Assembly: GCA_958295735.1 (NCBI GenBank) | Contig: OY282369.1 | Coordinates: 418,161-482,160 of the forward strand | Source of the DNA: an uncultured Candidatus Cenarchaeum sp. | GTDB lineage: Archaea > Thermoproteota > Nitrososphaeria > Nitrososphaerales > Nitrosopumilaceae | Length of the DNA stretch: 64,000 nucleotides | Direction of reading: 5' to 3' | In this document: piece by piece, positions 1-64,000 of the stretch | Position numbering within the stretch: position 1 is the first letter of the stretch | How the letters are laid out: each line of letters opens with the position of its first letter | Notes under the pieces: generated by a model | What the model was told of the DNA's origin: nothing | Databases searched by the model: none | What the model saw: the letters and a program-made list of their open reading frames with translations, nothing else | Position numbers and translations under genes: made by a program

Positions 1-879
1 CTCGAATCGGTCGCGCAACGCGGCCTGATGCGGCGCGCCGCGAAGGCCTTCGTCCAGGGATATCTCGCACGCGACGCCGAACCCCACTATGCCTGGCACG
101 TTTAGCGTGCCGCCGCGCATCCCGTTTTCCTGCCCGCCGCCGTGCAGCACGGGCCTGAGCAACCGTCGCGCCTCCCGGGTGGCGACGAGCGCACCGCATC
201 CCTTTGGGCCGTACATCTTGTGCGCGCTGAGCGTGACCATGTCGACTCCGAGATCGCCCGCGTCGAACGGGATCTTCCCGGCCGCCTGCGTCGCGTCGCA
301 GTGGAACAAGGCGCCGTGCGAGTGGGCAATGCTGGCCGCATCTCTGACTGGGTGAATGACCCCGGTCTCGCTGTTGGCCGCCATCACGGACACGATGTCC
401 GCCCCGGGGCCGCCGTCGCCGTGGCCCGATGCCAGCATGTCCCCTAGTGCCGACAGGTCGAGCGTGCCGCCCGAGTCGACGGGCACGGTGTTCAGAGTAG
501 AACCCTCGTCGGCCAGCGATCTGCACGCCTCGAGGACGGACTTGTGCTCCGTCGCGCCGGCCAGCATGCGTATGGGCCTCCCCCTGCCCTTGCGCAGCCC
601 CGCCACGGCCAGATTGTTCGCCTCGGTCGCGCCCGATGTGAAGATGACGTCTCCCTTGCTCATGCCAACCAGTTTGGAGACGCGGCCGCGCGCCTCGCTG
701 ACCAGCGCTGTGGCCTCGCGTCCCGTGGCGTGGCCTGCGCTTGACGGGTTGCCAAACCGCATCCCGAATACGGGGATCATCGCGTCAATGACGCGCGAAT
801 CCGTGGGCGTAGTTGAATTGTAGTCCAAGTATAGCGGGGCGGCCGCGGTGCCCGTCTCCGCGACTGTGGAGATTGCCAT
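1..879 (-). CDS. Cysteine desulfurase (NifS/IscS family), C-terminus cut by window edge
   Basis: PLP-dependent enzyme that takes sulfur from L-cysteine for Fe-S clusters and thio-modifications in the cytosol. The N-terminal 293 residues are visible: an LDYNSTTP start typical of class V aminotransferases, an ATEHKSV segment (cofactor-ring His), and SAHKMYGPKGCGAL with the Schiff-base lysine at residue 221. The persulfide-carrying cysteine loop would lie beyond position 1, so catalytic competence cannot be judged and IscS-like cannot be separated from SufS-like. The ATG at 879 is chosen because a TATA-like segment at 901-907 lies 25 bp upstream. The gene runs in the same direction as the giant surface-protein gene but is separated from it by about 690 bp, so it is probably transcribed alone. 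No odd residues were noticed. Confidence 0.93.
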   Translation of the reverse strand, partial: MAISTVAETGTAAAPLYLDYNSTTPTDSRVIDAMIPVFGMRFGNPSSAGHATGREATALVSEARGRVSKLVGMSKGDVIFTSGATEANNLAVAGLRKGRGRPIRMLAGATEHKSVLEACRSLADEGSTLNTVPVDSGGTLDLSALGDMLASGHGDGGPGADIVSVMAANSETGVIHPVRDAASIAHSHGALFHCDATQAAGKIPFDAGDLGVDMVTLSAHKMYGPKGCGALVATREARRLLRPVLHGGGQENGMRGGTLNVPGIVGFGVACEISLDEGLRGAPHQAALRDRFE

Positions 880-894
880 GCACTGTTGAGCGGC

Positions 895-912
895 ACAACG
901 TAATTAAGTTGT
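895..912 (-). promoter_or_regulatory. Palindromic promoter/operator candidate of the cysteine desulfurase gene
   Basis: The 18 bp form an inverted repeat, ACAAC-g-TAATTA-a-GTTGT, with a single mismatched pair. Its AT-rich centre sits where the archaeal TATA box is expected, about 25 bp before the ATG at 879. A dimeric regulator bound here would occlude TBP. The palindrome is seen directly; regulation is inference. Confidence 0.5.
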
Positions 913-1297
913 ATGAAAACCGTGCCGCCTGCCCATTTCCGTCCCGCCTCGTCCCCCGTTACGCCGGACAGTGGCCGGCGGCGCGCCGCGGGATCGCGTG
1001 AGGGCTTTTCGCGCCGCCGCGTCGGTAAGGTGAGATCGCAACCCGACGATCCGGCCCCTGAGCGCCGCCCGGCGAAGATGCGGCGCCCGGACCCGCCAGG
1101 GCGGGGGGCGGGGGCGGCCCGCGGCGCGCGCGGCGGCAGGCCGGCGCGCATTCCCGCCGGCATCACGGGGAGCGGCCGCCGGCGCCCCCGATCCCGGCCG
1201 GGCGGGCGGCATCGCCGGGCCGGGCGCCAGGATTACCGGCGCCACGGAGGCCCGCGCGGGATCCCGAAAGGCGAGGTTCCGCCCCCACGGATCCGCC

Positions 1298-1372
1298 GGG
1301 GCGGGGCGGGGCGGGGCGGGGCGGGGCGGGGCGGGGCGGGGCGGGGCGGGGCGGGGCGGGGCGGGGCGGGGC
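1298..1372. repeat. (GGGGC)15 pentanucleotide array
   Basis: Fifteen uninterrupted copies of the pentamer GGGGC on the plus strand, in the 690-bp gap between the stop of the giant gene and the start of the cysteine desulfurase gene. Runs of four G separated by one C are a strong G-quadruplex signature. Long frames cross this DNA, but they translate to pure Pro/Ala/Arg repeats and are not credible genes. Confidence 0.9.
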
Positions 1373-1455
1373 GGCGCCCCCCGGCTCCGGCGCCCGCGGG
1401 ACGGGCCCTTCCGCGCGCGGCGATAGCCGCCGGCATCGCCCCCATCCTCCCCGGC

Positions 1456-1520
1456 CGCGGCATCGGCCGGCGGATCGGCGGGGCCCGCGGCATCGGCCGG
1501 CGGATCGGCGGGGCCCGCGG
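1456..1520. repeat. 30-bp direct repeat, two copies plus a partial
   Basis: The unit CATCGGCCGGCGGATCGGCG followed by GGGCCCGCGG begins at 1461 and again at 1491. It lies just downstream of the giant gene's stop codon on its transcription path. Apart from this array and the GGGGC array, I see no gene in 880-1565. Confidence 0.8.
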
Positions 1521-1565
1521 ATCGCCGGCGGGCCCTGCCGGCCCCGGCGCGGGAGGCGGCCCCGG

Positions 1566-4500
1566 CTAGCAGTTGACGACGAACGTGACGGTCTGCGATA
1601 TGAGGTCGGCCCGGAGCACGTCCAGCTCCTCCAGGTTGATCCGGAAGTCGACGTCCACGCTGCCGCCCGGCGGCGTCCCGCCCGGTATCGCCGTGCCCGC
1701 GGCCAGCGGGGCGGAGTCGGCCCGCCGCGGGGGGGCGCCGTCCAGGCCCACGGCCATCTCCGTGTACGAGAACGGCAGGTGTGCATCCGGTATGGGGACG
1801 CCGCCCAGGAACTGCGTCCAGTCCGTGGCGGACACGGACACCGCGGGCAGCGGGACGGTTCCCGTGTTGGTTATGGTCTGCCGCGCCGGCCTGCTCGTGC
1901 TCCCCGCGGTCAGGGGGGGGAGCGCGAGCGCCGACTTTTCCAGCTCTATCCCGCAGCCGGTCAGGCCCAGGAGCAGCTCGGGGGCCCTCACCCACTCCGC
2001 CGCCGTATCGGACACGGACCACGCGCCGTACGTCACGGGCAGCCGCAGGTCGCCGGAGCCGTCCATGCCCGTGCGGCCGAGCGGGCCGCCTTCCAGGGCC
2101 GCCGCGCCCGCCATGTTCCCCCCCGCGAGGGACGGGTCGCCCCCGGCCAGCGCCAGGGCGCCGCCCAGCACGCGGACGGCCTCGTACGCGGCGTAGGCCG
2201 GCGTGGCCGACGCGGCGGGGCCGCGCGGGGCCGCGATGCGGTCGATGTAGTCCGTTATGGCGTTGCGCTCCACGGCGAACTGGACGGCGGACAGCCGCAC
2301 GTCGCGGGCCAGCTGCACGGCCGCCGCATCGGCCAGTACGGCGGGCGACGCGGCCACCCCGCTCCCCGCGCCGGCCCCCGCGCCGCCGGCCGCGAACCAT
2401 ACCGACCTCTCCCGTATGGGGCCGTCCTCCGGCACGCTGCCGGCCATCGCCGCGAGCTCCGCATCCGAGCCCATGTACACGACGGCCACGCTCCTGGCGG
2501 TCCCGTTCCCCGCCGCTTCCAGCACGGCGGCCCCTATGGGCGCGGCCGCCGCCCCGCCCCCTCCCCCCGGGAACGAGACGGGCGGGCCGACGGGTATGCC
2601 GAGCGGCGACAGGTCGGACGCCAGCGGCTCCAGCAGGCCGTAGTCGGGGCCGTGCAGGCCGGCCTGCACCACGGGGACCACGGCGCCGTATCCGCCCCGC
2701 GCCACCACCAGCGCGAGCGCCCTGGCCAGGTGCGCCGCCCCCGGCTCCATCCGGAATATGGCGTCGCCCTCCACGGCAAGCGAGCGCGCCGCCGACGAGT
2801 GCGATATTATGGTTATCCCGTTCTCCGAGGCGTAGCCGGCCATGCCGCCCAGCGCTATATCGGAGGCCGGGCCCACGTACAGGGAGGGGCCCTCCCCGCC
2901 CATGTGCGCGCCGCGCAGCGCCGCTTCCGCCGCGGCCGGCGCCGCGCCGGCCGGGAGCTCGTGCTCCGACACGCTGACGTAGAACGCGTACCCGCGCCCC
3001 GCCGAGAGGGCGTTGAAGGCGGCGGCCCCCAGCCGCGCCGCCCCCGCGGAGGGGTCGCCGGGGCCGGCCGAGAACACGCCCGCCCGCGCGTGCGGCTTGC
3101 CGTCGAGCCGGGTCCCCCCCTCCCCGCCGGTGGACTTGGGGCCGGGGTTCGCGATGGGGTTCCCGAAGGCGTCCGTCACGCTGGCGGACAGGTCGAACCC
3201 GACCGCGGAGCCGGCCGAGGCGGCAGTGCTCGCGTTCGCGTTCCACGACACTACCACGGTGCTCCCGAACGCGGCGGCCCCGGAGGCCCCGCCGCCGCTG
3301 CCCCCCGCCGCGACGCCGCCCACGGTGATGTTCCCGTAGTGGGCCGGGACGGTGAGCACCGGCTCGTCGTACACGACGGCGACGGAGCTGCCGTTCAGCA
3401 CGAAGGCCCACAGGAAGGACGGGCCGGCGGCATCGCGGGCCACCTCCAGCGGCGCCCTCTCCCGCTCGTAGCCCGCGCGGCCGTTCGAGACGAAGCCGCT
3501 CGGCAGCGACACCGTGGTGGACGCCGGGTCCGCGAACTCGGCCGCCCCCAGCGCCGCCCGCGCCTGGCCGGGCACGAGCAGCGCGAAGGTCCTGTCCCCC
3601 GTGCGGCCGGACTCCACGGACATCGCGTCGCCGGCGGACAGGGCGAGCGTGGAGTTGCCTCCCCCGCCCCGGCCGCGGATCTCGACGGTTCCCTCGAACG
3701 ACTGCACGTCCGGGACGGTCACCGCCTCGTCGAACGTCACGGTGAGCCGGCCCGCGCCGCCGCCGGCCGGCGCCAGGTTGAACGTGGCCGCGGCGAGGAC
3801 GGGGGGCGTGGGATCCGGCGAGTATTCCAGCAGGACGGGCGGCTGGCCCCCCTCCCCCGCGTGCGGGTTGCCGGCCGCGTCATGCACGAAGGCGCGCGGC
3901 AGCGCGACGGCGGCGGATCCCAGGTCGGCCCCGTTGAGCTCCACCCGCTTGGCGCCCGACACGCCCAGCGCGAACGCGTTATCCCCCGCGCGGCCCGACG
4001 CCACGGAGGGGATGTCGCCGCCGGACAGCGCGGCCGCCCCGCCGGCGCCCCGCATCGTTATGTCGCCCCCGAGCGACCGCACGTCCGGCGCGGCCGCCGC
4101 CGCCTCGTCGAACGTCACGGTGAGCAGGCCGTTGCTGCCGGCCGTCAGGTCGAGGGCCGCGGATGCGAGCAGGGGGGCCTGGCCGTCGGCCAGCGGCTGC
4201 CGGTATGCCCCCCCGCCGCCGAGGCTGCCGCCGGCGGGGCCGGTTACCGCCGCCGGGTTTATGGTCACGGCGCCGGTGGCGTCGCGCGCCGCGGCATCGC
4301 CGCCGAACCGCAGGACGTGGGCGTCGGTGCCGCTGCCCGACAGCTCGGCCGTCCGGTTCGCGCCGCCCACCTCGATCGGGCCGTACGCCGAGCCGGCGGC
4401 GTCCGCGTCCGCGTTGTAGCGCACCGTCGCCTGCTGCGGGCCGGTGATCGCGGCCGACAGGACGGCCAGGCCGGTGCCCGGGGCCGCGGCGCCGTATTCT

Positions 4501-7500
4501 ATCGAGAACCGTTCCGCCGCCTCGTTGCCGTTGCCGGCGCGGTCGCGCGCCGCGCCCGCGGGAACGTCGACCAGTATGATCCCGGGCGATTCGGGCGAGA
4601 CGCCGAACGCGTACGCCGTGTCGCCGGCGGCCGCGAAGTTTTCCACGATGCCGGGGGCGGTGCCCGAGAGTTTTACGTCTCCCGGCTCGAACCCGAGGAC
4701 GGGCTCGGAAAAGTTCACCGTGAAGCCGATCGTCGGGGCGCTGGTCGGGCTGTCCTGCGCGGCCGTGACGTTCACGGTCGGGGCCGTGCCGTCGTATTCT
4801 ATCGAGAACCGTTCCGCCGCCTCGTTGCCGTTGCCGGCGCGGTCGCGCGCCGCGCCCGCGGGAACGTCGACCAGTATGGTCCCGTCCGATTCGGGCGAGA
4901 CGCCGAACGCGTACGCCGTGTCGCCGGCGGCCGCGAAGTTTTCCACGATGCCGGGGGCGGTGCCCGAGAGTTTTACGTCTCCCGGCTCGAACCCGAGGAC
5001 GGGCTCGGAAAAGTTCACCGTGAAGCCGATCGTCGGGGCGCTGGTCGGGCTGTCCTGCGCGGCCGTGACTCTCGCGGTCGGGGCCGTGCCGTCGTATTCT
5101 ATCGAGAACCGTTCCGCCGCGTGGTTGCCGTTCCCGGCCTCGTCGCGCGCCGCGCCCGCGGGAACGTCGACCAGTATGGTCCCGTCCGATTCGGGCGAGA
5201 CGTCGAACTCGTACGTCATGTCGTTAGCGGTACGGAAGTTGACCACGTCGCTGCTGGAGGCGATTCCCGAGAGCACGACGTCCCCCGCCGTGAACCCGGG
5301 GACTGGCCTGCTGAAGTTAACCGTGAAGCTGATCGTCGCGGCGTTGGTCGGGCTGTCCTGCGCGGCCGTGACGATCACGGTCGGGCCGGTCCTGGTTACG
5401 TAGATGCTCGCGGCGTTGGATGCCGCGTTCGTGTCCCCGCCCGCGTCGCGCGCGCGGCCGGCCGCCATGCTTACCGTGAGGTCCTGCCCGTCGGCCGGAT
5501 CGTGCACATCGAACGCGTACGCGGGGCGGAATGCCTGGACTTGGTTGTTTTGCGAGTCGGCCACGTATACGTAGCCCGCGGGGCCGCCGGCCGCCACGCC
5601 TTCCGGGCGGAGGAACTTGCCGGGAAGATCGGCGGCGCGCGCCAAGGAGGAATTGAACGCGCGGACGCTGTCGTTGTACGTGTCGGCCACGTATACCGCG
5701 CCGGAATGGCCGTCGACCGCCACCCCGTGCGGGGATGTGAGCCCCGTGATGTTGCCCGCGGTGTTCCCGGCGTGGTCGAATATCTGGACGGTGTAGTTTC
5801 CGGTGTCGGCCACGTATACGTAGCCCGCGGGGCCGCCGGCCGCCACGCCTTTCGGGCCGTTGAACTGGCCGTCGATGCCGGCGACTCGGTGCAGCGTGGA
5901 ATTGAAGGCGTGGACGCGCGTGTTGTTCTTGTCGGTCACGTAGACGGCGCCCGTGGAGCCGTCGACTGCCACGCCGAACGGTTGGTCGAACTGGCCGGGG
6001 AGGTCGGCGGCCTGCGCCCCGGAGGAATCGAACACGCGGGTTTTGTGGTTGAACGTGTCGGTCACGTAGACGGCGCCGGAAGAGCCGTCGACGGCCACCC
6101 CCGACGGGCGCGAGAACGGGCCAAGTTCGGCGGCGTAGTCCCTGGCGGAGTCGAACACCTGGACGCGGTGGTTTAGCTTGTCGACCACGTACACGCGCCC
6201 GGAAGAGCCGTCGACCGCCACGCCGGTCGGCTGCTTGAACCGGCCGTCGCCCGCGCCGTTGCCGCCGAAGGTCGCGTCGTGCAGCAGCGCCGGGCGCAGG
6301 TTCTGCACCGTGCCCGAGGAGACGACAAAGTCGGACGCGTCGAGGGACGAGGCGTCCATCCTTTCGCCGAATTCCACGAGGAACGGCACCGCGTCCGGGC
6401 TGGGCAGGCCGGACTCCGCCAACGTGATGTTCGGGACAGGGTGCGTCCCGTGGCGCGTGATCGCGAGCCTGGCCGCGGCCTCGTTGCCGTTCCCGGCCTC
6501 GTCCCGCGTTATGCCGGCGGGAATGTCGACCACCACGGTCCCGTCCGAGGTCGGCGAGACGTCGAACGTCCACGTGGCGTCGGCGCCCGAAAAGTCGGCG
6601 ATGCCGCCGCGGGCGGCGGTGCCCGAAACGACGATGTCGCCGGATTCGAACTCTTCGACGGGCTCGGAAAAGTTCACCGTGAAGCCGATCGTCGCGGCGT
6701 TGGTCGGATCCGGCTGCGCGGCCGTGACGTTCGCGGTCGGGGCCGTGCCGTCGTACTCTATCGAGAACTGTTCCGCCTCGTTGCCGTTTCCGGCCTTGTC
6801 GCGCGCCGCGCCCGCGGGGATGTCCACGCGTATCGTCCCGTCCGATTCGGGCGAGACGTCGAACGTCCACGTGGTGGCGTTGGCGGCCGCGAAGTTGGCG
6901 GCGCCGCCGTGGGTGGCGTTGCCCGAGAGCGTGACGTTCGCGGCCGCGAACCCGAGGACGGGCTCGGAAAAGTTCACCGTGAAGCCGATCGTCGTGGCGT
7001 TGGTCGGGCTGACCTGCGCGGCCGTGACGTCCACGGTCGGGGCGGTGCTGTCTATGTGGATGCTCGCGGTGTTGGATGCATTGTTCGGATCCCCGCCCGC
7101 GTCCGTCGCGCGGCCGGCCGGCAGGCTCACCGTTAGCGTCTGCCCGTCGGCCGGATTGTACACGTCGAACGCGTACGCGGGGCGGAACGCGTGGATGCTG
7201 TGGCCGTTCCTGTCGGCCACGTACGCGAACCCCGAGGGGCCGCCGACCGCCACTCTCGTCGGGTTGTCGAACGGGCCCGCGACGGTGCCGGCGTGGTTCC
7301 CGTCAGAGTCAAAGACCTGGACGCGGAGGTTTCCGGTGTCGGCCACGTATACGGAACCGGTGGCGCCGTCGACCGCCACGCCCGAGGGCGCGTAAAGTCC
7401 CGTGATGCTGTAGTCGTAGTCCCCCGCGGGGTCGAAGACTAGGACGCGGTGCTTGCCTTTGTCCGGCACGTACGTGGAGCCCGCGGGGCCGCCTACCGCC

Positions 7501-10500
7501 ACGTCGGACGGGTGTGTGAACGAGCCGGTTATGTTCGAGGCGTAGTCCCCCGCGGGGTCGAATATCTGGATGCGGCTCTTGTACGTGTCGGCCACGTACA
7601 CGTGGCCCGAGCCGTTGACCGCCACGCCGGACGGGTTGTTGAACGCGTCGCCGGGCGGGCCCGCGATGGTGCCGGCGTGCTCCCCGGCGGGGTCGAAGAC
7701 CAGGACGCGGTGCTTGCCCGTGTCGGCCACGTACACGCGGCCGGAGGAGGCATCGACCGCCACGCCGGACGGGTTCCTGAGCGAGCCTGTTATGTTCGAG
7801 GCGTAGTCCCCGGCGGAGTCGAACACTTGGACGCGGTCGTTGAACGTGTCGGCCACGTACACGCGGCCGGAATGGCCGTCGACCGCCACGTCGGACGGGT
7901 ACTCGAACTGGCCGGAGGCGTTGCCGCGGCCGCCGAAGGTCGCATCGTGCAGCAGCGCAGGGCGCAGGTTCCGCACCTCGCCCGAGGAGACGACAAAGTC
8001 GGACGCGTTGAGGGACGAGGCGTCCATCTTTTCGCCGAATTCCACGAGGAACGGCGCGGGGTCCGGGCTGGCCGGGCCGGACAACGCCGGCGTGATGTTC
8101 GGGACCGGGGGCGTCCCGTGGTGCACGATCACGAGCCTGGCCGCGGCCACGTTGCCGTTCCCGGCCTCGTCCCGCGCCACACCAGCGGGAATGTCGACCA
8201 CCACGGTCCCGTCCGATAAGGGCGAGACGTCGAAAGTCCACGTAGCGTCGGCGCCCGAAAAGTTGTCGATGCCGCCGCGGTCGGCGGTGCCCGAAACGAC
8301 GATGTCGCCGGATTCGAATTCTTCGACGGGCTTGGAAAAGTTCACCGTGAAGTTGATCGTCGTGGCGCTGGTCAAGCTGTCCTGCGCCGCCGTGACGTTC
8401 GCAACCGGGCCGGTCCTGTCTATCATGATGCTCGCGGCGTTGGACGCCTCGTTCTCGTTCCCGGCAGCGTCCTCCGCGCGGCCGGCCGGCAGGCTCACCG
8501 TGAGGTTCTGCCCGTCGGCCGGATCGTACACGTCGAACGCGTACGCGGGGCGGAACACCTGGACTTGGTTGTTTCCCGAGTCGGCCACGTATACGTAGCC
8601 CGCGGGGCCGCCGACCGCCACGCCTTGCGGTTTGTCGAACGAGCCGGGAAGATCGGCGGCGCGCGCCAAGGAGGAATCGAATGCGCGGACGCGGTTGTTG
8701 CTCGTGTCGGCCACGTATACCGCGCCGGAATGGCCGTCGACCGCCACCCCGTGCGGGGTGAGAAGCCCCGTGATGTTGCCCGCGGTGTTCCCGGCGTGGT
8801 CGAATATCTGGACGATGTCGTTTCCGGTGTCGGCCACGTATACGTAGCCCGCGGGGCCGCCGGCCGCCACGCCTTTCGGGCCGTTGAACTGGCCGTCGAT
8901 GCCGGCGACTCGGTGCAGTGTGGAATTGAAGGCGTGGACGCGCCCGTTGTTGCCGTCGGTCACGTAGACGGCGCCCGTGGAGCCGTCGACCGCCACTCCG
9001 GTCGGCCTGTGGAACGGGCCGGGGAGATCGGCGGCGTAAGCCCCGGAGGAATCGAACACGCGGACTTTGTCGTTGAACATGGCCACGTAGACGGCGCCGG
9101 AGGAGCCGTCGACCGCCACCCCCGACGGAAATGAGAACGGGCCTGGGAGATCGGCGGCGTAAGCCCCCGTGCGGTTGAACACTTGGACGCGGCTGTTAAT
9201 CTTGTCGGCCACGTACACGTGGCCGGAGGCGTTTGCCGCCACCCCCGTCGGGTTTCTGAACTCGCCGCCGCCCGAGCCGGGGCCGCCGAAGGTCGCATCG
9301 TGCAGCAGCGCAGGGCGCAGGTTCTGCACCTCGCCCGAGGAGACCACGATGTCGGATGCGGCCAGGGTCGAGGCGTCCATGACGTCGCTGAACTTCACGG
9401 TGAACGGCACGGCCCTCAGGCCGGACGGGCCCGGCTGCGCCGGGGCGACCGTCGGTACCGGGGGCGTGGCATCGTACTCTATCGAGAACCGTGTCGCCGC
9501 GCGGCTGGGGTTTCCCGCATCGTCCCGCGCCGCGCCCGCCGGGATGTTGACGAGCATGGTCCCTTCCGATTCGGGCAAGACGTCGAAATGGTACGTGGAG
9601 TTGCCGCCCGAAAAGTTGGCGACGCCGCCGTGCTCGGCAGTGCCCGAAAGGTCGACGTCATTCCGGTCGAACTCGTCGACGGGCTCGGAAAAGTTCACAA
9701 TAAAGTTGATCGCCGCGGCGCTGGTCGGGCTAGACTGGACGGCCCCGACGGCGGGGATCGGGTCGGTCCTGTCTGTTCTGATGCTCGCGGCATTGGATGC
9801 CTCGTTCCCGTTCCCCGCCGCGTCCTCCGCGCGGCCGGCCGGCAGGCTCACCGTGAGCGTCCGCCCGTCGTCCGGATCTGCCACGTCGAACGCGTACGCC
9901 GTGTCGAACGCCTGGATGCGGTCGCCTCTAGGGTCGGCCGCGTATACGGAGCCGGAGCCGCCGACGGCCACGCCGGACTGGTTGCCGAGCGCGGCGGCGG
10001 CGGTGGCCACGCGCTGCAGGGTCGAGTTGAAGGCCAGGACGGCGCCGCTGCCCGCGTCGGCCACGTATATGGTCCCCGTGGAGCCGTCGACCGCCACGCC
10101 GGCCGGGCGGACGAACGGGCCGGGCAGTTCGCCGGCGTGGCGCCTGTCGGAGTCGAACACGCGGACGGTGCCGTTGCCCGCGTCGGCCACGTATATGGTC
10201 CCCGTGGAGCCGTCGACCGCCACGCCGGCCGGGCGGACGAACGGGCCGGGCAGTTCGCCGGCGTGGCGCCTGTCGGAGTCGAACACGCGGACGGTGCCGT
10301 TGCCCGTGTCGGCCACGTATATGGTCCCCGTGGAGCCGTCGACCGCCACGCCGGCCGGGCGGACGAACGGGCCGCCGGGCGGGCCGTTGATGGTGCCGTT
10401 GGCGCTCCCGTCGGAGTTGAATACCCGGATGGTTCTGTCGTCCGCGTAGGCCGCGTATACCGTTCCCGTGAAGCCGTCGACCGCCACGGCGGACGGTTCG

Positions 10501-13500
10501 CTGGGCGGGCCGGCGATGGTGTCGTCGTGGCGCAGGGCGGGGTCGAACACCTGGATGCGTCTGTTGTCCGCGTCGGCCACGTACACGTAGCCCGAGCCGT
10601 TTACCGCCACGCCCGTCGGGTTTCTGAACTCGCCGTCGCCCGCGCCGCTGCCGCCGAACGTCCCGTTGAGCTGCAGCATCGTGCGCAGGTTCCGCGCCTC
10701 GCCCGAGGAGACGTCAAAGTCTGACGCGTCGATGGTCGAGGCGTTCACGGCCTCGCTGAACTTCGCTGTGAACGGCACGGCCCGCAGGCTGGTCGGGCCT
10801 GGTTGCGCAGTAGCGACCGTCGCGGTCGGGGGAGTGCCGTCGCTCGTGACCGAGAGCCGGGCCGACGCGGGGTTGGGATGGCCCGCCAGGTCCCGCGCCG
10901 CGCCCGCGGGGACGTAGGCCTGTATGGTCCCGTCCGATTCGGGCGAGACGTCGAAATTGTACGTGGAGTTGCCGCCGGAAAAGTCGGCGATGCCGCCGCG
11001 GGCGGCGGTGCCCGAAAGGTCGACGTCATTCCGGTCGAACCCGTAGACCGGCTCGGAAAAGTTCACCGTGAAGCTGATCGTCGTGGCGTTGGTCGGGCCG
11101 GCCTGGGCCGAGGCGATTTCCGCGATCGGGAACATTGTGTCGTACGAGATCGTGAAGCGGGCCGCCGCCTCGTTGCCGTTCCCGGCCCTGTCCCGCGATG
11201 CGTTGGCGGGAATGTCCACGCGTATCGTCCCGTCCGATGCGGGCGAGACGTCAAACGTCCACGTGGTGGCGTTGGCAGCCGCGAAGTTGGCGATGCCGCC
11301 GCGGGCAGCGGTGCCCGAAAGGTCGACGTCATTCCGGTCGAACCCGTAGACCGGCTCGGAAAAGTTCACCATAAAGTTGATCGTCGTGGCGTTGGTCGCG
11401 TTCGGCTGCGCGGCGGTGACGGCCGGGACCGGCGCGGTCCGGTCAATGTATATTTCCGCGGCGTTGGATGCCTCGTTCGCGTTCCCGGCCGCGTCGCGCG
11501 CGCTGCCGGCCTTCATGCTTACCGTGAGGTTCCGCCCGTCGGCCGGATTGTGCACGTCGAACGCGTACGCCGTGTCGAACGCCTGGATGCTGTGGTTGTG
11601 CGTGTCGGCCACGTACACCCTGCCCGAGGTGCCGTCGACGGCGACGCCGTACGGCTGTTTGAACGGGCCGGTAAAATTCGCTACGGGATCCAGGGACGGG
11701 TCGAACACCCTGACGCGGTGGTTGTCCGTGTCGGCCACGTATATCCTGCCCGAAGAGCTGTCCACCGCGACGCCGGACGGGCGGCTGAACGGGCCGGGGA
11801 GATCGTGGCCGCTGCTCCTGCCGGGGTCGTACGCCCGGACGCGGTCGTTGTCCGTGTCCGCCACGAACATCCAGCCCGAGGAGCCGTCCACCGCGACGCC
11901 GGACGGGCGGCTGAACGAGTCGCGGAAATCGCCCACGCGATCCCGGGCGGAGTCCAATATGCTGATGCGGTCGTTGTACGTGTCGGCCACGTATATGTAG
12001 CCCGTGGAGCCGTCTACTGCCACGCCGGACGGGGTGTCGAACGGGTCTAAGAACCCGCCGCTGATGGTATTGACGGGATTGCCGTCCGGGTCGAAGATCC
12101 GGATGCTGCCGGACTGGCCGACCACGTATACGTCGCCCGTGGCGGCGTCGACCGCCACGCCGTAGTGGAGGGATGGCGCGCCGGGCAGGTTGCGGACGTG
12201 GTTCCAGGCGGAGTCGAACACCTGGACGGTCTCGTTGGACGTGTCGGCCACGTATATCCTGCCCGAGATGCCGTCGACCGCCACGCCTTGCGGTAAGTTG
12301 AAGGTGCGGTTGCCCGCGGCGGAACTGCCGAACGTTCCGTTGAGCTGCAGCATCGCGCGCAGGTTCCGCGCCTCGCCCGAAGAGACGTCGAAGTCCGACG
12401 CGTCGAGGGTCGAGGCGTCCATGGCCTCGCCGAACTTCGCGGCGAACGGCACGGCCGTCAGGTTGGTCGGGCCCGGCCGCGCGGCGTCGAGCGCGGGGAC
12501 CGGGGGCATCGCGTCGTACTCGATCGAGAACCGGGCCGCGCGGCTGGGGTTTCCCGCCTCGTCCCGCGCCGCTTTGTCGGCTATTCTGACCAGTATCGTC
12601 CCGTCCGACGTCGGCGAGACGGCGAACGTCCACGCGGTGGAGTTGGCGGCCGAAAAGCCGGCCACGCCGCCGTGCGCCGTGCTGTTTGAAAGCGTGACGT
12701 CCCCGTGCTCGAACCCGCGGACGGGCTCGCTAAAGTTCACCGTGAAGGCGATCGTCGTGGCGTTGGTCGGGCTGGGCGGTTCCGCGGTGACGGCCGGGAC
12801 GGGGGGCGTGCGGTCGCTGACGATCGTGAACCGGGCTGCCGCCTCGCTGGGGTTGCCCGACGCGTCACGCGCCGCGCCCTCGGGGATGTCCACGCGTATC
12901 GTCCCGTCAGATTCGGGCGAGACGTCGAACGTCCACGCGGTGGCGCTGGCGGCCGCGAAGTTGGCGATGCCGCCGTGGGCAGCGGTGCCCGAAAGGACGA
13001 CGTCCCCCGACGCGAACCCGCGGACGGGCTTGCTAAAGTTCACCACGAAGTCGATCGTGGTGGCGTTCGTGCGGCCGGACTGCGTGGAGTTGACGGCGGG
13101 AACGGGGGCGGTCCTGTCGACGTACACGGCCGCCGCGTTGGATTCCACGTTCTTGCCCCCGTCCGCGCCCTGCACGCGGCCGGCCGGCAGGCTCACCGTG
13201 AGCGTCCGCCCGTCCGGCGCATCCGCCACGCCGAATGCGTACGCGGCGTCGAACGCGTGGACGCGGCCGGTCTCCACGTCCGCCACGTACACGCGGCCCG
13301 AGGAGGGATCCACCGCGACGTCGGTAGGTTCGCCGAACGAGGCGGTGATGTCGGCGATGCTGCGCCCCGACACGACGGGGACCAGCGGCCCGCCCGCGCG
13401 ATCGCCGGGCGGGCCGGTCGTGTCGGCGATGTCGCGCCCTGCAATGTCGAGCACCGCCACGCGGTCGTTGTCCGAGTCGGCCACGTACGCGTAGCCCGAG

Positions 13501-16500
13501 GAGGGATCCAGAGCGATGCCGGACGGTCTGCTGAACGGGCCGGTGATGTTGGCGATGCTGCGACGCGCGGAGTCAAACACCGCCACGTGGTCGCTGCCCT
13601 CGTCGGCCACGTATATCAGGCCCGAGGAGGGGTCTACCGCCACGTCCCGCGTCGTTTCTAGCGTGCCGCTGATGTCGGCGACGTGCTGCCTCGCGCTGTC
13701 GAATATCGCGACGCGTTTGTTGGCCCAGTCGGCCACGTACGTGCGGCCCGAGTCTACCGCCACGCCTTGCGGGAAGAAGAACGGGAGCGTGGCGTTCGCG
13801 GTGATGTTCGCGATGTTCCGCCCGGCGGAGTCGAACACCGCCACGTTGTGGTTGCCCTGGTCGGACACGTATACCTCGCCCGAGGACGGATCCACGGCCA
13901 CACCGGTCGGGTTGACGAGCGGGCCGGCGATGTTCCGCGCGTGGCGCATGGAGGAGTCGAACACCTGGACGCGGCCGTTGCGTATGTCGGCCACGTATAT
14001 CTCGCCCGTGGTGGGATCCGTCGCGATGCCGGTCGGGCCCCCGAACTCGCCGTTTCCCGAGCCGGGGCCGCCGAAGCTCGCGGCGTGCGGGAACGCCGGG
14101 CGCAGGTCCCGCACCGTCCCCGAGTCGGCGTCGATGTCGGACGCGGCGAGCGTGGAGGAGTTTACGGACGCGTTGAAGTGCAGGGTGAACGGTATGATGC
14201 GCAGGCTGGTCGGGCCTGGCTGCGCGGCCGCGATCCTCGGGATCAGCGGGGTGCTGTCGTACGTTATGTTGAACTGCTTCGCCGCGATGCTCGGGTTCCC
14301 CGCATCGTCCCGCGCCGCGCCCGCCGGGATGTCCACGCGTATATCCCCGTCCGATGCGGGCGAGACGTCGAACGTGTACGTCGTGGCGTTGGCGGCCGCG
14401 AAGTTGGCCACGCCGCCGTGGGTGGCGTTGCCCGAGAGCGTGACGTTCGCGGCCGCGAACCCGCGGACGGGCTCGGTAAAGTTCACCGTGAAGGCGATCG
14501 TCGCGGCGCCGGTCGGGCTGGACTGCTCCGCGGTGACGGCCGGATGGGGGGGCGTGCGGTCGCTGACGATCGTGAACCGGTCGGCCGCGGCGGTGGGGCT
14601 ACCCCCCGTGCCGTTCCGCGCCGCGCCCGCGGGGATGTCCACGCGTATTTCCCCGTCGGACGTCGGCAGGACGTCGAACGTGTACACGGCGCCGCTGCCC
14701 GAGAAGTTGGCGACGCCGCCGTGGGTGGCGTTGCCCGAGAGCGTGACGTTCGCGGCCGCGAACCCGGTGACCGAATGGGTGAAGTTTACCACGAAATTGA
14801 TCGTCGTGGCGTTGGTCGGGCTGGACTGCGCTGCGGCGACGACGGGGAACTGCACCATCCGGTCTATGCCTATCGCCTCGGCGTTGGATGCCTCGTTCGC
14901 GTTCCCCGCCGCGTCCTCCACGCGGCCGGCCGGCACGCTCACCGTGAGCGTCCGCCTGTCGGCCGGGTTGTGCACGTCGAACGCGTACGCCGCGTCGAAT
15001 ACGCTGACGCTGTGGCCGGCCGTGTCCGCCACGTATACGGCGCCGGAGTTGCCGTCGACGGCCACGCCGTTCGGGCGCTGGAACTGGCCCGGAAGATCGG
15101 CCACGTGGCTCCCGGCGGAGTCGAATATGCGGACGCGGTCGTTGGACGCGTCCGCCACGTACACGGCGCCGGAGGAGCCGTCGACGGCCACGCCGTACGG
15201 GCTGCCGAACGGGCCCCGCATGTCGGCGACGTGGCTCAGGGCGGAGTCGAATATCCTGATTCTGCCGTTGGACGTGTCGGCCACGTATATCTCGCCGGAG
15301 CGGCCGTCGACGGCCACGCCGTACGGGTTGGCGAACCCGGTGATGTTGGCGACGTGGCTCAGGGCGGAGTCGAAAACCAGGACGGTGTCGGTGGCCGTGT
15401 CCGCCACGTACACGGCTCCCGAGGAAGCGTCGACGGCCACGCCGGACGGGCTGCCGAACGGGCCCCGCATGTCGGCGACGTGGCTCCTGCCCGAATCGAA
15501 CACCCGGACGAGCCCCCTGGTCGAGTCGGCCACGTACACGGTGCCCGACGATCCGTCCACCGCCACGCCCATCGGGTAGCTGAACGGGCCGGGAATATCG
15601 GCCACGTGCACCCCCGAGGAGTCGAAGGCCTGGACACGGGAGTTCATCGAGTCGGCCACGTATACCATGCCCGAGGATGCATCGGCCGCCACGCCTGACG
15701 GGTAATGGAATTCGCCGTTGCCCGAGCCGCGGCCGCCGAACGCCCCGCCCTGCTGCGGCGCTATTCGCAGGTCGCGCACCGTGCCCGAGGAAGCATCAAA
15801 GTCTGACGCGTCGAGGGTCGCGGCGTTCACGGCCTCGCCGAACTTCACGGTGAACGGCACGGCCGGCAGGCCGGTCGGGCCGGGCAGCGCGGCGTCGATC
15901 ACGGGGACCGGGGGGACGACGTCGCGCGCGATCGAGAACCTGGCCGCCGCATCGCTGCGGTGGCCCGCCGCGTACAGCGCCGCGCCCGCGGGGATGTCGA
16001 CCAGTATCGTCCCGTCGGACGTCGGCGTGACGACGAACGCGTACGCGGCGCCGCTGCCCGCGAAGTTTTCCACGCCGTTGTGGGAGGCCGTCCCCGAAAT
16101 GGCGACGTCCCCCAGCCCGAACTCGGTGACGGGCCCGCCAAAATCCACCACGAAGTTGATCGTCGTGGCGTTGGTGGGGCCGGGCTGCGCGGCGGTTATG
16201 ACGGGGACCGGCGCCGTCCTGTTTATGGATATGCTTACGGTGTTGGACGCCTCGTTCGCGTTTCCCGCCGCGCCCTGCACGCGGCCGGCCGGCACGCCCA
16301 CCGTTAGGTTCTGCCCGTCGGCCGGATTGTGCACGTCGAACGCGTGCGCCGCGTCGAACGCGCGGACGCGGTGGTTCCCCGTGTCCGCCACGTACACGGA
16401 GCCCGAGACGTCGACGGCCACGCCGTTCGGGCGCCGGAATGGGCCGGGGAGATCGGCGATGCTTTCCAGCGTGGAGTCGAACACGCGGACGCGGTCGCCG

Positions 16501-17681
16501 CCCGGGTCGGCCACGTATACCCGGCCCGAGCCGTCGACGGCCACGCCGTGCGGGTGGGCGAGCGGGGTGTGGATGTCGGCCACGTGGTTCCTGCCGGAGT
16601 CGAATATCCTGGTGCGGTTGTTGAGCGCGTCGGCCACGTACATCCGGCCCGAGCCGTCGACGGCCACGCCGTACGGGTTGGCGAACCCGGTGACGTTGGC
16701 CTCGTGGCGCCCGCCGGAGTCGAATACCAGGACGGTGCCGGTGGCCGGGTCGGCCACGTGTGCCCGGCCCGAGCCGTCGACGGCCACGCCGTACGGGCTG
16801 ACGAACGGGCCCCGGATGTCGTCCACGTGGTTCCTGCCGGAGTCGAACACGCGGACGAGCCTCAGGGCCGAGTCGGCCACGTATACCCGGCCCGAGCCGT
16901 CGACGGCCACGCCCGCCGGGTAGCCGAACGGGCCGGGCAGGTCGGCCACGTGTAGCAGTGTGGCGGAGTCGAAGGCCTGGACGCGGGCGTTTATCGAGTC
17001 GGCCACGTATATGATGCCCGAGGATGCATCGGCCGCCACGCCGGACGGGTAATGGAACTGGCCGTTGTCCGAGCCGCGGCCGCCGAACGTCCCTCCGGGC
17101 TGCAGCGTCGCGCGCAGGCTCACCGCGCCGGATGAGGCGTTGACGTCGGACGCGTCGAGGGTCGAGGCGTTCACGGCCCCGCCGAACTCCATGGTGAACG
17201 GCACGGCCCGCAGGGCGGTGGGGGAGGTCGCGCTGCTCGTGATCTCGACGGTCAGCGGGTTGCCGTCCGCGTGCGCGGGCGGCGCGCCTGCGAGGCAGCA
17301 CGCGAGGAGGGCGGCGGACGCGAGCAGGATCGCGGCGGGCGGCGGCGGGCGCCGGGGCGCGGAAGGCCTCGGGATCGCCGGCGGGGCCGTTCCGCGGGCG
17401 GCCCGGGCCCGGGCGGGCGGCCCGCGCCCGCCGCGGTTTCGGCCGCCGGCGGCCGCTCCCGGCGGCGCGGCGGCGGCCCCCGTTCCCCCCTCCCCGGCCC
17501 GCCCGGGGCCGCTTCCTTCCGCGGGCCGCGTCCCGCAGCGCCCGCCGGCGCGCCCGCGCGCCGGCCCGGGGGCGCGGGCGCGCTTCCCGCCGGCCCGCGC
17601 TCCGGCGATCGCGATGCCGGCCCCGGGCATCCCGCGCGCGGATGCCCGGGCGTCACCTCCCTGCCCCCGTTCCAGCAACAT
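1566..17681 (-). CDS. Giant secreted Ig-like / NHL beta-propeller / ligand-binding surface protein (~5,370 aa)
   Basis: Predicted extracellular protein of about 5,371 residues; function unknown. A hydrophobic stretch ending APPAHADG near residues 115-140 looks like a late signal peptide. Then come eight six-bladed NHL-type propellers (blades PxGVAVDGSSGxVYVADxxNxRVxVFD) near residues 195-448, 646-898, 1201-1481, 1780-2038, 2338-2595, 2796-3045, 3243-3505 and 3801-4051. Fourteen plain Ig-like modules (PTNATTIxFxVNFSEPV ... DGTIxVDIPAGAARD) separate them. Three or four other Ig-like modules follow, then a type-1 periplasmic-binding-protein-like domain near 4900-5230 (GITIISHSSA, IFRMEPGAAHLARAL). 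It ends VVNC with no membrane anchor. Many NxT/S sequons suggest N-glycosylation. A TATA-like segment at 17708-17716 favours the ATG at 17681; 17720 and 17630 are alternatives. Surface-layer adhesin or ligand sensor is inference. Confidence 0.85.
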   Translation of the reverse strand: MLLERGQGGDARASARGMPGAGIAIAGARAGGKRARAPGPARGRAGGRCGTRPAEGSGPGRAGEGGTGAAAAPPGAAAGGRNRGGRGPPARARAARGTAPPAIPRPSAPRRPPPPAAILLASAALLACCLAGAPPAHADGNPLTVEITSSATSPTALRAVPFTMEFGGAVNASTLDASDVNASSGAVSLRATLQPGGTFGGRGSDNGQFHYPSGVAADASSGIIYVADSINARVQAFDSATLLHVADLPGPFGYPAGVAVDGSGRVYVADSALRLVRVFDSGRNHVDDIRGPFVSPYGVAVDGSGRAHVADPATGTVLVFDSGGRHEANVTGFANPYGVAVDGSGRMYVADALNNRTRIFDSGRNHVADIHTPLAHPHGVAVDGSGRVYVADPGGDRVRVFDSTLESIADLPGPFRRPNGVAVDVSGSVYVADTGNHRVRAFDAAHAFDVHNPADGQNLTVGVPAGRVQGAAGNANEASNTVSISINRTAPVPVITAAQPGPTNATTINFVVDFGGPVTEFGLGDVAISGTASHNGVENFAGSGAAYAFVVTPTSDGTILVDIPAGAALYAAGHRSDAAARFSIARDVVPPVPVIDAALPGPTGLPAVPFTVKFGEAVNAATLDASDFDASSGTVRDLRIAPQQGGAFGGRGSGNGEFHYPSGVAADASSGMVYVADSMNSRVQAFDSSGVHVADIPGPFSYPMGVAVDGSSGTVYVADSTRGLVRVFDSGRSHVADMRGPFGSPSGVAVDASSGAVYVADTATDTVLVFDSALSHVANITGFANPYGVAVDGRSGEIYVADTSNGRIRIFDSALSHVADMRGPFGSPYGVAVDGSSGAVYVADASNDRVRIFDSAGSHVADLPGQFQRPNGVAVDGNSGAVYVADTAGHSVSVFDAAYAFDVHNPADRRTLTVSVPAGRVEDAAGNANEASNAEAIGIDRMVQFPVVAAAQSSPTNATTINFVVNFTHSVTGFAAANVTLSGNATHGGVANFSGSGAVYTFDVLPTSDGEIRVDIPAGAARNGTGGSPTAAADRFTIVSDRTPPHPAVTAEQSSPTGAATIAFTVNFTEPVRGFAAANVTLSGNATHGGVANFAAANATTYTFDVSPASDGDIRVDIPAGAARDDAGNPSIAAKQFNITYDSTPLIPRIAAAQPGPTSLRIIPFTLHFNASVNSSTLAASDIDADSGTVRDLRPAFPHAASFGGPGSGNGEFGGPTGIATDPTTGEIYVADIRNGRVQVFDSSMRHARNIAGPLVNPTGVAVDPSSGEVYVSDQGNHNVAVFDSAGRNIANITANATLPFFFPQGVAVDSGRTYVADWANKRVAIFDSARQHVADISGTLETTRDVAVDPSSGLIYVADEGSDHVAVFDSARRSIANITGPFSRPSGIALDPSSGYAYVADSDNDRVAVLDIAGRDIADTTGPPGDRAGGPLVPVVSGRSIADITASFGEPTDVAVDPSSGRVYVADVETGRVHAFDAAYAFGVADAPDGRTLTVSLPAGRVQGADGGKNVESNAAAVYVDRTAPVPAVNSTQSGRTNATTIDFVVNFSKPVRGFASGDVVLSGTAAHGGIANFAAASATAWTFDVSPESDGTIRVDIPEGAARDASGNPSEAAARFTIVSDRTPPVPAVTAEPPSPTNATTIAFTVNFSEPVRGFEHGDVTLSNSTAHGGVAGFSAANSTAWTFAVSPTSDGTILVRIADKAARDEAGNPSRAARFSIEYDAMPPVPALDAARPGPTNLTAVPFAAKFGEAMDASTLDASDFDVSSGEARNLRAMLQLNGTFGSSAAGNRTFNLPQGVAVDGISGRIYVADTSNETVQVFDSAWNHVRNLPGAPSLHYGVAVDAATGDVYVVGQSGSIRIFDPDGNPVNTISGGFLDPFDTPSGVAVDGSTGYIYVADTYNDRISILDSARDRVGDFRDSFSRPSGVAVDGSSGWMFVADTDNDRVRAYDPGRSSGHDLPGPFSRPSGVAVDSSSGRIYVADTDNHRVRVFDPSLDPVANFTGPFKQPYGVAVDGTSGRVYVADTHNHSIQAFDTAYAFDVHNPADGRNLTVSMKAGSARDAAGNANEASNAAEIYIDRTAPVPAVTAAQPNATNATTINFMVNFSEPVYGFDRNDVDLSGTAARGGIANFAAANATTWTFDVSPASDGTIRVDIPANASRDRAGNGNEAAARFTISYDTMFPIAEIASAQAGPTNATTISFTVNFSEPVYGFDRNDVDLSGTAARGGIADFSGGNSTYNFDVSPESDGTIQAYVPAGAARDLAGHPNPASARLSVTSDGTPPTATVATAQPGPTSLRAVPFTAKFSEAVNASTIDASDFDVSSGEARNLRTMLQLNGTFGGSGAGDGEFRNPTGVAVNGSGYVYVADADNRRIQVFDPALRHDDTIAGPPSEPSAVAVDGFTGTVYAAYADDRTIRVFNSDGSANGTINGPPGGPFVRPAGVAVDGSTGTIYVADTGNGTVRVFDSDRRHAGELPGPFVRPAGVAVDGSTGTIYVADAGNGTVRVFDSDRRHAGELPGPFVRPAGVAVDGSTGTIYVADAGSGAVLAFNSTLQRVATAAAALGNQSGVAVGGSGSVYAADPRGDRIQAFDTAYAFDVADPDDGRTLTVSLPAGRAEDAAGNGNEASNAASIRTDRTDPIPAVGAVQSSPTSAAAINFIVNFSEPVDEFDRNDVDLSGTAEHGGVANFSGGNSTYHFDVLPESEGTMLVNIPAGAARDDAGNPSRAATRFSIEYDATPPVPTVAPAQPGPSGLRAVPFTVKFSDVMDASTLAASDIVVSSGEVQNLRPALLHDATFGGPGSGGGEFRNPTGVAANASGHVYVADKINSRVQVFNRTGAYAADLPGPFSFPSGVAVDGSSGAVYVAMFNDKVRVFDSSGAYAADLPGPFHRPTGVAVDGSTGAVYVTDGNNGRVHAFNSTLHRVAGIDGQFNGPKGVAAGGPAGYVYVADTGNDIVQIFDHAGNTAGNITGLLTPHGVAVDGHSGAVYVADTSNNRVRAFDSSLARAADLPGSFDKPQGVAVGGPAGYVYVADSGNNQVQVFRPAYAFDVYDPADGQNLTVSLPAGRAEDAAGNENEASNAASIMIDRTGPVANVTAAQDSLTSATTINFTVNFSKPVEEFESGDIVVSGTADRGGIDNFSGADATWTFDVSPLSDGTVVVDIPAGVARDEAGNGNVAAARLVIVHHGTPPVPNITPALSGPASPDPAPFLVEFGEKMDASSLNASDFVVSSGEVRNLRPALLHDATFGGRGNASGQFEYPSDVAVDGHSGRVYVADTFNDRVQVFDSAGDYASNITGSLRNPSGVAVDASSGRVYVADTGKHRVLVFDPAGEHAGTIAGPPGDAFNNPSGVAVNGSGHVYVADTYKSRIQIFDPAGDYASNITGSFTHPSDVAVGGPAGSTYVPDKGKHRVLVFDPAGDYDYSITGLYAPSGVAVDGATGSVYVADTGNLRVQVFDSDGNHAGTVAGPFDNPTRVAVGGPSGFAYVADRNGHSIHAFRPAYAFDVYNPADGQTLTVSLPAGRATDAGGDPNNASNTASIHIDSTAPTVDVTAAQVSPTNATTIGFTVNFSEPVLGFAAANVTLSGNATHGGAANFAAANATTWTFDVSPESDGTIRVDIPAGAARDKAGNGNEAEQFSIEYDGTAPTANVTAAQPDPTNAATIGFTVNFSEPVEEFESGDIVVSGTAARGGIADFSGADATWTFDVSPTSDGTVVVDIPAGITRDEAGNGNEAAARLAITRHGTHPVPNITLAESGLPSPDAVPFLVEFGERMDASSLDASDFVVSSGTVQNLRPALLHDATFGGNGAGDGRFKQPTGVAVDGSSGRVYVVDKLNHRVQVFDSARDYAAELGPFSRPSGVAVDGSSGAVYVTDTFNHKTRVFDSSGAQAADLPGQFDQPFGVAVDGSTGAVYVTDKNNTRVHAFNSTLHRVAGIDGQFNGPKGVAAGGPAGYVYVADTGNYTVQIFDHAGNTAGNITGLTSPHGVAVDGHSGAVYVADTYNDSVRAFNSSLARAADLPGKFLRPEGVAAGGPAGYVYVADSQNNQVQAFRPAYAFDVHDPADGQDLTVSMAAGRARDAGGDTNAASNAASIYVTRTGPTVIVTAAQDSPTNAATISFTVNFSRPVPGFTAGDVVLSGIASSSDVVNFRTANDMTYEFDVSPESDGTILVDVPAGAARDEAGNGNHAAERFSIEYDGTAPTARVTAAQDSPTSAPTIGFTVNFSEPVLGFEPGDVKLSGTAPGIVENFAAAGDTAYAFGVSPESDGTILVDVPAGAARDRAGNGNEAAERFSIEYDGTAPTVNVTAAQDSPTSAPTIGFTVNFSEPVLGFEPGDVKLSGTAPGIVENFAAAGDTAYAFGVSPESPGIILVDVPAGAARDRAGNGNEAAERFSIEYGAAAPGTGLAVLSAAITGPQQATVRYNADADAAGSAYGPIEVGGANRTAELSGSGTDAHVLRFGGDAAARDATGAVTINPAAVTGPAGGSLGGGGAYRQPLADGQAPLLASAALDLTAGSNGLLTVTFDEAAAAAPDVRSLGGDITMRGAGGAAALSGGDIPSVASGRAGDNAFALGVSGAKRVELNGADLGSAAVALPRAFVHDAAGNPHAGEGGQPPVLLEYSPDPTPPVLAAATFNLAPAGGGAGRLTVTFDEAVTVPDVQSFEGTVEIRGRGGGGNSTLALSAGDAMSVESGRTGDRTFALLVPGQARAALGAAEFADPASTTVSLPSGFVSNGRAGYERERAPLEVARDAAGPSFLWAFVLNGSSVAVVYDEPVLTVPAHYGNITVGGVAAGGSGGGASGAAAFGSTVVVSWNANASTAASAGSAVGFDLSASVTDAFGNPIANPGPKSTGGEGGTRLDGKPHARAGVFSAGPGDPSAGAARLGAAAFNALSAGRGYAFYVSVSEHELPAGAAPAAAEAALRGAHMGGEGPSLYVGPASDIALGGMAGYASENGITIISHSSAARSLAVEGDAIFRMEPGAAHLARALALVVARGGYGAVVPVVQAGLHGPDYGLLEPLASDLSPLGIPVGPPVSFPGGGGGAAAAPIGAAVLEAAGNGTARSVAVVYMGSDAELAAMAGSVPEDGPIRERSVWFAAGGAGAGAGSGVAASPAVLADAAAVQLARDVRLSAVQFAVERNAITDYIDRIAAPRGPAASATPAYAAYEAVRVLGGALALAGGDPSLAGGNMAGAAALEGGPLGRTGMDGSGDLRLPVTYGAWSVSDTAAEWVRAPELLLGLTGCGIELEKSALALPPLTAGSTSRPARQTITNTGTVPLPAVSVSATDWTQFLGGVPIPDAHLPFSYTEMAVGLDGAPPRRADSAPLAAGTAIPGGTPPGGSVDVDFRINLEELDVLRADLISQTVTFVVNC
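4498..5097. repeat. Near-perfect 300-bp tandem duplication inside the giant gene
   Basis: Blocks 4498-4797 and 4798-5097 each encode one complete Ig-like module and differ at about six positions. A third, more diverged copy follows from 5098. This indicates recent unequal crossing-over or gene conversion. Confidence 0.9.
10061..10438. repeat. Three near-identical 126-bp NHL blade repeats
   Basis: The same blade-coding segment recurs with an exact 126-bp period (GTATAT at 10065, 10191 and 10317), part of the fifth propeller of the giant protein. It shows that blades, like Ig modules, are being duplicated or homogenised. Confidence 0.88.
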
Positions 17682-17707
17682 CTGCTTCCCGGTGCCCGTT
17701 CCGCCGG

Positions 17708-17716
17708 TAGATAAAC
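17708..17716 (-). promoter_or_regulatory. TATA-like box of the giant gene
   Basis: GTTTATCTA on the minus strand, about 30 bp before the ATG at 17681, in otherwise GC-rich DNA. It is the only AT-rich stretch correctly placed for a start of the giant gene. The spacing is slightly longer than the 25-29 bp seen at other genes here. Confidence 0.5.
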
Positions 17717-17734
17717 ACACACATGCCGCAAAAC

Positions 17735-17826
17735 GTGCAGACTTGCGCCCAAACCGAAACCACGCCTAGCAGCAACAATCCGCTCCGCGATCCCACGCCC
17801 GGATCGCAACGGACGTAAGCCTACGC
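17735..17826. repeat. Inverted-repeat element, copy A (~92 bp)
   Basis: About 86% identical to copy B at 57400-57491 and recognisably related to copy C at 58622-58708. The ends are inverted repeats (GTGCAGACTTGCGCCC against GGACGTAAGCCTACGC), decayed relative to copy B. It lies in the divergent intergenic region between the giant gene and the chlorite-dismutase-family gene. It contains no credible coding sequence; a MITE-like non-autonomous element or structured RNA motif is possible. Confidence 0.75.
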
Positions 17827-18043
17827 CGCAAAACCGCGCGCGCGCCGCCGGCCCCCCCCCCGTCCCGGAACGGCCCCGGCCGGCGCGCGGATGCCGGGGC
17901 GGCATCTCCCGGCCCCCATCCCGGCAGCATCTGCCTCACGATCCCCCGTCCCGCCGGCGGACGGGCGCGCGCGCCGCAAAACCGCGCGCCCGCCGCCCTC
18001 CCCGGCTCTGTCCGATTAAATAGGGCCGCCCGGCGGGGGCCGC

Positions 18044-18709
18044 GTGGCGGGCCGGTACTTTTTCAGCTTTGCGTTCTTCAGGATAGATCCGAAGTGGAGG
18101 TGGATGGCCGACATGGCGAAGGAGGAGTCGGCCAAGGAGATCCAGAACGTGATGGCGAGATCCGGCGCGCGGTTCAGGTCGTACTCCACCCTCGGCCTGC
18201 GCGGCGACTCGGATCTCCTGTTCTGGTTCGGCGCGCCAAGCGTGGAGGAGATCCAGGGCGCCGCCGCCAGGGTGTATTCCACGGTGCTCGGCAAGTACCT
18301 GCTGCCCTCGCGCGCGTACCTGTCGTGCACCAGGCCGTCCGCGTACGCCGAGAAGGGGGGCCTGCTGCCGTTCGAGGCGGGCGCGCCCCCCAGGAGGTAC
18401 GCCGTGGTGTACCCCCTCACCAAGACCAGGGAGTGGTACCTGCTCCCGGCCGCCGACAGGAGGAGGATGATGGACGAGCACATACGGGTGGGCCAAAAGT
18501 ACCCGGGCGTCCTGCTCAACACGACGTACTCGTTCGGCCTGCACGACGAGGACTTTATGCTGGCGTTCGAGTGCGACGATCTCCCGCTGTTCCAGGACCT
18601 GATAGTGGAGCTCCGCGAGACGGCGGTCTCCGGGTACGTGGCGGCCGACACTCCCATGATCGTGTGCGTCAGCAAAGATATAATCCCCCTGGTGGCCAGC
18701 CTGGGATAG
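18044..18709 (+). CDS. Chlorite dismutase/HemQ-family heme protein
   Basis: Member of the Cld superfamily (dimeric alpha-beta barrel heme proteins: chlorite dismutase, coproheme decarboxylase HemQ and relatives). It has 221 residues, close to family length. MMDEHIRVGQKYPG holds the likely proximal heme ligand His146, followed by TTYSFGLHDEDFMLAFE and LRETAVSGYVAADTPM, the usual C-terminal half. The GTG start at 18044 lies 25 bp after a TATA-like ATTAAATA at 18015-18022, consistent with a leaderless message. Its stop overlaps the next start by one base, so it heads a three-gene operon with a DUF1802 gene and an aldo/keto reductase. Because the nearby tetrapyrrole genes imply heme synthesis from siroheme, a HemQ role would be redundant. 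A peroxidase-like or heme-handling role is equally possible. Confidence 0.88.
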   Translation: MAGRYFFSFAFFRIDPKWRWMADMAKEESAKEIQNVMARSGARFRSYSTLGLRGDSDLLFWFGAPSVEEIQGAAARVYSTVLGKYLLPSRAYLSCTRPSAYAEKGGLLPFEAGAPPRRYAVVYPLTKTREWYLLPAADRRRMMDEHIRVGQKYPGVLLNTTYSFGLHDEDFMLAFECDDLPLFQDLIVELRETAVSGYVAADTPMIVCVSKDIIPLVASLG

Positions 18710-19251
18710 TGCGGGCGCTGAAGGAGTGGGCCTCGGCGGTCGGGGCGCTGGAGGGCGGCGAGCAGACCGTAGTGCTGAGGAAGGGCGGCATACTCGATCC
18801 GGCATCCGGCCTCGCGTTCCCCGGCGGCGAGTTCCTGCTGTACCCCACGCGGGAGCACCAGGATGCGGCACACCTCAAGGAGCGGTTCAGGGCGCTCGCC
18901 GCGCCCGCCCCGGAAGGGGCGCCGGTCCCCATAACCTCCTACGCGGTGGCCGCGGGGGAGGGCGCCGTCGAGTCGGACGCGGCGATCGCGGCGCTCTCGC
19001 CGTTCCACGTGTGGAGCGACGAGTACGTGCGCTCCAGGATGGAGTGGATGCCGCAGAGGCCGCTGAGGGCCGCGTTCCTCAGGGTGTACGCGATGGACCG
19101 CCCCGCGGAGGTGGCCCCCGGGCCCGAGCACGCCGGATGCAGGTCGTGGATAGACGCCGCCGTGCCGGAGCCCGTGCGGGGGCGCCCCGTCCTGGGCGAT
19201 GCCGAGTCGGGGCGCAGGCTGGAGCTGTTCGGGGAGGCGCTCGCGCGGTGA
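18709..19251 (+). CDS. DUF1802 family protein
   Basis: 180-residue protein of unknown function. It shows the DUF1802 hallmarks: an ALKEWA opening, a basic VVLRKGGI strand, then FPGGEFLLYPTREHQ, followed by a WSDEYV-type segment in the second half. The GTG start at 18709 overlaps the last base of the upstream stop, and the gene's end overlaps the next GTG start by four bases, so the three genes are probably translationally coupled. No catalytic motif is evident to me and no membrane segment is seen. The operon with a heme-binding Cld-family protein and an aldo/keto reductase suggests a redox setting but does not define a role. Confidence 0.85.
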   Translation: MRALKEWASAVGALEGGEQTVVLRKGGILDPASGLAFPGGEFLLYPTREHQDAAHLKERFRALAAPAPEGAPVPITSYAVAAGEGAVESDAAIAALSPFHVWSDEYVRSRMEWMPQRPLRAAFLRVYAMDRPAEVAPGPEHAGCRSWIDAAVPEPVRGRPVLGDAESGRRLELFGEALAR

Positions 19252-20237
19252 GGTACAGGAGGCTCGGGAAGAGCGGCATCAAGGTCTCGGAGATAGGGTT
19301 CAGCGGGTGGACCATCGCGCTGAACTGGTGGGGCAAGGAGGTGGGGGAGGACGAGGCCCTCCGCATGCTCAAAAAGGCGTACGACGCGGGCATCAACTTC
19401 TTCGAGACCGGCGACATGTACGGCAAGGGCAAGAGCGAGAGGCTCATCGGGAAGGCGTTCGCCGGCGCGGGGGACGACGTGGTCATATCCACGAAGTTCG
19501 GCTACGACTTTGCGGGCGCCGAGCAGGTGGGCCACGCCGAGCTGCCGCAGAGGTTCGACGAAAAGTTCGCGAGGAGGGCCCTGGCGGCGAGCCTGGAGAG
19601 GCTGGGGACGCGGCGCGTCGGCGTGTACGGGCTGCACAACCCGAAGATGGCCCACCTGCGGGACGACTCCGTGTTCGGGACCCTCGACGCGCTGGTGGCG
19701 GAGGGCAGGATAGGCGCCTACCAGGCCGCCCTGGGGCCGGCCATAGGCTGGGCGCGGGAGGGGCTGGAGGCCATGGGGCGGCCCGGCATCAGCGCCGTGC
19801 AGACCGTGTACAACGTGCTGGAGCAGACCCCCGGCAACGAGCTCGTGGCGGAGGCGGCCCCGCGCGGCGTGGGCGTGCTGGCAAGGGTGCCCGACGCCTC
19901 GGGCATACTCACCGGCAAGGTCGGCGCGGACACCGTGATAGACGAAAAGGACCACCGCTCCGTGAGGAAAGGCGAGTGGATAAGGGAGGCCCTCGGGAAG
20001 GTGGAGCAGCTCGGGCCCATAGCGGAGAGGAACGGCGTGGGCATGGCAGAGCTGGCCGTCAAGTTCCTGCTCACCAAGGGCGTCGCGTCCGTGATACCGA
20101 CGGTCGTCAGCGAGGATGAGGTGGAGCAGTTCGCCGCCATGTCGGACGGCAGGCACATCGGCGAGCGGGACATGGCCGAGATAGCGGACCTGTACGCGGG
20201 CTGGCCCCCGTACGCGCTCAAGGGATCCGAGGCCTGA
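19248..20237 (+). CDS. Aldo/keto reductase
   Basis: NAD(P)H-dependent oxidoreductase with a TIM-barrel fold, 329 residues. The expected catalytic tetrad is visible: Asp and Tyr in FFETGDMYGKGKSE, Lys in VVISTKFGYD, and His in VYGLHNPKM. The C-terminal GVASVIPTVVSEDEVEQ is the usual cofactor-binding region (the family normally has IPG). The YRRLGKSGIKVSEIGF start is typical, and the GTG at 19248 overlaps the previous gene by four bases. Substrate cannot be inferred. The gene converges on the siroheme decarboxylase gene across a hairpin-rich minisatellite. Confidence 0.92.
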   Translation: MRYRRLGKSGIKVSEIGFSGWTIALNWWGKEVGEDEALRMLKKAYDAGINFFETGDMYGKGKSERLIGKAFAGAGDDVVISTKFGYDFAGAEQVGHAELPQRFDEKFARRALAASLERLGTRRVGVYGLHNPKMAHLRDDSVFGTLDALVAEGRIGAYQAALGPAIGWAREGLEAMGRPGISAVQTVYNVLEQTPGNELVAEAAPRGVGVLARVPDASGILTGKVGADTVIDEKDHRSVRKGEWIREALGKVEQLGPIAERNGVGMAELAVKFLLTKGVASVIPTVVSEDEVEQFAAMSDGRHIGERDMAEIADLYAGWPPYALKGSEA

Positions 20238-20250
20238 GCGCGGCGGCGAA

Positions 20251-20440
20251 GTCGCGGGCTGCGGCAGCCCGCGCGCGCCGGGGGGATCGGAGGCCAGGGC
20301 GGTGCGGCGCGGGAGTCGCGGGCTGCGGCAGCCCGCGCGCGCCGGGGGGATCGGAGGCCAGGGCGGTGCGGCGCGGGAGTCGCGGGCTGCGGCAGCCCGC
20401 GCGCGCCGGGGGGATCGGAGGCCAGGGCGCTACGGCGCGG
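20251..20440. repeat. 64-bp minisatellite, three copies, with hairpin
   Basis: GTCGCGGGCTGC recurs at 20251, 20315 and 20379 with an exact 64-bp period. Each unit holds the palindrome GCGGGCTGCGGCAGCCCGC. It lies between convergent genes and runs a few bases into the end of the minus-strand gene. A bidirectional transcription barrier is plausible. Confidence 0.9.
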
Positions 20441-21485
20441 CGGGGATCCGCGGCTCGAAGCGGTGCTCCACAAAGTACTCCACGCGGGTCTTCTTGAACT
20501 CGCGCGCGCTGAACAGTATGCGGTACTCGTCCACCCCCACGTGGCCGCGTATCGTCTCGGCCATCTCCACGGCCTCGCCCTCCGACCTGCAGTGGATCAT
20601 CGAGAAGACGTTGTAGGGCCAGTCGGGGTACACCGGCCTCTGGTAGCAGTGGCTCACCTGGGGGAAGGATCCCAGCTTTCTCCCGACCTCCTCTATGCGC
20701 CCCTCCGGCACCTTCCACACGATCATGCCGTTCGCGGTGAAGCCGGCGTCCCTGTGGCGCAGTATGGCCGCGTACCGGCGCATCACGCCGATCTCCTCGT
20801 ACCGGCGCAGCTTCTCGAAGACCCGCTCCTCGGACATGCCGAGGCTCCGCGCCGCGGCCAGGAACGGCCTGTCCGTTACCTCCAGGTCCTTCTGCAGCTG
20901 CCTGACGAACTCCCTGTCCTCCTCGGAGGGGTCGAACCGCCCGCCGGCACCCGCGCCCTTCGCCTCCTCGGTGGGGGCCACCTCGCTCTTCTTCCCGCCG
21001 ACCATGTCCAGCTTTACGCCTATCTTGAAGAGGCGCAGGGTGGGCAGCATCCTCACCGCCCGTATGCCCGGCGCCCCGCCGAACTTGGCCAGCTCGGACT
21101 CCAGATCGGAGCCCGGCGGGACGGCCAGCGTGAACCACAGGTTGAACCGGTGGTTCCTCTCGTAGTTGTGGCTCACGCCGGGATGCCCGTTCACCATCGC
21201 GGCCACCCGCTCCAGCATGCCGGGCTCCACGTCCATGGCCACCAGCGAGCTCTTGTACCCGAGCCGGCGCGTGTCGAATATGGCGCTCAGCTGCCGCAGC
21301 ACGCCAGTCCGCTTTAGCCGCGCGAGCCGGGACTTTACCTCTTCCGCCCCCACGCCGAACCGCTTCGCCAGCTCGTCGTACGGCCTGGCCGCCAGCGGGA
21401 ACTTCCACTGGATCTCGTTGAGGATCTCGCGGTCGAGGTCGTCCATCGCGGCGGCCCCGCCCGGCTCGGCCGCCTCCCCGCCCAT
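20430..21485 (-). CDS. ahbAB: Fused siroheme decarboxylase AhbA-AhbB
   Basis: Converts siroheme to 12,18-didecarboxysiroheme in the alternative (archaeal and sulfate-reducer) heme pathway. Two Lrp/AsnC-like halves lie in one 351-residue chain. Residues ~14-150 resemble AhbA (LDREILNEIQWKFPL, GVSHNYERNHRFNLWFTL, LPTLRLFKIGVKLDM). Residues ~180-345 resemble AhbB (QLQKDLEVTDRPF, ANGMIVWKVPE, VSHCYQRPVYPDWPYNVFSMIH, SAREFKKTRVEYF). A charged linker of about 30 residues joins them. In many organisms these are separate subunits, so the fusion is notable. A TATA-like ATTAAAAA at 21507-21514 lies 26 bp from the ATG at 21485, favouring MGGEAAEPG over the internal Met at 21446. Without AhbB similarity it could be misread as an Lrp regulator. 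Confidence 0.88.
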   Translation of the reverse strand: MGGEAAEPGGAAAMDDLDREILNEIQWKFPLAARPYDELAKRFGVGAEEVKSRLARLKRTGVLRQLSAIFDTRRLGYKSSLVAMDVEPGMLERVAAMVNGHPGVSHNYERNHRFNLWFTLAVPPGSDLESELAKFGGAPGIRAVRMLPTLRLFKIGVKLDMVGGKKSEVAPTEEAKGAGAGGRFDPSEEDREFVRQLQKDLEVTDRPFLAAARSLGMSEERVFEKLRRYEEIGVMRRYAAILRHRDAGFTANGMIVWKVPEGRIEEVGRKLGSFPQVSHCYQRPVYPDWPYNVFSMIHCRSEGEAVEMAETIRGHVGVDEYRILFSAREFKKTRVEYFVEHRFEPRIPAAP

Positions 21486-21506
21486 GCGCGGACGCCCGGG
21501 CGCGCG

Positions 21507-21514
21507 ATTAAAAA
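21507..21514 (-). promoter_or_regulatory. TATA-like box of ahbAB
   Basis: ATTAAAAA (plus-strand reading) in GC-rich surroundings, 26 bp before the chosen ATG. It implies a leaderless transcript. Confidence 0.6.
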
Positions 21515-21644
21515 CGTACCGCGGGCGCGGCCCCGGATCCCGGCCAATACCGCAACCGCGGCGCGGCGGCCTTTCGCGCCCAAGATTCGGGCCGCGCGGC
21601 GAGCTGCGGGACTTCGCAACACCCGAATACCAACCGCGCGCGTG

Positions 21645-21794
21645 ATGCGCATGGCCGAAACGGATCCCGATGCGCATTCGCCCCCCCTGTCGGAGGAGGA
21701 AGTGGGAGGCATAGAAGTGGCGCTGGCCGAGACTTCAGAACGCGTGTTTGCTAGCAACAAGGAAGCGTCGGAGTGGCTCAAAAGTCGCGCCTGA
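21645..21794 (+). CDS. Possible small protein, 49 aa, unknown
   Basis: A short frame starting ATG at 21645 (or 21651) with acidic, non-repetitive composition: PLSEEEVGGIEVALAET then ASNKEASEWLKSRA. It is less GC-biased than surrounding noncoding DNA and reads like a helical peptide or the start of an antitoxin-like protein, but I recognise no family. It could equally be a remnant of a larger gene, since a second protein-like fragment follows at 21889. No clear TATA-like box precedes it. Confidence 0.3.
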   Translation: MRMAETDPDAHSPPLSEEEVGGIEVALAETSERVFASNKEASEWLKSRA

Positions 21795-22464
21795 CAGAAC
21801 AGCCGAGTTCGGACCGTCTTTTCTTAGCGAGTGTGACAGGACGGGATCGGGGCAGCGCAAGAGGGCGGACGGGGCAGCGGGTGAAATCATGCCCAGTTCC
21901 AACCCTGCCGAGCTCGCCGCGTTCAAAAAGCGCGCCAGCGCATTCGTGCACGGGTTAAGCAGAAAAGACGGGACGGTGTTCGCCCCATATCGCGGCAACA
22001 GCGCACATCTTTCCGCGCCTGCGCGACCGCAAGCGTGCACGGCAAAGGCCAAACAGCCTCGCCGGCCAGGCGGCGGCGATCCGCCCGGAGTTTCCCGGCC
22101 ACTAGCCCGGAGTTTCCGCCGGCCGCGCTTTTTAAGCAGATCTGCCTGGCGCCGCGCCGCGCGCGGGCAAAGCCGCGGCCCGCGCGGCGCCGCCCGGCCC
22201 GCGGGGTTTTTCCGGCCGCCCCGCCGGACGGTTTCTGCCGGCAGGCTTGGCACGGGGCCGCGCGCCCGCCGGCCGCGGGCGCGGGGGCGCCTTTGCCGAT
22301 CCGGACCCGCTGCTGCGGGGCGGCGGCCGGCCTCGTGCCAAGTCCGCGGGCGGGCGCGGGCGGCGGGCCCCGAAGCTTCCAAAAGGCGGCCGCGCGGGAA
22401 GGCGCGCGCCCCGCCGCCGCCGCGCCGGCCAATTTTAAAATAGAATCCCGCGCGCCCCGCCGCC

Positions 22465-23136
22465 GTGATAGTCGACCTGCACCTGAGGGGCCGCCTCGTC
22501 ATAGTTGTGGGCGCGGGAAGGGAGGGCATGCGCAAGGTCGAGGCGCTGCTGGGCCAGGACTGCGAGATCCTGCTGGTGGCGGAGGAGTTCGGCCCCGCGG
22601 CGGAAGCGCGCGCGGCGGAGGGCAGGGTGACCCTGGAGCGCGCCAGGCTGGACGGGGCGGGGTTCCTGGAACGGCGCGACCCGTACGTGGTGATGGCGGC
22701 CACCGACGACCGCGCCCTGAACCGCGCCATATCGGAGAAGGCCAGGGCATCGGGCTGCCTGGCGTACGCCGCCGACGATCCTGACTGCAGCGACTTCGCC
22801 CACCCGTCCATAGCCAGCGCCGGCGGCGGGACTGTCCAGGTGGCCGTCTCGACGGGGGGCAGGAGCCCGGCCATGGCCGGGAGGATACGGCGCCGGCTGG
22901 AGGGCATCCTGGCCGAGGCCGTGACGGACGAGGACGTGCTGCACATAAGGCTGCAGGAGGCGGCCAGGAGGGAGGCCAAGGCGGCCATCGGCGCCCACGC
23001 GGAGAGGAGGCGCTACCTGTACGCGGTCATGGCGGACGGGCGCGTCAAACGGTTAATAAAACAAGGCGACCTCGCGGGGGCCCGGAGGCGCGCGATGGAG
23101 ATTCTGGGCGGCTGGGGGGATCGGGGACGGAGCTAG
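22465..23136 (+). CDS. Precorrin-2 dehydrogenase / sirohydrochlorin ferrochelatase (siroheme synthase N-domain)
   Basis: Oxidises precorrin-2 with NAD+ to sirohydrochlorin and may insert iron to give siroheme, the substrate of AhbAB encoded just upstream in the opposite direction. The 223-residue protein opens IVDLHLRGRLVIVVGAGREGMRKVEAL, a Rossmann GxGxxG NAD site of the Met8/CysG type. It continues with VVMAATDDRALN and GGTVQVAVSTGGRSPAMAGRIRRRLE, the dimerisation and active-site region. There is no uroporphyrinogen methyltransferase domain. The GTG at 22465 lies 28 bp after ATTTTAAAATA. The stop overlaps the N-terminal coding of hemA, placing it first in a tetrapyrrole operon. Confidence 0.9.
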   Translation: MIVDLHLRGRLVIVVGAGREGMRKVEALLGQDCEILLVAEEFGPAAEARAAEGRVTLERARLDGAGFLERRDPYVVMAATDDRALNRAISEKARASGCLAYAADDPDCSDFAHPSIASAGGGTVQVAVSTGGRSPAMAGRIRRRLEGILAEAVTDEDVLHIRLQEAARREAKAAIGAHAERRRYLYAVMADGRVKRLIKQGDLAGARRRAMEILGGWGDRGRS

Positions 23137-23201
23137 TCAACGTCAGGATCACCTTCCGCGGCTCGCCCATACACGTCCTGGAGAGGTTCACGTTCAGGGA
23201 C

Positions 23202-24437
23202 GTGCGGCCGGCCCTCGCCGCGTTCAGGGAGCGCTCGGGGCTCGGCGAGTGCGTCATCGTGCAGACCTGCAACAGGGTGGAGCTGTTCGGGGCGGCGCCC
23301 GAGGGCCTCGACCTCGGCGGGGTGAGGAGGGCGTGGGCGTCCATGACGGGGCTGGACGAGGCGGCCTTCGCCAAGAACGCCGAGTACGGCAGGGGCAGGG
23401 AGGTCGTGGAGCACCTGCTGAGGATGGCCGCCGGGCTCGACTCCATGGTGATCGGCGAGGAGCAGATACTGGGGCAGGTCAAGGGGGCGATCGCCGCGGC
23501 CAGGGAGGAGGGCGCGTCCGGCGACCGGCTCAACGCGCTGTTCGACAGGACCGTGCGCGCCGGCGCCAGGATCAGGAACTCGACGGGCATAGGGAGGGGG
23601 GGCGTCTCGGTAGGATCGATGGCGGTGCGGCTGGCCGAGGAGAACGTCGACGGCATGAAGTCCAAGAGGACCCTGCTGATAGGCACCGGCGAGGTCTCCA
23701 CGCTCGTCGCCAAGTCGCTCTCGAGGAGGGGGTACCCGTTCAGCGTCGCCAGCAGGACGCTGGGGCGCTCCAGGGCCTTCTGCGGGGCGCTCGGCGGCTC
23801 GCCGGTCAGGTTCGAGGAGGTCGTCCCCGGCTTCAAGGACTACGACGTCCTGTTCGTCGCCACGGCCGCCCCGTACTTCCTCGTCACGTACGGCCGCATA
23901 GCGGAGGCCATGGAGGCCAAGGGGCAGGGCGGCGGCATGATGGTGATGGACCTCTCCAACCCGAGGACCGTCGACGAGAGGGTGGCCACCCTGGGCGGCG
24001 TCAAGCTCATGAACCTGGACCAGATAGCGGAGATGGTCGACAAGAACGTGAGGAGCCGCGTGAGCAAGGCCGCGGAGGTCGAGGCCGTCATAGGCGAGGA
24101 GATCCCCGTCATAGAGGCGGCGCTGAACAGGCTGGACGCCGAGCCGCTGGTGAAGGGCGTCTTCGCCTCGGCCGACGCGATGCGGGAGAGGGAGACGCGG
24201 AGGGCCCTGCGCATGCTGCGGGAGGAGGATCCCGCGAGGGTGAGGATAATCGAGGACCTCACCAGGTCGGTCATGGAGGGGATAGTGGCGGGCCCCATGA
24301 ACAACGTCAGGAAGGCCTCCGAGCTCGGCGACTCGGCCACCACCGAGGCGGCCGCGAAGATATTCGGCCCCGCGGACCGGGCGGACGCCCGGGACGGCGG
24401 GCGCGCCGCCGAGGCGCCGGCCGAGGCGCGGCCCTAG
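23202..24437 (+). CDS. hemA: Glutamyl-tRNA reductase
   Basis: Reduces glutamyl-tRNA(Glu) to glutamate-1-semialdehyde, the first step of C5-pathway tetrapyrrole synthesis. Visible features are the nucleophilic Cys in VIVQTCNRVELFG (residue 23 from this start), GLDSMVIGEEQILGQVK, the NADPH fold TLLIGTGEVSTLVAKSL, MVMDLSNPRTVD and a C-terminal dimerisation helix. The start is a problem. 23202 is the first standard start codon I find, but the same frame is clearly coding upstream to at least 23133 (VRITFRGSPIHVLERFTF matches the family's first strand). That implies a non-standard start such as CTG at 23112 inside the end of the preceding gene, or an error. The rest of the chain looks intact. Confidence 0.93.
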   Translation: MRPALAAFRERSGLGECVIVQTCNRVELFGAAPEGLDLGGVRRAWASMTGLDEAAFAKNAEYGRGREVVEHLLRMAAGLDSMVIGEEQILGQVKGAIAAAREEGASGDRLNALFDRTVRAGARIRNSTGIGRGGVSVGSMAVRLAEENVDGMKSKRTLLIGTGEVSTLVAKSLSRRGYPFSVASRTLGRSRAFCGALGGSPVRFEEVVPGFKDYDVLFVATAAPYFLVTYGRIAEAMEAKGQGGGMMVMDLSNPRTVDERVATLGGVKLMNLDQIAEMVDKNVRSRVSKAAEVEAVIGEEIPVIEAALNRLDAEPLVKGVFASADAMRERETRRALRMLREEDPARVRIIEDLTRSVMEGIVAGPMNNVRKASELGDSATTEAAAKIFGPADRADARDGGRAAEAPAEARP

Positions 24438-24440
24438 GAT

Positions 24441-24447
24441 TATATTT
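24441..24447 (+). promoter_or_regulatory. TATA-like box of hemB
   Basis: TATATTT begins a few bases after the hemA stop and lies 25 bp before the ATG at 24469. This gives hemB its own promoter and decides against the earlier GTG at 24451, which is too close to the box. Confidence 0.65.
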
Positions 24448-24468
24448 GAAGTGCAGGCGGGGGCGGCC

Positions 24469-25467
24469 ATGCCGCCCCCGCCTGCAAGGCGGCTCCGGAG
24501 GCTTCGCCGTTCCGAGGCGATGCGGGGCATGCTGCGCGAGACCGCCCTCTCCCCGTCGGATCTGGTCTGCCCCATCTTCGTCCAGGAGGGGGCGGACTCC
24601 AGGACGGGCGTGGGCCCGATGCCCGGCGCCGAGAGGATCCCCGTCGGGGAGGCGGCGGCCGAGGCCGGCGCCGCCGCCGACTTGGGCATACCGGCCGTCA
24701 TGCTGTTCGGCATACCGAAATCCAAGGACGAGGCCGGCTCGGGGGCGCGCGCCGCGGACGGCGCGGTGCAGAGGGCGGCGGCCGGCATAAAGGGCGCGCT
24801 CGGGGACCGCATCGTCGTGATGGCCGACGTCTGCCTGTGCCAGTACACCTCGTCGGGGCACTGCGGCCTGGCGGACGCCGGCGGGAGGGGCATCGACAAC
24901 GATTCCAGCGTGGCGGCCCTGGCCGAGGTGGCCGTCAGCCAGGCGGACGCGGGCGTGGACGTGGTCTCGCCCTCGGCGATGATGGACGGGCAGGTCGCGG
25001 CCATCCGCGCCGCGCTGGACGGGGCGGGGTTCGGCGGGGTCGCCGTGATGTCCCATTCCGCAAAGCACCGCTCCTCGCTGTACGCGCCGTTCCGCGGCGC
25101 GGCCGAGTGCGCCCCCCGCTTCGGGGACAGGTCGACGTACCAGGTCCCGTACACCAACCCGCGGGAGGCGATGGCCGAGGTCCGGTCCGACGTCGAGGAG
25201 GGCGTCGACATCGTGATGATAAAGCCGGCCCTCGCGTACCTGGACCTCATAGCGGAGGCCCGGCGGTCGTTCGGCGTCCCCGTCGCGGCGTACAGCGTCT
25301 CGGGCGAGTACGCCATGGTGAAGGCGGCCGCCGCCCGGGGCTGGCTGCGCGAGGAGGACGCCGTGCACGAGATACTCTCGTCGATAAAGAGGGCCGGCGC
25401 CGACGTCATAGTGACGTACTTTGCGATGGAGGCGGCCGCCGCCATGGCCGGCGGGAAAAGACGGTGA
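24469..25467 (+). CDS. hemB: Porphobilinogen synthase (delta-aminolevulinic acid dehydratase)
   Basis: Condenses two 5-aminolevulinate molecules to porphobilinogen. The 332-residue protein has zinc-type cysteines in VCLCQYTSSGHCG (Cys122, Cys124, Cys132). Both catalytic lysines are present: Lys199 in MSHSAKHRSSLYAPFR and Lys252 in VMIKPALAYLDL. FGIPKSKDE and YSVSGEYAMVKAA are also typical. Its own TATA-like box precedes it, yet it is directly downstream of hemA and overlaps the next gene by four bases. A hemL homologue is not in the window. Confidence 0.95.
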   Translation: MPPPPARRLRRLRRSEAMRGMLRETALSPSDLVCPIFVQEGADSRTGVGPMPGAERIPVGEAAAEAGAAADLGIPAVMLFGIPKSKDEAGSGARAADGAVQRAAAGIKGALGDRIVVMADVCLCQYTSSGHCGLADAGGRGIDNDSSVAALAEVAVSQADAGVDVVSPSAMMDGQVAAIRAALDGAGFGGVAVMSHSAKHRSSLYAPFRGAAECAPRFGDRSTYQVPYTNPREAMAEVRSDVEEGVDIVMIKPALAYLDLIAEARRSFGVPVAAYSVSGEYAMVKAAAARGWLREEDAVHEILSSIKRAGADVIVTYFAMEAAAAMAGGKRR

Positions 25468-25775
25468 GGGACGACCAGCGGTTCGAGGTGGAGAGGGCGT
25501 TCGACCTGCTGCCCCACGTGGTGGGCGCCAGCTGGGCCGCCGTCTGGTTCCGCATGTCCGGGAACAAGAGCCCCGGCAGGGAGGAGTTCAGGGAAAAAGC
25601 AGCGGAGTACCTGGGGATGCTCGAGCCGCTGTTCCGGGCGCACGGGGACGACCCGGGGTTCGGCGAGATGGCCCGGTACATCCGCAGGAGGAGCGCCGAG
25701 GAAAAGGCGAGGATACTTGAGGGCCGCAACGGCGAGGTGGAAAAGAGGTACGACAGGTACGTCGACTACGGCTAG
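25464..25775 (+). CDS. Conserved-looking hypothetical protein, 103 aa
   Basis: Small soluble protein, rich in charged helices (REKAAEYLGMLEPLF, RRRSAEEKARILEG), with an aromatic HVVGASWAAVWFRMSG segment near residue 18. I recognise no family. The GTG at 25464 overlaps the hemB stop by four bases, so it is probably co-translated with hemB and may act near tetrapyrrole synthesis; that is context only. It ends just before a 16-bp tandem repeat and a convergent gene. Confidence 0.75.
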   Translation: MRDDQRFEVERAFDLLPHVVGASWAAVWFRMSGNKSPGREEFREKAAEYLGMLEPLFRAHGDDPGFGEMARYIRRRSAEEKARILEGRNGEVEKRYDRYVDYG

Positions 25776-25785
25776 GCCGCGCGCT

Positions 25786-25849
25786 GGCGGTACTGCGCAC
25801 CGGCGGTACTGCGCACCGGCGGTACTGCGCACCGGCGGTACTGCGCACC
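25786..25849. repeat. 16-bp tandem repeat, four copies
   Basis: GGCGGTACTGCGCACC repeats exactly four times (GGTACT at 25789, 25805, 25821 and 25837) between two convergent genes. The core resembles the GCGGTACTCCGCAACGG repeat at 53740-53880. Confidence 0.9.
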
Positions 25850-25857
25850 GGCGGCGG

Positions 25858-26484
25858 CTACAGCCGCCACAGGCGCGGCCTCACGAACCGGATCCGCCTC
25901 TCCCGTATGAGGACGGTCCAGTTGACCGAGGCGAACAGCACGACGGAGGCCACGCCGGCCGCGTCGGCCACGAGTATGCCGACCAGCCTGTCCTCGAAGA
26001 GCTGCAGCAGCGGCGCGAGCACGAAGCCGCTGATCGACACCATCACGTAGTACGAGACCGCCCTGCCCGCCCAGAACCCCAGGTACAGGCCGATGCCGCG
26101 GGCGCTCATCAGCCCGTACGCGACGAACAGCATGTTGCTGGGCAGCGGCGTGGCCGCGAACAGGAACGATGCCAGCGCGTAGCCGTGCCTCTTCCCGTTC
26201 AGGTACCCCCCGACGGCATCCAGGTGGGACCGCTGCTCGGCGCCGGCCAGCCTCCGGAAGGCGCCGCTGGCCCGCTTCAGCGCGAACCGCCCCAGCGTGG
26301 CCCCCGTGGCGCCCACCAGGGCCAGCGCCAGCGGGTCCAGCGACGCGGGATCCAGCGCGTGGAACGAGGCGAGGATGATCCACGTGGGCGGCATGAGCAG
26401 CGGCGCGGCGTTGGCCGCGACCAGCAGCAGGAATATCCCGGGATACGAGAGATCCGCCAGCGCCTCCAGCACGGCGTCGGCCAC
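25858..26484 (-). CDS. DedA/VTT-type integral membrane protein
   Basis: 208-residue membrane protein of the DedA/SNARE-associated (VTT) superfamily, implicated in other organisms in lipid scrambling and envelope homeostasis. Hydrophobic segments lie near residues 16-36, 46-62, 103-125, 132-155 and 165-195. The family-like core includes NAAPLLMPPTWIIL and a PLPSNMLFVAYGLM segment similar to the conserved TPxPxxxL loop. The start is the GTG at 26484. No well-placed TATA box is visible. The family assignment rests on hydrophobic pattern and a few motifs, so a generic membrane protein remains possible. Confidence 0.72.
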   Translation of the reverse strand: MADAVLEALADLSYPGIFLLLVAANAAPLLMPPTWIILASFHALDPASLDPLALALVGATGATLGRFALKRASGAFRRLAGAEQRSHLDAVGGYLNGKRHGYALASFLFAATPLPSNMLFVAYGLMSARGIGLYLGFWAGRAVSYYVMVSISGFVLAPLLQLFEDRLVGILVADAAGVASVVLFASVNWTVLIRERRIRFVRPRLWRL

Positions 26485-26608
26485 CCCGTCAGGCCCCCCG
26501 CGGCCCGCGGGCGGCGGGAAGTTCCCCGAACGCGGCCCCGCGCCGCGAAAAATTCACGCTTTCCGCCGCACGGTTCATTTTATGCACGAAACTGGACGAT
26601 TTGTCCAA

Positions 26609-26618
26609 TATATTTATA
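26609..26618 (+). promoter_or_regulatory. TATA box of the zinc-finger peptide gene
   Basis: TATATTTATA, one of the strongest AT boxes in the window, about 29 bp before the ATG at 26642. Confidence 0.65.
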
Positions 26619-26641
26619 GGCAAGCGGGAACCACGGGAAAC

Positions 26642-26827
26642 ATGCACTCGTCTCCGTGGAAGTGCTACAGGTGCGACCTGTTGTTCAGGGACGAGGACCA
26701 CGCGGGCATGCACAAGGACATCTCCGGCCACTCCGTCACCAAGTTGAGGGCCGCCGCCGGCCGGCAACCCGCCCTCCCGCGGAGGCTCGATCGTCCGCCC
26801 GAGGCGGGGGCCGCCGCCGGCCGGTAG
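26642..26827 (+). CDS. Small C2H2-type zinc-finger protein, 61 aa
   Basis: The N-terminal half is a single zinc-finger-like motif: CYRCDLLF with Cys-x2-Cys, then HAGMHKDISGH supplying histidines. The C-terminal 25 residues are Pro/Arg/Ala rich and disordered. Such one-finger proteins are common in archaea as presumed nucleic-acid or protein-binding factors. A strong TATA box at 26609-26618 argues that it is expressed. Partner and target are unknown. Confidence 0.7.
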   Translation: MHSSPWKCYRCDLLFRDEDHAGMHKDISGHSVTKLRAAAGRQPALPRRLDRPPEAGAAAGR

Positions 26828-26850
26828 CCGGCCGGCCGCGCCGCCGCGGG

Positions 26851-28584
26851 TCAGGCGGGGCCGCCCGGGCGGCGGACCAGCCTCGCGTTCGCCGGATCCA
26901 GATCGGGCCACGCCACGCCGTACCCCAGCCGCTCCAGCAGGTCGGCGTGGCACTCCCCCGGGATCCCGCACCCGTCCAGCAGCCGGCACGCCTCGGCGAA
27001 CCCCTCCGCGCCGCCCAGCGCGGCCGCGGCGGCCGCGGCCGCCTCCGGCGGGACCAGGTGGCCGCCGCACTCCAGGTGCTCCGGGTTGCCGGCGCGCAGC
27101 AGCTCCAGCGCGGCGGCGCGCGGCACGCCGTGCCGCGCGGCCTCGCCGGCCACCGATATCACCCCCGCGCCCGCGGCGGCCGGCTCGATGCTGGTGGCCG
27201 CGACCTTTTCGCGCACGATCTCCTCGTCTATGCCGCGCAGGTGCTCCAGCACGGGCCCCACCGGCACGTCCTTCCTGAACCAGAACACCGAGCAACCGGC
27301 GGCCGAGGCGGCCGAGGCCAGCGCCGCGGCCGCGGCGCCGCCGGCGGCGGCCTGCGAGCAGGACAGGGCCGAGTCCACGGCCACCAGCACGTCGGGCCTC
27401 CCCTTCCCGCCCGCCGCCGCCGCGAGCTTCGCCGCCTTGCGCTCCAGGTACTCCCTCGTCCAGAACCCCACGATCTCCAGGTAGACCTTCCTGCCGAACC
27501 TCTCCAGCAGGAAGTCCGGTATGAGCGCCCTGCCGCCGGCCACCAGCGGATCGGGCTCGCGCGATATGCTCCAGGCATCCGGGTCGCCCCCCGCGCGCCG
27601 GCGGAACTCCCTCTCGAACCTCTCCTCCACGGAGCTGTCGTACGTGCCGGGGCCCGGCCCGGGAGGGGCCCTTCCCGCCCGCGCCGCGCCGCCCAGGAGC
27701 CTCCCGTCGGACCCGGCCGACAGCTCGAACCTGTACTCCCTCCTCTGCGCGTCGCCGCCCACCTCCCGCACCACGGTCCCGGATACCCGCCAGTCCCGGG
27801 AGGCCGCCACGTGCGGGAGCAGCCTGGCCATGGACGTCCCGTACCTGTCGGTCATCCGGAACAGGCTGAGCGGCCCCTCTATGCGGCACCGCAGCGATCC
27901 GGCCGCGCCGCCGCCCTCCCCCTCCAGCCAGTACATCAGGCCGTTCCTCTTCACCTCGCGCAGGACGCGCTTCCAGTCGGCCCCCCCGGCCACGCTGAAC
28001 TCCATGCCGGTGCATCTGAACAGCATCGTCTGCGCCAGCGACAGGTTGTACGACGCGAGCAGGGCGCCCGGCCGGGACGGGGGATCGTGCCGGATCATGA
28101 CCAGGTTCTCGTCCGAGTCCGCCCACATGGCGGCCTCCAGGCCGGCCGGCTCGACGCCCATGCGGCCCGCCACCAGCCGCATTATGGCGGCCCGGCGCTC
28201 CGCCGTGAGCGCCCCGCCCTGCCGGGCCGACTCGCGGAACAGCTCGCGCCTCGCCGCCGCCGGATCCGCCGCGGCGCCCGGCGCGACCGCGAACTCGGAC
28301 CTCCGATCGAGCAGGGCGAACAGGCCCCTCACCAGCCTGTGGTCGTGGGAGCCCTCCAGCCGCGATGCCTCCGAGAGGAGGTCGCCCCTCTTCCTGCCCT
28401 TCCCGCCCGCGAACAGCGAGGCGAGCGAGCCGGCCAGGGCGAGGTCGGATCCGGGCGCCGCCGCGGGCGCCGCCGCGGGCGCCGCCGCGGGCGCCTCCTC
28501 CAGCCTGTCCGGCCCGGGGTCGCAGAACGCGGGGACTATCCTCCCGCCGCGGGCCGCCGCCCGCAGCAGGTCAAGCGGGAGCAC
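26851..28584 (-). CDS. bax1: Bax1 (DUF790), XPB-associated nuclease
   Basis: Archaeal partner of the XPB helicase, reported in other archaea to be a structure-specific nuclease forming a DNA-repair complex. The 577-residue chain opens MLPLDLLRAAARGGRIVPAF, typical of DUF790. A PD-(D/E)xK-like nuclease core lies near residues 355-378 (LIPDFLLERFGRKVYLEIVGFWTREYLE split as LIPDFLLE, then YLEIVGFW, then TREYLE). A low-complexity Ala/Pro insert sits near residues 32-46 and the C-terminus is Ala rich. The gene overlaps the end of the XPB gene by 14 bp, so the two are almost certainly one operon. GC-driven alanine enrichment is marked, but catalytic-site residues appear kept. Confidence 0.88.
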   Translation of the reverse strand: MLPLDLLRAAARGGRIVPAFCDPGPDRLEEAPAAAPAAAPAAAPGSDLALAGSLASLFAGGKGRKRGDLLSEASRLEGSHDHRLVRGLFALLDRRSEFAVAPGAAADPAAARRELFRESARQGGALTAERRAAIMRLVAGRMGVEPAGLEAAMWADSDENLVMIRHDPPSRPGALLASYNLSLAQTMLFRCTGMEFSVAGGADWKRVLREVKRNGLMYWLEGEGGGAAGSLRCRIEGPLSLFRMTDRYGTSMARLLPHVAASRDWRVSGTVVREVGGDAQRREYRFELSAGSDGRLLGGAARAGRAPPGPGPGTYDSSVEERFEREFRRRAGGDPDAWSISREPDPLVAGGRALIPDFLLERFGRKVYLEIVGFWTREYLERKAAKLAAAAGGKGRPDVLVAVDSALSCSQAAAGGAAAAALASAASAAGCSVFWFRKDVPVGPVLEHLRGIDEEIVREKVAATSIEPAAAGAGVISVAGEAARHGVPRAAALELLRAGNPEHLECGGHLVPPEAAAAAAAALGGAEGFAEACRLLDGCGIPGECHADLLERLGYGVAWPDLDPANARLVRRPGGPA

Positions 28585-30028
28585 GCCGGCCGGCCCCCCC
28601 GCCGCCGCCCTCGCCCCTGGCCAGCGCGGACATCCTCCTAGAGCTCGCGGAGGTCTCGCCGGTGCGGCGCGACACGATCTCGATTATGGTGGCGGCAGCG
28701 CCGCCCGGCTTGGGCCGGAGCAGCCGGCCCAGCCGCTGGATCATCTCCCGCCCGCTGCCCGTCCCGCTCAGCACGACGCCGAGCTGGGCGTCGGGCACGT
28801 CCACGCCCTCGTCGAGCACCTTCGAGGTGGCCACCACGCCGTACCGCCCCGACCTGAACCCGTCCAGCACCTCCCTCCTCTCCGGCCTGGGGGTCCGGTG
28901 CGTTATCGACGGCACCAGGAACTCGTCCGATATCCTGCGCACCATCCTGTTGTTCTGCGTGAACACGATGGTCCGCGCCCCCGCGTTCCCGGCCAGTATC
29001 CCGCGGAGCTCCTCCACCTTGGCGCTGCTGTTCAGCGCTATCTCGGCCGCCCTGTTCCGGGCCAGCAGGGCCTCCCTGGCCGCCCTGCTCCTGTTGGACA
29101 TCATTATCAGCCGCCGCAGGCTGCCCATCGAGGGCGCTCCCAGCCCGAGCTCCCGCATCCCCGACAGGAACGCCGAGCGGCACCGGTCGTGCTCGGACCG
29201 CTCGGCGGGGGTGAGATCGACCCTCCTCCGGTCTATGGTGTAGTCCGCCAGGTACCCCCCGCCGGCGAGCTCGCGGGGCCCCATCCTGAACACGACCCCG
29301 CCGGCCAGGGCCGGCACCAGGGAGTGCAGGCCGTCCTCGCGCTCCAGCGTGGCGGTCAGGCCCAGCCGGTACGGCGCCGTGAGCTGCTCCGCTATGGAGC
29401 GGTAGCCGCGGGCCGGGAGGTGGTGCACCTCGTCGAATACCGCGAGCGCGAAGCGGTTACCGATGGCGGCGGCCCTGGCGTACGCCGAGTCGTACGTGGC
29501 CACGGTCACCGCCCGCACCTCGGCATCGCCCCCGCCCAGCCGCCCCACCCCCACCGCGCCGCCGCCGTCCGCGCGGAGGTGCCCGGACAGCGAGGCGGCC
29601 CACTGCTCCATGAGGTCTATGGTGGGAACCACGACCAGGGCGGCCGCGCCGGCCCGCGCCACCGCCGCCATCCCCACGGCGGTCTTGCCCGCCCCCGTCG
29701 GCAGCACGACGCAGCCCCTCATCGAGGCGCGCGCCCACGCGGCCAGGGCGCGGCGCTGGTAGCCGCGGAGGGACAGCCCCTCCGTCCTCATCGGCGGCGA
29801 GGGCACCAGGTCGCGCGCGCGGTCCTCGAAGTCCAGGCCGCGCCCCTCCAAGTGCGCGGCGATCTCCGCGTAGTGCATGCCGTACGCGCGCAGCGCCCCG
29901 CCTTCCCGCCCGTCGGGCTCCGCGTGGGGCACGCCCCGCAGCCCCCCGCCGCCCAGCAGCCGCACCGTCCCCCGCTCGTACTCCAGCACGATCCGGCCCT
30001 CGCCCCCGTCCGGGACCCCCGCCCCCAT
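28571..30028 (-). CDS. xpb: XPB/Rad25-type DNA helicase
   Basis: Superfamily 2 DNA translocase thought to act in DNA opening during repair with Bax1. In 485 residues I see a short N-terminal damage-recognition-like region (1-80), Walker A VVLPTGAGKT (~108-117), the DEVHH box (~189-193), LGLTATLERED containing the RED motif that distinguishes XPB, TIVFTQNN, and the QRLGRLLRP arginine-finger motif VI. A thumb-like segment (SEHDRCRSAFLSGMRELG) lies between the lobes. The ATG at 30028 lies 28 bp from a TATA-like GTTATACC (30053-30060). It is first in the operon, with bax1 overlapping its 3' end. Confidence 0.95.
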   Translation of the reverse strand: MGAGVPDGGEGRIVLEYERGTVRLLGGGGLRGVPHAEPDGREGGALRAYGMHYAEIAAHLEGRGLDFEDRARDLVPSPPMRTEGLSLRGYQRRALAAWARASMRGCVVLPTGAGKTAVGMAAVARAGAAALVVVPTIDLMEQWAASLSGHLRADGGGAVGVGRLGGGDAEVRAVTVATYDSAYARAAAIGNRFALAVFDEVHHLPARGYRSIAEQLTAPYRLGLTATLEREDGLHSLVPALAGGVVFRMGPRELAGGGYLADYTIDRRRVDLTPAERSEHDRCRSAFLSGMRELGLGAPSMGSLRRLIMMSNRSRAAREALLARNRAAEIALNSSAKVEELRGILAGNAGARTIVFTQNNRMVRRISDEFLVPSITHRTPRPERREVLDGFRSGRYGVVATSKVLDEGVDVPDAQLGVVLSGTGSGREMIQRLGRLLRPKPGGAAATIIEIVSRRTGETSASSRRMSALARGEGGGGGAGRRAPA

Positions 30029-30072
30029 CGCCGCGGCGCCGCGCCGCGCCCGGTATAACCACCTTGCGCTGG

Positions 30073-30172
30073 TGCAGGGGGCGGGATTCGAACCCGCGAA
30101 CCCCTGAGGGAAAGGATCTCCCGTCTGGCGATCTTGAGTCCTTCTCGTTTGGCCAGGCTGCGATACCCCTGC
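30073..30172 (-). tRNA. tRNA-Leu(CAA) with a 15-nt intron
   Basis: A complete class II cloverleaf on the minus strand. Acceptor GCAGGGG pairs with CCCCTGC, discriminator A, T-arm GCGGG-TTCGAAT-CCCGC, and a variable arm with a CCC/GGG stem. The anticodon stem AAGGA/TCCTT closes only if 15 nt at 30118-30132 are removed after position 37. The resulting loop CTCAAGA gives anticodon CAA. The intron position is the canonical archaeal 37/38 site. A CCA end is encoded at 30070-30072. A TATA-like stretch lies just upstream near 30190-30200. Confidence 0.92.
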
Positions 30173-30210
30173 GCGGCATCCCCGCGGCGGCCGTATTTGT
30201 CAATTGCGCC

Positions 30211-30250
30211 GCCCGCGGCGGCCTTTCGCGCCCGAAATTCGGGCTGCGGG
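30211..30250. repeat. Dispersed palindromic repeat, type 2
   Basis: CGGCGGCCTTTCGCGCCC followed by GAAATTCGGGCTGCG. A near copy lies at 21561-21597 upstream of ahbAB. It carries a partial inverted repeat (CGCGCCCGAA/TTCGGGC). Confidence 0.65.
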
Positions 30251-30438
30251 CAGGGCCCGCCTCCGGCCCGCCGCCTTTCCCGCCTCCGGTGGCATCCCCG
30301 CGCCGCCCGGCGATCGGCCGCCCTTCCCGCGGGCCGGGCGGGGCGCGGAAACGCCGCGCCGCGCCCGCCGGGGGCGCGATCGCGAGATAAACTAGCGAAT
30401 AAAAAAACTTTATAATTGCCGCAAATCGCGCCCCCGGC

Positions 30439-30738
30439 ATGGCAAATGTGAACACGGAACAAGCCAAGAAGATGAGGAGTGGTATCGATATAGAAGGGAC
30501 CATACAAAAGAAAGGAGAGACCAGGACGGTCAACAAGAAGGCCGGCGGCCAGATCGACGTGTGCGACGCGTACATTACGGACGAAGCCGGCGAGATGAAG
30601 TTCACGCTCTGGGGCGAGGACGTGGCCAAGGTAAAGAACGGCGACAAGGTGAAGATCACCAACGGCTACACCAACACCTTCAAGGGCGAGGTCGGGCTTG
30701 CGAAGGGCAAGTACGGCGACATGAAGATCCTGCCCTGA
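30439..30738 (+). CDS. Small OB-fold nucleic-acid-binding protein (SSB/RPA-like)
   Basis: 99-residue protein with one OB-fold domain ([65 protein letters not shown]). This pattern matches archaeal single-OB single-strand DNA or RNA binding proteins. Codons are clearly less GC-biased and richer in lysine AAG than neighbours, as expected for a highly expressed, constrained gene. A strong TATA-like TTTATAAT at 30409-30416 lies 27 bp before the ATG. It is monocistronic, with a convergent membrane-protein gene directly after it. Confidence 0.85.
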
Positions 30739-30748
30739 ACGGGCGCGC

Positions 30749-31369
30749 TCAACCCCTCCAACTAGGGCGGCGGCCCTTTTTCCGCCAGTCATACACGCTG
30801 ACCACGGCGCCCGCCGCGATCACCGCGATGCCCGCGATCAGCGCGGCCCCCGCGGCGGCCAGCGGGAGCAGCAGCGAGTTCAGCGGCGAGTCGGGGTCGT
30901 TGAAGAGGCGCGAGTTCTCCGGATCCTCGAGGAACACCATCGAGACGGCCACCCGCCTGTCCCCCTCGTTGAGCACCACGAAGCCGAGAGTCCCGGGCCC
31001 CGGATCGGGCAGCGCGTTGAACGCGGCCGGGCCGGACATCCTGAACTCGCCGGCGTCCCGCCCCCGCGCGTCGGAGACCCCCACCGACAGGCGGTCGCCC
31101 TCCTCGTAGTCGTCCGTCTGCACCCCCCACATCAGCGGCGCCCCCCCGTCCGAGACCGAATAGCTGAACTCGGCGCTCTCGCCGGGATGCAGCGGCACCC
31201 GGTCGGTCACCTCGTCGAACATGCCGTCGAGCAGGTCGGGCAGGAACAAGCTCTCCCCGTTCACGGTCACCATCCCCGCGTCGGAGACGACGGCCAGCAC
31301 CACCAGGAACGAGGCCCCCGTGACGAACACGCCGGCCAGCCCGATCGCCGGCCCCCGCTTCCTCACCAC
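30749..31369 (-). CDS. Membrane-anchored extracytoplasmic protein, unknown function
   Basis: About 206 residues with an N-terminal hydrophobic segment ([20 protein letters not shown]), a soluble all-beta-looking middle of ~130 residues ([30 protein letters not shown]) and a C-terminal membrane helix near 165-192, followed by the basic tail [14 protein letters not shown]. Orientation is probably loop outside, both ends inside. The frame is open further upstream to an ATG at 31486, but that extension is low-complexity and lacks a good promoter, so I prefer the GTG pair at 31366/31369. No family recognised. Confidence 0.7.
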
Positions 31370-31537
31370 GCCGCCCGCCCCGCTGCGGCGCCCGCAGGAG
31401 GGGCGCGGCAGGAGGGGCCGACCCGCCGCCGATCCCGATCCTCCCCCGCGCCAAGCACCCCCGCGCGCCGGGAGTCCGGGCGCCATTATTCAAGATTTGC
31501 GTGCGGGCCAGCCTGGCCGGGCCGGGCCGGGCCGGCC

Positions 31538-33214
31538 CTAGCGCCGCGCCTTCTTGGCCGCCGGCTTCTTGGCCGCCGGCTTCTTGTAAGAATTAATCCA
31601 CATGCTATCCCCGTCCTCGAAAATCTTGGCCGCCGGCTTCTTGGCCGCCGGCTTCTTGGCCGCCGGCTTCTTGGCCGCCGGCTTCTTGGCCGCCGGCTTC
31701 TTGGCCGCCGGCTTCTTGGCCGCCGGCTTCTTGGCCGCCGGCTTCTTGGCCGCCGGCTTCTTGGCCGCCGGCTTCTTGGCCGCCGGCTTCTTGGCCGCCG
31801 GCTTCTTGGCCGCCGGCTTCTTGGCCGCCGGCTTCTTGGCTACAGTTCCCCGCCCGGCAACGGCCTGCCTTGCTCCCGCGGGCGCCTTTTTCGGCCGCGG
31901 CGCCGCGGTTGCGGGTTTGGCGCTCCGCCGCCCGGCCTCCTTCCCCTTTGACGTCCCCCGTCCGGTGCGGCGGGCGGCCTTCTTCCTGGCGGCCTCCTCG
32001 CGCGCCGCCTGTTCGGCCGCCAGCCGTTCCCGCTCGGCCTTGCGCGCGGCCTTCTTCCTGGCGGCCTCCTCGCGCGCCGCCTGTTCGGCCGCCAGCCGTT
32101 CCCGCTCGGCCTTGCGGGCCGCAGCGGCGGCCTTCTTCCTGGCGGCCTCCTCGCGCGCCGCCTGTTCGGCCGCCAGCCGTACCCGCTCGGCCTTGCGCGC
32201 GGCCTTCTTCCGGGCGGCCTCCTCGCGCGCCGCCTGTTCGGCCGCCAGCCGTTCCCGCTCGGCCTTGCGGGCCGCGGCCTCCGATTTTTTCCGGGCGGCC
32301 TCCTCGCGCGCCGCCTGCTCGGCCGCCAGCCGTACCCGCTCGGCCTTGCGCGCGGCCTTCTTCCGGGCGGCCTCCTCGCGCGCCGCCTGCTCGGCCGCCA
32401 GCCGTACCCGCTCGGCCTCCCTGGCGGCGGCCTCCGCCTTTTTCCGGGCGGCCTCCTCGCGCGCCGCCTGCTCGGCCGCCAGCCGTACCCGCTCGGCCTC
32501 CCTGGCGGCGGCCTCCGCCTTTTTCCGGGCGGCCTCCTCGCGCGCCGCCTGCTCGGCCGCCAGCCGTACCCGCTCGGCCTCCCTGGCGGCGGCCGCCTCG
32601 GCGGCCTTGCGCCTCCGCTCCTCCTGCGCGGCCAGCCTGGCCTTCGCTTCCTCCAGTTCCGAGGCCGCCCCCTCCGCGCGCTTTTCCTCCGCGGCGGCGA
32701 ACTTTTCGGCCCGGCCCGCGGCCCGCGCGCCGTCCCTGGCCGACCTTTTCAGGCCGGGCAGCTCCGCCTCGGCCGCCTTGATGCTGGACGAGAGCGAGGC
32801 CTCCGAGGCGGCGTACTTTGACATGGCGGCGGCGAACTTTTTGGCCGCCTTTTCCCGCATTGCCAGCCCGTCTGCGATCTCCGCCGCCCTCTGCTCGGCC
32901 CCCCCGGCCGGCGCGCCGCCGTCCTGCCCGGCCTGCGCCTGCGTCGCCTTTTCCCGCGCAAGGGAGGCCTTGGCGGCCGCCACGAGGCGCTGCGCGCTGT
33001 CCAGCTGCGCCCTTTTTTGCGCGAGGGGCACGGCCATCTCCGCGAGATCCTCCCGCGCGGCCGCGAGGCTCCGCTCGGCCGACGCGAGGGCCGCCTCGGC
33101 CTCGCGGCCGATCGAGGAGGCCGCGGCCGCGTCGCGCCTGGCCTTCTGCGCGGAGGCCGCCGCGTCGCGCCCTTCGGCCCCGAGGCGTTCCACGGTCCTG
33201 GAAAGCGCTTCCAT
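31538..33214 (-). CDS. Coiled-coil protein with histone-H1-like AAKKP-repeat tail
   Basis: About 558 residues. Residues 1-190 are heptad-like coiled coil ([39 protein letters not shown]). Residues ~190-400 are nine imperfect repeats of [24 protein letters not shown]. The tail is a run of AAKKP pentapeptides resembling eukaryotic H1 or bacterial Hc1-like tails. The 15-bp tail repeat is interrupted near the end by 39 AT-richer bases (31588-31626) coding [13 protein letters not shown] in frame. Chromatin or nucleoid binding by the tail is inferred from composition; no enzyme domain is present. A weak TATA-like TTGTTAAGTT at 33237-33246 favours ATG 33214 over 33220. Confidence 0.82.
31553..31845. 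repeat. 15-bp tandem repeat array coding AAKKP, with a 39-bp non-repeat insert
   Basis: CTTGGCCGCCGGCTT units repeat from about 31553 to 31587 and from about 31625 to 31845 with almost no divergence. The intervening block at 31588-31626 is AT-richer and unrelated, and keeps the reading frame. Confidence 0.9.
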
Positions 33215-33538
33215 CAACATGCGTGTGGGCGGGGCTTGTTAAGTTGTCGTGATGAGGCGTATTTGACAAACCGGTAAACAAAATTTGCTCAAAAACGGCC
33301 CCGCCGCGGCGGCCGGCGCCCCGCGCATCTGCGGCCCCGCCGCGGCCCCGCGCCCGCGCGCTCGCGTCGCGCGGAAGCGAGAATCCGCGGCCCCGCGCGC
33401 GAGGCCGCGCACCGCCAGTCACGGGCGCGGAAACGCCTTTCGCCGATCCGGATTCGCGCCTGCGGGGCGGGGGCTGCCGACCGCGTGCGCCCCCGCGCCA
33501 AGCCAAGTAATATTTAGGCGGGCGGGGCCCCGCGGCCA
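33215..33538. other. Divergent intergenic region with AT-rich segment and a dispersed repeat
   Basis: It separates the coiled-coil gene from the next plus-strand gene. An AT-rich stretch at about 33232-33296 probably holds the leftward promoter. A dispersed palindromic repeat lies at 33424-33463 and the rightward TATA-like TAATATTTAG at 33508-33517. I see no gene in it. Confidence 0.6.
33424..33463 (-). repeat. Dispersed palindromic repeat, type 1
   Basis: Read on the minus strand it is GGCGCGAATCCGGATCGGCG, a short spacer, then GTTTCCGCGCCC. Related copies lie near 22281, 37491, 54730, 55632 and 62441, all intergenic. Confidence 0.7.
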
Positions 33539-33940
33539 GTGAGCGAGTCTCGGCCCCCCGGCGGCGCGCCGCCCGGCCGGCCCCCGGCGCGGGACGGGCC
33601 CCCGCGGCCGCTGGACAGGGCCCAGCTCTCGGGGATCCCGCTGGCGAAGGTCTTCGACGTGTCCGACGTGGAGGGGGCGGAGAGGGCGGCCGAGGAGATG
33701 GTCCGCATGGGGTTCGCCGGCAGGAAGGACGGGTTCAAGGTGCTGATGCCCAAGGAGAAGATGCTGGCCAAGCGCATAGGCTTCACGGTAGTCACGGGGA
33801 TCCGCCACGGCCTGCGCCGGTCGGGGCGGGACTCGGACGTCGGGCACTGGACGTACCACGAGGACGCCGGCCACTACGCGATACTGCTGGCCGGCGCCGA
33901 CGCCCTGGAGGGCTGCGGCCTGGCGCGGCGCGCCGGCTAG
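33539..33940 (+). CDS. Hypothetical protein, 133 aa
   Basis: The first ~25 residues are Pro/Gly/Arg rich and probably disordered. The rest is a compact mixed fold (LSGIPLAKVFDVSDVEGAE, MVRMGFAGRKDGFKVLMPK, IGFTVVTGIRHGLRRSG, VGHWTYHEDAGHYAILLAG). The His-containing WTYHEDAGHY segment could bind metal, but I recognise no family. The GTG at 33539 lies 26 bp after TAATATTTAG. Its stop codon overlaps the stop of the convergent PAP2 gene through a shared CTAG. Confidence 0.72.
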   Translation: MSESRPPGGAPPGRPPARDGPPRPLDRAQLSGIPLAKVFDVSDVEGAERAAEEMVRMGFAGRKDGFKVLMPKEKMLAKRIGFTVVTGIRHGLRRSGRDSDVGHWTYHEDAGHYAILLAGADALEGCGLARRAG

Positions 33941-34662
33941 CCCGGGGCCGCGCCGGCCGGCCCGGTGCTGCCGGGGGCCGGCGGGCCCCCCGCCGCGGGG
34001 GGCCGGCGGGCTCCCCAGGGCCGGAGCCCCGTCTTCTTCCCCACCGCGCCGGCCAGCAGCGCGCCCAGCACGCCGCTGCCGACGACGTCCATGGGGTAGT
34101 GCTCCATGAGGTATATGCGGCTGAGCGCCATCAGCGCGGGGTACAGCAGCAGCAGATAGCAGCCGCGCGGGAACCTCTCCGACAGCACGAACGCCAGCAC
34201 GATGCCGAACACGGCGGCCCTCCCCACGTGGCCCGACGGGTACGATGCGCCGAGGCCCCCCGCGCAGAACAGCGAGAACGTGTCGCCGCTCAGGTCCAGG
34301 ACGAACGGGTGGCCGGCGAACTCCAGCCCGGGCCGGTCCCTGTCCACGCCGCACTTGACGTACCCGGTGACCAGCGTGCTGAGCACCAGCAGTATCATCA
34401 GCACTATCCCGATCCTCCTGGTCCTGCGGACGATTATGAGCGCCACGGCGAAGGCCAGCATGTAGAATACGTCGCCGACCTCGGTGACCGACTCCATGAA
34501 CAGGTCCGCCGCCAGGTTCCCCGCCAGCCCGTGGAAGTACGACGAGACGGCGGCGTCCGCGCCCGCCGTGGCCCCGGACGCCACCAGCAGCGAGGCGGCG
34601 GCGAAGGCGGCGGCCAGCAGGACGAACGGCCTCGAGCGTACGTCAAACAGCCATTCCTGCAA
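33937..34662 (-). CDS. PAP2-family membrane phosphatase
   Basis: Integral membrane acid phosphatase-like protein of 241 residues, probably acting on lipid pyrophosphates or phosphatidate outside the membrane. The three-part PAP2 signature is complete: KCGVDRDRPG, YPSGHVGRAAVFG and SRIYLMEHYPMDVVGS. Hydrophobic segments flank each motif. The start is inferred as TTG at 34662 (LQEWLFDVRS) because TATTTTATT at 34685-34693 lies 27 bp upstream; a longer frame continues upstream only as antisense to pgk. Convergent with the preceding gene, sharing stop-codon bases. Confidence 0.9.
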   Translation of the reverse strand: MQEWLFDVRSRPFVLLAAAFAAASLLVASGATAGADAAVSSYFHGLAGNLAADLFMESVTEVGDVFYMLAFAVALIIVRRTRRIGIVLMILLVLSTLVTGYVKCGVDRDRPGLEFAGHPFVLDLSGDTFSLFCAGGLGASYPSGHVGRAAVFGIVLAFVLSERFPRGCYLLLLYPALMALSRIYLMEHYPMDVVGSGVLGALLAGAVGKKTGLRPWGARRPPAAGGPPAPGSTGPAGAAPG

Positions 34663-34810
34663 CCGCCGCCCGCGCCCGCCGTCGTATTTTATTCCATGCG
34701 GCGGGGGCGCGCCCGGCAGCGGCGGGCGCCCGCCCCCCGATCCCGCGCCCGGCTCGCGGCGGGCGCGCTCCCTGCTCAACGGTTTTAACCCGGAGGAGCG
34801 GGCGCGCCGC

Positions 34811-36061
34811 GTGGGCATGCTCACCCTTGACGATCTGGAGACGGACGGGCGCACGGTGTTCCTGAGGGTGGACATGAACAGCCCCGTGGACCCCGCCACC
34901 GGCGGCATAACCGGGACGGGGCGCATAGAGGAGGCCGTGGAAAGCATAGAGGCCCTGGGGGGCGCCAGGCTGGTGGTGGCCTCGCACCAGGGGAGGGTCG
35001 GCAACGGCGACTATATTGGGATGTCCGAGCACGCCAAGGTGCTGCGCCGCCTGCTGGGCGGGGGCCGCCGCATAAGCCACGTGGAGGACGTCATAGGGGA
35101 GGCAGCGCGCGGCCGCATAGCCGGGCTGGAAAGGGGCGAGGTGCTCCTGCTGGACAACCTGCGCCTGTGCGCGGAGGAGAACTACGAGTTCCCGCCCGAG
35201 GAGGCCGCCCGCACCATGATGGTGAGGAGGCTCAGCGGCCTGTTCGACCTGTGCGTGCTGGACTCGTTCCCGAGCGCCCACAGGTCGCACCCGTCGATAG
35301 TGGGGTTCTCCCACGTGCGCCCCGCCTGCGCCGGCCGCACCGTGGAGAGGGAGGTCAGGGAGCTGGACGAGATAATCACGGTGGCGAAGGCGCCCCACGC
35401 CATAGTGCTGGGCGGCTCGAAGGTCTCGGACAGGCTGGAGGCCACGCGGATGCTCATAAAGACGGGCAGGGCCGACCACATACTGCTCACGGGGCTCATA
35501 GGCAACGTCTTCATGAGGGCCCAGGGCAGGGTGAAGGCGCCCCTCGGCATACCCAGGGAGGACGAGGCCGTCGAGAGGGCCCACGCGCTCATCGGCGAGT
35601 ACCCCGACGTCTTTTCGACCCCGGTGGACGTGGCCATAGACAAGGACGGGGACCGCGTCGACCTGGACGTGCGCGACCTGGGCAGGGGGGACCGCATACT
35701 GGACGTCGGGCCCAAGACGGTGGAGCACTACAGCAGGCTGATCTCGGGGGCGGGCACCGTGTTCATCAGCGGCCCCGCGGGCCACTTCGAGAACGAGAAG
35801 TTCAGCTACGGCACGGAGAGCCTGCTCAGGGGGGTCGCCGACTCCATGGCCACCACCATAGTGAGCGGGGGCCACCTCACGTCGGCGCTGAGGAGGTACG
35901 GGCTGGACGGCAGGATCAACCACTTGAGCACCGCCGGGGGCGCCCTGGTCAGGTACCTGACGGGAAAAAAGCTCCCCATGATCCAGTCGCTGGAGCGGGC
36001 CGCCGAGAGGCACGGGCCCTCGAGGGGGGCGGGGCGGCGGCAGAGGGACGGCGGCGCGTAG
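34811..36061 (+). CDS. pgk: Phosphoglycerate kinase
   Basis: Reversible ATP-dependent phosphorylation of 3-phosphoglycerate in gluconeogenesis/glycolysis. The 416-residue protein carries FLRVDMNSPVDP (substrate loop), VVASHQGRVG, LLLDNLRLCAEEN, VLGGSKVSDRLEA, and the C-terminal STAGGALVRYLTGKKLPMIQSL. The usual GGGDT nucleotide motif reads SGGHLTSA here, a deviation typical of diverged archaeal forms. The GTG at 34811 lies 25 bp after TTTTAA (34783-34788); ATG at 34817 is the alternative. Divergent from the PAP2 gene. The last 20 residues are a basic Arg/Gly tail leading into a minisatellite. Confidence 0.95.
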   Translation: MGMLTLDDLETDGRTVFLRVDMNSPVDPATGGITGTGRIEEAVESIEALGGARLVVASHQGRVGNGDYIGMSEHAKVLRRLLGGGRRISHVEDVIGEAARGRIAGLERGEVLLLDNLRLCAEENYEFPPEEAARTMMVRRLSGLFDLCVLDSFPSAHRSHPSIVGFSHVRPACAGRTVEREVRELDEIITVAKAPHAIVLGGSKVSDRLEATRMLIKTGRADHILLTGLIGNVFMRAQGRVKAPLGIPREDEAVERAHALIGEYPDVFSTPVDVAIDKDGDRVDLDVRDLGRGDRILDVGPKTVEHYSRLISGAGTVFISGPAGHFENEKFSYGTESLLRGVADSMATTIVSGGHLTSALRRYGLDGRINHLSTAGGALVRYLTGKKLPMIQSLERAAERHGPSRGAGRRQRDGGA

Positions 36062-36300
36062 GGCGCCGCATCCCGCGGCGGCGCGGGCGCTTTATCGACT
36101 CGCCGATCTTGGCGCGCCGCATGGCGCGGCGGCGCGCGGGGCGCGGGCGCTTTATCGACTCGTCGATCCTGGCGCGCCGCATGGCGCGCCGCATGGCGCG
36201 GCGGCGCGCGGGGCGCGGGCGCTTTATCGACTCGTCGATCCTGGCGCGCCGCATGGCGCGCCGCATCCCGCGGCGGCGCGGGCGCTCCCTCGTGACGCTT
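36062..36300. repeat. 60-72-bp minisatellite with TTTATCGACTCG core
   Basis: GGCGCTTTATCGACTCG recurs at about 36087, 36147 and 36219, each followed by a CGATC that pairs with ATCGA to form a small palindrome, then GGCGCGCCGCATGGCGC spacers of varying number. It lies between convergent pgk and ctaB. From 36300 to 36538 only GC-rich, loosely repetitive sequence with no gene is seen. Confidence 0.85.
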
Positions 36301-36538
36301 CCCTCCGCCTTTGTCGTGGCGCCGCATCCCGCGGCGGCGCGCGGGGCGCGGGCGGCGGCAGGATCCCGCTGCGGCGCGCTGGCGGCAAGCGCAAGCGGCC
36401 GGCCGCCCGCCCGCTCCGGGGGGCGGCGGCAGGATCCCGCGGCGGCGCGCGGCGCGCCGGCGGCGGCCGCCCCCCGATCCCCGCGATCGCGGATCCCCGC
36501 CGCATACGGGGCGCCCCCGCCGGGCCGCGGGAGGCCCC

Positions 36539-37420
36539 CTACGGCCGCACGTGGAACGCCGCGTCGAGCGCTATGGCGGCGAATATGACGGTGAGGTACG
36601 GCGCGGTCACCTTGTACGCCTTCCACGCAAAGTCCGGCGTGGGCGTCCTGGTCAGCCTGTAGTGGTACGCCAGCATGAGGCCCCCGGCCGCGGCGGCGGC
36701 GGCGACGTACAGGAGGCCCATCCCGAAGGCGTACAGCACGAGCGAGTACGGCAGCAGTATGACCGTGTTGGCCAGTATGTATTTGGAGGTGCGCTGCATC
36801 CCCACCACCACGGGAAGCATCGGCACGTTGGCCTCCTGGTAGTCGTCCCTCATCTTCATGGCCAGGCACCAAAAGTGCGAGGGCGTCCAGACGAAGACCA
36901 GCAGCCCCACCAGGAACCCGAGCGCGTCCAGGGTGCCCGTGGCGGCGGCCCAGCCCGCCCACGAGGCCGCGCTGCCGGCCACGCCGCCGATCACGATGTT
37001 GGACGTGTTGAGGCGCTTGAGCCAGGCCGTGTACACCACCACGTACGAGAATATGCCGAGGGCGATGAACGCCGCCGCGAGGGGGTTGAGCGCGACGTAC
37101 CCGTACGCCACGGATGCGGCGCTCGCGGCGAGCCCGTACGCCAGCACGGCGCGCGGGCCGATCCGCCCCGAGGGGATGGGCCGCAGGCTGGTGCGCTTCA
37201 TCTTGGGATCGATGTCGCGGTCGTAGTAGTGGTTGAGCGCGCTGGAACCCGCCGAGGCCAGGGCGCCGGCCAGGGCCAGGTGCAGGTACGCCTCGATGCC
37301 GGGGCCGGGGCCGGGGCCGCCGGAGAGCTCGGCCCCCGCGTACATCGAGGCCAGCGCGGTGATCACCAGGAGCACGATTATGCGCGGCTTCGACACCTCG
37401 GCTATCTCCCTCGCGCCCAC
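36539..37420 (-). CDS. ctaB: Protoheme IX farnesyltransferase (heme O synthase)
   Basis: UbiA-superfamily prenyltransferase that adds farnesyl to protoheme for heme-copper terminal oxidases. The 293-residue membrane protein has about eight to nine helices. The first Asp-rich motif is NHYYDRDIDPKMKRT, followed by LRPIPSGRI, and the second polar loop is MRDDYQEANVPMLPVVVG. TPSHFWCLA is diagnostic of heme O synthases. The GTG at 37420 lies 28 bp from ATTTAATTT (37444-37452). The gene is divergent from the membrane cupredoxin gene, which suggests a shared electron-transport setting, and links to the heme genes at 20-25 kb. Confidence 0.95.
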   Translation of the reverse strand: MGAREIAEVSKPRIIVLLVITALASMYAGAELSGGPGPGPGIEAYLHLALAGALASAGSSALNHYYDRDIDPKMKRTSLRPIPSGRIGPRAVLAYGLAASAASVAYGYVALNPLAAAFIALGIFSYVVVYTAWLKRLNTSNIVIGGVAGSAASWAGWAAATGTLDALGFLVGLLVFVWTPSHFWCLAMKMRDDYQEANVPMLPVVVGMQRTSKYILANTVILLPYSLVLYAFGMGLLYVAAAAAAGGLMLAYHYRLTRTPTPDFAWKAYKVTAPYLTVIFAAIALDAAFHVRP

Positions 37421-37490
37421 GGCGCGCGCGGGCGGCGCAGGTGATTTAATTTGTTCGCACGGGCGGCGGGCGCGGGATCCCCCGCCGCCG

Positions 37491-37515
37491 GGCGCGGATC
37501 CGGATCGGCGGCGCC
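37491..37515. repeat. Dispersed palindromic repeat, type 1 (partial)
   Basis: GGCGCGGATCCGGATCGGCG between the ctaB and cupredoxin promoters. It matches the core of the copies at 54730, 55632 and 62441. Confidence 0.6.
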
Positions 37516-37623
37516 GCGGCGGGGGGGAGGGCCGATCCGGGGCGCGGCGCGGCGCGGGCGGCCGCGCGGCGCGCCGCCGCTTCAAAAGGATTAAGTATTC
37601 TGCGGCGGGAGGCGGGCAGCGGC

Positions 37624-38466
37624 ATGAGCAACTGGGACCTTATGATGCCCGGGATGGGCCTTACCTCGCTGGGCCTGGCCGGGGTCGTCATATCGTACGC
37701 CGGCATAGCGCACACCTTCATAGACGGCATGCACGCGCTGACGGGCCTCACCATGTTCGTGGGGCTCATCTTCCTCTCCGCCGGCGTGCTGGAAGGCGGC
37801 GTCTCCACCAGCAACCGCGCAAAGGCGACGGTGCTCGTGGTGGCCGCCATATCGCTCTCGTTCGGCACCGCCGGGTTCGTGTTCAACACGGTCAGCACCG
37901 TCCCCACCTTCGCCGCCGTGATGCTGATACTGGTCACGCCGGCCGTGGTCATAGCGTACGTGGCCACCAAGATGCCCCAGTACACGAGGCCCGTGGGCCT
38001 CATATTCGCGCTGGCCGCCGTGGCCGGGGTCGGCTCGTTCGTGGCGTTCGGCTTCGTGGGCCCCGGCACGTACCTCGTGCCGGAGGAGCCGGAGGAGGAG
38101 CTGGAGGAGCCGGCCGCGGCCGTCCCCGAGGGCGAGCCCTTCCTCGCCGTGTCCATACTCGAGGGTTCCGACGCGGAGGGCGCCCCCGACTACGAGCCGG
38201 ACGCGGCCGCGGCGGAGCGCGGGATGCTCGTGGTGTGGACCAACGATGACGACGCGTTCCACACGGTGACCAGCTCGGCCGACGGGGGAAAGATGTTCGA
38301 CTCGGGGATGATGGCCGCCGGGGGCGAGTTCATCCTGGACACCTCCGACATCCCTGATGGCGAGCACGAGTACCTGTGCCTGGTCCACCCGTGGATGATC
38401 TCCACGCTCACCGTGACCGGCGGCGCGGGGGGCGGGGGCGGGATCTCCCCGGCCGCAGAAGGATAG
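37624..38466 (+). CDS. Membrane-anchored blue-copper (plastocyanin-like) protein
   Basis: 280 residues. The N-terminal ~150 contain five hydrophobic helices (near 11-30, 40-58, 68-88, 93-115, 124-147). An acidic Pro/Glu linker (152-172) leads to a C-terminal cupredoxin domain. Type-1 copper ligands are in place: His213 (DAFHTV), then Cys252, His255 and Met258 in YLCLVHPWM. Fused membrane cupredoxins of this kind are characteristic of ammonia-oxidising archaea, where copper proteins are thought to replace cytochrome c. The domain probably faces outside. ATG 37624 follows a TATA-like TTAAGTATT at about 37591. It is divergent from ctaB and followed after 3 bp by the JAMM gene. Confidence 0.9.
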   Translation: MSNWDLMMPGMGLTSLGLAGVVISYAGIAHTFIDGMHALTGLTMFVGLIFLSAGVLEGGVSTSNRAKATVLVVAAISLSFGTAGFVFNTVSTVPTFAAVMLILVTPAVVIAYVATKMPQYTRPVGLIFALAAVAGVGSFVAFGFVGPGTYLVPEEPEEELEEPAAAVPEGEPFLAVSILEGSDAEGAPDYEPDAAAAERGMLVVWTNDDDAFHTVTSSADGGKMFDSGMMAAGGEFILDTSDIPDGEHEYLCLVHPWMISTLTVTGGAGGGGGISPAAEG

Positions 38467-38469
38467 CGG

Positions 38470-38913
38470 TTGCGCGGCACCCTGTACTTGGACGCCGGGG
38501 TGGACGCGTCGCTCAGGGCGCACGCCGCGCGATGCGAGCCGGACGAGGCGTGCGCGCTGCTGCTGGGCAGGTCCCTGGACGGCGGCCGCGGGGCCGAGGT
38601 GCGGGAGGCGTTCCTGGCGCGCAACGCGGCCCGCTCGCCCCGCAGGTTCGAGGTGGACGGGGGCGACCTGCTGGATGCGTACGCGGAGGCGGGGCGCAGG
38701 GGCGTGGACGTGGCGGCGATATTCCACTCGCACCCGCTCTCGGAGGCGCGGCCGTCAGCCGCGGACGAGGAGTACATGCGGATCAACCCCGTCCCCTGGC
38801 TCATCTATTCCCCCGCGGAGGGGCGGTCCAGGGCGTGGCTGCTCGGCCCGGAGGGCGCCGAGGAGGCCGGCGTGGTCGTGCGGCGCGGCCCGTCCGGCCT
38901 TCGAGCCGCGTAA
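38470..38913 (+). CDS. JAMM/MPN+ metalloprotease (Rpn11-like)
   Basis: Zinc isopeptidase-type domain that in archaea removes ubiquitin-like modifiers such as SAMPs. The 147-residue single-domain protein has a complete JAMM motif: Glu26 (PDEACALLLG), His86-Ser-His88, and Asp99 in the H-x-H-x7-S-x2-D arrangement (HSHPLSEARPSAADEEYM). The TTG start at 38470 lies 3 bp after the upstream stop, implying co-transcription with the cupredoxin gene. No ubiquitin-like partner is seen in the window. Its stop abuts the minus-strand terminator of the paralogous gene array. Confidence 0.92.
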   Translation: MRGTLYLDAGVDASLRAHAARCEPDEACALLLGRSLDGGRGAEVREAFLARNAARSPRRFEVDGGDLLDAYAEAGRRGVDVAAIFHSHPLSEARPSAADEEYMRINPVPWLIYSPAEGRSRAWLLGPEGAEEAGVVVRRGPSGLRAA

Positions 38914-38969
38914 AAATGGGGGTGGGGGCGGCCGGAGCCGCCCCGGTTGTTCGCCGTTTGCACGGCGAA
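38912..38969 (-). terminator. Terminator hairpins at the end of the paralog array
   Basis: The hairpin GGGGCGGCCGGAGCCGCCCC (38925-38944) is followed on the minus strand by CCACCCCCATTTTTA, a classic stem plus T-run. A second stem, TTCGCCGT/ACGGCGAA, lies at 38950-38969. A copy of the first hairpin is at 38995-39014. The same design follows other array genes. Confidence 0.7.
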
Positions 38970-38988
38970 TCGTTCTTGAGCGCGTCTG

Positions 38989-40065
38989 CTAGCGGGGGCG
39001 GCCGGAGCCGCCCCGGTTGTCCGCCGTCCCGGCCGATCCGCGCTGCCGCGCCGCGGTGCTGCCCGCCCGCCGGCGCGCGCTGCCCGCCCGAGGGCGGATC
39101 GTTCGGGGGGCCGGGCGGCTCGCCCGCCGGCGCGCCGCGCGCCGGGGCCGGCATCCGCGCGCCGCCGCGTCCCGGCGGGGGCAGGAGTGGCGAATTCCGG
39201 CCCGAGCCGGGCTTGCGGCGCCCCCGTCCCGGCGCCTGGCGCCGCCGCCTGCCCGCCGCCTGACCCGGATCCGCGCGCCCGGTTGCCTGCGGCGGCGCTG
39301 GCCCCCGCGGCGGGGCCGGTCGGGCAGCTCCGCCCGGCCGTGCCCGTCTTGGTGGCCCGCGGCGGATTCCGCTTCCGCGGTGGCGCTGCCCCGCTCGGGA
39401 GCGGCCCCGCCTTCCCGCGCGGGCCTCCCGCGCGGCGCGTCCATCCCGGCCTCGATCCCGGCGGGCCCCTCGCTCGCGCGCGCCTCGGCGGGGTCCGGCT
39501 CGGCCACGCCGGGGCCGTGCCCGCGCGTCACGTAGTCGGCCCCGGCGCCCGGCCGCGCCTGCAGTTCGTTCGGCTCGGCGAGATGCTTGGCGCTCGGGGC
39601 GTGGCCGGGCGCCCGCATCGCAAGGGCGGGCGCGATCTGCGCCTGCTGCTTGTCGCGCTCGGTCGTCGCGGCCGCCAGCCGCTCCCCCGTCGCGCCGGGC
39701 TTCTCGCCGGCTGGGCCGGGCGTCTCGAGCCCGGACCCGCGCCCGGCCGGGACCGCCTCGTGCTCGGCCCGCAGCGCATCCGTCTCGCCGCCGAATGCTC
39801 CCGCCGGATCGGTGCCCGCCCCCGGGCCGCGCGCCTGGTCGCCTCCGGCGTCCGCGGCGGCGCCGGGCCCCGCGGCCGCGGCGGCGCCGGCCCGCGCATC
39901 CGCCGCGGCGTCAGGCGCCGCCGGCTGCCCCGCCGGCCCCGGCTCGGCGGCGGCCTGGGCGGCCGCGCCGCCCGGGAGCAACAGCGCAACGGCGGCGGTT
40001 ACCGCGATCGCCGCCGCGGCCAGGCCGAGCAGCCTGGCCGCGGCGGTCGTCTTCGTGTCTCTCAT
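38989..40065 (-). CDS. Array paralog 1 (downstream-most): secreted protein, degenerate
   Basis: It starts MRDTKTTAAARLLGLAAAAIAV, the shared signal peptide with a likely cut after AAAQA. Instead of intact YGF/DLSEEE repeats it has recognisable but broken remnants (LRAEHEAVPAGRGSGLE for LQAEYDAVLAEYGFRFE, and LAEPNELQARPGAGAD for LAKLDELQARMEAEAD). The last ~120 residues are Arg/Ala/Gly rich and appear out of frame with the family's usual -DGE ending. The reading frame stays open because of high GC. I regard it as a decaying copy, although it keeps the full promoter element at 40086-40129. If expressed, it would be largely disordered and secreted. Confidence 0.55.
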   Translation of the reverse strand: MRDTKTTAAARLLGLAAAAIAVTAAVALLLPGGAAAQAAAEPGPAGQPAAPDAAADARAGAAAAAGPGAAADAGGDQARGPGAGTDPAGAFGGETDALRAEHEAVPAGRGSGLETPGPAGEKPGATGERLAAATTERDKQQAQIAPALAMRAPGHAPSAKHLAEPNELQARPGAGADYVTRGHGPGVAEPDPAEARASEGPAGIEAGMDAPRGRPAREGGAAPERGSATAEAESAAGHQDGHGRAELPDRPRRGGQRRRRQPGARIRVRRRAGGGARRRDGGAASPARAGIRHSCPRRDAAARGCRPRRAARRRASRPAPRTIRPRAGSARRRAGSTAARQRGSAGTADNRGGSGRPR

Positions 40066-40085
40066 TGCGCACGGTTGAGCCCGGT

Positions 40086-40129
40086 TGAAATAAAGGACAG
40101 GCACACATTGTGAGTTAACAAGGTTAGCT
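40086..40129 (-). promoter_or_regulatory. Conserved array promoter, copy 1
   Basis: A TATA-like GAAATAAAG at 40087-40095 lies about 26 bp before the ATG at 40065. Directly upstream of it is ACACATTGTG then AGTTAACAAGGTTAGC, the 26-bp element shared by all five array genes. Confidence 0.8.
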
Positions 40130-40393
40130 GCGCCGCGGCTCTTGTTCGCGCGCGGAAAACCGCCGCGGCGGGCGCCTGGTTCCTCCGCCCCGGCCGCATC
40201 CCCGCGTTCCGCCCCCCGCTCGCCCGCTCCCGCGCGGAGTTGCCCGGGGCGCGGCTGCTTGGGCGGTGGGGCGCCGGGGAGTCTGGAGCAGCGGGGCAGC
40301 GGCACGGCCCGGGCGGGCGCGGCCAGGGCGGCCTTCACGCTGTGGAAAAATAGGGGCGGGGGCGGGCGCGGCCAGGGCGGCCTTCACGCTGTG

Positions 40394-40428
40394 GAAAAAT
40401 AGGGGTGGGGGCGGCCGAAGCCGCCCCG
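40394..40428 (-). terminator. Terminator of array paralog 2
   Basis: Stem GGGGCGGCCGAAGCCGCCCC (40408-40427) directly after the TAA, followed on the minus strand by a CCCCTATTTTTCC tract. The T-run block plus about 40 bp upstream is duplicated at 40330-40362. Confidence 0.75.
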
Positions 40429-40429
40429 A

Positions 40430-42196
40430 TTACTCGTCGCCTTGGCCGATCTGCGCCGTCGTGCCGTAGTACTGCTCGTCCGCCGGATCGTACTGGTCGT
40501 ACTCCCCGTCGGCCGGCACGTCCTGCTCGTCGGCCGGGCCGCGTTGCCCGTCCGCGGGCGGGGCGTACTGCCCGCCAGCGGGCGGGGCGTACTGCCCGCC
40601 AGCGGGCGGGGCGTACTGCTCGTCGCCCATCGCGTACTGCTCGTCGCCCATCGCGTACTGCTCGTCGCCCATCGCGTACTGCCCGCCAGCGGGCGGAGCG
40701 CCCGCGGCGTTCGGCGGGCCGGGCGGCTCGCCCGTGGGCGCGCCGTGCCCGGCGGGGGCGGGCGTCGTGAATGCCTGCCCGTACTCGGCCGCGTCGTACT
40801 CTGGCTGCAGCGCCTCGGCGCCCGGTGCCGGCCCCTGCTCGGGGTCGGCCCCGGATCCGTGCGCCCCGATGCTTGCGGTGGCGTTGGCTTCCGCGGCGGC
40901 GCCGGCCCCCGCGGTGGCGTTGGCCCCCGCGGCGACCTGCTCTTCAGCGGAGGGCCCCGCCCGCGCGGTGGCGTTGCCGCCGCCCTGCTCGGGCGCGGCC
41001 TCGGCCTCGCGCGCGGGCGCTTCGTACAGCGCATCCATCTTGGCCGCGATCGCGGCCAGCCGCGCGTTCATGCGCGCCTCCTCCTCCTCGGAGAGGTCGG
41101 GCGTGGCTATGTCGAACCCGTACTCGCGCATTATGGCGTCTGCCTCTGCCTCCATCCGCGCCTGCAGCTCGTCCAGCTTGGCGAGCTGCCCGGCGGTCGG
41201 GACGAAGTCGGGCGCCAGCGTCTCGAGGTCCGGCAGGATCTGCGCCAGCTGCCTGTCGTACTTGGTCGTCAGGGCGGCCAGCCGCTCTTCCATCTCCGCG
41301 AGTTTTTCGTCGGTGAGGCTGGGCGCATCGAACCTGAACCCGTACTCGGCCAGGACCGCGTCGTACTCGGCCTGCAGCGCATCCATCTTGGCCGCGAATG
41401 CCTCCAGCTCGGGGTCGGAATCCGGGCCGTGCGCCCAGGCGCCTCCGGTGACTGCGGTGGCGTTGGCCCCCGCGGAAACGTTGGCGCCCGCGGTGGCGTT
41501 GGCCCCCGCGGAGACTCGCGCTTCCGCGGCGGGCCCGCGCCCGGCAGTGGTCGCGGATCCCGCGGTGTCGTTGGCCCCCGCGGTGGCGTTGCCGCCGCCC
41601 TGCTCGGGCGCGGCCTCGGCCTCACGCGCGGGCGCTCCGTACAGCGCATCCATCTTGGCCGCGATCGCGGCCAGCCGCGCGTTCATGCGCGCCTCCTCCT
41701 CCTCGGAGAGGTCGGGCGTGGCTATGTCGAACCCGTACTCGCGCATTATGGCGTCGGCCTCGGCGGCCATCCGCGCCTGCAGCGCGTCGATCTTGGCGAG
41801 CTGCCCCGCGCTCGGGGCGTGGCCGGGCGTCCCCGCCCCGGCGTCTGGCAGGATCTGCGCCATCCGCCGCTCGTACACCGACCCAAGGGCGCGGAGCCGC
41901 TTGTCCATCTCGGCCCACTGGTCCTCGGAGAGGTCGTCCGGCTCCACGAACCTGAACCCGTACTCGGCCAGGACCGCGTCGTACTCGGCCTGCAGCGCGT
42001 GCAGTCTGCCCCCCGCCGCGTCGGCCCCCGTCCGCGCCGCATCCGCCGTGTCGTTCAGCGCCTCCGGCCCCGGCTCGGCTGCGGCCTGGAAGGCCGCGCC
42101 GCCCTGGAGCAGCAGCGCAACGGCAAAGGTTGCGGCAATCGCTGCCGCGGCTAGGCCCGTGGGCCTGGCCGCGGCGGTTGTCTTCGTGTCTTTCAT
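40430..42196 (-). CDS. Array paralog 2: secreted helical-repeat protein, 588 aa
   Basis: Signal peptide (MKDTKTTAAARPTGLAAAAIAA, cut near residue 38), then two full modules near residues 65-195 and 270-410. Each module has two related units: AEYDAVLAEYGFRF..DLSEDQ/LTDEKxAEM...ERxxAQILPD, and ADAIMREYGFDIATPDLSEEEEARMNARLAAIAAKMDALY. The units are helix pairs capped by DLSEEE. Ala/Gly/Asn linkers with many N-A-T sequons suggest dense N-glycosylation. The tail has QYAMGDE and QYAPPAGG repeats and ends GQGDE. No membrane anchor and no known domain. It is the longest array member. Function unknown; surface or matrix protein is inference. Confidence 0.8.
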   Translation of the reverse strand: MKDTKTTAAARPTGLAAAAIAATFAVALLLQGGAAFQAAAEPGPEALNDTADAARTGADAAGGRLHALQAEYDAVLAEYGFRFVEPDDLSEDQWAEMDKRLRALGSVYERRMAQILPDAGAGTPGHAPSAGQLAKIDALQARMAAEADAIMREYGFDIATPDLSEEEEARMNARLAAIAAKMDALYGAPAREAEAAPEQGGGNATAGANDTAGSATTAGRGPAAEARVSAGANATAGANVSAGANATAVTGGAWAHGPDSDPELEAFAAKMDALQAEYDAVLAEYGFRFDAPSLTDEKLAEMEERLAALTTKYDRQLAQILPDLETLAPDFVPTAGQLAKLDELQARMEAEADAIMREYGFDIATPDLSEEEEARMNARLAAIAAKMDALYEAPAREAEAAPEQGGGNATARAGPSAEEQVAAGANATAGAGAAAEANATASIGAHGSGADPEQGPAPGAEALQPEYDAAEYGQAFTTPAPAGHGAPTGEPPGPPNAAGAPPAGGQYAMGDEQYAMGDEQYAMGDEQYAPPAGGQYAPPAGGQYAPPADGQRGPADEQDVPADGEYDQYDPADEQYYGTTAQIGQGDE

Positions 42197-42212
42197 TGCG
42201 TGTAGTATGGCC

Positions 42213-42260
42213 TACTTGAAATAAAGGGCTGGTACACATTGTGAGTTAACAAAGTTAGCC
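42213..42260 (-). promoter_or_regulatory. Conserved array promoter, copy 2
   Basis: TTGAAATAAAGGG TATA block about 26 bp before the ATG at 42196, preceded by ACACATTGTG then AGTTAACAAAGTTAGC. Confidence 0.8.
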
Positions 42261-42420
42261 GCGCCGCGGCCCCCGCCCGCGCGCGGGGGGCGCCGCGGCG
42301 GGAGCCGGGCCCGGCCGCCCCGGCCGCATCCCCGCGCTTCACTCCGGGCGAGCCCGCTCCCGCGCGGGGCGGCGGCCCGGGGGCGCCCGGGGCGGCGCGG
42401 CGCGCCCGGCCCCTGCGCCG

Positions 42421-42455
42421 TGGAAAAACGCGGGAGGGGCGGCCGGGGCCGCCGG
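42421..42455 (-). terminator. Terminator of array paralog 3
   Basis: Stem GGCGGCCGGGGCCGCC (42439-42454) just after the TGA, followed on the minus strand by CCTCCCGCGTTTTTCC. Confidence 0.7.
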
Positions 42456-42456
42456 G

Positions 42457-43821
42457 TCATTCGCCGTTCCTGCGGATCTGCTGCGCCGTCGCGCAGCCGC
42501 CCGGCTCGGCGGGGGCCCCGCCGTGCAGCGCATCCATCCTGTCCGCGATCGCGGCCAGCCGCTCGTTCATGCGCGCCTCCTCCCCCACGGAGAGGTCGGG
42601 CCTGGCTATGACGTACCCGTACCCGCGCATGATGTCGTCGGCCTCGGCTGCCAGCCGCGCGGACAGCCCGTCCAGCTTGGCGAGCAGCTCGGCGCTCGGG
42701 AAGTAGAAGATCGTCATCGTCTCGGAGACGGGCAGGACCTGCGCCATCCGCCGCTCGTATATGGACTCCAGGGCGGCCAGCCGCTCCTCCATCTCGGCAA
42801 ACTCCTCGGCTGCGAGGCGGGGCGCCTCGAACCAGAACCCGTACTCGGCCAGGACCGCGTCGTGCTCGGCCTGCAACGCGGCCGTCCCGGCAGCGAGTGC
42901 CGCCTCCCGCTCGGGGTCCGCCTCCCGGCCGTGCGCCTGGGCGCTGCCGGCATCGGCCCCACGGGCGGCGCCGCGGCCGCCCGGCTCGGGCGCCGGCGCG
43001 CCTTCCGGGCCCCAGAACAGCGCATCCATCTCGGCCTCGATCTCGGCGAGCCGCTCGCGCATGCACGCCTCGTCCTCCTCGGAGAGGTCCGGGTTGGCTA
43101 TGACGAACCCGTACCCGCGCATTATCTCTTCGGCCTCGGCGGCCATCCGCGCCTGCAGCTCGTCCAGGCTGGCGGGATGCCGGGTGCCCGGGGCGTGGTC
43201 GGGCAGCCTCGCCCCGGCGTCGGGCAGGATCGCCACCTGCCGCTCGTACTCCAGATTCAGGGCCAGCAGCCGCTTCCCCATCTCGGCCAACTCTTCCTCG
43301 GTGATGTCGTCGGGCCACTCTGACCTGAACCCGTACTCGGCCAGGACCGCGTCGTGTTCCTCCTGCAGCGCGCGCAGCTCGTCCTCGACCGCGTCGGGCA
43401 GCCCGCACTCGATGCTGCACTCGGGCTCGTCGCCCGGCAGCGCGCGCGGCTCGGCCCCTGCCGCGCCGGCCCCGGCCCCTGCCGCGCCGGCCCCGGCCCC
43501 TGCCGCGCCGGCCCCGGCCCCTGCCGCGCCGGCCCCGGCCCCTGCCGCGCCGGCCCCGGCCCCTGCCGCGCCGGCCCCGGCCCCTGCCGCGCCGGCCCCG
43601 GCCCCTGCCGCGCCGGCCCCGGCCCCTGCCGCGCCGGCCCCGGCCCCTGCCGCGCCGGCCCCGGCCCGCGCCGCATCCGCCGCGGCGCCGGGCGCCGCTG
43701 CCGGCCCCGGCTCGGCGGCGTCCAGGACGCCCGCGCCCCCGGGGACGGCGGCGGCTGCGGCGATCGCTGCCGCGGCGAGGCCCAAGAGCACGGCCGCGGC
43801 GGTCGGCTTCGCGTCCTTCAT
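42457..43821 (-). CDS. Array paralog 3: secreted helical-repeat protein with AGAGAAG linker
   Basis: 454 residues. Signal peptide MKDAKPTAAAVLLGLAAAAIAA with a cut near residue 32. Next comes an Ala/Gly linker of about eleven AGAGAAG heptads, then two modules with the family pattern (EEHDAVLAEYGFRSEWPDDITEEELAEM, then IMRGYGFVIANPDLSEEDEACMRERLAEIEAEMDALFWG; and AEHDAVLAEYGFWFEAPRLAAEEFAEM, then IMRGYGYVIARPDLSVGEEARMNERLAAI). It ends RRNGE. Two Cys (CSIECGLPD) just before the first module are unusual for the family. The start is the ATG at 43821, decided by the shared promoter. Role unknown. Confidence 0.8.
   Translation of the reverse strand: MKDAKPTAAAVLLGLAAAAIAAAAAVPGGAGVLDAAEPGPAAAPGAAADAARAGAGAAGAGAGAAGAGAGAAGAGAGAAGAGAGAAGAGAGAAGAGAGAAGAGAGAAGAGAGAAGAGAGAAGAEPRALPGDEPECSIECGLPDAVEDELRALQEEHDAVLAEYGFRSEWPDDITEEELAEMGKRLLALNLEYERQVAILPDAGARLPDHAPGTRHPASLDELQARMAAEAEEIMRGYGFVIANPDLSEEDEACMRERLAEIEAEMDALFWGPEGAPAPEPGGRGAARGADAGSAQAHGREADPEREAALAAGTAALQAEHDAVLAEYGFWFEAPRLAAEEFAEMEERLAALESIYERRMAQVLPVSETMTIFYFPSAELLAKLDGLSARLAAEADDIMRGYGYVIARPDLSVGEEARMNERLAAIADRMDALHGGAPAEPGGCATAQQIRRNGE
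43453..43665. repeat. 21-bp tandem repeat coding AGAGAAG
   Basis: About ten nearly identical copies of CGCCGGCCCCGGCCCCTGC plus two bases, within the linker of array paralog 3. It is perfectly in frame and so expands or contracts without breaking the gene. Confidence 0.85.
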
Positions 43822-43841
43822 CGCGGACTGCCGGGCCCCGT

Positions 43842-43885
43842 CGGAATAAAGGACCGGCACACATTGTGAGTTAACAAAGTTAGCC
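43842..43885 (-). promoter_or_regulatory. Conserved array promoter, copy 3
   Basis: GGAATAAAGGA TATA block about 26 bp before the ATG at 43821, preceded by ACACATTGTG then AGTTAACAAAGTTAGC. Confidence 0.8.
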
Positions 43886-43949
43886 GCCCCGCGGCCCCCG
43901 TTCGCGCGCGGAAGGCCGCGCGGCGCGGCCCGCCCGGCCCTCGCGCGGT

Positions 43950-43983
43950 TGAAAAATGGGGGAGGGCGGCCGAGGCCGCCCCG
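43950..43983 (-). terminator. Terminator of array paralog 4
   Basis: Stem GGGCGGCCGAGGCCGCCC beside the TGA at 43985-43987, followed on the minus strand by TCCCCCATTTTTCAACC. Confidence 0.72.
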
Positions 43984-43984
43984 G

Positions 43985-44152
43985 TCATTCGCCGTCCCGG
44001 AGGATCCGCCGCGGCGGCGCCGGCCCCCGCTCGCGGGAGGCCCGGACGGCCGCGCCGCCCGGGAGCGGCAGCGCGACGGCGGTGGTTTCGGCGATCGCTA
44101 CCGCGGCGAGGCCGAACAGCCTCGCCGCGGCGGTCGTCTTCGTGTCTCTCAT
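43985..44152 (-). CDS. Array paralog 4: mini-gene, signal peptide joined to C-terminal tag (55 aa)
   Basis: It opens MRDTKTTAAARLFGLAAVAIAE like its siblings and keeps the hydrophobic core and a possible cleavage region, but the whole repeat region is missing. After about 20 linker residues it ends RILRDGE, the family C-terminus, beside an intact terminator and behind an intact promoter. It looks like an internal deletion that fused the two conserved ends. After signal removal only a short peptide of about 20-25 residues would be released. Whether it is expressed or a remnant is unknown. Confidence 0.65.
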   Translation of the reverse strand: MRDTKTTAAARLFGLAAVAIAETTAVALPLPGGAAVRASRERGPAPPRRILRDGE

Positions 44153-44170
44153 TGCGCACGGTTGGGCCCG

Positions 44171-44215
44171 GTTGAAATAAAGGACCGGCACACATTGTGA
44201 GTTAACAAGGTTAGC
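44171..44215 (-). promoter_or_regulatory. Conserved array promoter, copy 4
   Basis: GAAATAAAGGA TATA block about 26 bp before the ATG at 44152, preceded by ACACATTGTG then AGTTAACAAGGTTAGC. It is fully preserved although the gene body is deleted. Confidence 0.8.
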
Positions 44216-44289
44216 CGCGCCGCGGCCGCGGGGCAGGCTGCGGCGCCGCTCCCGCGCGGATCCGCGGACGGGGGGCGCGGGGCGGGGGC

Positions 44290-44480
44290 GCGGGAAGCAT
44301 CCGGCGCGCGGCGCGGCGCGCTCGGGGAGCATCTGGCGCGCGAGGCGAACGACGGCGCGGCGCGGGAAGCATCCGGCGCGCGGCGCGGCGCGCTCGGGGA
44401 GCATCTGGCGCGCGAGGCGAACGACGGCGCGGCGCGGGAAGCATCCGGCGCGCGGCGCGGCGCGCTCGCCCGCGGATTCG
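44290..44480. repeat. 72-bp minisatellite, ~2.6 copies
   Basis: CGGGAAGCATCCGGCGCGCG recurs at 44291, 44363 and 44435 (72-bp period), with CGGGGAGCATCTGGCGCGCG in mid-unit. That mid-unit is itself a diverged half-repeat. It lies between array paralogs 4 and 5. Confidence 0.85.
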
Positions 44481-44577
44481 GGGCGGATGCGGGCGATCTG
44501 CAGGATGCGGGGCGCGGGTGCATCCCGCCCGCGCCCGCCCGCGGGGGCGAGGCGGCGGCCCCCACGGCCCTGGCGCG

Positions 44578-44614
44578 GTTGAAAAATGGGGGAGGGGCGG
44601 CCGATGCCGCCCCG
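44578..44614 (-). terminator. Terminator of array paralog 5
   Basis: Stem GGGGCGGCCGATGCCGCCCC beside the TGA at 44616-44618, followed on the minus strand by TCCCCCATTTTTCAACC. Confidence 0.75.
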
Positions 44615-44615
44615 G

Positions 44616-45783
44616 TCATTCGCCGTCGTACTGGTTCGGTTGCGCCGTCGCGCTGCGGTGCCGCGCGTCCGCCGGGGCGTGCTCCCCGTACAGCGCGTCC
44701 ATCCTGGCCTCGATCCCGGCGAGCCGCTCGTTCATGCGCGCCTCCTCCTCCTCGGAGAGGTCCGGCTCGCCTATGACGAACCCGTACCCGCGCATTATCT
44801 CGTCGGCCTCGGCGGCCATCCGCGCGGACAGCCCGTCCAGCTCGGCGAGCTGCTCGGAGGTCGGGACGTAGCCCGGCACCCACGTCGCGTAGGTGGGCAT
44901 GATCTGCGCCAGCCGCCGGTCGTACGTCGACATCATGGCTGCCAGCCGCTCGTCCATCTCGGCGTACTCCTCCTCGGAGAGGTCGGGCGACTCGAACACG
45001 AACCCGTACTCGGCCACGACCGCGTCGTATTCTGCCTGCAGCGCATCGATGCCAGCGGCGAATTCCGCCGCCCGCCCTGGGTCGGCATCCCGGCCGTGCG
45101 CCGGGGCGCCCCCGGTGCCCGCTATCGCGCTCGACACCGCGCCGGCTCCCGCCCCCGCGGCAGCGCTGCCGCCGCCCCGTTCGGGCGGGGCCTCGCCTTC
45201 CCTCGCGGGCGCTCCCGTCAGCGCGTCCATCCTGGCCTCGATCCCGGCGAGCCGCTCGTTCATGCGCGCCTCCTCCTCCCCGGAGAGGTCCGGCCTGGCT
45301 ATGTCGAACCCGTACCCGCGCATTATCTCGTCGGCCTCGGCGGCCATCCGCGCCACCATCTCGTCAAGCTTGGCGAGCTGCTCCGCGCTCGGGGCGTAGC
45401 CCGGCAGCATCCCGGCATCGGGCAGGATCAGCGCCAGCCGCTTCTCGTACTCCGACCCCAGGGCCCGCAGCCGCCCGTCCATCTCGGCGAGCGCCTCGTC
45501 GGTGATGCCGCCGGGCGGCTCGAACTTGAACCCGTACTCGGCCACGACCGCGTCGTACTCGGCCTGCAGCGCGCGCAGCTTGCCCCCCGCCGCGTCGGCC
45601 CCCGCCCGCGTCGCATCCGCCGAGGCGTCCGGCGCCGCCGGCTGCCCCGCAGGACCCCGCTCGGAGGCGGCCTGGACGGCCGTGCCCCCCAGGGACAGCA
45701 GCGCGACTGCGGCGGTTACCGCGATCGCTGCCGCGGCGAGGCCCAAGAGCCTCGCCGCGGCGGTTGTCTTTGTGTCCTTCATT
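44616..45783 (-). CDS. Array paralog 5 (upstream-most): secreted helical-repeat protein, 389-aa class
   Basis: 388 residues. Signal peptide MKDTKTTAAARLLGLAAAAIAV with a cut after AVQA near residue 38. It has two clean modules: AEYDAVVAEYGFKFEPPGGITDEALAEM, then DAGMLPGYAPSAEQLAKLDEM and ADEIMRGYGFDIARPDLSGEEEARMNERLAGIEARMDALTG; the second reads AEYDAVVAEYGFVFESPDLSEEEYAEM, then IMRGYGFVIGEPDLSEEEEARMNERLAGIEARMDALYG. The linker is Gly/Ala rich and the end is NQYDGE. This is the best-preserved copy and the most compact statement of the family consensus. No catalytic motif; helix-pair repeat, extracellular. A structural or binding role is inference. Confidence 0.82.
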
Positions 45784-45802
45784 GCGAACTGTTGGGCGCG
45801 CT

Positions 45803-45847
45803 TGGAATAAAGGGCTGGTACACATTGTGAGTTAACAAAGTTAGCCG
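45803..45847 (-). promoter_or_regulatory. Conserved array promoter, copy 5
   Basis: GGAATAAAGGG TATA block about 26 bp before the ATG at 45783, preceded by ACACATTGTG then AGTTAACAAAGTTAGC. Confidence 0.8.
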
Positions 45848-45996
45848 CCCCGCGGCCCCGTCCCGGGGGCGGGACGCGGCATCCGCCTCGCCTTTTGGCG
45901 ATTAGCGGCGCTGGCCGCCCCGCGGCCGTGTTCCAGGGGCGGAAAACCGCCGCGCCGCGAACCTTGAAATAAATATGCCCGCCCCCGCGCGGCGGC

Positions 45997-46254
45997 ATGG
46001 AAGTACACGTGTACGACACGTACGTCAAGGCGAAGGACGGGCGCACCATGCACTTCGACGTCATCACCGGCAAAAAGGACCACGCGCAGGCCATCGAGTA
46101 CGGCAAGCAGTGGCTGGAGAGCGTCGGCGAGGGCGGAGCGGAGATGACCCAGAACGAGTGCCAGTTCTGCCACTCGCAGGGCGCCCCGGCCCCCGTCGCC
46201 AAGTCGATAGAGGAGCAGGGGTACTACATCCAAAAGATGGAAGGCTGCTCCTAG
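45997..46254 (+). CDS. DUF2024 family protein, 85 aa
   Basis: Small soluble protein with the DUF2024 opening VHVYDTYVKAKDGRTMHFDVI, close to the family's usual length. The C-terminal half has ECQFCHSQGAP (Cys-x2-Cys-His) and ends MEGCS, so metal binding is possible. ATG 45997 lies 26 bp after a TATA-like GAAATAAATAT (45966-45976). It is divergent from array paralog 5 and convergent with the pyrophosphatase across a minisatellite. Function unknown in all organisms I know of. Confidence 0.82.
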   Translation: MEVHVYDTYVKAKDGRTMHFDVITGKKDHAQAIEYGKQWLESVGEGGAEMTQNECQFCHSQGAPAPVAKSIEEQGYYIQKMEGCS

Positions 46255-46337
46255 CGCTTTCCTCCGACGACGTTTTTCTTTTCCTCCCGCGCAGGTGGCG
46301 CCGCCGGCGCCCGCGCGCGGGCCCGCCGCGGCAAGGC

Positions 46338-46515
46338 AGGGCCCGGGAGCGCGCCGGATCGCCCGCGCGCGCTTCCTCCTCCCTCGTTCAACATCCCCCT
46401 TGTTGAGCAGGGCCCGGGAGCGCGCCGGATCGCCCGCGCGCGCTTCCTCCTCCCTCGTTCAACATCCCCCTTGTTGAGCAGGGCCCGGGAGCGCGCCGGA
46501 TCGCCCGCGCGCGGG
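46338..46515. repeat. 71-bp minisatellite with CAACA...TGTTG hairpin
   Basis: AGGGCCCGGGAGCGCGCCGG recurs at 46338, 46409 and 46480 (71-bp period). Each full unit includes TTCAACATCCCCCTTGTTGA, a stem-loop. It lies between convergent genes. Confidence 0.88.
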
Positions 46516-46538
46516 GCGGCGGGGCAGGAGGGGGGGCG

Positions 46539-48581
46539 TCAGAGCGCCAGCACGGCGACGAACGCGGAGACGAAGACTATGGCTATCGTGTTGAGCAGCT
46601 TTATGACGGTGTTGAGCGCGGGGCCGGCGGTGTCCTTGTACGGGTCGCCGATTATGTCCCCGACCACCGCGACCTTGTGCTCCTCGGAGCCCTTCCTGCC
46701 CTGCATCTCCACGAGCTTCTTCGCGTTGTCCCAGGCCCCGCCGGTGTTGGCCAGGTGGTACGCCAGGAATATTCCCGTCACCACGGAGCCGGTGAGCAGC
46801 CCGGCCACCGCGGTGGGGCCGAGCACCACGCCCAGCACTATGGGCGAGGCTATGGCCACCGCCGCCGGCTTCCACAGCTCCCTCATCGACGCCGCCGTGG
46901 CAATGTCCACGCAGCTCGCGTAGTCCGGCTTGGACTCGCCGGTCAGTATCCCGGGGTCCGCCTTGAACTGGCGCCGCACCTCGTCCACCATGCGGCCGGC
47001 GGCGCGGGAGACGCCGTCTATGAGCTGCCCCGTTATTATGAACGGTATCAGGCCGCCCACCAGCAGGCCCACTATGACGGCGGGGTTGGTGAGCCCGTAG
47101 TCCAGCTCCATCACGCCCGAAAAGACGTGGGCCGCCTCGAACTGGAACGCCTGGATCATGGCGAGGGCGGCCAGGGCCGCGCTGGCGATGGCGAAGCCCT
47201 TCGTCACGGCCTTGGTGGTGTTCCCCACGGCGTCTATCTCGTCGGTCACGCGGCGGTTCGACTCGCCCATGCCGGTCATCTCGACTATGCCGCCCGCGTT
47301 GTCCGCGATCGGCCCGAAGGCGTCTATGCTCAGCACTATGCCGGCCAGGCTGAGCATCGCCATGGCCGTCATGGCCGTGCCGAATATCCCGTACAGGACG
47401 GGGTCCGCCCCGGGGGGCGCGGCCGACGAGGAGACGGCGTACGATACCACGATGGCGGCCACCAGCGCTATCATGAACGGGCCGGTCGACTGGAGCCCCT
47501 TTATGATCCCCGTGAGGGTCAGCGAGGCGTACCCCCATTTCGCGGAGGCGGCGATCTCGCGCACCGGCCCGTACTTGTAGTTCGTGTAGCGGTCGGTGAT
47601 CTTCTGTATTACGGGCACCAGCGCCACCCCGATCACCGTGGCGCCGAACAGCCCGTGCGCCACCGGCCCGTCGCCCAAGAGGTGGGTGGCGAACACGTAG
47701 TTGAGCGCGATGGCTATGCCGGCGGCCACGTAGAACGAGAGGTTGAGCGGCTTCATCACGTCCGTGATCCCCCTCGAGCGCACGATGAGCACGCCCACTA
47801 TGGAGGCGATCATGCCGGCGGCCCCCACCATTATCGGGAACAGGAACAGGTCGGGCGCCCCTATCAGCGCCGCGATGAGCAGGGCCGCGAGTATGGTCAC
47901 CACGTACGACTCGTACACGTCGGATCCCATGCCCGCCGCGTCGCCCACGTTGTCGCCCACGTTGTCGGCTATCGTGGCCGGGTTGCGCGGGTCGTCCTCC
48001 GGTATGTTCGCCTCCACCTTGCCCACCAGGTCGGCGCCCATGTCCGCCGCCTTCGTGAATATGCCGCCGCCGATCCTTATGAACAGGGCTATGAGGCTCG
48101 CCCCTATCCCCACGCCCGCTATCACTATGGGATCGCGGTACACCATGTACAGGCCCGTTATGGCCAGCAGCGCCATCGCCGGGACCGCCAGCCCGACGGT
48201 CGCCCCCCCGCGGAACGCCATCGCGAACGTGCCGCCCAGGCCCCCGCCGCTCAGGTTGGCCGCCCTCACGGCCGCCTTCACGGTTATCTTGAGCGATATG
48301 AGCCCGGCCACCGCCGAGAGGGCGGCGCCGACCGCGAACGCTATCCCGTTGGACGGCTGCAGGAACGCGCCGATGACCACCGCGAGCCCGACGGCCACCG
48401 GCACGATCACCTTCATCTCCCTGCGGAGGAAGGCGGCCGCCCCGACCCGCACCGCGTCTGATATCTCCACCATCTCCTTGGTGCCGGGAGGCTGCCTGAT
48501 TATCCAGACCGCCAGCGCCGCCGCGACCACGAAGGAGGCGATGCCGGCCCCGATGGCCAGCAGCTCCGGCGGTACTTCCAT
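46539..48581 (-). CDS. hppA: Membrane-bound proton-pumping pyrophosphatase, K+-independent type
   Basis: Couples pyrophosphate hydrolysis to H+ export across about 16 membrane helices; 680 residues. The substrate site is visible (DMGADLVGKVEANIPEDDPRNPATIADNVGDNVGD), with DVYESYVVT and the C-terminal VGDIIGDPYKDTAGPALN. The determinant GNTTKAVTKG has Lys and Thr at the positions (A460K, T463) that mark the K+-independent subclass. The start MEVPPELLAIG (ATG 48581) lies 28 bp from TATAAA (48607-48612); the frame remains open upstream but is not coding there. It probably recycles PPi energy for membrane potential. Divergent from the HtrA-like gene. Confidence 0.96.
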   Translation of the reverse strand: MEVPPELLAIGAGIASFVVAAALAVWIIRQPPGTKEMVEISDAVRVGAAAFLRREMKVIVPVAVGLAVVIGAFLQPSNGIAFAVGAALSAVAGLISLKITVKAAVRAANLSGGGLGGTFAMAFRGGATVGLAVPAMALLAITGLYMVYRDPIVIAGVGIGASLIALFIRIGGGIFTKAADMGADLVGKVEANIPEDDPRNPATIADNVGDNVGDAAGMGSDVYESYVVTILAALLIAALIGAPDLFLFPIMVGAAGMIASIVGVLIVRSRGITDVMKPLNLSFYVAAGIAIALNYVFATHLLGDGPVAHGLFGATVIGVALVPVIQKITDRYTNYKYGPVREIAASAKWGYASLTLTGIIKGLQSTGPFMIALVAAIVVSYAVSSSAAPPGADPVLYGIFGTAMTAMAMLSLAGIVLSIDAFGPIADNAGGIVEMTGMGESNRRVTDEIDAVGNTTKAVTKGFAIASAALAALAMIQAFQFEAAHVFSGVMELDYGLTNPAVIVGLLVGGLIPFIITGQLIDGVSRAAGRMVDEVRRQFKADPGILTGESKPDYASCVDIATAASMRELWKPAAVAIASPIVLGVVLGPTAVAGLLTGSVVTGIFLAYHLANTGGAWDNAKKLVEMQGRKGSEEHKVAVVGDIIGDPYKDTAGPALNTVIKLLNTIAIVFVSAFVAVLAL

Positions 48582-48775
48582 CTGCCGGGCCGGCCGGCGC
48601 GGGAAATATAAATCATGGATGGAAAATCGCTGTCCGCGTTTGGGTTTCGGCCCGCCCGGGCCCGGTGCGCTATTACCGGGCGCGGCCAATTCCGCAATCC
48701 GCCGCGGCGGCCGCCCCGCCGCGGGACCCGCGGCCGCGGGGTTAGACATTTTAGAGAAGGGCGGCGCCGAGCGCC

Positions 48776-50083
48776 ATGCAGGGGTCTGGCGTCGCGGCCG
48801 GCGGGGCGCTCGGGGCCGCGGCGGCCGTCATAGTCCTGGCGATCGCGCTGGCGCTGGCGGCGCCGCAGGCCGCTCCCGACCCGGCGCCCGCTCCCGCCGC
48901 GGTGCCGGCTCCCGCCGCTCCCGCCGCGGTGCCGGCGCCCGCTCCCGCCGCCGCGGTGCCGGCCCCCGACCCGGCGCCCGCTCCCGCCGCCGCGGTGCCG
49001 GCCCCCGACCCGGCGCCCGCTCCCGCCGCGGTGCCGGCCCCCGCCGCCGCGCCGGCCCAGCTGCTGGCCGCGGCCGGCGGCCCCCTGCCGCTGGTGGAGA
49101 TATTCGAGGCGACCGAGGTGGGGACGGTCAGGGTCGAGGTCAGGCGCGGCGTGGCCCTGCCCGGCGCGAGCGGGGTCGGCTCGGGCGTCGTCTTCGACAC
49201 GAGGGGCCACATAATCACCAACTCGCACGTGGTAAGCGGGGCCGACCGGATAATAGTGACGTTCGTGGACGGCCGCGCGCAGGAGGCCTCCCTGGTCGGG
49301 CGCGACCACTACACGGACATCGCCGTGGTGCGGGTGGACTCGCCCGGCGAGGCGCGGCTCGCGCCGCTGCGGCTGGGCGACTCGTCCAACCTGAGGGTGG
49401 GCGAGCCCATAGCCGCCATAGGCAACCCGTTCGGCCTGTCCGGTTCCATGACGTCCGGGATAGTGAGCCAGCTCGGGAGGCTCCTCCCGTCCAGGGACAG
49501 CGCGTTCCAGATCCCCGACGTCATACAGACGGATGCCGCCATCAACCCCGGCAACTCGGGCGGGCCGCTGCTCAACATGAGGGGCGAGGTGGTCGGGATA
49601 AACACGGCCATACGGTCGGGGACGGGCGAGTTCGCCGGGGTCGGGTTCGCCATACCCTCGCAGACGGTGGCCAAGATCGTCCCCAGCCTGATAAGGGAGG
49701 GCTCGTACGACCACCCGTGGATGGGGATATCCGGCAGGGACCTCGATCCGGCCCTGGCCGGCGCCCTCGGCCTGGACGACACCAGGGGGTTCCTCGTGGT
49801 CGACGTGGTGGACGGCGGGCCGGCCCAGGCGGCCGGCATGCGGGGCTCGCCGGGGACGGTCACCGCGGGCAACGCCACGTACCCGGCCGGCGGCGACATC
49901 ATCGTGGCGGTGGACGGGAACGAGGTGAGGAAGATAGACGACATACTGGTGCACCTGCAGAGGCAAAAGTCGGTCGGCGACGCCATGCAGGTGGAGGTGG
50001 TCAGGGACGGCAGGACTACCGTCATGGAGCTGGAGCTCGGCGAGCGCCCCGACCCCCCGCCCCCGCGGGGGTCGCAAAGGTAA
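48776..50083 (+). CDS. HtrA/DegP-type serine protease, membrane-anchored
   Basis: Extracytoplasmic quality-control protease of 435 residues. One N-terminal hydrophobic helix (9-30) is followed by a long Ala/Pro linker (31-95). The trypsin-like domain holds His151 (TNSHVV), Asp181 (HYTDIAVV) and Ser261 (GNSGGP). A single PDZ domain spans about 320-425 (FLVVDVVDGGPAQAAGM, GGDIIVAVDGNEV). The helix lacks an obvious cleavage site, so it is probably tethered with the catalytic part outside. ATG 48776 lies 26 bp after ACATTTTAG. CofG follows after a short promoter that overlaps this gene's stop codon. Confidence 0.93.
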   Translation: MQGSGVAAGGALGAAAAVIVLAIALALAAPQAAPDPAPAPAAVPAPAAPAAVPAPAPAAAVPAPDPAPAPAAAVPAPDPAPAPAAVPAPAAAPAQLLAAAGGPLPLVEIFEATEVGTVRVEVRRGVALPGASGVGSGVVFDTRGHIITNSHVVSGADRIIVTFVDGRAQEASLVGRDHYTDIAVVRVDSPGEARLAPLRLGDSSNLRVGEPIAAIGNPFGLSGSMTSGIVSQLGRLLPSRDSAFQIPDVIQTDAAINPGNSGGPLLNMRGEVVGINTAIRSGTGEFAGVGFAIPSQTVAKIVPSLIREGSYDHPWMGISGRDLDPALAGALGLDDTRGFLVVDVVDGGPAQAAGMRGSPGTVTAGNATYPAGGDIIVAVDGNEVRKIDDILVHLQRQKSVGDAMQVEVVRDGRTTVMELELGERPDPPPPRGSQR

Positions 50084-50109
50084 TTAGCCGCCGGGGAAGC
50101 CCCACCCCG

Positions 50110-51291
50110 TTGAGCCTTCTGCGCCAAGAGGTACTGGAGGCGGCCGCGGGGGGTGGCCGCGGCCCGTCCAGGGACGAGGCGGTGGGCCTGCTCGGGGAGG
50201 CCGCGGCGGGGAGGGACGGCGGCGCCCTGCTGGCGGCGGCCGCGAGGATCAGGGACGCCGAGAAGGGCCGCACGGTGACGTTCTCGAAGAAGGCCTTCTT
50301 CAACGTGACCAACCTGTGCAGGGACTACTGCGCGTACTGCACGTACAGGAGCGAGCCGGGCGCGGCCGGCGGCGCGATGATGGGGCCGGGCGAGGTGGCC
50401 GCGCTCGCCCGCCTGGCCGCCGGGAGCAGGTGCGTCGAGGCGCTGATGGTCGCCGGCGAGAGGCCCGAGGAGAGGTACGCGGAGGCGCGCGCGTGGCTGG
50501 GGGAGCGCGGGTTCTCCGGCACGGCCGAGTATTTGGTGCACTGCTCCGAGGCGGCCCTGGCCGAGGGGCTGTTCCCGCACACGAACGCGGGCAACCTGGA
50601 GCGGGGCGAGATGAGGGACCTGGCGGCCACCAACGCGAGCATCGGGCTCATGCTGGAGACCTCCAGCCCCAGGCTGTCCGGGGAGGGGGGGCCCCACCGC
50701 ATGGCGCCGAGCAAGGATCCGGCCGCCAGGATGAGGGTGCTGCGCGACGCCGGCGACCTCGGGATACCGGTCACCACGGGCCTCCTGCTGGGGATAGGCG
50801 AGGACTGCGCCGAGGCGGTCGACTCGCTGCTGGCCGTGAGGGGGCTGCACGCGAGGCGCGGCAACATACAGGAGGTCATACTGCAGAACTTCCGCCCGAA
50901 GCCGGGCACGCCCATGCGGTCGCGCCCGCCGGCCGGCGCCAGGTACCTGGCCGCGGTGGCGGCCCTCGCGAGGGTGCTCATGCCGGGCATGAACCTGCAG
51001 GTGCCGCCCAACCTCCTGCCGGGATCGTACCACGAGGCGCTGCGCTCCGGGATAAACGACTGGGGCGGGATATCGCCGCTCACCCCCGACCACGTCAACC
51101 CCGAGTTCGCCTGGCCGCGCATACGGGACGTGGAGGAGCGCACCGCGCGGGCCGGCCTGCGCCTGAAGTGCAGGTTCCCCGTGTACCCCGAGCACGCCGG
51201 CTCCGCGCCGCGGGCGCTCCGCGACAGAATGCGGGCCGTGGCCGACGGGGAAGGCCACGTGGCGGAGCGGAGGTGGCGTGGGCCCGAGTGA
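50110..51291 (+). CDS. cofG: FO synthase subunit 1 (radical SAM)
   Basis: With CofH it makes the deazaflavin FO for coenzyme F420. The 393-residue radical SAM protein has its cluster motif at Cys70, Cys74 and Cys77 (NLCRDYCAYCTY). Further CofG features are EALMVAGERPEERY, SIGLMLETSSPRL, VTTGLLLGIGED, EVILQNFRPKPGTPM and GGISPLTPDHVNPE. A TTG start at 50110 is inferred from TAATTAG at 50081-50087, 26 bp upstream and overlapping the HtrA stop. The end overlaps cofH by 14 bp, so the two subunits are co-transcribed. Confidence 0.95.
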   Translation: MSLLRQEVLEAAAGGGRGPSRDEAVGLLGEAAAGRDGGALLAAAARIRDAEKGRTVTFSKKAFFNVTNLCRDYCAYCTYRSEPGAAGGAMMGPGEVAALARLAAGSRCVEALMVAGERPEERYAEARAWLGERGFSGTAEYLVHCSEAALAEGLFPHTNAGNLERGEMRDLAATNASIGLMLETSSPRLSGEGGPHRMAPSKDPAARMRVLRDAGDLGIPVTTGLLLGIGEDCAEAVDSLLAVRGLHARRGNIQEVILQNFRPKPGTPMRSRPPAGARYLAAVAALARVLMPGMNLQVPPNLLPGSYHEALRSGINDWGGISPLTPDHVNPEFAWPRIRDVEERTARAGLRLKCRFPVYPEHAGSAPRALRDRMRAVADGEGHVAERRWRGPE

Positions 51292-52624
51292 CGGCGCCGC
51301 GGCCGACGCGCTCCTGGGGGGCGCGGACCCGCTGGTGGCCGCCGCCCTCAACCGCGCCCTCTCCGGGAAGGCGGTCACCGCCGGCCAGGGCGCCGCGCTG
51401 CTGGAGGCGGGGGGCCCCGACGCCCACCTGGTCGGGATGGTCGCGGACGAGCTGAGGCGCCGGAGGGTCGGGGGGACGGTCACGTACGTCGTGAACAGGA
51501 ACATCAACTTCACCAACGCGTGCGTGAAGCGGTGCGGGTTCTGCGCGTTCAGCAGGGACGCCAGGTCGGCGGCCGGCGAGGCGTACATGCTGCCCACGGA
51601 GGAGATAGTGCGCCGGGCGGCCGAGGCCCGGAAGCTCGGGGCCACCGAGGTCTGCATACAGGCGGGCCTGCCCCCCGACATGGACGGCGGGACGTACGAG
51701 GGGATATGCCGGGCCATAAAGAGGGAGGTGCCGGGCATCCACATACACGGCTTCTCCCCCGAGGAGGTCGCGTACGGCGCGTCCCGGTCCGGCGTCGCGC
51801 CGGAAGAGTACCTGGCGAGGCTCAAGGAGGCGGGGGTGGGAACGCTGCCGGGCACCTCGGCGGAGATACTGGACCAGCGCATACGCGACGAGATATCGCC
51901 CGGCAGGATAACCGTGCGGGAATGGATCAGGGTGGTCAAGGCGGCGCACCGCATGGGGATCCGCACCACCTCCACCATGATGTACGGCCACGTCGAGGGG
52001 CCCCTCGACAGGGCGAGGCACCTGGAGCTGATACGCGGGATCCAGGAGGAGACGGGCGGGTTCACCGAGTTCGTCCCGCTCGGGTTCGTGGCGGAGGAGG
52101 CCCCCATGTACAGGGAGGGCGTGCGGGGGGTCCGGATGGGCAGGCCGGCCCGCGCGATGGACGCGCTCCTCACCCACGCCGTGTCCAGGATAATGCTGGA
52201 CGGCGCCATCGACAACGTCCAGATGTCGTGGGTCAAGGAGGGCCCCGGCATGGCGCAGCTCCTCCTGCAGTGGGGCGCCAACGACTTCGGTGGGACCCTG
52301 ATCAACGAGAGCATATCCACGTCCGCCGGTTCCGGCCACGGCCAGCTGCTGCGCCCGGGCGAGATGCGGCGGCTCGTCAGGGCCGTCGGCAGGACGCCGG
52401 CCGAGAGGGACACGGAGTACAACATACTGAGGGCCTTCGGCGACGGCGGGGAGGAGGGGGAGGAGGGCGGCCTCGACGCGGTCGCCGATCCCGGCGGGCG
52501 GTTCGGCTCGTACTTTGAGCTGGTGGGGGCCGGCAGGTTCAGGTACAGGGGGCGCGGGCGGCGCCTCGGGAATCCGCGGGCGCGGGGCGGCCGGGCGGGG
52601 GCCGCCCGTCCCGCCGGGACGTAG
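51278..52624 (+). CDS. cofH: FO synthase subunit 2 (radical SAM)
   Basis: Condenses tyrosine-derived radical with the ribityl-uracil substrate in FO formation. Of 448 residues, the radical SAM cluster is Cys82, Cys86, Cys89 (NACVKRCGFCAF). VCIQAGLPPDMDGGTYEG, IHIHGFSPEEV, TTSTMMYGHVEGP and FTEFVPLGFV are characteristic, with GANDFGGTLINESIS near residue 330. The last ~40 residues are an Arg/Gly/Ala low-complexity tail absent from typical CofH. The GTG start at 51278 overlaps cofG. The downstream convergent gene is an exchanger 10 bp away. Confidence 0.95.
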   Translation: MGPSDGAAADALLGGADPLVAAALNRALSGKAVTAGQGAALLEAGGPDAHLVGMVADELRRRRVGGTVTYVVNRNINFTNACVKRCGFCAFSRDARSAAGEAYMLPTEEIVRRAAEARKLGATEVCIQAGLPPDMDGGTYEGICRAIKREVPGIHIHGFSPEEVAYGASRSGVAPEEYLARLKEAGVGTLPGTSAEILDQRIRDEISPGRITVREWIRVVKAAHRMGIRTTSTMMYGHVEGPLDRARHLELIRGIQEETGGFTEFVPLGFVAEEAPMYREGVRGVRMGRPARAMDALLTHAVSRIMLDGAIDNVQMSWVKEGPGMAQLLLQWGANDFGGTLINESISTSAGSGHGQLLRPGEMRRLVRAVGRTPAERDTEYNILRAFGDGGEEGEEGGLDAVADPGGRFGSYFELVGAGRFRYRGRGRRLGNPRARGGRAGAARPAGT

Positions 52625-52634
52625 CGGCGGCGGA

Positions 52635-53621
52635 TCAGCCGGCGAGGAACGCGAACGCGAGGTACGCGCAGTACGCCGCGACCAGCGCCGCCCCGGCGGG
52701 GCGCCCCAGCGCCCCGGACCTCAGCCCGACCAGCAGCGCCAGGCTGAACCCGATCATCACCGCATAGTCCGCGAACGTGCTCTCCGCCACCGCTATCCCG
52801 GCCATCGCGGCCGCCACGCCCGTTATCATGAGTATGTTGTAGATGTTGCTGCCGATTATGTTGCCGATGCCTATGTCCGTGTGCCCCTTCCGTATGGCTA
52901 CGACCGAGGTTACGAGCTCGGGCAGCGACGTGCCCACGGCGATCACCGTTATGCCGATCAGCCTCTCGGACAGCCCGAACGACTGCGCCAGGACCACCGC
53001 GTTCTCCACCGCGAGCCACGCGCCGGCGCCGAGGAGCGCCACCCCCGCGGCGATCTTCGCGCCCGGCCCCGCGTAGAACTTGAGCGCCCCCGCCGCGGGG
53101 GGCGCCCCCGCTGCCGCGGGCCGGCCCGGCCCCTCCCCGTCCCCGCCGCCGTCGGGCGGGCCGCGCACCTTCCAGGCGCGGCGGTACGCGTACGCCGAAA
53201 AGGCGGCGAGCGAGACGATCAGGAACGCCCCGTCGTGCCGCGAGATCTCCCCGTCCGCGGACAGCGCCACCAGCAGCATGGAGAACCCGATCATGATCGG
53301 CACGTCCGCGGTCAGCACCCCGCGGCGCACCACCACGGTCGCCGCCACCGCCGAGACCCCGATCACCATCCCGACGTTGGCGATGTTGCTGCCCACCACG
53401 TTGCCCAGTATGAGCCCGCCGTGCTCGCCGGCGGCGGCGATGCTGGCGGCGAGCTCGGGCGTCGACGTCCCGTACGCCACGACGGTCATGCCGATGACGA
53501 ACGGGCTTATCCGGAGCCGCCTGGCTATCCTCACCCCGCCGTCGACCAGCCAGTTCCCGCCCACGCACAGCATGCCGAGCCCCACCGCGGCCAGGGCGGC
53601 CGCCGCCTCCACCCCGATCAT
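52635..53621 (-). CDS. Ca2+/cation antiporter (CaCA superfamily, YrbG-like)
   Basis: Integral membrane Na+/Ca2+ exchanger-like protein of 328 residues with about ten helices in two inverted halves. Both alpha repeats are complete: GTSTPELAAS with GNVVGSNIANVG, and GTSLPELVTSV with GNIIGSNIYN, which hold the ion-coordinating Glu/Asn/Ser. A low-complexity cytosolic loop (PPDGGGDGEGPGRPAAAG) separates the halves. ATG 53621 lies 26 bp from TTTAAA (53645-53650). Ion specificity cannot be read from sequence. Confidence 0.93.
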   Translation of the reverse strand: MIGVEAAAALAAVGLGMLCVGGNWLVDGGVRIARRLRISPFVIGMTVVAYGTSTPELAASIAAAGEHGGLILGNVVGSNIANVGMVIGVSAVAATVVVRRGVLTADVPIMIGFSMLLVALSADGEISRHDGAFLIVSLAAFSAYAYRRAWKVRGPPDGGGDGEGPGRPAAAGAPPAAGALKFYAGPGAKIAAGVALLGAGAWLAVENAVVLAQSFGLSERLIGITVIAVGTSLPELVTSVVAIRKGHTDIGIGNIIGSNIYNILMITGVAAAMAGIAVAESTFADYAVMIGFSLALLVGLRSGALGRPAGAALVAAYCAYLAFAFLAG

Positions 53622-53739
53622 GCGGGGCGTGGGGGCTGCCGCCGTTTAAAGCAGGCGCTGCCGGCATCCCTAGCCGCGCCCCTCCCCCGCCCCGGCGCAG
53701 GCGCCGCCGCCGCGGCGGCGGGCGCGCGGGCGGGGGCGG

Positions 53740-53890
53740 CCGGCGCGGTACTCCGCAACGGCGGCGGCCGGCGCGGTACTCCGCAACGGGGCCGGGGGCG
53801 GGCGGGCGGCCGGCGCGGTACTCCGCAACGGGGCCGGGGGCGGGCGGGCGGCCGGCGCGGTACTCCGCAACGGGGCCGGGGGCGGGCGGG
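53740..53890. repeat. 28/42-bp minisatellite with GCGGTACTCCGC core
   Basis: CGGCGCGGTACTCCGCAACG recurs four times (GGTACT at 53747, 53775, 53817, 53859; spacing 28, 42, 42) in the divergent region between the exchanger and PAC2 genes. The core is a small palindrome. The remainder of 53622-53950 carries only the two promoters. Confidence 0.88.
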
Positions 53891-53950
53891 CGGCCTGCCC
53901 CCGCGGGGCCGCGCCGGTAGGGTAAATAGAGACGGATCTTCCGGCGCCGC

Positions 53951-54691
53951 ATGGCGGGCAGGTTTCCCGAGGCGGAGGTCTTCGAGATCGGGCCGGAGGG
54001 CGGCGGCGGGCCGGACATCAGGAACCCCACCGTCTTCGCCGGCTTCGTGGGCGCGGGGCTGGTCGGGCCCCTCGCGGTGGGGTACATGATCGAAAAGCTC
54101 GGCATGCGGGAGGTGGGGTACATGCGGTCCAGCCACCTGCCGCCCTCGACCGTGTTCATCAGGGGGAGGCTGCGCCACCCGTTCAGGTTCTGCGCCAGCG
54201 GGGACGGGAGCATCTGCGCGGTCATATGTGAGGTCACCCTGAGGATGGACGGCCTGTACAGCATGGTCTCCACCATACTGGACTGGGCGGAGTCCAAGGG
54301 ATCCACGGAGATCGCCATACTCGACGGCGTGGCCAGCGACGACCACGACGACAGGGCGTACGGCGCGGCCGAGGTCGACATGTGCAGGGTGATGGAGGAC
54401 AGGGACATCAGCATGATACCGCAGGGGTTCATCACCGGCGTGCCCGGCGGCATACTCAACGAGTGCCTCCTGCGGCGCATCCGCGGGGTGACCCTGCTGG
54501 CCAAGGCGAACAAGAGCTTCCCGGATCCGCTGGCGGCCGCGACGATAGTGGAGGCGGTCAACCGCCTCTACGAGCTCGACATCAGCACGGACGGGCTGCG
54601 CCGCGAGAGGGACCGCATAGGGGACGACTTTATGGACATGTCGCAAAAGTACGCCGAGCACCGCAAGGAGCTCTCCGGGATGTACATGTAG
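53951..54691 (+). CDS. PAC2-family protein (proteasome-assembly-chaperone-like)
   Basis: 246 residues. The PAC2 fold is evident from NPTVFAGFVGAGLVGPLAVGYMIEKLGMREVGYM, STVFIRGRL, STEIAILDGVAS and ITGVPGGILNECLLRR. Archaeal PAC2 homologues resemble 20S proteasome assembly chaperones; molecular function here is inferred from family only. The C-terminal 40 residues are a charged helix (RRERDRIGDDFMDMSQKYAEHRKE) typical of these proteins. ATG 53951 lies 26 bp after GTAAATAG (53922-53929). Confidence 0.9.
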   Translation: MAGRFPEAEVFEIGPEGGGGPDIRNPTVFAGFVGAGLVGPLAVGYMIEKLGMREVGYMRSSHLPPSTVFIRGRLRHPFRFCASGDGSICAVICEVTLRMDGLYSMVSTILDWAESKGSTEIAILDGVASDDHDDRAYGAAEVDMCRVMEDRDISMIPQGFITGVPGGILNECLLRRIRGVTLLAKANKSFPDPLAAATIVEAVNRLYELDISTDGLRRERDRIGDDFMDMSQKYAEHRKELSGMYM

Positions 54692-55309
54692 CGGGCCGGC
54701 GGGCGCGGGGCCGGTAGCCCCGCCCCGCGGGCGCGAATCCGGATCGGCCGACTCGCTTCCGCGCCAGCGGCCGGCCGGCCCGGGAACCGCCCCCGGCCGC
54801 CCGCTTCCCTCCCCGCGCGGGCGCGGGTTGCCGCCGCGCGCCCGCTACCCCGGCTCCCCGCTTCCCGGCGTTCCCGTCCAGCTTTCCGATCCCCCGCCGG
54901 CTTGCGGCCGCCGCGCCGCGATGCGAGGGCCCCGCCGCGGGCCCGCCCGCGGGAGCGCCCGCGGGAGCGCCGCGCTTCCGCCCGCGCGGGGCGGGAGCGC
55001 GCATCCGCGGGCCCGTCGACGAGGATCGCGCGCAGGCTCGGATCCAAGCAGATGCCGCGCCCGGCGGCGGGGCAGGCCTCCCCGATCCCGCGTCCGGATC
55101 GCGACGGATCCGGGCCTGCGCGAAACCGCCCGGCGGCGCGGCCGGGAAGGCCCGCCCCGATCGGGCGCCGCCGCGCAACTCGGGGCTCCGGGGACGCCGC
55201 TGGATGCGGGCGGATCGGGCACCAAGGGCCCGGGATCGCGCCTCGGCTTTTGGCGGGACGCGCCGGCGGCGGGGGCGGGGGCGGCGGCCGGGCCTCAGGG
55301 TCGGGGTTC
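54692..55309. other. 618-bp intergenic region, no gene seen
   Basis: Uniform GC-rich sequence between convergent PAC2 and the small duplicated-motif gene. It starts with a type 1 dispersed repeat (54730-54770). Several open frames exist on both strands, but all are Arg/Pro/Ala low-complexity and lack promoters. Confidence 0.6.
54730..54770 (+). repeat. Dispersed palindromic repeat, type 1
   Basis: GGCGCGAATCCGGATCGGCC, then CGCTTCCGCGCCAGCGG. The two ends (GGCGCG..., ...CGCGCC) are inverted. It lies just after the PAC2 stop. Confidence 0.7.
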
Positions 55310-55558
55310 CTAGTAGTCGACGGGGTAGCGCGGGGGCGCCGTGTCCTTCAGCCACTGGGGGATCTCTGCGGCCAGCTTTTGGCACTCATCCAGCTCTTTC
55401 TGCAGCCAGCCCTTCTCGAACTTCACCATGGGAGGCGCCGACCAGTATTCGTCGTCGCCGGGGTGATCGGGCCGGGCCTTCTTGAACTTCTCCAAGGAAG
55501 GAGCCGACCAGTATTCGTCGTCGCCGGGGTGATCGGGCTTGGGCGTCTCGAACTCCAT
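55310..55558 (-). CDS. Small acidic protein with internal tandem duplication, 82 aa
   Basis: Soluble protein whose first 45 residues are two copies of PDHPGDDEYWSAPxxxKFxK. They are followed by a helical end (GWLQKELDECQKLAAEIPQWLKD). The DNA copies are 66 bp apart and close to identical. I do not recognise the family. A TATA-like TATAAA at 55582-55587 lies 27 bp upstream of the ATG at 55558, which argues against the longer frame starting at 55603, since that frame would translate the box itself. Confidence 0.72.
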   Translation of the reverse strand: MEFETPKPDHPGDDEYWSAPSLEKFKKARPDHPGDDEYWSAPPMVKFEKGWLQKELDECQKLAAEIPQWLKDTAPPRYPVDY

Positions 55559-55631
55559 GGCCGGCATTGGCAGGACTTTGGTATAAACCCTCCCGTTCGG
55601 CATCGGCGAAGGTCGGCCACCCCCTCAGCTT

Positions 55632-55677
55632 GGCGCGAACCCGGATCGGCGGAAGCATTCCCGCGCCCGCGGCTAGC
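55632..55677 (+). repeat. Dispersed palindromic repeat, type 1
   Basis: GGCGCGAACCCGGATCGGCG, GAAGCATTCC, then CGCGCCCGCGGCTAGC. Very close to the copy at 62441-62487. It overlaps the 3' end of the dCTP deaminase gene, so the last codons of that gene may derive from the repeat. Confidence 0.7.
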
Positions 55678-57160
55678 AGGAGCGCGAACTCGAGCCGGCA
55701 GCGTTCGCCGAATGACCGCCTCGGGCCAAGTCTTCGGCCAGGCGGTCCGCGACCACGATCTCACTCATCAGGGACTTCCTGTAGCCGGGCAACCTCGGGA
55801 CGGCCTCGGCGGCAACCCAGCGCATCCGCCTGCCGGACGCGTCCTTGCGCCTGCCCATGGCGAAGAAGTCGACGTAGTGCAGGGGCGAGATGCCGATGTA
55901 CGGGTCAAAGTGGACCCTGCCCGCCTGCCGGTCGCCGACGCTTATCGAGTCGTCGAACAGCTTCTCTGCGTGGCTCTTCGGGTACGGCTCGATGAAGACG
56001 ACCCGCCGTATGCCGGCGATCACGATGTGCTTCGCGCAGGCATGGCAGGGGAACGTGGTGCAGTACATGGTGCAGCCCCTCACTGACGCGCCGCGCCTGG
56101 CGGCGCCTGCCAGGGCGCCCGCCTCGGCGTGCGCCTCCCTGCCGTACTCGGTCACGTCCATGAGTTTCATGCCGGAGAGGTGGGGCGATCGCATGGCCAT
56201 GCCCGCGAGCTCCTTCCCGTCCATGCCCGCGTATTCTTCCTTGTGCCAGCCCGCCCGCCCGAGCCTCGACAGCAGGTCCGCGAGCATTTCCTCCCTCTCC
56301 CACTGGTTCGAGTCGTGCCCCCGGACAAACTCGCGCTGGTCTTTCTCGTCACCCTCCGCGTAGACCCCGCCCCCGGCCTTGGGCACCTCGTTGACGCCGG
56401 TGGAGACCGGATCCCCCCACTCGTCAATTATGACCGCCCCCGTCTGCCTCGACATGGACGACGACGAGAGAGAACTGGAATACGCGTGGAACATGCCAGA
56501 CTCTTCCGCGGTCGGGGTAAGGAACGGGTTGCCGAAGAGCCTCCCCGTGTGGCGGTCAAGATGGACCTGCGCGTCTGCGAGATCCGACGCGGCGATGAAG
56601 CAGTTTGCCATCGGGAACGTGTCCCTGACGGACTGCCCGGTCACGCCCCCTTCGTGGTAGTCCCTGTGTGCGAGAGTCTCTGCGCGAACCCCCAGCATGT
56701 CCTTCAGCGCCTTGAACCTCATGGATCTTGGCGCGTATACTGAGATGAGCTGGAACTGCCTGTCGAACATGTCGCGCATAATCCTGACTTCGTCGGGGTG
56801 CTTGATCGCCCCCACGATGTACGCGCAGCCGGCGGCCGGCTTTTTTTCGGATCCCGTGATGCCTTTGCGCAGTTTTAGCATCTGGGTCACCGCCAGGGCG
56901 GCGCCGGCGCCCGTCCCCGCCCTCCGCCTCAGCTCGTTGGCCCTGTCCATTCCGGACTCGATCCTGCCGTACTCGGTGTCGTCCCTTGCCGGAGTTTCCA
57001 GGCTAGAAATCTCGGACAGCGCGTCGTCTAGCGCGATATTCAGCGGGACGTACTTGACGGTGCCCAGAGATCTGGAGAGCATGCGGCGCGCGGCGCCCAG
57101 ATCCGTCCCCAGCAACCCGGTCACGCCGAAGACCAGCTCCGGCCGGTACTCGCCGTTCAT
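55673..57160 (-). CDS. AvcD-type anti-phage dCTP/dCMP deaminase
   Basis: 495-residue two-domain protein matching anti-phage deoxycytidylate deaminases, which deplete dCTP on phage infection in bacteria. The N-terminal P-loop-kinase-like domain (1-~225) shows LVFGVTGLLGTDLGAARRML, IVGAIKHPDEVRIMRDMF and ISVYAPRSMR; the family's usual opening is G-x-x-G-x-x-G-TDL rather than a classical GKS/T loop. The C-terminal deaminase domain has SRQTGAVI, GVNEVPKAGGGVY, the zinc ligand His344-Ala-Glu346 (catalytic Glu), and TTFPCHACAKH with Cys372 and Cys375, then VVFIEPYPKS. A TATA-like GTTATATC (57185-57192) lies 29 bp before ATG 57160. Codon use is visibly less GC-rich than flanking genes, suggesting acquisition. 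Confidence 0.88.
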   Translation of the reverse strand: MNGEYRPELVFGVTGLLGTDLGAARRMLSRSLGTVKYVPLNIALDDALSEISSLETPARDDTEYGRIESGMDRANELRRRAGTGAGAALAVTQMLKLRKGITGSEKKPAAGCAYIVGAIKHPDEVRIMRDMFDRQFQLISVYAPRSMRFKALKDMLGVRAETLAHRDYHEGGVTGQSVRDTFPMANCFIAASDLADAQVHLDRHTGRLFGNPFLTPTAEESGMFHAYSSSLSSSSMSRQTGAVIIDEWGDPVSTGVNEVPKAGGGVYAEGDEKDQREFVRGHDSNQWEREEMLADLLSRLGRAGWHKEEYAGMDGKELAGMAMRSPHLSGMKLMDVTEYGREAHAEAGALAGAARRGASVRGCTMYCTTFPCHACAKHIVIAGIRRVVFIEPYPKSHAEKLFDDSISVGDRQAGRVHFDPYIGISPLHYVDFFAMGRRKDASGRRMRWVAAEAVPRLPGYRKSLMSEIVVADRLAEDLARGGHSANAAGSSSRSC

Positions 57161-57540
57161 GGTACCAGCATGTTGCGCGAGTGTGTTATATCTGTTTGTT
57201 TTTGGGTAGTCCATCCCATAACTCGAGTTTTAGGCGCGAAAAACTGCCCCGCCGCGGCCGCCGTAGGCGTGATTGTGAGATAGACTATTTTTGGGTCAAG
57301 CACGAGGTCTCGGCGGCCCCCGGCCCGCGGGCGCGAGCCCCGACCGACGGGGGCGCTTTCACGCCCGCGGCCGGCGCGCGCGCGGCCCCGCGCGCCGGCG
57401 TGTAGACTTACGTCCAAACCGAAACCACGCCTAGCGGCAACAAACCGCCCCCCAATCCCACGCCCAGATCACAATGGACGTGAGTCTACACGCGACGGCG
57501 GCCCGCAAATTCTTTTATCCGCCCCGGCGTGGGCCGTGCC
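57161..57540. other. Divergent intergenic region upstream of the deaminase and purM
   Basis: It holds the deaminase promoter, an AT-richer part (57180-57300) with TTTTTGGGT tracts, inverted-repeat element copy B (57400-57491) and the purM TATA box (TTTTAT at 57513-57518). Bacterial avcD genes are preceded by a regulatory RNA (AvcI). I cannot demonstrate an RNA gene here, but the non-coding AT-rich part is where it would sit. Confidence 0.5.
57400..57491. repeat. Inverted-repeat element, copy B (best preserved)
   Basis: The ends GTGTAGACTTACGTCC and GGACGTGAGTCTACAC are inverted repeats with one mismatch in 16. The interior includes CAAACCGAAACCACGCCTAG, shared with copy A. No coding potential. 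Two relatives lie in the window (17735-17826, 58622-58708). Confidence 0.8.
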
Positions 57541-58569
57541 GTGGCGGCGGGCATGACGTACAGGGGCGCGGGGGTCGACGTCGGCGGGATAGCGGGGAGC
57601 AGGGCGCGCATAGGCAGGATCATATCCCGCACGCACGGCGCCCAGGCCGCGGCCAGGGTGGCCCACGGGTTCGGCCACTACGCAGGGATAGTCGACGTGG
57701 GCGGCGGCACCCTGCTGGCCACCCACACCGACGGCGTGGGCACGAAGGTGCTGGTGGCCGCCGCCATGGAAAGGTACGACACGGTGGGGATCGACTGCGT
57801 CGCGATGAACGTCAACGACGTGGTCTGCACGGGGGCCGTCCCTGTCTCGTTCGTCGACTACATAGCGGCCAGCAGGAACGACGGGGACGCGCTGGCCGCC
57901 ATCGCCCGCGGGCTCGCGAGGGGGGCCAGGCGGGGGGCGGTGCCCATAGTGGGCGGCGAGACCGCGATAATGCCGGGCCTGTTCGGCCGGCGCGGGTTCT
58001 CCTTCGACCTGGCGGGGACCGTCGTCGGGCTGGTCCCCAAGGGGGGCCCCGTCCTGGGGGGCGGCATAAGGAAGGGCGACGTCGTAGTGGGGGCCCGCAG
58101 CAACGGCCTCCACTCCAACGGCTACTCGCTGGCCAGGAAGGCACTCTCCAAGTTCCCGCTGGGGGCCAGCGCGAGGGGGGTGGGGCGCGTGGGCGATGCG
58201 CTGCTGGCGCCCACCAGGATATACGCCAGGCCGGTGCTGGAGATCCTCGAAAAGTGCGAGGTACGCGGGCTGGCGCACATAACTGGCGGCTCGTTCGCCA
58301 AGCTGTCGCGGCTCAACGCGGGGGTGCTGTTCGACCTGGACTCGCTGCCCAGGCCTCCCCCGATAATGCGGCTCATAGCGGAGCAGGGCGTGGACGAGGC
58401 GGAAATGTACGGGACGTTCAACATGGGGGTGGGGTTCTGCGCGGTAGTCCCCCGCGGGGAGGAGGGCGAGGCGGTGCGCATATTCAGGAAGCACAAGATC
58501 GGCGCGCTGCGCGTGGGGACGGTGGCGGCCGGCAGGGGCGTCGTGGCGGGCCGGCACAGGCTGGCCTGA
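57541..58569 (+). CDS. purM: Phosphoribosylformylglycinamidine cyclo-ligase (AIR synthase)
   Basis: ATP-dependent ring closure forming AIR in purine synthesis. The 342-residue protein has MTYRGAGVDVGG, the Gly/Asp-rich ATHTDGVGTKV loop, DCVAMNVNDVVCTGAVPVSFVDYI, PIVGGETAIMPGLF, GARSNGLHSNGYSLAR and the C-terminal MYGTFNMGVGF. Together these define PurM against PurL or SelD relatives. The GTG at 57541 lies 25 bp after TTTTAT (57513-57518); ATG 57553 is an alternative. Another purine gene (purN) lies 4 kb downstream. Confidence 0.96.
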   Translation: MAAGMTYRGAGVDVGGIAGSRARIGRIISRTHGAQAAARVAHGFGHYAGIVDVGGGTLLATHTDGVGTKVLVAAAMERYDTVGIDCVAMNVNDVVCTGAVPVSFVDYIAASRNDGDALAAIARGLARGARRGAVPIVGGETAIMPGLFGRRGFSFDLAGTVVGLVPKGGPVLGGGIRKGDVVVGARSNGLHSNGYSLARKALSKFPLGASARGVGRVGDALLAPTRIYARPVLEILEKCEVRGLAHITGGSFAKLSRLNAGVLFDLDSLPRPPPIMRLIAEQGVDEAEMYGTFNMGVGFCAVVPRGEEGEAVRIFRKHKIGALRVGTVAAGRGVVAGRHRLA

Positions 58570-58621
58570 ACCGGCGGGGGGAGGGGGCCCTGCGGCCCCG
58601 CGGGGGAGGGGGCGCCCCGGC

Positions 58622-58708
58622 GCGCGGACTCGCGCCCAAGCCGAAACCGCGCCCGGCGGCGGCGAGCCGCCCCCGATCCCGCGCCCGGATCGCGGCGGGC
58701 GCGGGCCC
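58622..58708. repeat. Inverted-repeat element, copy C (GC-eroded)
   Basis: Aligns end to end with copies A and B, but nearly every differing site is G or C where B has A or T (for example CAAGCCGAAACCGCGCCCGG against CAAACCGAAACCACGCCTAG). One base is missing in the C-run. The terminal inverted repeat is largely lost. Confidence 0.7.
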
Positions 58709-58757
58709 CGGCCCCACATCCGATTATATGTGATCGCGGGAGGCGCCCCGCAAGGGC

Positions 58758-60101
58758 ATGGCGGCAGAGGCTGAGTTCATCCAGACCATAATAGGGGTAG
58801 GCATACTGCTGTTCGCCGCAAAGCTGATGGCGGAGCTCTTCCTGAGGCTAAAGCTGCCCATAGTGCTGGGGGAGCTCCTGGCGGGCATGATAATCGGGCC
58901 GTTCGCGCTGGGGGCGTTCCTGGTGTACGACGGGGAGAACCTGCTCAACATCGACGGGGAGCTGAAGGTGCTGGGGGACATCGGCGCCATAGTGATACTG
59001 TTCATGGCGGGGCTGGAGATGACCCCCAAGGAGTTCCTGCGGGGGGGCAAGATGTCGTTCACGGTGGGGACGCTGGGGGTGGTGGTCCCGTTCTTCGCGG
59101 GCCTGTGGGTGCTGCAGGCGTTCGGGTTCGACGCGCTCCAGTCGATGATGATAGCGACGGCCCTGACGGCGACCAGCATAGCCATATCGATCCAGGTGCT
59201 CAACGAGTTCGGCAAGATAAAGACCCCGGAGGCGCGGCTCATCATCGGAGCCGCGGTCGTGGACGACATACTGGCCATAGCGGTGCTGTCCGTGGTGACG
59301 TCGCTCGTGGGCGGGGACGGCAGCGGGCTGGAGGACATCGACATAATGATGGTCACGTTCACCATACTGGAGGTGCTCGGGTTCTTCGCGGCGATGCTGA
59401 TCGCCTCGGTCTTCCTCATACCCAGGCTGATAAGCTCCCCCGTGTGGAAGGCCAAGGGGAGCATAGAGGGGATAGTGACGGCGGCGTTCTTCGGCGCGGC
59501 GGCGCTGGCCGGGTACATCGGCCTCTCCCCGATAGTCGGGGCGTTCGCGGTCGGGATGGCCCTGTCGACCACCAGGGTCTTCGAGAAGGTGGAGCACTTC
59601 ATCGAAAAGATCGGCCTCATATTCGCCCCGCTCTTCTTCGCCATCATCGGGGCGCAGGTGGACTTCCGCGAGGTCAACCTGGACATACTGATGCTCAGCG
59701 GCGTGGTGATCGTGATAGCCATAGTGACGAAGCTCTTCGGGTGCGGCCTGCCGGCGTGGATGTTCCTGAAGGACAGGGCCAGGGGCATGAGGGTCGGGAT
59801 AGGCATGATATCCCGCGGCGAGGTCGGGCTGATAGTGGCCGGCGTCGGCGTCTCGTCGGGCGTGCTCACGGGCAGCGTCTATTCGACCATCGTGATAATG
59901 GTCGCCGTCACCACCATAATAACGCCGATCTGGCTGAAGATGGAGTACCGGAAGGAGATCAGGTCCGTGGGGGGCGGCGATGCGGAGGACGGCGATGCGG
60001 AGGACGGCGATGCGGAGGACGGCGATCAGGGGGCGGCGGGCCGCGATGCGGAGGGCGGCGGCGGGCCGGAAGCGGGGGCGCGGCCCGAGGCGGCCAGGTG
60101 A
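58758..60101 (+). CDS. Cation:proton antiporter (CPA2 / KefB-NapA type)
   Basis: Membrane antiporter of 447 residues with about 12-13 helices. Typical CPA2 features are LKLPIVLGELLAGMIIGPF, DIGAIVILFMAGLEM, ATALTATSIAISIQVL, the paired-aspartate motif in GAAVVDDILAIAVL, LSPIVGAFAVGMALS and MISRGEVGLIVAG. There is no TrkA-N regulatory domain. The C-terminal tail carries four GDAED repeats (15-bp DNA repeat at about 59978-60026), a strongly acidic disordered end. The ATG at 58758 follows ATTATATG (58723-58730) at a slightly long spacing of about 31 bp. Ion specificity is not determinable. Confidence 0.93.
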   Translation: MAAEAEFIQTIIGVGILLFAAKLMAELFLRLKLPIVLGELLAGMIIGPFALGAFLVYDGENLLNIDGELKVLGDIGAIVILFMAGLEMTPKEFLRGGKMSFTVGTLGVVVPFFAGLWVLQAFGFDALQSMMIATALTATSIAISIQVLNEFGKIKTPEARLIIGAAVVDDILAIAVLSVVTSLVGGDGSGLEDIDIMMVTFTILEVLGFFAAMLIASVFLIPRLISSPVWKAKGSIEGIVTAAFFGAAALAGYIGLSPIVGAFAVGMALSTTRVFEKVEHFIEKIGLIFAPLFFAIIGAQVDFREVNLDILMLSGVVIVIAIVTKLFGCGLPAWMFLKDRARGMRVGIGMISRGEVGLIVAGVGVSSGVLTGSVYSTIVIMVAVTTIITPIWLKMEYRKEIRSVGGGDAEDGDAEDGDAEDGDQGAAGRDAEGGGGPEAGARPEAAR

Positions 60102-60189
60102 AAGGGCGTTTGGCCGGGGCGTGAAAAACCTCACGGCCGCAAGGGGAGGAGCGCGCACGCTTGAAATACGCCGCGCCCGCAGGCCGCGC

Positions 60190-60435
60190 ATGGAGACCAT
60201 ATACGTGCTGGTGCAGTGCGACGTGGGAAAGGAGAGGGGGATCATAGGCGCCCTGGAGGAGATGCCCGGGGTGGAGGAGGTCCGCGGCACCTACGGCGTA
60301 TACGACGTGTTCTGCAAGATCCGGGGCGAGACGAGGGACGCGCTCGACTCGACCATAGCAGAGATACGGCGGATAAGCAGGATCCGCTCCACCGTCACGC
60401 TGCACTGGATACCGTCCCAGGGGGGAAAGGGATGA
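60190..60435 (+). CDS. Stand-alone Lrp/AsnC-type RAM (effector-binding) domain protein, 81 aa
   Basis: A single ACT-like RAM domain without a DNA-binding helix-turn-helix: METIYVLVQCDVGKERGIIGALEEMPGVEEV, GTYGVYDVFCKIRGET, ALDSTIAEIRRI, STVTLHW. In other archaea such proteins oligomerise and bind amino acids. They may act on full-length Lrp partners; that is family knowledge. ATG 60190 lies 25 bp after TTGAAATAC (60161-60169). Its TGA overlaps the next ATG (ATGA), so the two genes are coupled. Confidence 0.9.
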   Translation: METIYVLVQCDVGKERGIIGALEEMPGVEEVRGTYGVYDVFCKIRGETRDALDSTIAEIRRISRIRSTVTLHWIPSQGGKG

Positions 60436-60668
60436 TAGAGAAGAGGTTCGACGCGGAGATGCTGTACAGCAGGATAGTGCACTACTACGTGGACAAGCGT
60501 GGCTATTCCAGGGACAAGGCCAACGCGATAGCCCAGGGGATCATAGAGAGGGAGGCGATGCGCAGGGAGTGCAAGGACGTCAGGTGCGGCCACTCCATGA
60601 ACGACCACATACGCAACGCCGAGACCTGCCTGGTCGTGAAGTGCGAGTGCCGGCGGTTCGCGGCCTGA
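60432..60668 (+). CDS. Small Cys/His-rich hypothetical protein, 78 aa
   Basis: N-terminal helices (FDAEMLYSRIVHYYVDKRGYSRDKANAIAQGIIERE) precede a metal-binding-like end: CKDVRCGHSMNDH and AETCLVVKCECRRF, giving Cys-x4-Cys-x-His and Cys-x5-Cys-x-Cys spacing. Zinc or Fe-S binding is plausible. I recognise no named family. Translation is coupled to the RAM-domain gene through a 4-bp overlap, suggesting joint function. Confidence 0.8.
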   Translation: MIEKRFDAEMLYSRIVHYYVDKRGYSRDKANAIAQGIIEREAMRRECKDVRCGHSMNDHIRNAETCLVVKCECRRFAA

Positions 60669-60719
60669 GCGGGGCCGGCGGCCCGCGAGGGCGGCCCCCG
60701 GGGCGCGGATGCGGGCCGC

Positions 60720-61727
60720 TCACGAAAAGCTTTCCAGGGCGCCCGCGCGCAGCGGCCTGGCGTCTATCCCCATGCTGCCCAGGTGCGAGGCGAACTCGTC
60801 GGCGAAGCCGTGCGTCGTGTATACGGTCTCCGCGCCCGACCGGCTCACCATGCGCACCAGCTCGGCAAAGTCGCAGTGGTCGCTGAGCGGGACGGAGTGG
60901 TCGCACCTGCGCCCCAGCGGGAACCGCGACCGCCCGGCGGCCCACCCGCTGAACCCCACCGTCACCGCGCCGTACCTGGACTTCATCTCCCGGACGAACC
61001 GGCTCCGCGCGGGCAGCATGGGGGCGACCATGACCCAGGGCCCCGAGGCCAGCAGCCCAGAGGCCTCGGCCTCCGAGTGGCCCGGCGCGTCCCGGAGGGG
61101 CACGCCCAGGCTCCGGTGCATGTCGTTCATGCGCTTTACCGAGTCGTGGTACACCAGCGGATCCCAGTGGCCGAACAGGTCGCTGAGGGTCTGCGCCTTG
61201 CCGAGCTCGTAGCCCATCAGCACGGCCGGCCTGCCGGCCGAGTACAGGCCGGATATTATCGCGTTGACGCGCGAGACCACCTCGCCCACCACGGGGAACT
61301 CGAACTCGGGCAGGCCGAAGGTGCACTCGGTTATCAGCGTCCGGCACCGCGGGACGCGGGCGGCGCGCAGGAACCCGCGGCTGCGGGTGCAGATGTCCCC
61401 GGTGTAGAAGACCTCCCCGCCTATGAGCAGCCCCCTCGCCCCGAGTATGTGCCCGCTGTCCACGAGGGTAAAGCCGTCGGCGCCGTCCGGGCCGCTCCCC
61501 ATGTCGACGCCGCGCAGGCCCGCTATGCTGCGCGTCTCGCCCGAGGCCAGGATGCGGCAGGAGGCGGCGGAGGCGGCGCGCCTCTTCGCCGGCAGGTGGT
61601 CGGCGTGCGCGTGCGAGACGAAGTTGAGCGAGGCGCCGGCGTCGGCGCGCCTCGGATCCAGCGCGACGCGGCCCTCGCGCGTCGCGCAGACTATGCCGTT
61701 CCCGGTCATCGCGACGCCGCGCTCCAA
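60720..61727 (-). CDS. Metallo-beta-lactamase-fold exonuclease-like protein (RNA/DNA processing type)
   Basis: 335 residues resembling archaeal beta-lactamase-fold exonucleases related to mRNA 3'-end processing factors. The metal site is NFVSHAHADHLPA (His39, His41, Asp43, His44). VDSGHILGARGLLIG, FYTGDICTRS, LITECTFGLPEF and LSDHCDFAEL supply the remaining metal and motif positions. No KH domains are present, so it is not the full CPSF73-like form. The TTG at 61727 lies 27 bp from the shared TATA box at 61751-61758; ATG 61709 is the alternative. Divergent from purN. Substrate (RNA or DNA) is not determinable. Confidence 0.85.
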   Translation of the reverse strand: MERGVAMTGNGIVCATREGRVALDPRRADAGASLNFVSHAHADHLPAKRRAASAASCRILASGETRSIAGLRGVDMGSGPDGADGFTLVDSGHILGARGLLIGGEVFYTGDICTRSRGFLRAARVPRCRTLITECTFGLPEFEFPVVGEVVSRVNAIISGLYSAGRPAVLMGYELGKAQTLSDLFGHWDPLVYHDSVKRMNDMHRSLGVPLRDAPGHSEAEASGLLASGPWVMVAPMLPARSRFVREMKSRYGAVTVGFSGWAAGRSRFPLGRRCDHSVPLSDHCDFAELVRMVSRSGAETVYTTHGFADEFASHLGSMGIDARPLRAGALESFS

Positions 61728-61750
61728 CGGCACGGAGCCAGGCCGTGTTG

Positions 61751-61758
61751 ATATAAAT
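61751..61758. promoter_or_regulatory. Bidirectional TATA box
   Basis: ATATAAAT lies about 27 bp before the leftward TTG (61727) and about 31 bp before the rightward TTG (61785). It is the only AT-rich box in the 57-bp gap, so both genes probably share it. Confidence 0.55.
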
Positions 61759-61784
61759 TGCGGGATTAGCCCGGCGTTGACCCG

Positions 61785-62393
61785 TTGTTGAGGCTCGGCA
61801 TACTCGTGTCCGGGAGGGGCTCGAACATGGAGGCCATACTCAGGGCGGCGAAGAGGGGCCGCATTCCCGCCGAGCCCGTGGTGGTCGTGTCCAGCAGGCC
61901 CGACGCGGCGGCCCTGGCCGTAGCCGAGAGGATGGGCGTGGAGACGGAGGTGGTCGGCTGGGCGGGGGACAGAGACGCGCACGACCTCGCCGTGGATGCC
62001 GCCCTGCGCAGGCACGGCGTGGTGGGGGACGGGGGCCTCGTGTGCCTGGCCGGGTTCATGAGGATCCTCGGGCCGCGGTTCGTCTCCGCCCGCAGGAACC
62101 GCGTGATGAACGTGCATCCCTCACTCCTCCCCGCGTTTCCGGGGCTCGACGCGCAGGGGCAGGCCGTGCGGTACGGCGCCAAGGTCTCCGGATGCACGGT
62201 GCATTTCGTGGACGAGGGCGTCGACACGGGGCCCGTCATACTGCAGGCCGCCGTCCCCGTCGCGGAGGGGGACACGGCCGAGGCGCTGTCGATGAGGATA
62301 CTGGATCAGGAGCACCGCATATACCCGAGGGCCGTCGAGATGTTCGCCAGGGGGAGCATACGCGTGAGCGGAAGGCGCGTGGTGCGCGCCTAG
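61785..62393 (+). CDS. purN: Phosphoribosylglycinamide formyltransferase
   Basis: Transfers a formyl group from 10-formyl-THF to GAR in purine synthesis. The 202-residue protein has LGILVSGRGSNMEAIL, VVVSSRPDAAAL, LAGFMRILGPRFV, the catalytic NVHPSLLPAFPG region (Asn and His) and VHFVDEGVDTGPVILQ with the essential Asp. The start is TTG at 61785 or 61788. FolD and a formyl-THF cyclo-ligase downstream supply or recycle its cofactor, so this is a folate/purine cluster along with purM. Confidence 0.95.
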   Translation: MLRLGILVSGRGSNMEAILRAAKRGRIPAEPVVVVSSRPDAAALAVAERMGVETEVVGWAGDRDAHDLAVDAALRRHGVVGDGGLVCLAGFMRILGPRFVSARRNRVMNVHPSLLPAFPGLDAQGQAVRYGAKVSGCTVHFVDEGVDTGPVILQAAVPVAEGDTAEALSMRILDQEHRIYPRAVEMFARGSIRVSGRRVVRA

Positions 62394-62440
62394 TCGGGGC
62401 GCGCGCCCCGCGCGCGGGGCCGGCGGCCGCCGATCTTCCA

Positions 62441-62487
62441 GGCGCGGATCCGGATCGGCGGGGCGGCTTCCGCGCCCGCGGCTGGCG
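62441..62487 (+). repeat. Dispersed palindromic repeat, type 1
   Basis: GGCGCGGATCCGGATCGGCG, GGGCGGCTTC, then CGCGCCCGCGGCTGGC. It lies between purN and folD and is closest to the copy at 55632-55677. Confidence 0.7.
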
Positions 62488-62555
62488 GGCACGCGGCCCC
62501 GCGCCGCCCCGCACTGGAAAGAGTTAGTAAGACCCGGCGGCGCACCGCACGGCAC

Positions 62556-63410
62556 ATGCCGGGCGTTAGGATGGACGGCAGGATGGTAGCGGGGCTGGTC
62601 GCCGAGGGCGTGAAGGCGGAGGTGGCCGGGATGAGGGCGCGCGGGATCGCCCCGTGCCTCGCCACCGTGCTGGTCGGGGACGATCCGGCCTCGGCCGCGT
62701 ACGTGAGGGGCAAGCACGGCGCGTGCGCGGGGGCGGGCATCGAGAGCAGGGACCACAGGCTGGGCGCCGGCGCGACGCAGGGGGAGCTGGAGGGGCTCGT
62801 GCGCGGGCTGAACGCCGATGCCTCGGTGCACGGCATACTGGTGCAGCTCCCGCTGCCGGGCGGGCTGGACGCCTTCGCCGCGGTCTCGGCGATACGGCCC
62901 GACAAGGACGTCGACGGCCTCACCCCCGCCAGCGCGGGGCTGCTCGCGGCCGGCAGGGCCCCGCTGGCGCCCTGCACGCCGTCCGGCGTGATGGCGCTGC
63001 TCGACCACTACAAGGTGGGGCTGCGGGGCGCCGAGGCGGTCGTGGTGAACAGGAGCGGGCTGGTGGGCAGGCCCCTGCACCACATGCTGCTGCAGAGGGA
63101 CGCGACGGTCACGGTATGCCACTCCCGCACCGCGGACGTCGCGGCGCACTGCAGGAGGGCCGACGTGGTGGTCACCGCGGTGGGCGACAGGTCGAGGTTC
63201 GTGCTGACGCCGGGAATGGTGAAGGAGGGGGCGGCGGTGGTGGACGTGGCGATATCCAGGCGCGGGGGGCGGCTGGCCGGCGACGCGGACTACGAGGGGA
63301 TCATCCGGAAGGCCGCGTACGCCACGCCCGTGCCCGGGGGCGTGGGGCCCATGACCGTGGCCATGCTGCTGAGGAACACCGCGAGGGCGGCCGGGGCCGC
63401 GGGAGGGTAG
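62556..63410 (+). CDS. folD: Methylene-THF dehydrogenase / methenyl-THF cyclohydrolase
   Basis: Bifunctional one-carbon enzyme producing 10-formyl-THF for purine synthesis. The 284-residue protein has VLVGDDPASAAYVRGKHGACAG with catalytic Lys53, GILVQLPLP, RPDKDVDGLTPASAG, PCTPSGVMALL, the NAD(P) loop VVVNRSGLVGRPL (usually GRSxxVGxP, so Asn replaces Gly), VVTAVGD and the C-terminal TPVPGGVGPMTVAML. ATG 62556 follows a weak TATA-like GTTAGTAA near 62523. A cyclo-ligase gene begins 6 bp after the stop. Confidence 0.96.
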   Translation: MPGVRMDGRMVAGLVAEGVKAEVAGMRARGIAPCLATVLVGDDPASAAYVRGKHGACAGAGIESRDHRLGAGATQGELEGLVRGLNADASVHGILVQLPLPGGLDAFAAVSAIRPDKDVDGLTPASAGLLAAGRAPLAPCTPSGVMALLDHYKVGLRGAEAVVVNRSGLVGRPLHHMLLQRDATVTVCHSRTADVAAHCRRADVVVTAVGDRSRFVLTPGMVKEGAAVVDVAISRRGGRLAGDADYEGIIRKAAYATPVPGGVGPMTVAMLLRNTARAAGAAGG

Positions 63411-63416
63411 GCGGCG

Positions 63417-64000
63417 GTGCGGAAGCCGGGCGGCGCCGTGGCGGCCGAAAAGGCGGCCCTGCGCGGGATCCTCCTCGCCAGGAGGGACTCCGTCTCGCAC
63501 GACATGGCGCGCATAGCCGGGAGGAGGATACTCGGGGCGGTCGCGGGCTCCCCCGAGTTCTGCGGGGCGGGGACGGTGGCGTGCTACTATCCGGTCGGCA
63601 GCGAGGTGCCCACCCAGGACATAATAGGCGAGGCGGCCTCCCGCGGCAAGCGGGTCTGCCTGCCCAGGATGGCCGGCGGCGCGCTGGAGTTCAGGACTGT
63701 GGACGGCCCCGGCGCGCTGGAGCGGGCCGGCAGCGGGCCGTTCGGCACCACGGAGCCCAGGGAGGGCTGCCCCGCGTGCGGGCCGGGCGAGATGGACCTC
63801 GTGATAGTGCCGGCCGTGGGCGTGTCGATGGACGGCACCAGGCTGGGGCACGGCGGCGGCCACTACGACAGGTTCCTCGCGGGGCTGGGCGGGAGGGGCG
63901 GCGGCGGGCCCCCCGTGATGGCCCTGGCCTTCGCCAGGCAGGTCGTCGGATCGATGCCGGCGGCGCCGCACGACGTGCCCGTCGACGTCGTGGTGACGGA
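63417..64000 (+). CDS. 5-formyltetrahydrofolate cyclo-ligase, truncated by window end
   Basis: ATP-dependent conversion of 5-formyl-THF to 5,10-methenyl-THF, recycling folate for FolD and PurN. About 194 residues are visible and the frame is open at 64000. Recognisable features are AAEKAALRGILLARRDSVS (N-terminal basic helix), VACYYPVGSEVPTQDII, KRVCLPRM, MDLVIVPAVGVSMDGTRLGHGGGHYDRFL (family LGxGxGYYDR, with His for one Tyr) and VMALAFARQVV. The GTG at 63417 lies 6 bp after folD's stop, implying one operon. Only the extreme C-terminus is missing. Confidence 0.92.
   Translation, partial: MRKPGGAVAAEKAALRGILLARRDSVSHDMARIAGRRILGAVAGSPEFCGAGTVACYYPVGSEVPTQDIIGEAASRGKRVCLPRMAGGALEFRTVDGPGALERAGSGPFGTTEPREGCPACGPGEMDLVIVPAVGVSMDGTRLGHGGGHYDRFLAGLGGRGGGGPPVMALAFARQVVGSMPAAPHDVPVDVVVT

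Follow-up and report, generated by a model that had tools for sequence, protein, structure and literature searches.

Five neighbouring minus-strand gene cassettes (A to E) in an ammonia-oxidising-type archaeon are predicted to encode secreted proteins built around a recurrent YGF module, and in related archaea the same module interrupts the sensor of histidine kinases. The reading we favour, with a probability of roughly one in three (0.36), is that the YGF module is an extracytoplasmic recognition module which was coupled to a sensor at least once and which has here been uncoupled and expanded.

The original prediction described five same-strand genes with a near-identical signal peptide. Both points are borne out: all five genes lie on the minus strand, and the motif M[RK]D[AT]K occurs five times in a six-frame translation of the window (the whole 64,000-nucleotide stretch analysed), each time at the start of an array gene:

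44616..45782, minus strand: gene A, apparently intact; signal peptide, two YGF modules, linker, short tail (388 aa)
43985..44152, minus strand: gene B, apparent remnant; signal peptide and tail only (55 aa)
42457..43821, minus strand: gene C, apparently intact; signal peptide, AGAGAAG-repeat linker, two YGF modules (454 aa)
40430..42196, minus strand: gene D, apparently intact; signal peptide, two YGF modules, N-sequon-rich linkers, QYAMGDE/QYAPPAGG tail (588 aa)
38989..40065, minus strand: gene E, apparently decayed; signal peptide retained, module motifs gone, later part unalignable (358 aa)

The paralogy claimed for them is far above chance, since whole-length alignments of A by local tblastn (9.5 kb of the window) gave E-values of ~7e-149 with D, ~1e-112 with C and ~1e-54 with E. 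In its own genome, protein A has 8 matches, every one within the array. Four full or partial members had been counted beside one reduced to signal peptide and tail. This count holds for B, and A, C and D look intact, with open frames, gene-like codon-position composition, retained motifs and a third-position G+C of 0.91-0.92. Gene E looks like a relic rather than a member in working order, because its second-position G+C is raised (0.749, and 0.835 in its second part, versus 0.535-0.591 in A, C and D), its YGF and LSEEE motifs are missing and it resembles A over about the first 235 residues only. Secretion, which had also been proposed, is supported as a prediction by one hydrophobic stretch per protein, within residues 4-38 and none elsewhere, as expected of a Sec-type signal peptide.

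The mature proteins had been described as paired units of about 70 residues of two types. The pairing stands and the two types do not, as both align as a single unit, helix-YGF-(P)L[ST]-helix. The YGF motifs of a pair lie 74-75 residues apart, and the paired units form modules of ~135 residues:

45204..45608, minus strand: YGF module A1 (alignment A5)
44676..45080, minus strand: YGF module A2, the one modelled (pLDDT 90.4)
43003..43407, minus strand: YGF module C1
42511..42915, minus strand: YGF module C2
41627..42034, minus strand: YGF module D1
41012..41416, minus strand: YGF module D2

In the profile search, 12 units in A, C and D had E-values between 7e-23 and 1.3e-17, rows which are part of the profile and match by construction; proteins E and B gave no match. 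Structure prediction of one module, suggested earlier as a check, modelled module A2 as an antiparallel helical hairpin (helices 2-24, 36-60, 75-98 and 110-133; strands 28-30 and 102-104). Because these two strands are the only ones in the model, they would pair with each other, forming a central two-stranded clasp from the two YGF stretches. In alpha/beta coiled coils (PMC4786415), fibres are reportedly produced by residue insertion into a coiled coil. The YGF model resembles them in that short strands interrupt the coiled coil, and differs in being one antiparallel hairpin with a two-stranded clasp rather than a fibre.

Within their scope, searches of Pfam, NCBIfam, PHROGs, PDB and Foldseek support the earlier statement that no recognised family covers these proteins. 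None of the five proteins reached the cut-off of a Pfam or NCBIfam model (DUF3150 scored 19.0 for D, below its cut-off of 24.9). The best PHROGs match among nine modules scanned had E = 0.0017, the best PDB match by sequence E = 1.2 (protein A), and the best PDB match of the module profile E = 0.0077, to a helical part of BRAF, with none below 0.001. The best Foldseek E-value was 0.26, and the Foldseek and VIA-align rows were set aside as generic helical hairpins; the best VIA Z was 8.0 over 59 residues, where the tool itself warns that helical models may reach Z ~13 without meaning. Two Pfam models passed their cut-offs for the secreted protein of one relative (G161), EAD9 (27.2 versus 25, E = 3.3e-6) and Unstab_antitox (24.6 versus 23.3, E = 2.5e-5). 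Both cover part of the helices, the proteins of the window fail them, and they were taken for chance matches of acidic helices. Among viral contigs, two queries gave no confirmed relative in 136 and 403 candidate stretches. The literature retrieved, including passages of PMC5847659, PMC12181767 and PMC9868349, does not describe a YGF family, the motif itself not having been a query term. The YGF module is new to the libraries searched.

YGF relatives were found in 5 of the 199 other genomes of the family searched. Protein A alone finds G018 (contig JANQNN010000035.1, E = 5.9e-8) and G006 (1.8e-5), and a profile including both then finds G161 (2.4e-18) and G044 (6.6e-9). A single-protein scan of genome contigs gave no relative, and a second contig scan (A4) gave one named locus, L088, whose place matches the G018 contig. 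In a profile search of 398 genomes of the phylum, G446 gave a marginal match over 34 positions (E = 3.9e-4 per genome), which was treated as chance. Secreted YGF proteins are present in G018, G161, G006 and G044. Like those of the window, they have several helix-YGF-helix units per protein and a hydrophobic N-terminus (computed for G018 and G006, by eye for G161 and G044). They differ in that their YGFxxPxLT turn is two residues shorter, and in G018 and G161 they have acidic tails with some His. Comparison of the locus between relatives, also proposed earlier, showed one secreted gene in each of these four genomes and no cassette array, in contrast to the five cassettes of the window.

In four of the five relatives (G018, G161, G044 and G060), the YGF module is one discrete insert in a histidine kinase sensor. 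These kinases are Cache-type (dCache_1, PF02743, below cut-off) and carry HisKA and HATPase_c. They share the module with the proteins of the window, which are predicted to be soluble and have no kinase part; related kinases elsewhere have no module. In the alignment, the module of roughly 130 residues replaces a short loop of 5 kinases without it. The flanks of the insert are 6-81 nt apart in 12 kinases from 11 genomes (two of these 12 also being among the 5 aligned) versus about 440 nt in the module-bearing kinases. The insert is modelled as four helices like those of the window's module (pLDDT 84-97), while the remainder of the sensor gives a poor model (block pLDDT 27-57). That secreted proteins and a membrane sensor share one module hints at recognition between proteins outside the cell.

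In G018 and G161, the genes for the kinase, a receiver, a third protein and the secreted YGF protein adjoin; the two kinase sensors are 70% identical and, given this similarity, the linkage may represent one event. The receiver, third gene and secreted gene are absent 3′ of the kinase in G044 and G060, where the 5′ side ends at the contig end and the receiver-third gene pair lies elsewhere, without a kinase. No secreted YGF protein was found in G060 (72% complete) and no YGF kinase in G006, and 17 other loci of the third gene had no YGF frame. The single HisKA kinase encoded in the window's genome lies at a locus of this kind; its sensor differs, and the kinase gives no YGF match. The array itself sits where gene order differs from that of a congener (G001), in which both flanks are present and separated by about 560 kb, and no YGF gene was seen.

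Under the favoured reading, the YGF module would pair with other copies of itself in extracytoplasmic protein recognition. Because module and locus are shared in two related archaea, the secreted four-unit protein would there most likely be a soluble partner tuning or triggering the adjoining sensor. In the window's species, where the sensor encoded at the kinase locus is of another kind and no module can be recognised there, the secreted gene would have multiplied as self-contained promoter-to-terminator cassettes. Their products would form a secreted, soluble and probably co-expressed set built from YGF modules, and would probably have one another or the envelope as their targets outside the cell. 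The length-variable linkers would serve as spacers, probably glycosylated in D.

Each cassette is bounded by its own elements:

45817..45843, minus strand: 27-bp upstream element of A
44582..44613, minus strand: hairpin then TTTTT after A
44187..44213, minus strand: 27-bp upstream element of B
43952..43982, minus strand: hairpin then TTTTT after B
43856..43882, minus strand: 27-bp upstream element of C
42424..42454, minus strand: related GC-rich stretch and TTTTT after C; pattern unmatched at up to 2 mismatches
42231..42257, minus strand: 27-bp upstream element of D
40395..40427, minus strand: hairpin then TTTTT after D
40100..40126, minus strand: 27-bp upstream element of E
38912..38944, minus strand: hairpin and TTTTT after E

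The 27-bp element occurs five times in the genome, always in the array (reversed control, 0), and we infer that it is the promoter. Upstream of A there is also a CTTTATT box, whose end lies ~24 nt from the ATG. A scan for bacterial-type promoters found nothing. The T5 lies 72 nt past the stop of the open frame in E versus 28-30 nt in the other four genes. A terminator scan found 6 candidates versus 2.7 expected; the array hairpins are absent from that list, their T5 beginning more than 2 bases past the stem.

The original prediction also held that the linkers consist of tandem DNA repeats, giving conserved ends with plastic middles. Both parts apply to C and D, where repeats make up part of the linkers:

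43452..43674, minus strand: 21-bp tandem repeat, 10.6 copies, 99% match; AGAGAAG linker of C
40545..40682, minus strand: 24-bp and 21-bp tandem repeats, tail of D

The D array comprises 3.1 copies of 24 bp (40545-40619) and 3.4 copies of 21 bp at 100% match (40611-40682), and D also has shorter 18-bp arrays. For the central linker of A, TRF listed no tandem array. N-x-S/T sequons are found in D only (9, versus a shuffle mean of 0.8 and a largest value of 5).

These linkers bear on the earlier proposal of a surface-diversification locus, in which paralogues and length-variable linkers would vary what host cells or viruses meet. We consider this idea unlikely, while ranking it ahead of the alternatives below. 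It is consistent with linker repeats that look recent, with sequons confined to one paralogue, and with a patchy set of relatives, one of which comes from a MAG bearing a sample prefix that also appears in a coral-skeleton study. It also agrees with the weak constraint on the modules (dN/dS of 0.76-2.15 in 15 pairs). Values near or above 1 were rejected as proof of positive selection because the high third-position G+C of A, C and D depresses synonymous change. When differences are matched by type (G<->C), second codon positions (62/714) show no excess over four-fold sites (67/662), which indicates weak constraint without proof of positive selection. Cassette switching implies one expression site and promoterless silent copies; here each of the five copies carries an upstream element, unlike a locus where one site expresses cassettes that are otherwise silent. 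Moreover, the species is represented by a single genome.

Alternatively, the proteins could be passive structural spacers, coiled-coil rods which set envelope distances without a specific partner. The modelled helical rod and the long YGF protein of G006, a regular array with a 40-residue period, fit this idea. However, it explains poorly why one module is inserted into a sensor, in two genomes beside a secreted copy, and does not readily explain the conserved YGF, so that it appears improbable.

Somewhat more doubtful is an envelope chaperone or metal buffer. Spy, CpxP and ZraP are small proteins that fold as helical hairpins, and some of them exert feedback on a sensor kinase. Like these proteins with CpxA or ZraS, the secreted proteins of G018 and G161 are small extracytoplasmic helical proteins near a kinase, with a proposed relation to the sensor. 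The unit of the relatives reads LTxxQ after YGFxxP, and the tails of the G018 and G161 proteins, acidic and with some His residues, would suit this role. In contrast, the window's proteins fall outside Pfam LTXXQ (PF07813), which is matched by protein A only (8.9 bits versus a cut-off of 24.3, E = 3.3) and is unlisted at E <= 5 for the secreted proteins of G018, G161 and G044. CnrX (2y3h_C) appears only at a Foldseek E of 2.4 and TM of 0.15, and A, C and D contain few His (3-6) or Cys (0-4) residues. Spy and CpxP are absent among the best 50 Foldseek and 50 VIA rows, an absence which is no evidence. The YGF module also lies inside a sensor, and we know of no such arrangement for Cpx or Zra.

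Finally, a decaying family with little function today, amplified by recombination and now in the process of loss, would account for two of five copies looking dead and for the lack of the family in the congener and in 194 of the 200 family genomes searched (own genome included), but is very unlikely given the open frames, gene-like composition and motifs of A, C and D and the upstream element kept in all five.

The recognition module remains our preferred reading, and a fuller version of it, to which we assign a small probability, states that the soluble secreted protein and the kinase sensor communicate through the YGF module, and that in the window's lineage the soluble partner has been freed from the sensor and multiplied into a diversified and co-expressed set facing neighbours, host or viruses. 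If true, this would represent a new extracellular recognition code of ammonia-oxidising-type archaea, and would provide an archaeal two-component system with a protein ligand or co-sensor. The signals detected by archaeal sensor kinases are, as far as we know, poorly understood, and a module present both in a kinase sensor and in a secreted protein next door would be a testable lead to a signal. The array, a new predicted secreted family in complete cassettes with an apparently decaying copy beside intact ones, would also illustrate, on a small scale, the gain and loss of envelope proteins in a GC-rich archaeon.

Five genes, all on the minus strand and sharing a signal peptide, make up the array, which is real and mostly intact, as the original prediction held, and new to the libraries searched:

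Gene A, 45782-44616, minus strand: common signal peptide, two modules
Gene B, 44152-43985, minus strand: signal peptide and tail retained
Gene C, 43821-42457, minus strand: common signal peptide, two modules
Gene D, 42196-40430, minus strand: common signal peptide, two modules
Gene E, 40065-38989, minus strand: signal peptide retained, motifs lost

The 75 bases upstream of all five genes align closely. With a tolerance of 3 mismatches, TAACNTTGTTAACTCACAATGTGTNCC was found five times genome-wide, each time with 0 mismatches and within the array, while its reversed control gave 0 matches genome-wide. Each of the five ATGs has a CTTTATT box whose end lies about 24 nt 5′ of it, a spacing that would fit a TATA box in archaea if transcripts are leaderless. 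In A-D a TTTTT tract begins 28-30 nt past the stop codon, in E 72 nt past it. A GC hairpin preceding such tracts has 5 matches in the window at up to 2 mismatches, versus 0.31 expected, one each for A, B and D and two for E; the stretch 3′ of C is related to the hairpin and more divergent. The common upstream stretch, the TTTTT tracts and the hairpins therefore make the five genes look like self-contained cassettes. Linker length in C and D varies by repeat units, and D is the only array protein with N-sequons, of which it has 9. In the window, 71-72-bp tandem repeats of differing consensus lie at 36110-36280, 44287-44468 and 46336-46513 (periods 72, 72 and 71 bp; 2.4-2.5 copies; 97-100% match). 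A single stretch at 31624-32597 holds a 15-bp repeat (14.5 copies, 100%) and 81/153-bp tandem repeats, and a long run of ~126-bp and 300-bp tandem repeats (4479-16952) perhaps represents beta-propeller-type repeat genes, judged by spacing.

The array is ordinary in kind, encoding secreted helical repeat proteins. The repeat units described earlier stand, but not their division into two types, as both align as one unit, in which a helix leads through YGF and a short turn containing P and L[ST] to a second helix. In profile A2, the unit alignment of 28 rows, G26 is invariant and F27 nearly so. Two units form the YGF module of ~135 residues, modelled with AlphaFold2 from 9 rows, six from the window and three from a locus of genome G018 (mean pLDDT 90.4, pTM 0.67). 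The model predicts helices at 2-24, 36-60, 75-98 and 110-133 and strands at 28-30 and 102-104 which, as its sole strands, are taken to pair with each other, so that the predicted chain runs out via helix-strand-helix and back likewise. The absence of a recognised family was supported by the libraries searched: no Pfam or NCBIfam model passed its cut-off for the array proteins, two PDB sequence searches (best E 0.0077 and 1.2) found no solved relative, Foldseek of the model reached E 0.26 at best, PHROGs E 0.0017 for the modules, and the VIA-align rows for the model were within the range that helical models reach without meaning.

Modules share 52-73% protein identity, with Nei-Gojobori dN/dS of 0.76-2.15 (15 pairs). 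Because a third-position G+C of 0.91-0.92 throttles synonymous change, G↔C differences alone were compared, giving 67/662 at four-fold sites, 62/714 at second positions and 91/1354 at first positions, counts pooled from 15 overlapping pairs and hence not independent. The modules are under weak constraint, and the pooled comparison does not show positive selection. In E, second-position G+C is unusually high, 0.749 (0.835 in its later part), against 0.535-0.591 in A, C and D. At sites identical in A, C and D, the E copy changed A/T to G/C at 39/84 and G/C to A/T at 17/302, versus 10/100 and 16/343 for A, 19/109 and 21/358 for C and 11/103 and 21/348 for D, each intact copy being set against the other two (10-17% and 5-6%). 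The decay of E is thus strongly one-sided towards G/C, so that E (38989-40065) naturally reports GC-biased substitution within a window of 72% G+C. The stretches fetched from relatives have 34-35% (G006, G018) or 61-71% G+C (G044, G060).

The window lies within a single contig of 3,166,131 bases (G000:C1:418161-482160) of an organism which, judging from relatives, would oxidise ammonia. The nearest genome compared, the congener G001 (2,045,086 bases), has no YGF module by profile A2. Its counterparts of the genes flanking the array, on one side a cupredoxin-like gene (assigned by eye) plus a JAB gene and on the other a DUF2024 gene plus the pyrophosphatase, lie ~560 kb apart, so the array marks a point of altered gene order. 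Of 40 other genomes, protein A as sole query matched two, G006 and G018. Units of both are among the rows of profile A2, which matched 6 of 200 genomes in the family (own, G006, G018, G044, G060 and G161), 4 of 300 in the order, all of the same family, and 5 of 398 in the phylum, one marginally; the three samples overlap. G018 (JANQNN010000035.1, Nitrosopumilaceae archaeon PL23a_bin.18) is probably a coral-skeleton archaeon, because its name shares the PL23a prefix with the Porites lutea MAG PL23a_bin.125 of a coral-skeleton paper (PMC9868349). At L021 5217-7288, G006 encodes a protein that looks secreted and in which YGF recurs regularly every 40 residues, its gene split across two frames.

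In G018, G161, G044 and G060, the YGF module lies within a membrane histidine kinase. Pfam, run on three of the four, gave HisKA and HATPase_c over cut-off and dCache_1 below it. Comparison with five related kinases places the module in the outer sensor part, at the position of a short loop in those five; the insert flanks are 6-81 nt apart in 12 kinases of 11 genomes, counting the listed kinases in which both sides match, and ~440 nt apart in the module-bearing ones. Gene order in G018 and G161 is kinase, stand-alone receiver, a conserved third gene without Pfam match, and a secreted YGF protein. In G044 and G060, neither a receiver nor the third gene nor a YGF protein is encoded in the ~10 kb and 3.4 kb 3′ of the kinase, the 5′ region is cut by contig ends, and receiver and third gene form a pair elsewhere that lacks a kinase of this type. 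In G044 a contig end (L059) also truncates the secreted YGF gene, so this gene may or may not lie next to the kinase. Third-gene loci were examined for 19 of 43 matches, plus G161: YGF frames occur at L020 and L057, whereas hmmsearch at E <= 0.01 detects none at the 17 others (L097, L108-L123; 18 matches).

A single HisKA match is present in the window's own genome, at L097 (G000:C1:2353000-2372900), where kinase, receiver-like frame and third gene follow the order seen in relatives. This kinase has no YGF match, and the sensor coupling found in G018 and G161 is therefore not present in that form in this organism. Its AGKNRML stretch may resemble PilJ/NarX sensors, and the secreted protein beyond the third gene looks, by its motifs, like a putative trypsin-type protease. 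The kinase-receiver-third gene locus occurs in many other family genomes, the sensor part of the kinase varying by genome. One stretch occurs twice at L097 (11554-13200 and 14962-16245; translation TIGQNRP...FFRALAARAKGTPKATINC), one copy directly 5′ of a secreted-looking protein, and is perhaps another family with a common upstream cassette.

The tie of the YGF module to a sensor was unexpected and is partly supported. The reading preferred here, with a probability of 0.36, is that the YGF module is an extracytoplasmic recognition module, the steps from module to partner being those that we infer.

Follow-up and report, generated by a model that had tools for sequence, protein, structure and literature searches.

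AvcD-type deaminases of an ammonia-oxidising archaeon are encoded with a small protein that may stand in for an RNA antitoxin

How an archaeon might hold an AvcD-type deaminase in check is the question raised by one gene in a 64,000-nucleotide stretch of Candidatus Cenarchaeum DNA (the window). The AvcID system has so far been described as a deaminase restrained by an RNA. In Vibrio, this RNA, AvcI, is encoded upstream of avcD and inhibits AvcD (PMC9455884, PMC10511110), and both the biochemistry of AvcD and its inhibition by AvcI have been characterised (PMC10511110). A first-pass annotation of the window had proposed an AvcD-type enzyme, consistent with transfer, and had pointed to 57161-57400 as the place to look for a comparable RNA. 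The gene and its parts are as follows.

55673..57160, minus strand: AvcD-like two-domain deaminase gene, 495 aa (open reading frame, profile and structure evidence)
56531..57139, minus strand: N-terminal P-loop-kinase-like domain, residues ~8-210 (alignment with bacterial AvcDs, AlphaFold2, Foldseek)
56036..56131, minus strand: deaminase zinc/catalytic site, H344-A-E346 ... P371-C372-H-A-C375
57185..57191, minus strand: TATA-like ATATAAC, 31 nt ahead of the deaminase start codon

The open reading frame is real and its start correctly placed, as the ATG at 57160 matches the start of every paralogue and follows ATATAAC at a distance of 31 nt. The anatomy read from the sequence also held. H344, E346, C372 and C375 are all present, completing the HAE and PCxxC set, and the glycine motif of the N-domain reads GVTGLLGTDL, in which the classical Walker A lysine is missing, as it is in the aligned bacterial AvcDs. 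The NCBI model for anti-phage dCTP deaminases, NF041025, aligned with residues 8-437 (E=1e-111, 374 bits), a score short of its 400-bit equivalog cut-off; three other paralogues scored 365-371 bits. The PADLOC dCTPase profile matched over near full length (E=7e-121). An AlphaFold2 model built from a 43-sequence alignment reached a mean pLDDT of 90.4. Because a Foldseek search of the PDB with this model returned both deaminases (the chlorovirus dCMP/dCTP deaminase 7fh4, E 4e-8, as well as dCMP/dCTP deaminases 2w4l and 1vq2) and a Sulfolobus adenylate-kinase-related protein (3h0k/3lw7, E about 1e-5, TMt 0.74-0.75), the layout of a kinase-like N-domain and a zinc deaminase domain in one chain stands. 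Base composition is below that of the neighbours, as had been remarked, by a modest difference (GC 65.7%; GC3 0.869 against 0.902-0.965 in ten neighbours).

The protein is almost certainly an AvcD-type two-domain deaminase, while falling outside strict NCBI equivalog membership. Its full-length relatives were AvcD-family proteins in every case, and in a tree confined to AvcDs the archaeal members were monophyletic and nested among bacterial and viral AvcDs, the closest being L103, L251, L193, L197, L210 and L202. It is unlikely to be a housekeeping dCMP deaminase, the host having a separate single-domain gene of that type (L042). Because AvcD was found in just four of the archaeal genomes searched (G000, G010, G492 and G272, among 101 relatives and 398 genomes of the phylum), a horizontal origin is plausible; G001, from the same genus, lacks it. 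To this extent the suggestion of transfer survives. A single recent import does not, since the archaeal family is old and has expanded twelve-fold. The single-copy AvcDs of G010 (L041) and G492 (L094) contain internal stops or frameshifts, whereas the small partner ORF behind each of them is intact.

The expansion is seen in the host genome, which is closed, spans 3.17 Mb and encodes an archaeal AmoA, marking an ammonia-oxidising archaeon. It carries 12 near-full-length AvcD paralogues plus fragments; the eleven others are 46-79% identical to the window copy, and one of the twelve, L037, is broken after residue ~64. By comparison, 33 of 35 other AvcD genomes gave exactly one match and the remaining two an extra partial one. 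Among six young paralogues, 6 of 54 family-conserved columns varied, against 171 of 399 others (p=2e-6). Since the paralogues vary least where the family is conserved, the copies appear to be maintained by selection. Nei-Gojobori dN/dS values were high, at 0.41-1.05 among the paralogues and a median of 0.89 for the small partner gene described below. Strong GC3 bias probably inflates these values, which could also reflect relaxed or diversifying evolution. Closely similar genes for a long coiled-coil repeat protein, possibly a mobile gene, stand beside two AvcD loci (L038:7187-9064 and L039:11608-13371).

Comparing the twelve loci brought out a second gene; neither it nor the eleven further paralogues had appeared in the first-pass annotation. 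In the window, this gene consists of the following.

55310..55558, minus strand: small partner gene encoding an 82-aa protein (KGW; core MVKFEKGWLQKELDECQKLAAEIPQWLKD), homologous to small genes at the other copies
55582..55586, minus strand: TTATA, a TATA-like box 28 nt ahead of the partner's ATG, spacing as in 8 paralogous loci
55435-55558: N-terminally extended part of the window KGW, made up of two almost identical PDHPGDDEYWSAP units in tandem

KGW genes, whose products share the core K-G-[WDES]-L ... P-x-W, accompany all 12 deaminases and lie directly downstream in nine. At L029, L038 and L039 they sit 2-4 kb downstream. The interval at L029 holds an unrelated 396-aa ORF, which judging by its sequence we take for an inserted transposase, and the partner genes of that locus contain a DDYWAAPPM segment related to the duplicated N-terminal unit of the window KGW. 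At the window and eight close loci, a TATA-like box precedes the KGW start at exactly 28 nt; in most paralogues the deaminase start has its own box at about 29-31 nt, a spacing that predicts a leaderless mRNA. Except in recent segmental duplicates, similarity between loci runs from about -45 of the deaminase to near the KGW end, and the flanks diverge immediately. The copied unit is thus promoter-deaminase-promoter-KGW. Several loci have become tandem arrays in which KGW and its promoter are repeated, with up to five good copies in L033, and in which duplicated deaminase 3' ends decay while KGW genes persist. In total, the host genome has 36 KGW matches, each near a deaminase or a deaminase remnant.

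The association extends to other archaea. Among 151 genomes of the family, KGW was found in two, G000 and G010, both of which bear AvcD, and small ORFs of the KGW/WP.WK kind occur in all four archaeal AvcD genomes. Searches of Pfam, NCBIfam, PADLOC, PHROGs and the PDB gave no convincing match to the small proteins; matches to the villin headpiece were weak and under the cut-off, and that identity was rejected. One of the small proteins, searched against plasmids, had no match. In the literature searched, which took in few subscription journals, we met no account of a small protein beside AvcD. We regard the genetic link between the deaminase and the small protein as well supported and very probably real.

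A similar gene accompanies many bacterial AvcDs. We sampled 142 avcD loci from bacteria and viruses for which the flanking sequence was long enough, a set without the AvcDs already characterised from Vibrio and ETEC. At about a third of these loci, an ORF of 30-80 aa with the motif V..WP.WK is found at the deaminase stop. The strict form of the motif occurred at 42 of the 142 loci and at 2 of 7781 random positions used as a control. The offset seen most often relative to the avcD stop was -4, often a 4-nt overlap with the stop codon. Across 29 pair-bearing genomes, the small-protein profile mostly gave one strong match, beside avcD; second matches in G528 and G548 lay behind second, partial AvcDs. 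When run by itself against 294 genomes from a single bacterial phylum, the profile matched seven times, in six cases directly adjoining an avcD, so that genome-wide the small ORF is nearly avcD-specific. The seventh (L260:1414-1605) is a WP.WK protein lacking an AvcD, in a genome where another copy is linked to AvcD; by eye, its neighbours look like HEPN/DUF262-type genes. Synonymous changes occur in the codons for Pro, Lys and Val of the motif, so constraint acts at the protein level.

Comparing the bacterial profile with KGW aligned 27 ungapped columns (probability 86%, E 5e-6), and KGW is probably the archaeal relative of the V..WP.WK protein, a homology resting on about those 27 columns. 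Several of the bacterial and viral AvcDs nearest the archaeal clade carry divergent versions of the small ORF. In Methylocucumis oryzae (L127:2538-4112), the two are naturally fused, with the WP.WK domain at the AvcD C-terminus and the separate partner ORF absent; the fused domain is predicted with moderate confidence to form a helix, a WPNW turn and a second helix. Many other AvcD clades in the sample lack the small ORF, and no WP.WK ORF lies downstream of the AvcD of an E. coli small plasmid (L262). In another clade (L228, L242, L245, L247), a different small ORF, starting Q-L-(E/S)-(L/F)-(E/N)-F, follows the deaminase and is possibly another partner type.

How might such a pair work? The explanation we prefer, and rate slightly above an even chance, is that an AvcD-type dCTP/dCMP deaminase and an inhibitory KGW protein form an antiviral two-gene module present in twelve copies. 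Given its homology and intact active site, the enzyme would deaminate dCTP or dCMP and starve replicating viral DNA of dC nucleotides. KGW, small and helical, would bind the deaminase and keep it inactive in uninfected cells; a virus that stops host expression or degrades labile KGW would release it. This is the logic of AvcID with a protein substituted for the RNA antitoxin, and we infer the antiviral role from the family. The excess of partners over toxin genes (36 versus 12) fits an antitoxin or immunity role. Together with the AvcID analogy, this surplus leads us to favour, with moderate confidence, KGW acting as inhibitor and not as activator. The natural fusion lends indirect support to direct binding of the deaminase and the small protein and counts against a labile antitoxin, for which fusion is unusual. 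Also weighing against the module are the distant partners at three loci, the many AvcD clades devoid of the small ORF, the high dN/dS, the sub-cut-off equivalog score and the shortness of the KGW-WP.WK alignment.

KGW could conversely be a positive subunit that the enzyme requires for activity, serving in assembly or in sensing the virus, and the pair would still act as a nucleotide-depleting antiviral module. The overlapping stop and start codons in bacteria and the fusion suit a permanent subunit as well as they suit an antitoxin, and we consider this reading unlikely but the strongest of the rivals. A protective antitoxin explains more easily why KGW genes outnumber deaminases threefold and persist beside decayed copies. 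Less probable still is that the cassettes are mainly selfish addiction modules, spreading in a genome rich in repeats and contributing little or nothing against viruses. Their sharp borders, scattered positions, arrays and decaying fragments, and the many other repeats of the genome, would all be expected of such elements. Against this, we saw no transposase gene common to the cassettes, family-conserved columns have been kept, and addiction and defence can coexist.

That an AvcI-like RNA controls the archaeal deaminase, with the small ORF a bystander, has the precedent of Vibrio in its favour, and we judge it very unlikely. Outside recent segmental duplicates, the upstream sequences of the twelve paralogues have nothing in common beyond about -45; the TATA spacing is of the leaderless type, and the small ORF is conserved at the protein level. 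An Rfam search of the archaeal locus gave no match. This result carries little weight next to the shared-sequence comparison, which decides the matter; we know of no Rfam model for AvcI. The RNA sought at 57161-57400 thus found no support, and the adjoining palindromic element offers none. This element (window 57400-57491, about 92 bp long, its 17-bp ends inverted, GTGTAGACTTACGTCCA) was considered as a candidate RNA upstream of the window gene and the L029 copy, and rejected as a repeat, its core pattern matching 117 times genome-wide. Many matches form pairs at a distance of about 74 bp, and some at about 2.3 kb, and a diverged copy lies at window 17735-17826, which suggests a MITE with longer relatives.

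Bacterial AvcDs that have the small protein likewise showed no upstream similarity among 158 pairs at 55-65% AvcD identity, a weak negative. Upstream conservation in a bacterial clade without the small ORF was rejected as an AvcI because it reads as the 3' end of an hsdS-like gene. At L134, L136, L139, L142, L147 and L157, avcD lies directly downstream of an apparent type I restriction specificity (hsdS-like) gene, as judged by visual inspection of the sequence. In the archaeon, the antitoxin's counterpart is more likely to be the small protein gene beside the deaminase than an RNA, and its product probably takes over the control of the deaminase that falls to an RNA in bacteria. A role of the deaminases in ordinary pyrimidine metabolism, suggested by the likeness of their deaminase domain to dCMP deaminases, can be practically dismissed, given that the genome has a separate dCMP-deaminase-type gene, that relatives manage with that gene alone and that housekeeping needs no twelve two-domain copies with partners.

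Put more broadly, AvcDs of bacteria and archaea may also exist in a two-protein form, so far unrecognised, in which V..WP.WK/KGW replaces the AvcI RNA, one archaeon having twelve diverging copies with surplus-partner arrays, perhaps a defence repertoire with separate partner specificities; we give this wider proposal an even chance. The AvcD deaminase itself is known from bacteria, and the KGW/V..WP.WK small protein was previously unnamed. If a conserved small protein does control a large AvcD branch, views on how this nucleotide-depletion defence is regulated need revision, and programs that search for defence systems should seek a two-gene system, whose small protein annotation pipelines overlook. 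Antiviral defence in ammonia-oxidising archaea is little known, and with twelve copies in one genome, function, specificity and redundancy can be tested directly.

Set beside known systems, the archaeal protein shares with the AvcD of AvcID (NF041025, PADLOC dCTPase) the two-domain layout, all zinc and catalytic residues and a full-length profile match; it differs in its score (374 < 400 bits), its twelve copies, the small protein gene downstream and the lack of a conserved upstream RNA. AvcID has been assigned to the type III toxin-antitoxin systems, which have an RNA antitoxin (PMC10511110). The archaeal locus resembles these in that an enzyme of toxin-like character is genetically linked to its presumed regulator, but the linked element is a protein gene and no conserved RNA was found among the paralogue upstream sequences. 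Type II toxin-antitoxin systems are similar in having a small gene beside a toxin-like enzyme and partner genes in surplus, whereas KGW lies downstream behind its own promoter-like box and has no recognised DNA-binding domain, and its inhibitory role is putative. The chlorovirus dCMP/dCTP deaminase (7fh4) and the T4 and human dCMP deaminases have the same deaminase fold and zinc motif but, unlike the archaeal protein, do not have the kinase-like N-domain.
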